IMG/VR virus record: IMGVR_UViG_3300030090_000930
Coordinates: 1-29,681 of that record
Reading direction: 5' to 3' (one strand)
Source: a virus
Length of the DNA: 29,681 nucleotides
The notes under the pieces are model-generated. The model saw nothing but the letters and a program-made list of their open reading frames with translations. It was not told the DNA's origin and did no database searches. How positions within the stretch are numbered: position 1 is the first letter of the stretch; the number at the start of each line of letters is the position of its first letter. Both the position numbers and the translations under genes were made by a program. Positions 1 to 29,681 of the stretch are shown piece by piece.

Positions 1-2
1 CA

Positions 3-197
3 AAGGGAGCAATATACTTAAAAGATGTTGAAGACGGACAGTTAATACAAGTATATAATTCAGAAACACAAGCAATAGTATTAAGTAAAACCCCAAGTTC
101 AGTTAGTGTATATGTAACTAGTCATAAATCAAAAGACCCTTTTTATGCGGGAGAACAACGATGGGGATTAAAAACAGAAGTGCAGGTAGTAGAATGA
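3..197 (+). CDS. hypothetical protein, 5' truncated by window edge
   Basis: The frame is open from the first complete codon at position 3 to a TGA at 195-197, giving the last 64 residues of a protein whose start lies left of the window. The other two forward frames stop within the first 40 bases. The visible part is mixed polar and beta-rich looking (VQVVE ends it) with no motif I recognise. Its stop overlaps the ATG of the next gene as ATGA at 194-197, the usual coupling in this operon, which supports it being a real gene. Function unknown. Confidence 0.6.
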   Translation, partial: KGAIYLKDVEDGQLIQVYNSETQAIVLSKTPSSVSVYVTSHKSKDPFYAGEQRWGLKTEVQVVE

Positions 198-355
198 CAA
201 ATTATTACGATAGATTAAGACCAAGAGGTTTTAGATTTAAAAATGAAAAAGAATATTTACAAGAAAGAGACAAGTTATTAAATGAACATGGTAATGGATG
301 GTGGATAACTTATTGTATAGATAAAAGAAATAAAAGAACAAGAATAACAAAATAA
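194..355 (+). CDS. small hypothetical protein (53 aa)
   Basis: A 53-residue basic protein beginning MTNYYDRLRP. The frame has an earlier ATG at 161, but I chose 194 because that ATG overlaps the upstream TGA (ATGA) and the 161 start would overlap the previous gene by 37 bases. The protein is rich in Lys/Arg/Asn and has a GNGWWITY stretch near residues 33-40; no transmembrane segment or known motif is visible. It is the second gene of the + strand replication operon. Function unknown. Confidence 0.55.
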   Translation: MTNYYDRLRPRGFRFKNEKEYLQERDKLLNEHGNGWWITYCIDKRNKRTRITK

Positions 356-368
356 AAAAGGAGAGAGA

Positions 369-560
369 ATGGAAAAATGTTTTTCATTAGAAGAGATAAA
401 GTTTGCAGTCAATGTATCAGTAGGAGATGATGGACACAGAGCTAAAGAAGTGTCTGAAATATTAATATCAATATGGAATGAAAAAGAAAAATTATTAGAA
501 CGTAAGATACAAGACGAGCAAGCACGAGCATATAAGGAGAAAAGAATCAATGACCTATAG
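369..560 (+). CDS. small hypothetical protein (63 aa)
   Basis: A 63-residue, charged, helix-favouring protein with a good Shine-Dalgarno sequence (GGAGAGAG) just before the ATG. Its C-terminal half (about residues 33-60) is rich in Glu, Lys, Arg and Ala and could form a single long helix. Its last 11 bases overlap the start of the next gene in another frame. I recognise no family. Its place upstream of replication genes suggests an early phage protein, which is inference only. Confidence 0.6.
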   Translation: MEKCFSLEEIKFAVNVSVGDDGHRAKEVSEILISIWNEKEKLLERKIQDEQARAYKEKRINDL

Positions 561-954
561 AACAAGTAGGTTTAGCAAATGTCCTGAGTGTGGATTTGAC
601 CTCAATAGCAGAGGTAATAAAATGGGTAAAGAAATGTCCGAGATGCTTAGAGTAAGAACTAAGTATACTAGAAATAAAATCAATCACATAGCAACACTTA
701 TTAATGATTTGATACCATCACAAAACAGAACAGAATATTGGAAGTTTCTTGTAGGTATAAAAAATATAGATGATAAGATTGTAGACTATGGTATTGAGCA
801 ATACTATCAAGGTGGACATCATAACCAAGGTAAAGGTTTTCCTTATCTTAAAAAGATATTACAAACATTAGGACAAGATAACGAAGCAATAAAAGAACTA
901 GAACGTAAAAGAATTGGTGGAGTTCCACCGATAATAAAAGTAGGAGAGAAATAA
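550..954 (+). CDS. hypothetical protein with N-terminal CPEC zinc-knuckle-like motif (134 aa)
   Basis: The protein carries a CxxC pair (C11 and C14, CPECG) close to the N terminus, as in half of a zinc ribbon, but no second CxxC, so metal binding would need dimerisation or be absent. The rest looks alpha-helical and basic. The ATG at 550 lies 11 bases inside the upstream gene with an AAGGAG about 9 bases ahead. The stop at 952-954 overlaps the next ATG (TAATG), so it is coupled to the DUF932 gene. A nucleic-acid-binding role is possible but not shown. Confidence 0.65.
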   Translation: MTYRTSRFSKCPECGFDLNSRGNKMGKEMSEMLRVRTKYTRNKINHIATLINDLIPSQNRTEYWKFLVGIKNIDDKIVDYGIEQYYQGGHHNQGKGFPYLKKILQTLGQDNEAIKELERKRIGGVPPIIKVGEK

Positions 955-1745
955 TGAAAGCAAATATACAAGACATAATGTTTCCTGTTAAAGAAGTACC
1001 AGCTAGAATAACTAGCAAACTTCCACACAGAGATACTAAAGATACTGGATATAAGTTTATTGTAAGAGAAGATACTGGAGATGTCTTATCTTGCATGACA
1101 AATAATTACAAACTTATTGATAACTCTATGATTATAGAAAAGTCTGACAATGTTATTACAAAAGAAGGTGGTAAGCTAAAAGAAGTTCAAACTTTTGGTA
1201 ACGGAGCAAGAAGTATTGTAAAGTATGAGTTTGATAAGCATAAGATTACTATTAGTAATGGTGATATATGTACACCAGAAATAGTCTGGTCAAATAGTTA
1301 TGATGGAACTGTTGGATTAAATGTTCTAGCAGGAGCATTCAGACTAGTATGCACAAATGGATTGGTAATTGGTGTTGTTGCTGATAAATACAAAAACAAA
1401 CACATCATACAAAACATGGATTTACAAGACATTGAAGGTGTGATTGAAGAAACTATTAAGAAAACAAAACGAATTATGAAAGATGAATTTCCTGTTATTC
1501 ATGGTACTAAAGTTCAGCAATCACATATTGTTGATATACTTAAGATGTTTCCATTGCAATCATCAGACTACATTACTAATCTACTAATCGCAGAGAATCC
1601 TAATAACTTATGGGACCTGTTGAATGTAGCAACTAATGTAGCAACTCATGGTATGGATAGAAAAGCAGAAGCTACACACAAGCTAGAAGCAAGAATCTAT
1701 GCTAAAATATGTAAGATGGCAAAGGTACGAATAGCTAGTGCCTAG
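954..1745 (+). CDS. DUF932-family phage protein (263 aa)
   Basis: The segment at residues 123-140 (NVLAGAFRLVCTNGLVIG) is the conserved core I associate with DUF932, a family common in phages and plasmids. Members are often called anti-restriction-like or recombination-associated in annotation, but the biochemical role is not established. The N-terminal part (about 1-110) has the usual mixed alpha/beta pattern. It starts at an ATG overlapping the previous stop (TAATG) with AGGAGAG upstream, and ends at 1745, overlapping the GTG start of the methylase by 8 bases. Its partnership with a methylase and a helicase is consistent with a DNA-protection or replication role, which is inference. Confidence 0.75.
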   Translation: MKANIQDIMFPVKEVPARITSKLPHRDTKDTGYKFIVREDTGDVLSCMTNNYKLIDNSMIIEKSDNVITKEGGKLKEVQTFGNGARSIVKYEFDKHKITISNGDICTPEIVWSNSYDGTVGLNVLAGAFRLVCTNGLVIGVVADKYKNKHIIQNMDLQDIEGVIEETIKKTKRIMKDEFPVIHGTKVQQSHIVDILKMFPLQSSDYITNLLIAENPNNLWDLLNVATNVATHGMDRKAEATHKLEARIYAKICKMAKVRIASA

Positions 1746-2580
1746 TTTAGATTGGTACGATTGCCCGATTGTACTTCCTTATTATGGGGGTAAATATGAG
1801 ATGAGTAAAAAACTTATCCCACTTTTGCCCCCTCATGAGAGGTATATAGAAGTGTTTGCAGGCGGTCTTTCTATGTTCTTTAGGAAGGCCAAAGCAAAAT
1901 GGAACGTACTTAATGATAAAGATAAGAACATTGTAAATCTTTACATGAGTGTTATCTTAAAAAGAAAAGAACTAATAGATAATTTATTTTGGATTCCCAA
2001 AAGTCGTGATTTATTCTTAAATTTCAAGGGAGAGATAAGAGATGAAAATCATACATTCGAGATACCTGACCCATTACAAGCTGCTAAGTATCTGTATTGT
2101 ATACGATATAGTTTTAATAAACTAATTCATACTCCATTCTCTATGAATAAAGATATGAATAAAGACTGGGAAGCTGAATTGACATATTCAAGAAAATTTT
2201 TAGGTGGTGCAACAATAGAGAACTTAGACTTTGAAGAACTCATTGATAGGTATAATCCTAGAAAAGGTGATTTCTGGTATCTAGACCCTCCATATATTGT
2301 AGCAACAGAGAAAGGCTCATATTATAATCATAGTTTTGATATGGAAGACCATGTAAGATTACGAGAATGTGTGCAAAACATTCATGATAATGGTGGATAC
2401 TTTATGGTAAGTTATGATTACAGAGAAGAAGTTGCTGATTTATATCAGGACTTTGATTGTAGAACTCTTGATTGGAAATATGTAGGAGCAACAGATGAAG
2501 CTAGACAAAAAGGTAGAAAAGAATATGTCATAATAAATTATGAACCAACACAACAAATAAATATATTTAAGGAGGATTAA
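1738..2580 (+). CDS. Dam-like DNA adenine (N6) methyltransferase, D12 class
   Basis: Transfers a methyl group from S-adenosylmethionine to adenine in DNA. Visible motifs, in class alpha order, are the N-terminal PYYGGK (residues 14-19), the SAM-binding EVFAGG (38-43), and catalytic DPPY (183-186). At 280 aa the length fits Dam-type enzymes. The start is a GTG at 1738; the ATG at 1801 would remove the PYYGGK motif, so GTG is preferred although no good ribosome site precedes it and expression may rely on coupling to the DUF932 gene it overlaps. No cognate restriction endonuclease is adjacent, so it looks like an orphan phage methylase. Its target site cannot be read from the sequence; I found no GATC in the window. 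Confidence 0.9.
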   Translation: MPSLDWYDCPIVLPYYGGKYEMSKKLIPLLPPHERYIEVFAGGLSMFFRKAKAKWNVLNDKDKNIVNLYMSVILKRKELIDNLFWIPKSRDLFLNFKGEIRDENHTFEIPDPLQAAKYLYCIRYSFNKLIHTPFSMNKDMNKDWEAELTYSRKFLGGATIENLDFEELIDRYNPRKGDFWYLDPPYIVATEKGSYYNHSFDMEDHVRLRECVQNIHDNGGYFMVSYDYREEVADLYQDFDCRTLDWKYVGATDEARQKGRKEYVIINYEPTQQINIFKED

Positions 2581-3899
2581 TGAACGAAGAGATAAAAGAG
2601 ATAAAAGTATTACCACATTCAGAAGATGCAGAAAAAGCTTTGCTTGGATGCATACTTCAAGGTGATGCAAGAGAACAAGAAATTGCTATGGCTTGGGTAA
2701 GAAGTAATGAAGCATTCTACAATAATGATTGTAAAGATGTTTGGATTGCATTTAAAGAATTGTACAGAGACCAAATAGATATAGACTTTATTACTTTATC
2801 GGAAAAAGTACAAGAAATGAGTGGTAAACAACTTGCATATTTCATGACTGGACTTACTGATTTTGCACCTAGTAAAGCTAATGTAGAAAACTATGCAAAG
2901 ATAGTATGGCAAAAATACATACAAAGAGAAACTGCAAAGTCAGCAACTAAACTTGTAGATGCTAGTTACGATAATAATGGTAGTGTAAAAGAAATATTGA
3001 GTGAGCATAACAAACTTATTCAAGAACTAAAGAACATACAACCGTCTAAGCAAATAGATATGAATGTATTGATTGAAGATATGAAGAAAGTAATGGAAGA
3101 AGATTCTAATCTAATACCATTTAACCTAGCACATCTTGATTCATTCGCAGGTGGTATGACTCGTAAAGAGATTACTGTTATTGGAGGTAGACCTGGCCAT
3201 GGTAAGACTACACTTATTATTAATATTATTCGTGGTCTTATCTATCAGGGATACAATGTAATGCTATTTAATCGTGAGATGTCTAACACAGAAATGCTTA
3301 AGAAGATGGTAGTTATGGAGAGTAAAGGTCTTGAATATGGCCATGTTCGTAGAAATGAACTTGATGATGATAGTAAAGAACAATTTGAAATAACATCTGA
3401 TTTTATGAAAGAAAAGTACAGAAATCTAACAATGTATGATAACATACGAAGTTTAGATGATTGTCTAAGAGAAATATCTAAACATAAACCAGACGTTGTT
3501 ATTGATGATTACATACAATTGATTCAAGTAGATGGTATTAAAGAAGGTAGACGATTCGAGATTGAAAAGATTATGCAAGAATACAAATGGATTTCTAAGT
3601 CTGAAGATTGTAGTGTTATCTTAGTATCTCAACTTAACAGAGAGATTGAGAAACGTATTGACCCTAGACCTAGAATGAGTGATTATGCAGAAAGTGGTGT
3701 GATTGAACAAACAGCAGAATCTGCTATGTTTGTATTCTATGGACATAACTTTGATAGCGAAAGGTATGACCAACACAAAAGTGAAATCATTGTAGCTAAA
3801 AGCAGATATGGTAGAATAGGTACACATCAAGTTGGATTTAATGGTAATCGTTGTAAATTCTACATGAATGATAAACTAGCGAAAGATGATTCAAAATAA
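2580..3899 (+). CDS. DnaB-family replicative helicase
   Basis: A hexameric 5'-3' DNA unwinding ATPase of the replication fork. The N-terminal DnaB domain begins at about residue 9 (HSEDAEKALLGCILQG). The RecA-like domain shows Walker A GGRPGHGKTT (202-211), Walker B with D309/D310 (DVVIDDYIQL from 305), the VSQLNR sensor segment (349-354) and a conserved Arg-rich region after it. The 439-aa length is normal for DnaB. It has a strong AAGGAGG site and a TAATG overlap with the methylase gene. No primase or DNA polymerase is in the window; these would be elsewhere in the phage genome or supplied by the host. Confidence 0.95.
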   Translation: MNEEIKEIKVLPHSEDAEKALLGCILQGDAREQEIAMAWVRSNEAFYNNDCKDVWIAFKELYRDQIDIDFITLSEKVQEMSGKQLAYFMTGLTDFAPSKANVENYAKIVWQKYIQRETAKSATKLVDASYDNNGSVKEILSEHNKLIQELKNIQPSKQIDMNVLIEDMKKVMEEDSNLIPFNLAHLDSFAGGMTRKEITVIGGRPGHGKTTLIINIIRGLIYQGYNVMLFNREMSNTEMLKKMVVMESKGLEYGHVRRNELDDDSKEQFEITSDFMKEKYRNLTMYDNIRSLDDCLREISKHKPDVVIDDYIQLIQVDGIKEGRRFEIEKIMQEYKWISKSEDCSVILVSQLNREIEKRIDPRPRMSDYAESGVIEQTAESAMFVFYGHNFDSERYDQHKSEIIVAKSRYGRIGTHQVGFNGNRCKFYMNDKLAKDDSK

Positions 3900-4179
3900 A
3901 TCTTGTAATGGCTGCTACTACGAACACGATAGAACCTGTTATTGGTTTAAACTTGTTAATGGTAGCAGTCCAAAGATAATACCTGATGACACATTTAATA
4001 AAGGATGTAAGCAATATAAAAATAATAGTATTGTTAAAAGTAAAGTGATTGATAAATTTATTAAAGTTTTTGATGGTGAGATAATAGGAAATAAGTACAC
4101 TCCTACAAAATGGTCTGGTAATTACAAGAAGAAAACATATACTACAAGACATAAGTATACAGAAAGGAAAGACTTCTAA
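3886..4179 (+). CDS. small Cys4 putative zinc-binding protein (97 aa)
   Basis: Four cysteines in the first 41 residues (C7, C10, C18, C41: CNGC, then TCYWF, then KGC) suggest one zinc or iron-sulphur site; the C-terminal half is basic and Lys/Thr-rich. The start overlaps the end of the helicase gene by 14 bases and the stop overlaps the resolvase ATG (TAATG). Similar small Cys proteins often sit beside replication genes in marine phages, from general knowledge. A DNA-binding or replication accessory role is inference. Confidence 0.6.
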   Translation: MIQNKSCNGCYYEHDRTCYWFKLVNGSSPKIIPDDTFNKGCKQYKNNSIVKSKVIDKFIKVFDGEIIGNKYTPTKWSGNYKKKTYTTRHKYTERKDF

Positions 4180-4703
4180 TGATTACTATAGGAATAGACC
4201 CAGGTCGTAGTGGAGGAATTGTATTTGTAAATGGTGATACAATAATTGAAATGTATAAATGCCCAAAAACTATAGAAGAAATGGCAGAAATATTAGAACC
4301 ATATAGAATGACATGGGAAACCACAACACCAATTACAGCATACATTGAGCAAGTACATGCATTCCCAACGGATGCTCGTAGCAGTGCATTTAAATTCGGT
4401 ACTAACTATGGGATTTGGCAAGGTCTGCTAGCAGCTAATAAGATAGAAACAAAGTTCATTGCTCCACAAGTATGGATGAAGTCATTAGAGTTACCAAAAG
4501 ATAAAGTAAGTAGGAAAAAAGAAATAAAAATAATTGCACAAAGAGTAATTGATAAACAAGACTTACTGAAAAAGAAAGTAACACTACATACTGCTGATGC
4601 TGTACTTATAGGAATGTTTGGAGTTTTAAAAACTGCATTAGATAATATGAATCTAAAAGATAAAATTAATGCATTAACTAAATTAAAAAGGAGAGACAAA
4701 TGA
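4179..4703 (+). CDS. RuvC-like Holliday junction resolvase / phage endonuclease
   Basis: An RNase H-fold nuclease that would resolve branched DNA during replication, recombination or packaging. The acidic active site is visible: D7 in GIDPGRSGG, E57 in YIEQVH, and H137/D140 in HTADAVLIG near the C terminus, the pattern of RuvC enzymes, in which the third position can be His or Asp. At 174 aa the length matches RuvC. It starts at an ATG overlapping the preceding stop and overlaps the next gene by ATGA. Confidence 0.88.
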   Translation: MITIGIDPGRSGGIVFVNGDTIIEMYKCPKTIEEMAEILEPYRMTWETTTPITAYIEQVHAFPTDARSSAFKFGTNYGIWQGLLAANKIETKFIAPQVWMKSLELPKDKVSRKKEIKIIAQRVIDKQDLLKKKVTLHTADAVLIGMFGVLKTALDNMNLKDKINALTKLKRRDK

Positions 4704-4894
4704 TATTAGAAGAACATAAAGAAGACTTTAATTCATACATAGATACTATGAATAATATAAAAATGGCTATTAATGTAGCAACTAAAAAAGGAGATATTGA
4801 TACATTAATAAAAATACTAAAACAATTTTCTATTGCTACTGATTGTTTAGTAGGAATATTACAAGCAACTAAAAAAGAAAGAATTTCGGCTTAG
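4700..4894 (+). CDS. small hypothetical protein (64 aa)
   Basis: The last gene of the + strand operon, started by an ATGA overlap with the resolvase stop, with GGAGAG about 8 bases ahead of the ATG. The product looks like two amphipathic helices (about residues 5-30 and 32-58) with no motif I know. The proposed hairpin follows 16 bases after the stop. Confidence 0.6.
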   Translation: MILEEHKEDFNSYIDTMNNIKMAINVATKKGDIDTLIKILKQFSIATDCLVGILQATKKERISA

Positions 4895-4909
4895 TTTCTC
4901 CTTGCTGAA

Positions 4910-4945
4910 GGAATGGGCAGGTACTATCTCTTACCTGCTCGTTCC
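4910..4945. terminator. hairpin at the junction of convergent operons (possible bidirectional terminator)
   Basis: Bases 4910-4923 (GGAATGGGCAGGTA) pair with 4932-4945 (TACCTGCTCGTTCC) over 14 positions, two of them G-T/U wobbles, around an 8-base loop. It lies between the stop of the + strand operon (4894) and overlaps the last codons and stop (4924-4926) of the - strand operon. Neither side has a clear U-tract, so it is not a textbook intrinsic terminator; it could still stop or stabilise both converging transcripts. A smaller 5-bp hairpin (4899-4912, tetraloop GCTG) overlaps its left arm and would compete with it. Confidence 0.55.
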
Positions 4946-7803
4946 AATTCTCTTAAAGCATTTTGCATACCTATTGACATTCCACTATGCTTTTTCTTTT
5001 TAGTTTTCTTTTTTAATCTATCAAAATAATAAGAACGTATTTCACTATTAAAAGGCATTGAAGTAGGGTACTCTTTCATTAAAGGTGGTAATACATCTCT
5101 CATAAATGATTGTTCACTTTTCTTTCTAGGATAAAGAGTTAATTCTTGAAATGCTGCAGTTGACCAAGAATATGGATTTTTAACTATCATAGGTATATAT
5201 CTATCTGCAAGTCTACCAGCAAATTGATTATAGAATTTAATATTTCTTATAGCTACATCTGTATTATCATCGTTTGTAAAATCACCAGTATTAAGTATTA
5301 AATTATTTAAATAGTCTTCATCTGCATTTACTAGTTCTGATGCTACTGCTATGTCTAATAAAGTACCAAATGTAGGACCTAACTTAGAACCAACAATTCC
5401 TTTACCATAAAAATTTCTATTTAATTTTTTTATTGATTCTTGGTCATCAAAGTCAGTAGTAAATAGTGTCCATAAATCTTCTAAAAATTCTTTTCCTGTA
5501 TGTTCAACAAGAGTTTGATTTAATCCTGTAAGATAACTTATTAAAGCAGGTGCTACAAAATAAGCATTAAACATATTCATTACTTTATGTACACCTCTAG
5601 CATCTGCAAACCATTCAGAATAACTATCAGCTTCTTTTCTTACATCATAATCACCTTTAGCTTCTTTAGCTATTGCATAGTTTCTTTCAATAAATTCCAT
5701 AGCATAATGTTGAAATTGAAATACAAATTGACCTATACCTTCTCTTAAATTTTTTGCTTTAGCATAAGAAGCATAATCAAAATGGTTAAGTATTACCATA
5801 TTCTTAGCATATGCTTGAGCGTACTTTCTTTTTTGTGATTCAATACTACCTTCAGTATCTACTTTAGATTCTAAAAATTTTACAAATTGTGGATTCTCAT
5901 CCATTGCTTTATATATAGAACCAAATGCTATCTTAGCAGTTAATTTTCTATTTGCATTTTCTATACCTCTATGCATACCAGAACTTTTTTGTGCTAATTT
6001 ACTCATACCTCTAGAAAATATTTTTAATCCTTTATAAGCAAAGTTTTCTTCATCTGTATAAATTATCTTACCATTTTCATCCATCTTTCTTATCTTATAT
6101 GGAGATTTTTTTTCTACTTTAATTTCAGATTCTATAGCTGCTTCTGATGCTTCATTCATTAATAAGTTAGCTTCTTTTAATTCATTCTCTAAATTAAACT
6201 TACTTAATACATTATTTTGTTTAAGAAATTTATTTGCTTCTCTTACACCAGAAAAAGTAAAAGTAGGAAGATTCATTAATATTTGAGTAGCATTTCTAGC
6301 TGCTGACCTAAAACTAAATCCTAATTTATTTGTAAATTGATATGCTAATAGTGTTCTCTTTATTAAATCTAAAGAACCTTGCTCTCTAGTATTACCTTTA
6401 ACAGAACCATGTATACTATTTATCATAGACAATATTTTATTAGAATAATCAGAGTCTTTAGTATATGTTTTTCTAGCATGATTTAAGGCATTCATATAAG
6501 AATCATTTAAAAATGCTGTTGTATTAAAACTATTAACATTATGTAAATATGTATTAACTACATCAACAAAATTTTTACTATATTCATAATCACCATCTCT
6601 ACTTCTTGTTTTAGCATGATTGGTAATCCAAAAATTCATATCATCTATAATGTCGTCTATACTTTTTTTCTCTCGTACTAAATCTAAGTCAGCAGTATTT
6701 AAATCATCTATATTCTTCATTAATCCATCCATCATAGTAGCATTTAAATCTCTAACAAAATGAGGAAAATAACCATCTTCTTTATATTTAGGCATTAATT
6801 CTGATATAAGTTTCTTTTGTAAATTTTCTAATGATTTAGCTGTACCTCTAAATTCAGGTCTTCCTTCTATTCTTTTAACTGTAGACTCAACAACTTTTTT
6901 AATACCATTGCGTAAATCTTTATAAGAATCAGTCATCATTTCATTATAATCTTTTACTGCTCCCCATAATGGTTCAGGAATACCAGCTCTTTCTAAATAT
7001 GAATAATATTCTTTACTATCTATTCTAACTAATTTTTCTCCACTATCGTATTCTTTTACTCTTTTTTTAGCTGCTCTAGTTTCTTTAGAGTTTAATCCTG
7101 ATTCTGCTAATGCAACTTCATCATTATATTTTGCTTGAATAGCATCTGGCATTAAATCTTCTACTATTTTTATAAAATCTACAAATCTTTTTACAGGACC
7201 TTTAGATTCAAAATCTGTTAATTTACTTTTAGCATCTTCTATTTTTATATTATCTCCAGAATCTAATGCTTTTGTGTATTCTAATTCTAAATTTCTATGT
7301 CTTACTAATGATTTCTTAATATCTTTTTCTGTATATTTACCACCACTTAATTCACCAGCTGCTCTAATTTTTTTTAAAACATTTCCAAATGAAGTATCTA
7401 AAGAATTTCTTCTTTTATTATCACTCTCCATTATTCCACGAATATTTTTTAATGTTTCAAATAGTACAGGGTCATTCTTAGATAACCAAGTACCAGTCAT
7501 AAAGCCTTCAAATCCATTAAATGCATTTAATTTGCCTTTAGAAACTCTATCAGCATACTTATCTAAAGCATCTAAATATGCTTTTGTGCTACCTGCTGTT
7601 AGTCCAAGATTACTACCTTGTTTTTGTGTAAGTAATACAGATGCTTCTATTGGCATTTGAAACATTGCTTCAAACATTGATATAGCTGCTTCATAAGGAG
7701 CTTGTATATTTTTACCTACTTTTTCTTTATTAACCCAAGATTCAATACCATCTATTAATTGTTTGGATTTTTTATTTTTTATTGAATTACAATCTAAGGA
7801 CAT
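4924..7803 (-). CDS. large putative internal virion protein (959 aa)
   Basis: The last gene of the - strand operon. It starts with an ATG 10 bases inside the giant gene's end, so the two are probably co-translated and work together. The protein is mostly helical and charged. Around residues 480-520 (LGFSFRSAARNATQ) and 690-730 (FDYASYAK, then FVFQFQHYAMEF) it has aromatic helical segments of the kind seen in large polyvalent or internal phage virion proteins. A hydrophobic patch near 760-785 (NAYFVAPALISYLTGL) could insert in membrane. The C terminus has a Lys-rich run (KKKTKKKKH). I propose a structural, DNA-ejection protein; no enzymatic motif is evident. Confidence 0.6.
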   Translation of the reverse strand: MSLDCNSIKNKKSKQLIDGIESWVNKEKVGKNIQAPYEAAISMFEAMFQMPIEASVLLTQKQGSNLGLTAGSTKAYLDALDKYADRVSKGKLNAFNGFEGFMTGTWLSKNDPVLFETLKNIRGIMESDNKRRNSLDTSFGNVLKKIRAAGELSGGKYTEKDIKKSLVRHRNLELEYTKALDSGDNIKIEDAKSKLTDFESKGPVKRFVDFIKIVEDLMPDAIQAKYNDEVALAESGLNSKETRAAKKRVKEYDSGEKLVRIDSKEYYSYLERAGIPEPLWGAVKDYNEMMTDSYKDLRNGIKKVVESTVKRIEGRPEFRGTAKSLENLQKKLISELMPKYKEDGYFPHFVRDLNATMMDGLMKNIDDLNTADLDLVREKKSIDDIIDDMNFWITNHAKTRSRDGDYEYSKNFVDVVNTYLHNVNSFNTTAFLNDSYMNALNHARKTYTKDSDYSNKILSMINSIHGSVKGNTREQGSLDLIKRTLLAYQFTNKLGFSFRSAARNATQILMNLPTFTFSGVREANKFLKQNNVLSKFNLENELKEANLLMNEASEAAIESEIKVEKKSPYKIRKMDENGKIIYTDEENFAYKGLKIFSRGMSKLAQKSSGMHRGIENANRKLTAKIAFGSIYKAMDENPQFVKFLESKVDTEGSIESQKRKYAQAYAKNMVILNHFDYASYAKAKNLREGIGQFVFQFQHYAMEFIERNYAIAKEAKGDYDVRKEADSYSEWFADARGVHKVMNMFNAYFVAPALISYLTGLNQTLVEHTGKEFLEDLWTLFTTDFDDQESIKKLNRNFYGKGIVGSKLGPTFGTLLDIAVASELVNADEDYLNNLILNTGDFTNDDNTDVAIRNIKFYNQFAGRLADRYIPMIVKNPYSWSTAAFQELTLYPRKKSEQSFMRDVLPPLMKEYPTSMPFNSEIRSYYFDRLKKKTKKKKHSGMSIGMQNALRELERAGKR

Positions 7804-10800
7804 TGTTGTATCTCTTTAAGTGTTCTTATTGTTTCTATGCCACTATCTTTCATAGGATTTTGTCTAGCACCAGTGCTTAATGATGCTTCAACTTCATTTA
7901 CAGATGCTAACATTCCTATTAATTTATTAGATGATTTTACAAGTTTAGGTTGAAACTTAAATGCTTTGTATTGTCTATACATAGGATTGTTTTTTAAATT
8001 TTCAGGTAATCCATCTTCACCTTCCTGATTAAATATATCTTTTTTAGCAAGTTCCATAAAATCTCTATCTAAAGATAATCTCATATCCATATACTTTAAT
8101 GGATTAATATAGTCTTTTCTATAAGCGTATTCATCTATATCATTTAATTTAGTAATAAAATTAGTATAATCATCACTTTGTTTATCTGGCATTGCTTCTG
8201 CTACTTCTCTGTATAATGACATAACAGATTTATTTATTGTTGAATAAACATTTGAAGGTAGCATTTCATTTAACCAACCAAACTCTAAATTATTTTTAAG
8301 TCTATTTTGCATATTAGTATCAAAAGGCATAATACCTAATTTATCTAATTGAGCATCACTTCTACTTCTCATAAGAACATCTTTATTAAAAAAGTTACTA
8401 TAATAATTATTTGATTTTATCATAGCTTTTAATTCTTCTTGAAAAAGAGCTCTAAAATTTTCATTAATAGTTACTTCATTTGATAATTGTTTTTTACCAG
8501 ATGCTATACTTGCCATTATTTGAATACCATGGCTGTATCTTTTAGATTCTTTATATGGTATTGCTATTGGTCTATTATTAAACACACCTATTGCATCTCT
8601 ATTTCTAGTAGGTTCCATGTAAGCATATAAAAATTCTAATCCATGCTCACTTATTTTATCCATAATAAATTTTTGTCTTATTTCAAACACATTAGAAACA
8701 CTAGTAGAATGAGTTGTTACAAAATCTAACATTTTTTTATCTGTTACTATACTTTTACCTCCATGTGGAAGTATTTGGTCTATTAATGTATTAGAACCAT
8801 ATGTTTGTTGATTAAAGTTTTTAATTGCTTTTAAATCTTCTCTACCTTCTTTTGTTAATAATTGATTAAAATTATCATATTGAAATGCGCCTGGAGTTTG
8901 TTTTAGTATAGCGTACATAGTATTAGCATGAACAATAGATTTTTTTAAATTACTTTCTTCTACATGAACATATTCTTTATACTTTAAATTTTGTGGATTT
9001 ATTTTTTTAATATCTTTTGCAAATGTTTTTTCAAAGTCTTCTTTTAGTCTACCTATAACATAATTAATAGCATTTATTTTTTGTCTTTTCCATTTAGGGG
9101 AGTAACTACTTTTTGATAAATATTTCTTTTTATTATCTAGTCTTTTTATTGTTGCTATTCTTTTATTAAAATCTTGTGTATCTCTTACAACTTCTCCAGC
9201 ATATGTATCTAAATCTTGTGTAGGTATAGTATCATAATCAGCATCTTGATTACCTTTATCATCCCCATTATAATCTTGTTGCCTAGAAGGATAAGTAACT
9301 AAATCATCAAACCATTCATCCATTTCAAGCATTGTATTACTATCGATTTCATACTGCTTTGCATCTTCCATTAAATCTTGTTTGGCAATATTAACAGCAA
9401 TTCTATCTAAATAAGAACCACCTGTTCCATCATATATTGAAGTTGCCGTATCAGATATAGGTTCAAATGCATTGTTACTCTCATTTAATAAATTATCTAA
9501 ATATTTTTGTTCATTTCCTGTTAAACCATATTTTTTTCTTTTATGAAATAATTGTCTAGTTAAAGAAGAATAAAGATTTTTATGAAACGATTTAAATTTT
9601 TTCGAACCTAAATATAAATCATAAAATGTAGAACTTCTAGGAGTGCCTGCTTCATATTGACTATCTCCAAATGCATTAATTAATTTATTTTGTTGATTTA
9701 AAAACTCTCTAGCAATTAATTTATCTGCATTATTAACCTTACCTGTTGCTCTATATTTACCATCAGCGTCTAATTTAAATTTTTGAAATATTCTTATTCT
9801 TTTACCTTCAGCGTTTTGACCATTTAGTACAATATCTTTTACATCTTGAGCTCTTACTTCTTTTGGAGAAATAGATTTTTTAAACTCTGGAAATAAAAAA
9901 TCATCTGACCAATCATATATATTAGAAGATATATTAGGATTTAATCTTCCATCTCCATCTAATAAATATTGAACTTCTGTAGCAGCTCTATGATAATATG
10001 CAAGAACTTTAGTATCTATTGTAACAAATTCATCTTCTCCAGACTTATATAATATTTCAGGACCTTCAATCTCACCAGTTTTTTCATTTACAACTGTATG
10101 TAAATCCCATTGGTCTTTTGTATCTGGATTTAAAAGATGTGTTCTATCTGCTAAATTTTGTAAATAGTTTATTCTTCTTTGAGTTTTTTGTGCTATACCT
10201 ATTGCTTGTTTATAAGATATTGAACTACCCATTTTTGATAACATTGCTTTACTAGATTGTTTTGCATTTAATTGAAATGTAAATGTTCCTCCAAGACTAT
10301 ATTCACTAGGGTCTGATGATTGAACAGAGTAAGGTTGCACTCTATCTATATGGTCAAAAACATGCTCACTATGTGCAAAAAAGTAATCTACTTTATCTGC
10401 ATCATAATCACCCTCATATGTATTTGCTATATCAAAACTATTTATTTCTACAGCTAAACCTTGTTTTTCATCTAAGAATCCTTTTAACCCTAGTAATGTA
10501 AGGTCATTAGGTTTAGTTCTAGGATTTCTTCTAGCTGCAATTGCTAGTTCATATCTAACCCCAGTTAAATCTGCTATATCATTAATTAATTGATGTGTAC
10601 TTCCGACTGTAGCATCTTCTTTAAATAATCTATCAAGATTATCAACATCAAATCCATCTTCTTTTATTATTTCATTTTCTTTTAATTCATTTAAAAATTG
10701 TTCTTTAGTAAGTATTCTATCATTTTGTACAATTCTTATTTGTTTTATATTTGGTAAATTAGATAATGGAGTTTCTCTTTCTTTATTAGGTAACATTATT

Positions 10801-13800
10801 TGACCTCTCATAACCATATTATTTTGATTATCAAATAAAGTAGGAAGTAATCTTGTTTTTAAATTATCATCTATATGACTTTTAACAGATTGTATTATAT
10901 ATGCTTGACCTCCGTATCGACCAGATTCTTCAACTGACTCACCTATTATTCTATTTGTTATACTTCTTCTATTTGTAAATATATTATCTATATATTCTTT
11001 TGCTAAATATTTTTGTACTTGATTTAAACTATAATCAGATGGGTCTCCATAAACATTATTTTCATTTTCTAATTTTAAATAATACATTAATGTACTAAGA
11101 TTACCTAATGCTCCTTCTGATGCATCTTCTGGTATATCTCCATCTATGAGTTTCTGTTGCATAAAAGCATTCATTTTAATAGGGTCTGCTATTATGTTTT
11201 TCATTTGCTCTAAGTTATCAAAAAACTCTGGACTTATTTCATTAAATGCTTTTTCACTTTCACGATTATTATAAAAGTTATAATCTGCTGGAGATTCTAC
11301 CGCTGATAATAAGTCAGCATCTTTTTCTGGTCTTAATCCTAATGCATCTATATCTATTTTTCTAATAAGATTATTTTTTTCTTCTATTTTATAATTAGAT
11401 AATTCAAACCATCTTTTATTTTTAATAATAGTTTCATCACCACCATCATATACTTTACCACCAGTTCCAGTAATTAAAATATCAACATCTCTATTTGTAT
11501 TAAAAAATCCATCTAATGATGGTTCATATACTAATAAAGTTTTACCATATAATAATGTTTTTCCTTCTCCTTGAGATGATATAACAGGCTTTATCGGATT
11601 TACAGAATTAGGGTCATGCCCTAAATAGGTATGATATTCCATCATTGCATCTCTAGATATATAAGATATACTATCAAAACCAGATACTGCATCATGAGCA
11701 TTACCAAGATTATCTAACTTAAAACCTTGCATTTGTTCTGGAAACTCGTCTTCTAAATCTTTAATTATTTGGCGCATAGATTCTCCACCATCATCCCAAA
11801 TAACGACATTATGAGATTTCTTTTTAAGTCTTTTCTTAATTAATTGTGATGGTTTGTCTAATTGTCCTTTAGTAGTTAATGCTGTTCTTGCTTGTAATAA
11901 AGATTTTAAATAAATATCTGTTGGTCTTACAAAGTTTTTTGTAGTTACTAACTTAATTCTTTTTATAACATCACTTACATCTTTAGGGTCTGTTGCATCT
12001 AATGTTTTATAAAATAAATCATTTGTTTTACTTTTAAACCCTACTTCAAGTATTAAAAATCTAGAAGCTAACTCAACACTTTTTTCATTATAAAAGTTTT
12101 TATCATCAGTATTATCAAAATCTTTCTTTAATTCATCTAATACTTTTTTAGTATTAGCACTTACATTACCAGAATGTTCATCATAAAATCTATTAAAATC
12201 ATCTACTATCTTTCTCATATCAACAGTTCTAATAGCAATACTATCCATACCATCAAATATATCTAATTTTATAATTCCTATTTCATCAGGGGGGATACCA
12301 TAATCATCTGTTATTATATCAACATCACCTCTTTTGCCTTGATTATAATTAAAACTAATACCAGCTTTATGTTTACCAAATGTTAATCCTGCTATATTTT
12401 CTGAAACTTGATTTCGTATAGCTAATATTTTTGCTTTAAGATTATCAGGAACATTTTCTGTTTGTAGTAAATTATATTTTCTTTCTACCATTACTCCTGA
12501 TTGGTCATGTTCTTTTATAATTACATTATTATCAAAAAAAGAATAATCGATACCAATATTATTTAAATATTTATTAACAGGATTATTTTGCATTAATTCT
12601 TTTTGGTCTGAGAAAAATAAATTACCATCATCATAATTAATTTTATTTACAGAAACTTTATCTTTTTTACCAAATACAACTTGAGTAATATCTTCTATTA
12701 CTCTTCCCTTTTGTTCTATGCTTAAATCTTTAAAGTCTACTCCTCTTGATACAATAGAATTAGCCATTCTTTGAATTGATGTTTGAGTAATTTTTAATTT
12801 GCCATTATCATCTTTATCAAAAATAACACTATCAAAATGTTCTGTTAATTGTTTTGAATCATGATTTTTAAAGTCAGATATTTTTATACTACCATCATCT
12901 TTAATTGCTTTAAAATCATATCTTTTATAAAAACTATCTATGCCTAAAGATGGATTCTTTATAACATCACTAGCATCACTATTATATAATCTTTCTAATG
13001 CTTCTTCTTTTCTTTTACGTTGTTGATTTTCTACAAATTTATCAGAAAATCCTTTTTTATCTACATAATTACCTATCTCTCTTAGACCTTCTTCAAATTG
13101 TAATATGTTTTCATTGTTAGCTTTTACTTCTAATTCACCATCAGCATTTCTTTTAATCACACCTTGATTTTTAAGCATACTCATAACATTACCTTGAGCT
13201 TCTACACCATAGTGTATAAAGTAATCTTTTATTTTATTACGAATATTGTCTACAGGTGTATTTCTCATTGCATCAAATAATACATTTAAAGCATTATTTT
13301 GTTCTACTCTTGTCTCTCCAGAATAAATAGAATCCATTATATCTTTTAATTTTAAAGCAGTAGCTTTTTTTATAATAATAGGTTCATCAACTACTTGAAC
13401 TAACCCTTCTGATTCTTGATTTAAATTACTTAATTTTTCATTATATCTAATTTCAAGAGCAGGGTCGCTAGGTATGTGTACTTTTACTAATTGAAATCCT
13501 CTTATACCTTTATCTGCAATAAGGCCAGGCTTACTAAATAACTCATTGCCAGATTGTTGTATAATAAAATCAACATCAGCATTACTTACTATTGAATTAT
13601 TTAATCGTTTTCTATTTATATCTGAAATAACCATTTCATACATAAATTGTAAATTTGGTTTATTAAAAGTGTCTACATTAAAACCTAATTCATCTAAATA
13701 ATATTTTAAACTTTGTACTCTATCAGGTTCTATTTTTGTATTTTGAGATGGAGTTTCTGTAATTTCATACTTACCCATTGCTCTAATAATACCATGTATC

Positions 13801-16364
13801 TTACCTAACTCTAATGCTTTGTTTTCATCTGTTGATTGTATTTTAGAAAAGTCACTTATAATTTTTTTATCATGAAGTATACCAACATCAACTAATAAAC
13901 TTTCTAATCTATCATCTGTTTTTTCAGGGTCAAATATCTCCATTACTCTTTTAGTAGTTTGATTCCCTTTATTTTTAATCATAGGTATGATATATGATTC
14001 TACATCTGTAAATGTAAATTTACTTCTACCATCAAAGTTTTTATTAGAACCATCAATTGCTCTTTCAGCATCTCTCACTATATTATATATAGCTTTTAAA
14101 CTTTCACTAGATTGAATTGTATTAACTGTTTGTTTATGTGTCTTTGCTCTACCTAATCCCTTTGATACTTCAGCAACCATCTCTAAACTATCAAACATAT
14201 CTAATAATTCTTGCTCTGCTTCTAATCCTTCTTTATTATTTAACCACTCTACAAACTCTCCATTACGAGCTCTCTTTAATAATTCTTCTGATGCTTTAAA
14301 ATCCCTACCGACTATTAATCCTCTATTTGTAGACCTAATAGTAAAATCATCTAAGTTAGCATTATTAATATCTTCTAATACTCCAACAACAGATTGTTCC
14401 ATTCCTTTTGTTGACTCTACAACTCTATCTTCATGTGCATTTAATATATCTTCAACAGTTTTAAAACCTTGAGCATCTAATATTCTTTCAATTTCATCTG
14501 CTTGTTTTTTAGATATTTGTTCTGGTCTTTTTATATACTTAAAATCTTCATCTAGTAATCCATAAAATGCTTCTAATTTACCATTTGTAGGGTCTATTCC
14601 TTGACCTGGCACTGTTTCTAAATCTAAAAATGTTTGTTCACCTTCAGGTAATTTATCATTAGTAATAGTAATATCATCATCACTTACTATTCTTTGTTCT
14701 TTTAAATACGATGTTAATTCTGGATTATCTCTTACTATACCTACACCAAATCGTTCATTACCTTTTGAAAATGAATTTGCAAATGAAGTATTTTGAACTG
14801 GAACGCCAAATTCTTCTAATCCATTTCTAAGTTTTTCTATTCTACCTCCAATATCAACTTTACCAACACCTCTTCTTTGTGTAAAAGCACCTATTAATAT
14901 TGAAGAAACATAATCTGTAGGGTCAAATTCAAAATCTTCTCCTTGTTCATATTTAGTTCTAAGTAATTGAGTACCTCCCATAGCTGCGCCAGCTGCTAAC
15001 ATTCTAGGAAATATTGCTTTATAATTACTCCACGCTTCTTTACCAGACTCTTTTATAAAATCTTTAGAATATTCTTTTTTATATTTCATTAACCACTTTA
15101 TTGATTCTTCTCTAGCATTATCACCATATTCTCTTTGTAATTCTCTTTCAACATTTTTATAAGCAAGTTCTTTATTGCCTTTTCGTTTAAGTCTTATATT
15201 TCCTATTCTTATTGGCTTTCCATTCATAGCATTATGTTCAGCCATTTCTACTAATTCTTTACTTAAATAAGTTAAACTTCTTTTCTTATAAGTATTTTTA
15301 CCTAAATAACCTCTTAATCCTGATATAAAATCTTGCCTTGATTGAGACATTTTAGCAAGTGGTTTAAATGGAGCTGTTAATACATTTATAGAAGTTCCAG
15401 CTGCAAATCCATAAGCCATTTCAAAACCAACTTTACTCCAATCATAATCAGGTAAATTAAGAGCATTTTTACCTTGTTTAATTCTTTGTTTTGCTTGACC
15501 AGTTAATTCAATCATTGCATCTGCACCAGCAAATACAGTTGCATCTAATATTAATTCTGGTAGTATCCTACCCATTGTACTATTTGTTCCATATGTAACT
15601 CTTGCTAAATCTTGCAATGAATGTATTGGAACTCCTTTTTGACTAACTGCATCAGCCATATTTCTAATTACAGTTGCTTGTTCTTTAGTAAGTCTATTAG
15701 AACCTATACCTCTTCCTATATAACTATTTATATTTTTATTAAATGATTCTCTAAATAATTCATCTGTTTTTTGACTTTTAGATAAAAACTTATTAGCCTC
15801 TCCTTTTAATTTATTATTAAAATCATTTACTTGTTTTTTAGAAAGTTTACTTACACCTTCTACTTTAGAAGCTCTTTTAGTAGCTCCTTTTAATGTTTGC
15901 TTTCCAAATAAATTAATAAATTTTTTAGGTATTCCTAATGCAGTAGCAGCTCTTAAACTTAATTTCATAGGAGCTCCAAATAAATACCCTAATCCTGTAC
16001 CTACTCCTCCTGTAATTTTAGCAGCTGTACTTTCTTGTTGAAATTCTAAAGCTAAATCCTCTGAACCAATACCTTTGTAATCTACATCAAAATATCTTTC
16101 AGTAGCTGCTTCTACTAAACTAGGAACACCAAGAAGAGCAGATTCTCCAAATCCATAAACACCAGTATATAATGATTTACCTACAGCTTTAAGCGCTCCT
16201 AATGCACTTCCTTCTGGTTCTCTTGGTTGTAGTGGCATGACGTTTTCAATAACATCATTTTTTTCATTAAGATTATGTGCATTTATAAATGCATTTTGAG
16301 AATTTTGTTCTTGTTGTAGCCTTATTCTCTCTATAGCTTTTCTAATTTCTTCATTAGTAGACAT
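7794..16364 (-). CDS. giant virion protein (2856 aa), candidate divergent two-barrel RNA polymerase
   Basis: A single uninterrupted frame of 8.6 kb. Residues 1-500 contain several Gly/Ala-rich hydrophobic stretches (for example GGVGTGLGYLFGAP and AYGFAAGTSINVL), as in ejected internal proteins. Residues about 1850-1995 resemble the RNA polymerase beta' catalytic barrel: MRGQIMLPN from M1850, R-N-P at 1946-1948, LGLKGF from 1958, and DYDAD with D1986, D1988 and D1990 in place of DFDGD. Upstream, K1602/K1608 (GKTLLYGK) and K1637 (TGTGGKV) are candidates for the beta-type barrel lysines. The middle Gly of the triad loop is Ala, which is unusual. It sits among presumed internal virion proteins and just before the 959-aa partner. 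If correct, it would be carried in the virion and transcribe early phage genes after entry. Otherwise it is a structural ejection protein with a chance match. Confidence 0.6.
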   Translation of the reverse strand: MSTNEEIRKAIERIRLQQEQNSQNAFINAHNLNEKNDVIENVMPLQPREPEGSALGALKAVGKSLYTGVYGFGESALLGVPSLVEAATERYFDVDYKGIGSEDLALEFQQESTAAKITGGVGTGLGYLFGAPMKLSLRAATALGIPKKFINLFGKQTLKGATKRASKVEGVSKLSKKQVNDFNNKLKGEANKFLSKSQKTDELFRESFNKNINSYIGRGIGSNRLTKEQATVIRNMADAVSQKGVPIHSLQDLARVTYGTNSTMGRILPELILDATVFAGADAMIELTGQAKQRIKQGKNALNLPDYDWSKVGFEMAYGFAAGTSINVLTAPFKPLAKMSQSRQDFISGLRGYLGKNTYKKRSLTYLSKELVEMAEHNAMNGKPIRIGNIRLKRKGNKELAYKNVERELQREYGDNAREESIKWLMKYKKEYSKDFIKESGKEAWSNYKAIFPRMLAAGAAMGGTQLLRTKYEQGEDFEFDPTDYVSSILIGAFTQRRGVGKVDIGGRIEKLRNGLEEFGVPVQNTSFANSFSKGNERFGVGIVRDNPELTSYLKEQRIVSDDDITITNDKLPEGEQTFLDLETVPGQGIDPTNGKLEAFYGLLDEDFKYIKRPEQISKKQADEIERILDAQGFKTVEDILNAHEDRVVESTKGMEQSVVGVLEDINNANLDDFTIRSTNRGLIVGRDFKASEELLKRARNGEFVEWLNNKEGLEAEQELLDMFDSLEMVAEVSKGLGRAKTHKQTVNTIQSSESLKAIYNIVRDAERAIDGSNKNFDGRSKFTFTDVESYIIPMIKNKGNQTTKRVMEIFDPEKTDDRLESLLVDVGILHDKKIISDFSKIQSTDENKALELGKIHGIIRAMGKYEITETPSQNTKIEPDRVQSLKYYLDELGFNVDTFNKPNLQFMYEMVISDINRKRLNNSIVSNADVDFIIQQSGNELFSKPGLIADKGIRGFQLVKVHIPSDPALEIRYNEKLSNLNQESEGLVQVVDEPIIIKKATALKLKDIMDSIYSGETRVEQNNALNVLFDAMRNTPVDNIRNKIKDYFIHYGVEAQGNVMSMLKNQGVIKRNADGELEVKANNENILQFEEGLREIGNYVDKKGFSDKFVENQQRKRKEEALERLYNSDASDVIKNPSLGIDSFYKRYDFKAIKDDGSIKISDFKNHDSKQLTEHFDSVIFDKDDNGKLKITQTSIQRMANSIVSRGVDFKDLSIEQKGRVIEDITQVVFGKKDKVSVNKINYDDGNLFFSDQKELMQNNPVNKYLNNIGIDYSFFDNNVIIKEHDQSGVMVERKYNLLQTENVPDNLKAKILAIRNQVSENIAGLTFGKHKAGISFNYNQGKRGDVDIITDDYGIPPDEIGIIKLDIFDGMDSIAIRTVDMRKIVDDFNRFYDEHSGNVSANTKKVLDELKKDFDNTDDKNFYNEKSVELASRFLILEVGFKSKTNDLFYKTLDATDPKDVSDVIKRIKLVTTKNFVRPTDIYLKSLLQARTALTTKGQLDKPSQLIKKRLKKKSHNVVIWDDGGESMRQIIKDLEDEFPEQMQGFKLDNLGNAHDAVSGFDSISYISRDAMMEYHTYLGHDPNSVNPIKPVISSQGEGKTLLYGKTLLVYEPSLDGFFNTNRDVDILITGTGGKVYDGGDETIIKNKRWFELSNYKIEEKNNLIRKIDIDALGLRPEKDADLLSAVESPADYNFYNNRESEKAFNEISPEFFDNLEQMKNIIADPIKMNAFMQQKLIDGDIPEDASEGALGNLSTLMYYLKLENENNVYGDPSDYSLNQVQKYLAKEYIDNIFTNRRSITNRIIGESVEESGRYGGQAYIIQSVKSHIDDNLKTRLLPTLFDNQNNMVMRGQIMLPNKERETPLSNLPNIKQIRIVQNDRILTKEQFLNELKENEIIKEDGFDVDNLDRLFKEDATVGSTHQLINDIADLTGVRYELAIAARRNPRTKPNDLTLLGLKGFLDEKQGLAVEINSFDIANTYEGDYDADKVDYFFAHSEHVFDHIDRVQPYSVQSSDPSEYSLGGTFTFQLNAKQSSKAMLSKMGSSISYKQAIGIAQKTQRRINYLQNLADRTHLLNPDTKDQWDLHTVVNEKTGEIEGPEILYKSGEDEFVTIDTKVLAYYHRAATEVQYLLDGDGRLNPNISSNIYDWSDDFLFPEFKKSISPKEVRAQDVKDIVLNGQNAEGKRIRIFQKFKLDADGKYRATGKVNNADKLIAREFLNQQNKLINAFGDSQYEAGTPRSSTFYDLYLGSKKFKSFHKNLYSSLTRQLFHKRKKYGLTGNEQKYLDNLLNESNNAFEPISDTATSIYDGTGGSYLDRIAVNIAKQDLMEDAKQYEIDSNTMLEMDEWFDDLVTYPSRQQDYNGDDKGNQDADYDTIPTQDLDTYAGEVVRDTQDFNKRIATIKRLDNKKKYLSKSSYSPKWKRQKINAINYVIGRLKEDFEKTFAKDIKKINPQNLKYKEYVHVEESNLKKSIVHANTMYAILKQTPGAFQYDNFNQLLTKEGREDLKAIKNFNQQTYGSNTLIDQILPHGGKSIVTDKKMLDFVTTHSTSVSNVFEIRQKFIMDKISEHGLEFLYAYMEPTRNRDAIGVFNNRPIAIPYKESKRYSHGIQIMASIASGKKQLSNEVTINENFRALFQEELKAMIKSNNYYSNFFNKDVLMRSRSDAQLDKLGIMPFDTNMQNRLKNNLEFGWLNEMLPSNVYSTINKSVMSLYREVAEAMPDKQSDDYTNFITKLNDIDEYAYRKDYINPLKYMDMRLSLDRDFMELAKKDIFNQEGEDGLPENLKNNPMYRQYKAFKFQPKLVKSSNKLIGMLASVNEVEASLSTGARQNPMKDSGIETIRTLKEIQQCP

Positions 16365-16365
16365 A

Positions 16366-17481
16366 TTATTGACTATAGTATTGTTCTATTTCTTCTATTG
16401 TAAAGTTTTTACCAGTGTTAGGATTTATTTCTTTTAATAATGCATTTTCTACTTCTGGTTCTATACTATATCTAGAATCAAAATTTAATCCTTTTTGCTC
16501 TGCAACTAAATCAGCAGCCGCTTTTAATTGTTTATTTACATTAGAAGTTGCTACTCTATTTAAAGATTGTTGTAAACTAGCACTTTGCAATATATTGTCA
16601 AAAGATTTTTTATTATCTTGTAAATCTTTTATTTGGCTATTTAATTGATACCATATTTTATCTGAACCCTCTCCTTGAAAATTTACAAAAGATTGCAATG
16701 TACCTACTTTATTTCCTCTATTATTTATTGCAGAATTAAAAAAGTTTTCTAATGATTCCATAAAGTAAGAATTATTTTGAATACCTAATTCAGTATTTTT
16801 AGTTTTTAAACTTTCACTTAAAGAAAGAATTAAAGCATCTCCAAACTTACTATTCTCACCGAATGTTTTATTAATATATTGTGCATTATCTTGTCCTTTT
16901 GTAGCATTTCTAATATCTTCTTGTATTGCTGAAATATCAAAAGCATCAGAAGAACTTAATGCAGTTTCTACTTTAGATAGAACAACGGCAGGAATAATAC
17001 CAGAATCTTTTACCATATCTATAAGATTTTCTGAATCTTGATAATACCCTCTTTCTAAATTTGTTTTAAAAGCATCGTTTGCTTTTTCTTTTGATGTTCG
17101 TACTGCTTCTTCTAAATTAAATTCTTTTATTAAAACACCTAATTCTTTTTCTCTTTCAATATTTTTTTGAGTTTTAGTATAACTCTCACTTTTTATATTG
17201 TCTTCTAATACTTTTATTTCTAAATCAAGTTTTTTATTTTGTTTTCCTATTCTATCTAATTCTTCTTTATCTTTTGTAATTTGAGATAATTGTTGAGATG
17301 ATGTTCTTCTTTCTTGAGCATCTCTTAACGCCATAGTTTGAGCTTGAAAAGCAGCTTCTCTTTCTTGTTGTTGAAGTCTTCTACCCATATCAAGCATTGC
17401 TAAAGATTTATCTATCTTTTGACGTTCTCGTTCTTGTTTATATTTTAATATTGCGTTTAATGATTGTAATGCTTGAGACAT
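16366..17481 (-). CDS. putative internal virion protein, coiled-coil rich (371 aa)
   Basis: Residues about 10-130 are dense in Gln, Glu, Lys and Arg with a heptad-like pattern (QERERQKIDK, RRLQQQEREAAF), predicting a long coiled coil. The remainder is helical and polar with no catalytic motif. It lies directly upstream of the giant gene with one base between stop and next ATG. The composition and place recall the core or ejection proteins of short-tailed phages (T7 gp14-gp16 in concept), but this is by analogy only. Confidence 0.55.
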   Translation of the reverse strand: MSQALQSLNAILKYKQERERQKIDKSLAMLDMGRRLQQQEREAAFQAQTMALRDAQERRTSSQQLSQITKDKEELDRIGKQNKKLDLEIKVLEDNIKSESYTKTQKNIEREKELGVLIKEFNLEEAVRTSKEKANDAFKTNLERGYYQDSENLIDMVKDSGIIPAVVLSKVETALSSSDAFDISAIQEDIRNATKGQDNAQYINKTFGENSKFGDALILSLSESLKTKNTELGIQNNSYFMESLENFFNSAINNRGNKVGTLQSFVNFQGEGSDKIWYQLNSQIKDLQDNKKSFDNILQSASLQQSLNRVATSNVNKQLKAAADLVAEQKGLNFDSRYSIEPEVENALLKEINPNTGKNFTIEEIEQYYSQ

Positions 17482-17484
17482 ATG

Positions 17485-17988
17485 TTATCCGAATATTCCA
17501 AAGTATTTTTTATTTGCTTGTTGTCCTGCTAATCGTTTTTGCATTTCTAATTGTTGCCTTTGCGATTGCATTTCAAATCTTTGTTGTTCAAAGTTAGATA
17601 AAACATCTGCAAGACTTTTACCTAACGATATATCTAAGTCTTCCATTTTAGTAGTAAATCCTTTTCTTATATCTTTCATTCTATCCATATCCATAGATTG
17701 ACCTGCGAATCCAGATGCTTCACTAATTTGTTGTTGAGACTTTCTAGTTTGTTCTAATGCTCTTTGTCCAGATTCAGAAAGTTTTTCAGAGGACCTCCTT
17801 GCTTCTAATGTAGGTAATTGTAGACTAGATTGAAGAGATTGATTTAATGATTCTTCTGCTTGCCCTAAAGAAGATAAAGCATCTTTATAAAAACCCATTT
17901 GAGCTCTACCTTGTTCTCTTGCATCTGTAGTTGCACCATATTCTTGAGCTGATGATAATGCAAAATTAAGTGTAGCTAATAAACTCAT
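17485..17988 (-). CDS. putative internal virion protein, Gln/Ser-rich (167 aa)
   Basis: A 167-residue helical protein with an Ala/Ser-rich N terminus (LLATLNFALSSAQEYGA) that could be a weak membrane-active helix, followed by Gln/Ser/Glu-rich coiled-coil-like stretches, including EQQRFEMQSQRQQLEMQKR at about 134-152. AAGGAT precedes the ATG. It is three bases from the next gene and six from the previous one. Size and composition fit a small internal core protein like T7 gp14; no sequence motif confirms that. Confidence 0.5.
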   Translation of the reverse strand: MSLLATLNFALSSAQEYGATTDAREQGRAQMGFYKDALSSLGQAEESLNQSLQSSLQLPTLEARRSSEKLSESGQRALEQTRKSQQQISEASGFAGQSMDMDRMKDIRKGFTTKMEDLDISLGKSLADVLSNFEQQRFEMQSQRQQLEMQKRLAGQQANKKYFGIFG

Positions 17989-17996
17989 ACTAATCC

Positions 17997-18695
17997 TTAA
18001 CTATATAAATCTAAAATATTTTGTGGTACAGGAGGCAAATCTTTATCATATCTAACATCTCCAAATTGGCTTTCTTCTTTTTCTCCATATTTAAATCTTT
18101 CTACATCTCTGTTTACTTGCATAGTGGATGGTTTCATTTTATTTATATTACTAATATTAATTGTTCCATAACCTGCTTGCATTGGTTGTAATGTAGGAGT
18201 AGGTCTATCCATTAATGATTCACCTTCTGTCATTTCTAATAAATTCTTAGCCATTCTTTTTGAAAATATTTCATCACCTCTAGCAGATACATCATATTGA
18301 CTACCTAAAGATTTATCTCCTATAAAGTATTCTTGCTTACCAGTTAAATAAGAAGTCAAAGAACCTTTTTTACCTTTTAATACATCAGACAAACTTGTTT
18401 TTTCCATTCTAAAATCTTTTTTTAAATCAGATGGTAATGCTTCTTTAAATCTTTCTACACCTTGTGCAATCTCTTTTTTTTGTTCTATACCACCTACAAT
18501 TGTTTGCCCTAATTCCATACCAGAATATAGAGTATCATACATAGTTCTTTTTTCTTGTTGCTCTAAATCAAACATCATAGAAGATTCTTTTGCAGACATT
18601 AAAGAACTACTTACATCTGCTAACGAAGACATTATTCTTCTTTCACTTCCTGATTTAGACCTAATTGCTGATTTTATTTGTGCTGCTGTTGCCAT
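17997..18695 (-). CDS. putative virion-associated protein (232 aa)
   Basis: A 232-residue Ser/Met/Lys-rich protein with no motif I recognise. The first 75 residues look helical (SSLADVSSSLMSAKESSMMF) and the C-terminal 60 are extended and Pro-rich (DRPTPTLQPMQ, LPPVPQNIL). It is the first gene after the only sizeable spacer (62 bp) in the tail-to-core part of the operon and has no clear Shine-Dalgarno sequence. The context between the tail fibre and the internal proteins suggests a virion component. Confidence 0.5.
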   Translation of the reverse strand: MATAAQIKSAIRSKSGSERRIMSSLADVSSSLMSAKESSMMFDLEQQEKRTMYDTLYSGMELGQTIVGGIEQKKEIAQGVERFKEALPSDLKKDFRMEKTSLSDVLKGKKGSLTSYLTGKQEYFIGDKSLGSQYDVSARGDEIFSKRMAKNLLEMTEGESLMDRPTPTLQPMQAGYGTINISNINKMKPSTMQVNRDVERFKYGEKEESQFGDVRYDKDLPPVPQNILDLYS

Positions 18696-18757
18696 AATCT
18701 ACTATATACTTTTACTATTTAATTTAATAAACAAATTATTGTATTTCAATCTGTATT
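18696..18757 (-). promoter_or_regulatory. AT-rich spacer with a weak sigma70-like promoter candidate
   Basis: This is the longest gap between tail and core genes in an otherwise overlapping operon. On the - strand it contains TTGAAA (18744-18749, 5 of 6 matches to TTGACA), a 17-base spacer, and TAAATT (18721-18726, 4 of 6 to TATAAT), which would start transcription about 20 bases ahead of the 232-aa gene. In DNA this AT-rich such matches occur by chance, so this is only a candidate for separate control of the internal-protein genes. Confidence 0.2.
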
Positions 18758-21700
18758 TTATACATGACATATTATTTGTGTTCCCGATTCTCCTGTTTGT
18801 GGAGTTCCAATGTTTGTAGTAGTACCGCTACCATTAGCACCTCCACTTCCACCACTAATATCTATTACTATATCTGAAGGGTCTGTTCCTGTTATTAATA
18901 CTACACATCCTCCATCGCCTCCATTGCCACCTGCGCCTGCTCCTCCAGTAGCAGCTGTAACATCAGGAGGGTCTAATCCATCACCACCTGCTCCACCAGT
19001 TCCACCTTTTGCTTCTAATTCTAAATGTGATAAAGTTCCAGTTATTTCTCTTGCTACAAGCATTACATGACCACCTGAACCACCTGCGCATCCACCAGAA
19101 CCGCCACCGCCTCCTCTTGTTTCGTTACCTCCGTAACCACCACCGCCTCCACCACCACCACCTACTGCTCCGCTAGCAGGAACTAAAGATGGTATAGAAG
19201 TTGCTGTTGTAAAAAAATCTTTCATTGCTATAATATATGTTAAATCTGCATTTGTTATACTAACATTTCCATCAGTAGCTGCATCACCAGCTCTTGTACT
19301 TGAACCACCTCCAGTTGATGAACCTGATGTACCTCCACTAGCTCCTCTTGCCCCAGTATTTGTTGTATAAACTTTTACACAATTTGATTTGCCAGTAACA
19401 CTTGCTCCTGCGCTACCAGCAGTAGCATCTGTATTGGTATGTTCAATTCCTCCATTACCGCCAGCTCCTCCATTTCCTCCTACAATTCCACCTAATAAAC
19501 TACCGCCTTTTGCCCCAGCTCCAGTTCCATTAGTAAAACTATTTTCATTATTACTTGTAGCAGTAGCTCCAGAATGCACATCTGTAATACCTCCACTTCC
19601 TGACGTAGCATCTCTTCCTGCATTACCTGTGTATCCATTATTATAAATTTTTATTCCAGAACCTGAAAGAATTAAAGTGTCTCTTACAAATATTCTATAT
19701 CCTGCACTATGTATTTGTGTACTAGCTGCTAATGTTAATGTTGTATAATATTTATCAGAAGTTAATACTACACTACCACTAAGTGACCCTGCTCCATCAC
19801 TACCATTACCAAATATTCTAGAAGCTGTTATTAAATAATCAATGTTATTTTTTCTATATATACCATTACCTCGTATCTTACCATCACTTCCAAATGATAT
19901 AGCTGCGTTAGCACCAGAATTACTACTAGCACCTGCAAAGAAAGAACTTATAGGTATACTAGCTCCATCAGAATCAAGTTCAGTTATGCTACTTACACTT
20001 GCTTGTACTAATCCTATAAAACTATTATTGTATGGATTAACTATAGAAGCTCCACCTTCAAAACTAGGAGAACTATGATTACCACTTAAATCATTTGCGC
20101 TTCCAGTAGTAAAATCACAATGAAGTTTTAAATTTGAAGATTGTGTATAATTGCCATAATTTTCACCTAATGGTAAATATTCTCCATTATTATATATTGC
20201 TGTAACTGGATTTGTATTAGTTGCATCCAACCTAGTGTTCCATACAGCAAAGTTTTTCATTTTATATTCACCTTCTGTATCTACACCTCCAGTTTCTTCT
20301 TTAGCAAATCTTGTTAAACCAGTAGCAGAATAAGTAGGTGTTGAAATATTGCCAGTCCCAGATGGTTCTGAAACTGTAGTAGCACTATTATTTACATAAA
20401 TATTTGTTTGCCCTACTGTACTTTGGTGAAAAGTGCTTGTTATAACTACAAAATACCAAGTATCAGCTACTAATACTTCATCTGACAACCTTGATTCTCT
20501 ATGCTGACTTCCTGTTCCTCCTCCATTTCCCCAATTAAATATTATTTTATTATCTGCATTTTTTTGAACCCAATATCCAATATATGCAGAATTATTATCA
20601 TGGCTTGCCCATATTTGTTCCATTACGCCTAATGTTGGAAAGTTAATCCAAAATGCAATAGATACTCCTGTTGCACTTGATATAGCAAGAGGTCCATCAG
20701 TAGCTTGAGTTCCAAAACTTAATCCATCTCCACTACCATCAAAATCAATATATTGAATTTCTCCATTATTATAAATTTTAGAGTTTTCTATTTTCCATCC
20801 ATGCTTACCTTCTTCATTAGAACCTATTAACCCACTCTTAGCTGTTATTTCACCTTTAAGAAAAACATTGCCACCATATAATCCAAAACCACTTAATGCA
20901 TTTCCAGAATTAATTGCTGAGTCTGTTATTCCTGATAATTTACCTATTCTTACTTTTGTAGTATCTGCTCCATGCCAATTAGCATAACTATCTACACCAT
21001 CTTTAATATCCATAAAAGGAGCATTAGAATCATCAGATGTTAAATATAATAATCCTTGTCTATCTGTATTAGTAGTATTACCTATTCTTACAAAGTCATC
21101 TCCAGGCTCAGGCGATGTTGTATTATCATATCCAATATTTGTAACTGTTGCAACATTATTAGATACAGAAGAAACTTTATAAACAAGTTTTTTAATAACA
21201 TTAGTAGCTCCACCAGCTGCATCTCCAGCAACTAAAGCGCCTGGATTTATTCGTTGCATCATAATAATATCATTTTCTAAAAAAGGACATATATTATTTC
21301 CACTAGGGTCTTCAAATGTAATAGTACCATCATCATCACTAGATGATAATCCACTACTAGATTCTACTTTAGCAGCTGATGTAACAAATACTGCTCCGTT
21401 AGTTGCTCTAATTTGTTGTATTAATAATTCAAATACACTAAGAGTTCCTCTAAGAAACATATTGTCTAATTCAAGAGTAAAGTCATTACTAGTAGGATTT
21501 AGTTTCCAACCTGAACCTGCAAATCCAGAAACAAAATTAGCAGATTGTAATATACCATCACTATAATTTGGACTACTATAAGTACCAAAAGTAGTATCTG
21601 TAGTTATATTTAATGTTCCTGTTACATCTACACCAGAAGTATCTATTCTTAATCTCTCTGTATTATCAACTCCAATTTTTATAGCATCATCAGTACCAAA

Positions 21701-22402
21701 GTCAATCCAATCATCATCAGTAGCTCTTCCTATTTTTAATGAATTATTAAATATAGATGTAATAGTAGTTTGAGTTGGAGTTATATTTAATGTACTTCCA
21801 TTGCCCCCACTAATACCATCTCCTTGAGTTGCTAATCTTATATTTTCTGAGCCATCATCTTCTAATCCAGTTCCTACAAAATCACTAACATCTACTGCAA
21901 ATTTATTAGAACTATTTTGAACACCATCACCAGATAATAAAGTAACAACATCTGCTAAAGATTCTTTTTTAGAATTATTACTATCATCAGCATCTATAAA
22001 AACAATAGAATCACTAGTTGTTATAGCTGTGTCTGTTAGTTCATTTAAATTTAAACTTAATGTATGATTTATATTTTGACCAGAAGTAGCTCCTGTACTA
22101 TCTATACCAATTCCTCCAGTTATGCTACCAACATAACTTGTAGTTATTCCTGATGAAGTTGATGAAGAAGAACCTCCACCTCTTGTACTACCAATTATTC
22201 TTACAACTGGCATTTCACCAGAAGAAGCTACCGCTACCCATTCACCATTAGTTTTTACATATTCAACAGTTCCAGAACCTTCTACTTTTCTAAAAGATAT
22301 ATCTCCTTCATTGCCATCTTTATTATCTGGTTTACCATTTCCAAAAGTAGGTTGTTTAGATTTTTGATGTAATAATTTTCTTTCTTCTCTAGTTAATCCC
22401 AT
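18758..22402 (-). CDS. tail fibre / receptor-binding protein with LamG-like domain and polyglycine tip (1214 aa)
   Basis: The N-terminal part (LTREERKLL, then NEGDISFRKVEGSGTVEYVK at about 30-50) looks like the particle-binding end of marine phage fibres. Residues about 90-320 are beta-rich repeats of the fibre-shaft type. About 550-785 resembles a concanavalin/LamG fold (VSIAFWINF, DTWYFVVITSTF, KNFAVWNTRL), a possible glycan-binding module. From about 915 the chain becomes Gly-rich (GGNGGAGGNGG, nine Gly at 1081-1089), like the polyglycine sandwich of T4-superfamily gp38 adhesins. It starts by TAATG overlap with the 1089-aa gene. No separate chaperone or adhesin gene follows, so the tip seems fused to the fibre. 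Confidence 0.75.
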   Translation of the reverse strand: MGLTREERKLLHQKSKQPTFGNGKPDNKDGNEGDISFRKVEGSGTVEYVKTNGEWVAVASSGEMPVVRIIGSTRGGGSSSSTSSGITTSYVGSITGGIGIDSTGATSGQNINHTLSLNLNELTDTAITTSDSIVFIDADDSNNSKKESLADVVTLLSGDGVQNSSNKFAVDVSDFVGTGLEDDGSENIRLATQGDGISGGNGSTLNITPTQTTITSIFNNSLKIGRATDDDWIDFGTDDAIKIGVDNTERLRIDTSGVDVTGTLNITTDTTFGTYSSPNYSDGILQSANFVSGFAGSGWKLNPTSNDFTLELDNMFLRGTLSVFELLIQQIRATNGAVFVTSAAKVESSSGLSSSDDDGTITFEDPSGNNICPFLENDIIMMQRINPGALVAGDAAGGATNVIKKLVYKVSSVSNNVATVTNIGYDNTTSPEPGDDFVRIGNTTNTDRQGLLYLTSDDSNAPFMDIKDGVDSYANWHGADTTKVRIGKLSGITDSAINSGNALSGFGLYGGNVFLKGEITAKSGLIGSNEEGKHGWKIENSKIYNNGEIQYIDFDGSGDGLSFGTQATDGPLAISSATGVSIAFWINFPTLGVMEQIWASHDNNSAYIGYWVQKNADNKIIFNWGNGGGTGSQHRESRLSDEVLVADTWYFVVITSTFHQSTVGQTNIYVNNSATTVSEPSGTGNISTPTYSATGLTRFAKEETGGVDTEGEYKMKNFAVWNTRLDATNTNPVTAIYNNGEYLPLGENYGNYTQSSNLKLHCDFTTGSANDLSGNHSSPSFEGGASIVNPYNNSFIGLVQASVSSITELDSDGASIPISSFFAGASSNSGANAAISFGSDGKIRGNGIYRKNNIDYLITASRIFGNGSDGAGSLSGSVVLTSDKYYTTLTLAASTQIHSAGYRIFVRDTLILSGSGIKIYNNGYTGNAGRDATSGSGGITDVHSGATATSNNENSFTNGTGAGAKGGSLLGGIVGGNGGAGGNGGIEHTNTDATAGSAGASVTGKSNCVKVYTTNTGARGASGGTSGSSTGGGSSTRAGDAATDGNVSITNADLTYIIAMKDFFTTATSIPSLVPASGAVGGGGGGGGGYGGNETRGGGGGSGGCAGGSGGHVMLVAREITGTLSHLELEAKGGTGGAGGDGLDPPDVTAATGGAGAGGNGGDGGCVVLITGTDPSDIVIDISGGSGGANGSGTTTNIGTPQTGESGTQIICHV

Positions 22403-25400
22403 TATTTAACATTCTTTAATCTATATATTATTGATATATCATTTATTTCAAAATCACTATCAACTGTACCAGACATATGTAATTGAAAACTATATATATT
22501 ATTTGCTTCTGATGAAACATCAGGTTTTAATTCTGCTTGATACCATTGTGTTAAATCTGTTTTATCATGTAATGGTTTACTGCTACTAGCTGTAGAGCCT
22601 GTTGGTTTACCTGTTGATGCATCTGTTCCTTCAAAATCATAAGGAGAATCTGTATCTCCATTAACAGAATATTTAACTACTAAGTTATCAGCATCTCCTT
22701 TATAATTTATTCTAACTCTATATATTTTTTTTCTTATTGAAGATTGACCAAAATCAATATCTTTGCTTTTAAATATTAAAGAAGTAGTAGATTGAGGAGA
22801 TGATTGCCAAGTATTTCTAACAGTTGTTGTATTATCAATATAAAATAAATTTTGGTCTCCATCTAATGCAAAGTTTGTCATTGCTGTTGATTCTGTTACT
22901 TTACCACTTCCAATTGTCCATGATTGTAAAACAAAATCATATAGATATATATCATTGTTTTCATTTTTAATTATTAAATGTTTTTTCTTAGGAACATATC
23001 CTATCATTGCACTACTCATATCTAGGTCATCAGTTCCATCTTTTACAAATAAAGACCAATCATCTTCACTTATTAATCTAATTCCTTGTTTTTCAAGTAA
23101 ATGTATAACACTTTTCCCATCATATAAATAACAACCATGGTCATTAAACCAAGCAATTCCTAAATCTGTTCTTACAACATGATAATTAAATGCGCATCCT
23201 TTATTTCTAAATGTATCTTCTAAAAAATCTACACTCTCTGAAACATTAATTATATATAAACTATGTTCTTTAAATTGAAGTATTCTATCTGCGTATGCTT
23301 CTAACTTAACAATATTTTCTCCGTCTCTTATTACTACATCTACTGAACCCATTCCTTCTGGAAATGTATCAAATCTATTTACTTGACTTTTAATAATTCT
23401 ATCAGGATGTGTTTTACCATCAGGTCTTTTAATATTGCCTATATATACTCTTCTACCATGCACTACAGCAGTTTTATATTTAGCATCTAATGATTTTACT
23501 TCTGTAGAAAAACCATTTATTGTTTTAAATGTATCAACTGTATTAGCAGAATCTGGAGATATTTCTTTTATTAAAGCAATTTTACTTAATATTGGAGCAG
23601 TATTGTCTGTCGCATTAGTTATTATATAAGAAAGAGTATCTGCTTCTGGTATAAATTTAAATCCTTTTTCAATAAAATCTAATTCTCCAATAAGAAAATA
23701 ATTATCATTTTCTTCTACTTTATAATATAATCTAGAACCACTTATTCTTTTATTAAATGCATAAGCAGGTGAAGAATTATTACTACATATATATGTATCA
23801 AAATTAAATAATACAGATGAACCTACTATATTTATAGAATTAACATTATCATATTCTCCAATTGGATTACAATCTGGAGACGTATCATTAGCTAAATCAC
23901 TACCCCAAGCAACAGTTACAGTTGCTGTTGTATCATCTGTTATAGTATTTATTATTCTTGTTTCTCCACTAACTGTAATTTCATCTCCAATCGCAAGTTC
24001 TGTTAAAAATTTTGTACCAGAACCAGGTACATTCGTATTAGCTCCTGTTACATTTATTGAACCAGTTAATGTAAAACTAGAAGAAGGACTTACATCACTA
24101 AATTTAAATGGTAATGATTCTTGTTTATTTTCTTCATCATATAAGTATGTATGATGAAATGTATAAGTACCAGGCGTATATGCATTAAGAGATTGACTAT
24201 CTGCCAAAGCTATTCCACTTATATAGTAATCCATTTTATCAGTTGAACCGCCTGCTAAAAGTACAGCTCTATCTTTCATAGTAATCATTATATAATCACA
24301 ATCAGACATAGGAAATAATTCACTATTGTTAGAAATATTATCACTAGAACAAACTAAAAAATTCCACATATTTGGTTTAATTTTTTCTGCTCCAAATTCC
24401 CATCTAATTCCAGTAGATGATACTGATTTATCAACAATCCCAATTGAGCTTGATACTGGTAATTGAAGTGATGTACCACCTATTTTCCCACTACCATCTG
24501 TTTTGCCTAATTCTATTTGAAATTTAATAAGTTTGTTTATTTCTGAAGAAGTAATAAATATAGGAATTATAAGTGAATTATTTTCTTCATAAGAAAAACT
24601 TAAACTATTTTTTACTATAAAATTAGTAGTTTTAGTAGTATTATTACCTTGCATTCTAGTTACTTTAGTGCCTATGCATGAATGAATAGGTGAATCATTT
24701 GCTTGAGCTGCGCATCTTTCATCTTGTGTCCAATCACTATGATTTGAATCAAAAAGTATTTCATTTAATTGAATACCAACTCTAAGATTAACAGCACTAT
24801 GATTTACTACTTGATAAGGACTGCTTCCATCATTTATTACATTTCCTATATATTCTGAAGATGAAGAATTAATACCATTTGTATCAGTTCCTATTTCTGG
24901 AGTGGATATTAAACATTTACCTGATGTTGGACTTGTTAATGATTGTTCTGCATTATACCATCCAATTGCTCCAGAGTCTGCATTTAATCCATCAAATTTT
25001 TCATCACTAATATATCCAAACCATTGACTATTTTGAGTTAAACTTGCATCTGATACTCTTATAACGCCATCAGCAGTATAATAAATTGGAATAGAACTAC
25101 CACCCATATTAATAAGAGCAGTATCCCATCCTTCACTATCATTTACATCTATTGTATGATTAGCATTATCATGTAAAAATATAAGTGTTTCATTTGCACT
25201 ACCACCATCTAGTTGCCTATCACTAGACATAGTAAATAAACCTCTATTCTTAAGAATACTTATTTCATTACCATCACCTCTTATTTCATATCCACTTCCA
25301 CCAGTAGGAGCAGGGCTATCCCAAGCTGGAGAAATTATACATGATTTACTACTACCAGTATAATCAGTTATTTTTCTTTCTTGACCAATACCTTGTCCAG

Positions 25401-25671
25401 TAGTAATAAATATACTATATCCATTATAAAAATCATCACTTCCTGAAGCTGAAGATGCTAAAGTTATTTGAGTAGAAGCTAAAGTGGAAGGTGTTGTACC
25501 AGAATGAAATACATTTCCATTATCAAAACTACCTAATGTTTTTATTTTGCCAACAGAATCTATTGCAACATCTTGTATAGAAGGAGATTCTATTTGTCTT
25601 ATATCTCTAGGGTCAGAATTACTATTAAGTCCTCCATGAAAACCTTCAATTTTAAAAACTTCTTTAGGCAC
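22402..25671 (-). CDS. large tail / tail-hub structural protein (1089 aa)
   Basis: The N-terminal FHGGLNSNSDPRDI (about residues 11-24) and the following VAIDSVGKIKTLG pattern resemble phage tail or head-tail stabilisation proteins that build a beta-propeller. The segment around 780-880 (VDVVIRDGENIVKLEAYADR, LQFKEHSLYIINV, TDLGIAWFNDHGCYLYDG) is typical of such propellers, as in P22 gp10-like proteins. The C terminus adds a beta-sandwich-like region. It starts with GTG overlapping the upstream TAG (TAGTG) and ends on the tail-fibre ATG, so both are co-expressed. The exact role (hub, nozzle or stabiliser) cannot be decided from sequence alone. Confidence 0.6.
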   Translation of the reverse strand: MPKEVFKIEGFHGGLNSNSDPRDIRQIESPSIQDVAIDSVGKIKTLGSFDNGNVFHSGTTPSTLASTQITLASSASGSDDFYNGYSIFITTGQGIGQERKITDYTGSSKSCIISPAWDSPAPTGGSGYEIRGDGNEISILKNRGLFTMSSDRQLDGGSANETLIFLHDNANHTIDVNDSEGWDTALINMGGSSIPIYYTADGVIRVSDASLTQNSQWFGYISDEKFDGLNADSGAIGWYNAEQSLTSPTSGKCLISTPEIGTDTNGINSSSSEYIGNVINDGSSPYQVVNHSAVNLRVGIQLNEILFDSNHSDWTQDERCAAQANDSPIHSCIGTKVTRMQGNNTTKTTNFIVKNSLSFSYEENNSLIIPIFITSSEINKLIKFQIELGKTDGSGKIGGTSLQLPVSSSIGIVDKSVSSTGIRWEFGAEKIKPNMWNFLVCSSDNISNNSELFPMSDCDYIMITMKDRAVLLAGGSTDKMDYYISGIALADSQSLNAYTPGTYTFHHTYLYDEENKQESLPFKFSDVSPSSSFTLTGSINVTGANTNVPGSGTKFLTELAIGDEITVSGETRIINTITDDTTATVTVAWGSDLANDTSPDCNPIGEYDNVNSINIVGSSVLFNFDTYICSNNSSPAYAFNKRISGSRLYYKVEENDNYFLIGELDFIEKGFKFIPEADTLSYIITNATDNTAPILSKIALIKEISPDSANTVDTFKTINGFSTEVKSLDAKYKTAVVHGRRVYIGNIKRPDGKTHPDRIIKSQVNRFDTFPEGMGSVDVVIRDGENIVKLEAYADRILQFKEHSLYIINVSESVDFLEDTFRNKGCAFNYHVVRTDLGIAWFNDHGCYLYDGKSVIHLLEKQGIRLISEDDWSLFVKDGTDDLDMSSAMIGYVPKKKHLIIKNENNDIYLYDFVLQSWTIGSGKVTESTAMTNFALDGDQNLFYIDNTTTVRNTWQSSPQSTTSLIFKSKDIDFGQSSIRKKIYRVRINYKGDADNLVVKYSVNGDTDSPYDFEGTDASTGKPTGSTASSSKPLHDKTDLTQWYQAELKPDVSSEANNIYSFQLHMSGTVDSDFEINDISIIYRLKNVK

Positions 25672-25910
25672 TATCTGCCTCTAGAATTTTCGTATTCTAT
25701 ATCTTCTACTATATATCTTTGAGCAGTCTCTGGAAGTTCGCAAACAGCACAATCTTCTGTACTAAAGTCTGTACCATTAGCATATGCTATTTCATCGTGT
25801 TTAAAAACGTCTAATCTAAGACCGCCTTCTTTACCAGATATACGACCTCCACCTCTTGCTATTTCCTGTAAGGTATCATCCTGTTCAACAATGCTTTTCT
25901 TTTCTTGCAT
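25671..25910 (-). CDS. small CxxC-containing hypothetical protein (79 aa)
   Basis: The product starts MQEKKSIVEQDDTLQEIA, has a GGGRISGKEGG loop (about residues 21-31) and a CAVC pair near residue 55, then an acidic C-terminal tail ending in SRGR. I chose ATG 25910 with AAGGAG 8 bases upstream rather than the GTG at 25919. The first 52 bases overlap the upstream 51-aa gene in another frame. Its stop overlaps the GTG of the 1089-aa tail gene. Function unknown. Confidence 0.6.
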   Translation of the reverse strand: MQEKKSIVEQDDTLQEIARGGGRISGKEGGLRLDVFKHDEIAYANGTDFSTEDCAVCELPETAQRYIVEDIEYENSRGR

Positions 25911-26014
25911 CCTCCACACTCCTTTATTTTGCCTCTAGTAACTACGTTAATAGCTCTACCGACTGTATCTCCGAAGCCTGTATCGTCTCCGAATAAATCT
26001 ACATTTATCTTCAT
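25859..26014 (-). CDS. small basic CxxC protein (51 aa)
   Basis: A short ORF reading MKINVDLFGDDTGFGDTVGR and then a basic, CGGC-containing tail (residues 33-36) ending PYRK. The start overlaps the previous stop (TAATG at 26016-26012), the standard coupling of this cluster, and the frame continues well into the next gene. A DLFGDDTG start followed by CGGCxxR-type tail is a pattern I associate with marine phage small proteins. Function unknown; the CxxC with surrounding Lys/Arg could bind nucleic acid or metal. Confidence 0.65.
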   Translation of the reverse strand: MKINVDLFGDDTGFGDTVGRAINVVTRGKIKECGGCKKRKALLNRMIPYRK

Positions 26015-26220
26015 TAATATGAACTAGCCTGTTTAGCTAATCTTTTTTTCATTCTATAGTTAGCAGCTTTAGCTCTATCTGTTCCTCTTTTAGAGCCCTC
26101 ATCTTTAACACTAGTATCTGGCTTTTGAGTCATTTTCATCTTACCATAACTTTCACAATCAGACATAGACTTATAACCCATCTTTTTCCAACCTGCTTTA
26201 CACTTTGCTTTACTTGGCAT
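26014..26220 (-). CDS. small basic two-Cys protein, paralogue of the neighbouring 58-aa protein (68 aa)
   Basis: Begins MPSKAKCKAGWKKMGYKSMS and shares a KCKxGWKKMGYKSMSDCxSYGK block with the 58-aa gene just upstream, so the two arose by tandem duplication. After residue 27 the sequences part: this copy continues with a Lys/Thr/Ala-rich tail with no EF-hand loop. Two cysteines (C7, C22) are conserved in both. Coupled on both sides by TAATG overlaps. Probably a virion or DNA-associated small protein; function unknown. Confidence 0.7.
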   Translation of the reverse strand: MPSKAKCKAGWKKMGYKSMSDCESYGKMKMTQKPDTSVKDEGSKRGTDRAKAANYRMKKRLAKQASSY

Positions 26221-26396
26221 TACTTTCTACCTTTCATTGCTTTTTGTATAGCAGCTGACCTTTTACTTTCATAAGATGACATTTTACCATCTTTGTTTAA
26301 GTCACCAACTTTTTTCTTACCATATGACATACAATCACTCATGCTTTTGTATCCCATTTTTTTCCATCCCATTTTACATTTTTCTGCACTTGGCAT
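26220..26396 (-). CDS. small basic protein with an EF-hand-like calcium loop (58 aa)
   Basis: The N terminus matches the 68-aa neighbour (KCKMGWKKMGYKSMSDC, Cys at 7 and 22). Residues 32-43, DLNKDGKMSSYE, fit the 12-residue EF-hand loop: D at 1, N at 3, D at 5, G at 6, a hydrophobic residue at 8, Ser at 9 and Glu at 12. Only one loop is present, as in dockerin-type half-hands, so binding could need dimerisation. A Lys/Arg-rich tail (KAMKGRK) follows. The start lies one base after the previous stop, the end overlaps the next ATG. Confidence 0.75.
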   Translation of the reverse strand: MPSAEKCKMGWKKMGYKSMSDCMSYGKKKVGDLNKDGKMSSYESKRSAAIQKAMKGRK

Positions 26397-26397
26397 A

Positions 26398-26673
26398 TTA
26401 ATACCCTCCTTTTATTTTTTTCGCTATTGCTCTTGTTTTACTAGCTCCACCCATAAATTTTCTAGCTTTTTGTGTACCTTCAGCTCTTTTACGAGCAGAT
26501 TGTTGCCTATTGGGAGCAGCTTTACATTTTTTTAATTTTTGGTCATAGACTTGACCTACTTTGCATTTTGCCCTTTTCATATTATTTTTTCTCCTTATGC
26601 CTCCAGTTTTTAAAAAACTACCACGACCTGTATCTTTACTAGATACATCTGCTAATCCTATAACATCAGACAT
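26398..26673 (-). CDS. small basic Cys-containing protein (91 aa)
   Basis: Starts MSDVIGLADVSSKDTGRGSF, then a Lys/Arg-rich body with KCKxGQVYDQKLKKCK (about 36-51) and a C-terminal KTRAIAKKIKGGY. I chose the ATG at 26673 because it overlaps the upstream stop as TAATG; an earlier ATG at 26685 lies inside the previous gene. An internal ATG at 26580 has its own AAGGAG 10 bases upstream and could give a 60-aa form carrying the whole basic part. The basic charge suggests nucleic-acid binding; no family name can be fixed. Confidence 0.65.
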   Translation of the reverse strand: MSDVIGLADVSSKDTGRGSFLKTGGIRRKNNMKRAKCKVGQVYDQKLKKCKAAPNRQQSARKRAEGTQKARKFMGGASKTRAIAKKIKGGY

Positions 26674-26870
26674 TATTTTTTCCAACTTATTCGTTTACTG
26701 CTCGTTTTCTTTTTCATTGCAGAAGTACATTGAGCCATTGTAGGTCTGCACGCTGGGTATGATTTTCGTTTTTCACCTTTACGTCTTCCACATGGTTTTC
26801 CAGTTTTACAATCTACCCAACCTTTACCTTGATTGCGAGAGAACCATTTTCTTAATCCTTCTTTAGCCAT
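26673..26870 (-). CDS. DUF5872-like small basic Cys protein (65 aa)
   Basis: MAKEGLRKWFSRNQGKGWVD followed by CKTGKPCGR, a YPACRP block and a Lys-rich end is the pattern I associate with DUF5872, found in marine phages and large algal viruses, with no known function. Four cysteines (about residues 21, 27, 41 and 48) could bind one metal ion. It is coupled on both sides by TAATG overlaps. I recognise the family from memory and cannot confirm it here. Confidence 0.7.
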   Translation of the reverse strand: MAKEGLRKWFSRNQGKGWVDCKTGKPCGRRKGEKRKSYPACRPTMAQCTSAMKKKTSSKRISWKK

Positions 26871-27004
26871 TACTTTTTCTTTGAGTTACCCCAATTAGCT
26901 GCTCCAACTTTTCTGCATTTACTCAATGCACCTGAAGCATATGCTGATGGCCATACTTTATACCTTGCTTTTACTTTATAATAACAAGCATCTTTCTTAG
27001 ACAT
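26870..27004 (-). CDS. small basic Cys protein (44 aa)
   Basis: MSKKDACYYKVKARYKVWPS, then AYASGALSKCRKVGAANWGN and a Lys tail; cysteines at 7 and 30. This short protein is a recurrent type in marine phage genomes as far as I recall, and its function is unknown. Its stop overlaps the ATG of the next gene (TAATG). It contributes to the run of tiny basic proteins. Confidence 0.75.
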   Translation of the reverse strand: MSKKDACYYKVKARYKVWPSAYASGALSKCRKVGAANWGNSKKK

Positions 27005-27292
27005 TTAACACCTCCAACGTCTTCTAGCTGCGCAAATTCTCTTATCAGGAGTCTTTGAACAATTAATTCCATGCATTCTCATTTGACCTGCAGAACGACT
27101 ACAATAACTTTTTCTACGTTTTGCTGATTTACTACCAGGCTTTACTTTACCAGTCACTGCTGTTTTTAACTTAGAACCTGGGTTCATTCGTCTATAAGCT
27201 GCTACACCTGCTCGTGTCATTCCAGCTCCAGACTTAGTGGACCGGAAGTTTTTTTTATTTTTAGCAGGCATTTTACCTTGTTTACGAGCCAT
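27005..27292 (-). CDS. DUF6321-like small basic protein (95 aa)
   Basis: A strongly basic protein: KNKKNFRSTKSGAGMTRAGV, NPGSKLKTAVTGKVKPGSKS, then a Cys/Arg-rich region with RKSYCSRSAGQM and the final RRRWRC. This order (Gly/Lys core, TxKVKPGSK, SYCxRSxGQM) resembles DUF6321 of marine phages, whose function is unknown to me. The net charge suggests it binds DNA or another polyanion in the virion. It follows the 43-aa gene by a single base and ends next to the 44-aa gene. Confidence 0.75.
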   Translation of the reverse strand: MARKQGKMPAKNKKNFRSTKSGAGMTRAGVAAYRRMNPGSKLKTAVTGKVKPGSKSAKRRKSYCSRSAGQMRMHGINCSKTPDKRICAARRRWRC

Positions 27293-27293
27293 T

Positions 27294-27425
27294 TTATAAT
27301 CCCATTCTTACTAATACTTTATCAAGTTTATTTTGCAAGTATGCAATAGATTCTTCTATTTCTTGTATTCTACTTTCTTCAATAGAAGGTTTTACTTTTT
27401 TAACTTTAGATTTTTTACTATCCAT
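27294..27425 (-). CDS. small coiled-coil protein (43 aa)
   Basis: MDSKKSKVKKVKPSIEESRI and then a 25-residue amphipathic helix (EIEESIAYLQNKLDKVLV) with a leucine-type heptad pattern, so it probably self-associates. The N-terminal Lys run may bind acids or membranes. The ATG overlaps the upstream stop (TAATG). I recognise no family. Confidence 0.6.
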   Translation of the reverse strand: MDSKKSKVKKVKPSIEESRIQEIEESIAYLQNKLDKVLVRMGL

Positions 27426-27655
27426 TATTTCCATACCATTCTAATTGCTACAGATAAGATATCCATGCTTTCTTTTGCAATTGCTTGTTTTTCTTTTGCA
27501 GTAAGCTTCCCATCTTTCATAGCTTCATTATATTTTTCAGCTACATCTTTAAATTCTTTTAAGATAGGTCTCCACTTAACTGCTACAACGCTCATATAAC
27601 CACCAATTAAAATAGCAACTAAGTATGCAAAATTACTTAATGATAACCATTCCAT
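27425..27655 (-). CDS. small single-TM protein (76 aa), holin-like candidate
   Basis: One transmembrane segment at about residues 6-27 (LSNFAYLVAILIGGYMSVVAV) followed by a charged helical tail containing KDGKLTAKEKQAIAKE. Class-III-like holins and many phage accessory membrane proteins look like this. AAGGAG stands upstream and the start is coupled by TAATG. It is one of four consecutive TM proteins, so a role in lysis timing is a reasonable guess, not proven. Confidence 0.55.
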   Translation of the reverse strand: MEWLSLSNFAYLVAILIGGYMSVVAVKWRPILKEFKDVAEKYNEAMKDGKLTAKEKQAIAKESMDILSVAIRMVWK

Positions 27656-27891
27656 TATTTATTCTCCTTTAGTATTTGTTTTATTTCTGCAATGTCTTCC
27701 ATCATTACATCTAGTTTGTAAGTTATTAAATTTCTATCAGCAATTACTTCTCTTTTATCTGCTTTTAATTCTAATTCTTTTTTTAATAAATCAACATCAT
27801 ACTTCATAAAACCAAATGCTAATGTTACAGAGCAAATTAAAGCTATTATAGTTACAATGTTTTCAAGTGATATATTAGTATTTAACTTCAT
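27655..27891 (-). CDS. small TM and coiled-coil membrane protein (78 aa)
   Basis: One transmembrane segment at about residues 11-30 (IVTIIALICSVTLAFGFM), then a 45-residue heptad-like helix (LLKKELELKADKREV, LDVMMEDIAEIKQILKEN). This is the layout of an i-spanin or of a small phage membrane-anchored coiled coil. Coupled by TAATG to both neighbours. Confidence 0.55.
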   Translation of the reverse strand: MKLNTNISLENIVTIIALICSVTLAFGFMKYDVDLLKKELELKADKREVIADRNLITYKLDVMMEDIAEIKQILKENK

Positions 27892-28208
27892 TAGCTTTTT
27901 CCATTTAATCTGCTTATAACTCCTTTGATTTCAGACACCTGATTATCTAAGTCGTTTATTTCTTTGGTTAAGTCATCAAATTTTCTATCTAACTTTTCAT
28001 CAGACTTATTCCATCTATCTATTAATTTTATAACCATTCCTTCCATATTTTCAAGAGTTTCGCTCTGCCCCTTGTTTTCTATCTTTAATTCTTCTATTGC
28101 GTTGGCTTGCTCGTTTCCTCTTTTGCTCATTGAGTATACTAAGTACACTAATAAAGCCCCTACGACACCTATCATACCCGCTTCGCTGTAAATCTCCATG
28201 AAATTCAT
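27891..28208 (-). CDS. membrane-anchored coiled-coil protein (105 aa), holin- or spanin-like candidate
   Basis: A transmembrane segment at about residues 10-28 (AGMIGVVGALLVYLVYSM) followed by a basic stop-transfer SKRG and a long coiled coil (EELKIENKGQSETLENMEGM, then LDRKFDDLTKEINDL). The layout is that of small phage membrane proteins near lysis genes, such as BhlA-type holins, which also have one TM and a charged tail. It may be an i-spanin. Two bases separate it from the zinc-ribbon gene upstream. Confidence 0.55.
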   Translation of the reverse strand: MNFMEIYSEAGMIGVVGALLVYLVYSMSKRGNEQANAIEELKIENKGQSETLENMEGMVIKLIDRWNKSDEKLDRKFDDLTKEINDLDNQVSEIKGVISRLNGKS

Positions 28209-28210
28209 TA

Positions 28211-28309
28211 TTACTCTTTTTCTTTGTTAATACATTTTTCGCAGACTCCAAGATATATTTCCCCTTTTGGTTTATTACAAAATATGCAATAATATGGGAT
28301 TTTTTTCAT
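28211..28309 (-). CDS. tiny zinc-ribbon-like protein (32 aa)
   Basis: A 32-codon ORF reading MKKIPYYCIFCNKPKGEIYL, then a second CEKC pair and a Lys/Glu end. The CxxC - 12 - CxxC spacing (C8, C11, C24, C27) is a minimal zinc ribbon. GGAG sits six bases ahead of the ATG. Two CxxC pairs are hard to get by chance in such a short frame, so I believe it is real. Function unknown. Confidence 0.7.
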   Translation of the reverse strand: MKKIPYYCIFCNKPKGEIYLGVCEKCINKEKE

Positions 28310-28370
28310 CGGACTCTCCGTAGTTCCCTGTTAATAAAATAGCTGTGATGAAAGTCATCTTCAGTTAAGA

Positions 28371-28700
28371 TTATTTTCTTTTTCTTTTTTTCTTTCCCCA
28401 ACTTAAAGGGTTTAAATTTAATTCTGTTTCGTACCATTCTAATTGTTCTTGCATTTTACTTATTTTTACTTCTTCTTCTGCTATATGTTTATTGACAAGT
28501 TCTTCAATGTTAGTGTCAGCGAGTTCCACTCTTCGCTCAAGTTCTTTAATTCTATTTTCAACTTGTAGGTACGAATAAACAAGTCCAGCGATAACCACAA
28601 TTGACTGAATAAGCCACTTAATATTGATAGATATAATAGCGTTGTCATCGACCATAGCTCCACGATACGACCTTGCCGTTTTAGGTTTGGCATTACTCAT
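28371..28700 (-). CDS. membrane-anchored coiled-coil protein (109 aa)
   Basis: The N-terminal 27 residues are soluble, then a transmembrane segment at about 28-45 (IKWLIQSIVVIAGLVYSYL), a 45-residue coiled coil (VENRIKELERRVELADT, HIAEEEVKISKMQEQLEW) and a Lys/Arg tail (KKKRKRK). The VDDNAIISINIKW block is one I associate with marine phages. An i-spanin-like or membrane scaffolding function is possible. Started by ATGA overlap with the 39-aa gene. Confidence 0.6.
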   Translation of the reverse strand: MSNAKPKTARSYRGAMVDDNAIISINIKWLIQSIVVIAGLVYSYLQVENRIKELERRVELADTNIEELVNKHIAEEEVKISKMQEQLEWYETELNLNPLSWGKKKRKRK

Positions 28701-28816
28701 ACCTCATAACCAGCTATACTCCAACCACTATCACAACTTCCAAAAAACACTAACCCACCTAAAACAATAAATAAGAATGCTAGTATTTTAAGATAATCTG
28801 TCCAATCTTCGTTCAT
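28697..28816 (-). CDS. tiny membrane or lipoprotein-like protein (39 aa)
   Basis: MNEDWTDYLKILAFLFIVLG leads into a hydrophobic stretch ending GGLVFFGSC (residues 20-28), with a short polar tail DSGWSIAGYEV. It is either a single-TM peptide or a lipoprotein: FGSC resembles a lipobox except for Phe at -3. It overlaps its neighbours on both sides by ATGA (28816-28813 and 28700-28697), which is strong support for translation. Mature lipoprotein would have only 12 residues. Confidence 0.6.
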   Translation of the reverse strand: MNEDWTDYLKILAFLFIVLGGLVFFGSCDSGWSIAGYEV

Positions 28817-29106
28817 ATTACCATCCACCAAGCGGCTGCTGTTTCAACAAATATATCTGAAGCAGTATTAATTGCCCATCTTTGTTTTGTTCCATATGTT
28901 TCCTCTGTACCTTCAACATATACTTCAAATATTTCCCATGCAATACCTATGATTAATACCCATAAGACTGCCCATAAATCTGATGCACCTAACCATTGTG
29001 CTACTTTTGCTATAAATAATCCAGCTGCTATGTGATAAGATGTCCATCCATCTAATGCACCTGAACTAACTTGCCAACTATAAAATGTTGCTAAAGGATT
29101 TTTCAT
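28813..29106 (-). CDS. small multi-TM protein, VanZ-like pattern (97 aa)
   Basis: Hydrophobic segments at about 24-38 (YHIAAGLFIAKVAQW), 42-61 (LWAVLWVLIIGIAWEIFEVY) and 84-96. The features H25 before the first segment, WEIFE after the second and N-T-x-SDI before the third resemble the VanZ/DUF2238-like membrane family. A phage version of unknown role, possibly in membrane disruption or superinfection exclusion. It follows the 71-aa gene without a gap and overlaps the 39-aa gene by ATGA. Confidence 0.6.
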   Translation of the reverse strand: MKNPLATFYSWQVSSGALDGWTSYHIAAGLFIAKVAQWLGASDLWAVLWVLIIGIAWEIFEVYVEGTEETYGTKQRWAINTASDIFVETAAAWWMVI

Positions 29107-29322
29107 TTAATTAATACTTTCTGATTGTTTAATTCCTTGACCATTATTAAACCAACTTACTTCTTTGTTTTCATCTTGCATTAACATTTTAGTATATAGT
29201 AAATCTAAATGTTTAATAAGCATTGCTACTTCTGGCATATGTATAACTAATTCTTTTTTAGAAGAGGACTGTTCTTCTTTTTGTATACTATTTTGTTTAT
29301 TATATATTTCTGCTAATGTCAT
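29107..29322 (-). CDS. small hypothetical protein (71 aa)
   Basis: A soluble 71-residue protein with a Ser/Gln/Glu/Lys-rich N-terminal third (QKEEQSSSKKE at 15-25) and a hydrophobic central helix (HMPEVAMLIKHLDLLYTKML). No family recognised. The start overlaps the upstream stop by ATGA and its stop abuts the membrane-protein ATG, so it is part of the same transcript. Confidence 0.55.
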   Translation of the reverse strand: MTLAEIYNKQNSIQKEEQSSSKKELVIHMPEVAMLIKHLDLLYTKMLMQDENKEVSWFNNGQGIKQSESIN

Positions 29323-29681
29323 TTCTTTATATGTTTTGCACCAAAGTTTTCTACTATTCTAGATAGTAACTCTGCTTTAGTTTCACTATCACTATAACTA
29401 ATACTACGAATATCGTACCATGTTTTTATTTCTGCTTTAGTATTTGATTCATTAGGAAATTCAGATTGTAATGTAGCAATACCACCTATTACTTGATGCT
29501 TACCTACAATTAATCTTCCATGAGTATATCCACAATTATCTTCACATTCATCTACATAGTATTCTTCTATTGTTTCAAAACTATTAGAGCGTTTTACAAC
29601 TTCACCATCTACTTCAACAAAGTAATCATAACGAGAAGGGTAAGTCAAGGTTTCGACAGTTCCATCAGCATATGTTTTAGT
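29319..29681 (-). CDS. hypothetical protein, 5' truncated by window edge (at least 120 aa)
   Basis: The frame is open from the right edge (29681) to the stop at 29319. A TTG at 29648 could be taken as start, but the 11 codons upstream (TKTYADGTVET) stay open and read as protein, so the real start is probably outside the window. The body has Asp/Glu-rich beta-like segments (FVEVDGEVVKRS), two Cys (DECEDNCGYTHGRL) and ends AKHIKK. No family recognised. Confidence 0.6.
   Translation of the reverse strand, partial: TKTYADGTVETLTYPSRYDYFVEVDGEVVKRSNSFETIEEYYVDECEDNCGYTHGRLIVGKHQVIGGIATLQSEFPNESNTKAEIKTWYDIRSISYSDSETKAELLSRIVENFGAKHIKK

Follow-up and report, generated by a model that had tools for sequence, protein, structure and literature searches.

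A giant phage protein with the predicted two-barrel fold of a single-chain RNA polymerase, closest to the virion enzyme of crAss-like phages

A 2856-aa protein encoded in a 29.7-kb viral DNA fragment (29,681 nucleotides, hereafter the window) is, with high probability, a single-chain two-barrel DNA-dependent RNA polymerase (RNAP) whose closest fold is that of the crAss-like virion RNAP (vRNAP), and which is probably packed and ejected for early transcription. This reading follows from a profile alignment that puts its aspartate triad exactly on the crAss triad, together with a fold match and a set of invariant residues. Its parts differ in firmness: the two-barrel fold is nearly certain, RNA polymerase activity is very likely, and packaging in the virion, judged from gene position, neighbours and analogy, is probable.

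Results

Gene position and neighbouring genes

The polymerase gene (Table 1) is among the last large genes of the structural block and is convergent with the replication genes. The same strand carries long fibre-like genes upstream (phrog_33450 tail fibre, 4.6e-28); a Dam-type methyltransferase, a DnaB helicase and a Holliday junction resolvase are encoded downstream in the convergent direction. The vRNAP of crAss-like phage phi14:2 is likewise a single giant chain; its gene, too, stands close to the end of a structural block on the minus strand, and this block converges with replication genes.

Table 1. Features of the polymerase gene and its neighbours (window coordinates)
Feature	Coordinates	Strand	Basis
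Predicted single-chain two-barrel RNA polymerase gene, 2856 aa	7794-16364	(-)	Open reading frame, homologues, structure model
N-terminal part (1359 residues), conserved among near relatives; possible role in ejection or virion attachment	12288-16364	(-)	
Modelled polymerase region, residues 1360-2460	8985-12287	(-)	pLDDT 83.9, pTM 0.81
Putative beta'-type (catalytic) barrel, residues ~1818-1998	10371-10913	(-)	Fold match and motif alignment
DYDAD triad (D1986, D1988, D1990), predicted metal-binding	10395-10409	(-)	Invariance and alignment on crAss triad
R1946-x-P to triad segment, 40-residue spacing	10395-10529	(-)	
MVMRGQIML (residues 1850-1858), upstream of the triad in the same predicted domain; forms two short strands	10791-10817	(-)	Model
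Candidate beta-type barrel block, residues ~1555-1660, with invariant K1592, K1608, K1637	11385-11702	(-)	
Helix 2034-2071 (38 residues) following the catalytic barrel, candidate bridge helix	10152-10265	(-)	Model
959-aa gene next downstream, at a place kept across related loci; probably encodes a co-ejected virion protein	4924-7803	(-)	
Three genes (371, 167, 232 aa) separating the polymerase gene from the tail fibres; candidate internal virion proteins	16366-18695	(-)	

In related loci, the polymerase gene is followed by a gene of mostly 900-1000 aa (117 counted among overlapping loci, which are not independent contigs). Its representative in the window, the 959-aa protein, carries a conserved HFDY...GQFQHY-like motif. 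It matched the NCBIfam PLxRFG domain family weakly, far below the cut-off, and comparison with phi14:2 gp76/crAss001 gp49 gave no significant similarity (P=0.22). No convincing family match was obtained for the 371-, 167- and 232-aa proteins.

A cluster of small Lys/Arg/Cys-rich proteins, one of them matching DUF6321 (1.9e-12), is encoded on the minus strand at window positions 26014-27292. Shine-Dalgarno-like sites were found for 7 of the 9 plus-strand genes on the replication side (161-4894) versus 4 of the 18 minus-strand genes on the structural side (4924-29322), with a background of 8% at random positions; this difference could stem from the host type or from the two blocks being expressed differently. 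A search for candidate vRNAP promoters in the form of 13-mers repeated between genes found none, and in one early region a sigma-70 scan gave fewer matches than shuffled sequence would lead one to expect, an uninformative result. A T7-type RNAP (PF00940) gave no match in 10 records, in a search that returned no positive-control match either.

An active two-barrel RNAP need not travel in the virion: P23-45 gp64 is a single-chain two-barrel RNAP outside the virion (PMC10770324), and an enzyme of this kind, like gp64 or YonO, could be made in the cell for middle or late genes. The 2856-aa protein is, however, far above the size needed for such a role (gp64 has 616 aa), has an N-terminal extension of about 1360 residues that near relatives conserve, and is encoded inside the structural block, adjoining the tail fibres. 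We consider a purely intracellular enzyme improbable and retain the virion-borne polymerase as the preferred reading.

Predicted fold of the polymerase region

An AlphaFold2 model of residues 1480-2260, built from 34 sequences (pLDDT 72.1, pTM 0.70), was compared with the PDB using Foldseek. The best match was 6vr4_A, the phi14:2 vRNAP (E=1.6e-6), followed by QDE-1 (E 7.3e-5 to 1.4e-3) and, lower, by the AR9 and phiKZ nvRNAPs, Rpb1 and beta', all two-barrel enzymes. This phi14:2 protein (PDB 6VR4) is called gp66 by Drobysheva et al. 2021 and gp077 in the record (AGO48955). Against BFVD, the top two entries were unnamed viral proteins (TM 0.70 and 0.61), and many later matches were crAss phage proteins.

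A larger second model, covering residues 1360-2460 with 49 sequences, was better (Table 1). Its sole PDB match below 0.001 was again 6vr4_A (E=2.3e-9, probability 1.00), the other top-50 rows being cellular two-barrel RNAP chains or complexes (E 0.015-0.07). The AlphaFold/Foldseek comparison that the first-pass annotation had suggested as a check returned a significant match to a two-barrel crAss vRNAP. Identity in this fold match is about 11% and the Foldseek TM, 0.28 by query, is low, with an rmsd of 20.6 across 1146 columns; as far as the model goes, the agreement is one of local fold, without good global superposition.

The beta'-type region of the second model comprises strands 1850-1852, 1855-1858, 1938-1945, 1955-1963, 1971-1974 and 1991-1995, and the triad occupies the loop that joins helix 1976-1983 to strand 1991-1995. 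In this arrangement the three aspartates may converge on one metal; the catalytic loop block, with a mean pLDDT of 71, is the less certain part of the model.

The same barrels are found in RNA- and DNA-making enzymes (PMC10770324), so a two-barrel polymerase that makes another product or reads another template, such as a primase, an RNA-templated enzyme like QDE-1 or a DNA polymerase like PolD, has to be weighed. QDE-1, which ranked second for the first model, shares with the 2856-aa protein the single-chain two-barrel fold of the eukaryotic RNA-interference RNAPs, but it is a cellular and not a phage protein and is absent among the matches listed for the second model (top 50). The best match, and with the better model the only significant one, is instead a DNA-dependent vRNAP, and the gene lies in the structural block, apart from the replication genes. 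Such an alternative activity is quite unlikely, and a DNA-dependent RNAP remains the preferred reading.

Catalytic motif and invariant residues

The translated open reading frame contains R1946-N-P, L1958-GLKGF, GLAVEIN (from 1969) and GDYDADKV with D1986, D1988 and D1990, all as read in the first-pass annotation; the methionine adjoining RGQIMLPN is M1852 and not M1850 as given there, residue 1850 being the Met two positions earlier. The E. coli beta' positions given there for comparison agree with the fetched rpoC sequence (NRAP at 424, with R425; LGIQAF at 432; NADFDGD at 458, with D460). LG is separated from the first Asp by 28 residues in both proteins, and R from the first Asp by 40 residues here against 35 in E. 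coli, which bears out the proposed five-residue insertion. Motif order is also common to the 2856-aa protein and E. coli beta'/beta, which differ from it in being two chains and in showing no significant sequence similarity. Among 20,000 protein shuffles, R-x-P and D[F/Y]DxD occurred at the right distance in 0.24%, and never when the LG..F element was added (0/20,000), so the motif is not a product of chance.

The protein and its profiles gave no convincing match in Pfam, PHROGs, NCBIfam or PDB sequences; tblastn of the protein against 50,697 deposited phage genomes found no relative, nor did the search of bacterial and archaeal genome contigs. Iterated IMG/VR searches, by contrast with these libraries, led from 11 to 34, 42 and at least 79 loci encoding relatives, whose identity to the query used falls as low as 24%. 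The 56 distinct complete homologues are 2589-3002 aa long.

Across 49 homologue cores, 28 of 781 aligned positions are invariant. Near the triad these include P1948, T1950, P1952, D1954, F1963, G1969, D1978, E1984, G1985, D1986, Y1987, D1988 and D1990, among others, and R1946 is an Arg in 48 of the 49. Loss of the triad in homologues, which the first-pass annotation had named as a refutation, was not seen: all three aspartates are kept in 49/49. The residue preceding the third Asp varies (A in 38, I in 4, V in 3, F in 2 and Y in 2 sequences) and is I or V in crAss phages (DFD[I/V]D); the earlier idea that Ala in place of Gly is a distinguishing trait was rejected.

A second invariant block (K1592, P1593, G1607, K1608, T1609, D1628, K1637) sits 350-400 residues upstream of the triad in the same chain, an order expected for a fused beta-beta' chain. 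From its sequence, it is a candidate beta-type lysine block, to which the first-pass annotation made no reference. A structural or ejected protein with a chance motif resemblance, or a dead polymerase, could be imagined for a protein recognised by no family library tried, but is hardly credible when so few residues are invariant in relatives down to 24% identity and these include the triad and the lysines, when shuffles fail to give the motif and when the fold match is independent of it.

Sequence relationship to crAss RNAPs

With single sequences as targets (E. coli beta', gp96, gp64 and gp66), hhalign gave no significant alignment, in an underpowered comparison in which even gp66 alone failed. 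A significant signal required a crAss profile, built from nine gp66-type RNAPs: one comes from Flavobacterium phage Fpv1, the other eight from phages that are crAss-like or unclassified. Against this profile, the family profile A6 scored 47.0 (P=1.8e-4, single comparison), versus a maximum of 25.4 for 150 column-shuffled crAss profiles and 17.3 for the reversed profile; the shallower first profile, A4, gave P=0.033. In the A6 alignment, R-x-P and DxDxD coincide residue on residue, which indicates similarity to the crAss-type RNAP lineage around the catalytic motif. The lysine block aligned in the same order to LKGVY...YLK...GVK of gp66, a marginal result (score 16.6, exceeded in 2/200 shuffles).

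In phi14:2 gp66, R1322-I-P and D1361-F-D-I-D-K lie 39 residues apart, and its triad context, GSDFDIDKM, resembles GDYDADKV at 40 residues; a non-Gly residue and a Lys in the triad loop are common to the crAss vRNAP and the 2856-aa protein. The single-chain two-barrel RNAPs gp96 and gp64 of phage P23-45 have a spacing of 38 and differ by a Gly in the loop (DFDGD/DYDGD) and by no significant sequence similarity. The Fpv1 record (KU599877), whose taxonomy line gives no placement in Crassvirales, contains a 13.2-kb "structural protein" gene with the gp66-like RNAP motif GLDYDIDK.

Phages encoding the polymerase family

Since the window is a fragment without portal, capsid and terminase genes, the head type was judged by a relative as proxy. 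This near-complete 50.3-kb contig encodes a terminase (phrog_38), a P22-like portal (PF16510, 5.3e-50) and an SU10-type capsid (PF17236, 3.2e-20), the latter two unlike those of crAss-like phages. Zero Crassvirales records were among the tblastn matches of its portal and capsid to deposited phages, and no crassvirus was among the matches listed for its terminase, in line with the earlier suggestion of a phage of another kind. The longest contigs related to the window are 48-56 kb, versus about 100 kb for crAss-like phages.

Both ends of the 50.3-kb contig carry overlapping, similar but non-identical portal sequence (L015 1-747; L016 11244-13340), which suggests that the genome is nearly complete and that strains differ. 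A tape measure was not recognised among the phage genes examined, so a short tail is likely for these phages.

Discussion

The first-pass annotation had proposed a giant single-chain two-barrel RNAP. The two-barrel fold, the invariant triad and lysines, 6vr4_A as nearest structure and the non-Crassvirales head genes largely uphold this proposal, from which the special status of the Ala has to be removed. In the predicted enzyme, the beta-type barrel would contribute the invariant lysines and the beta'-type barrel the three Asp holding the catalytic Mg2+.

By analogy with the crAss001 cargo (PMC10172136) and P23-45 gp96 (PMC10770324), the polymerase, encoded at the end of the structural block, would most likely be packed in the head, ejected along with the DNA and neighbouring internal proteins, and would then serve to express the earliest phage genes, either ahead of the host polymerase or independently of it. 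The fused N-terminal part of 1359 residues, which near relatives conserve, may have a role in packing or ejection. In the crAss001 virion, three RNAP-associated cargo proteins are thought to unfold partly upon ejection (PMC10172136), whereas here one chain of 2589-3002 aa is accompanied by one large downstream gene. P23-45 gp96 is, like the RNAP proposed here, located inside a giant virion protein; it is fused to the tape measure of a long-tailed phage (PMC10770324).

Our literature search, with most subscription journals outside its scope, found no paper on this polymerase family. On balance, we favour the view that a widespread and undescribed phage clade outside Crassvirales injects its own crAss-type single-chain RNAP. 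Virion-borne two-barrel RNAPs are already known from crAss-like phages, jumbo phages and relatives of P23-45. The existence of a large family of them in smaller phages of another head type, unrecognised by every library tried, would mean that more kinds of phage begin transcription with an injected enzyme of their own. Ordinary phylogenetic methods fail for single-chain two-barrel polymerases (PMC10770324), and the broad identity spread of the family offers sequence intermediates for relating them. If the reading is true, the crassviruses, where this virion-transcription strategy was first found, would be younger or less mobile than the strategy itself, and such intermediates would make it possible to trace how single-chain two-barrel polymerases descended.
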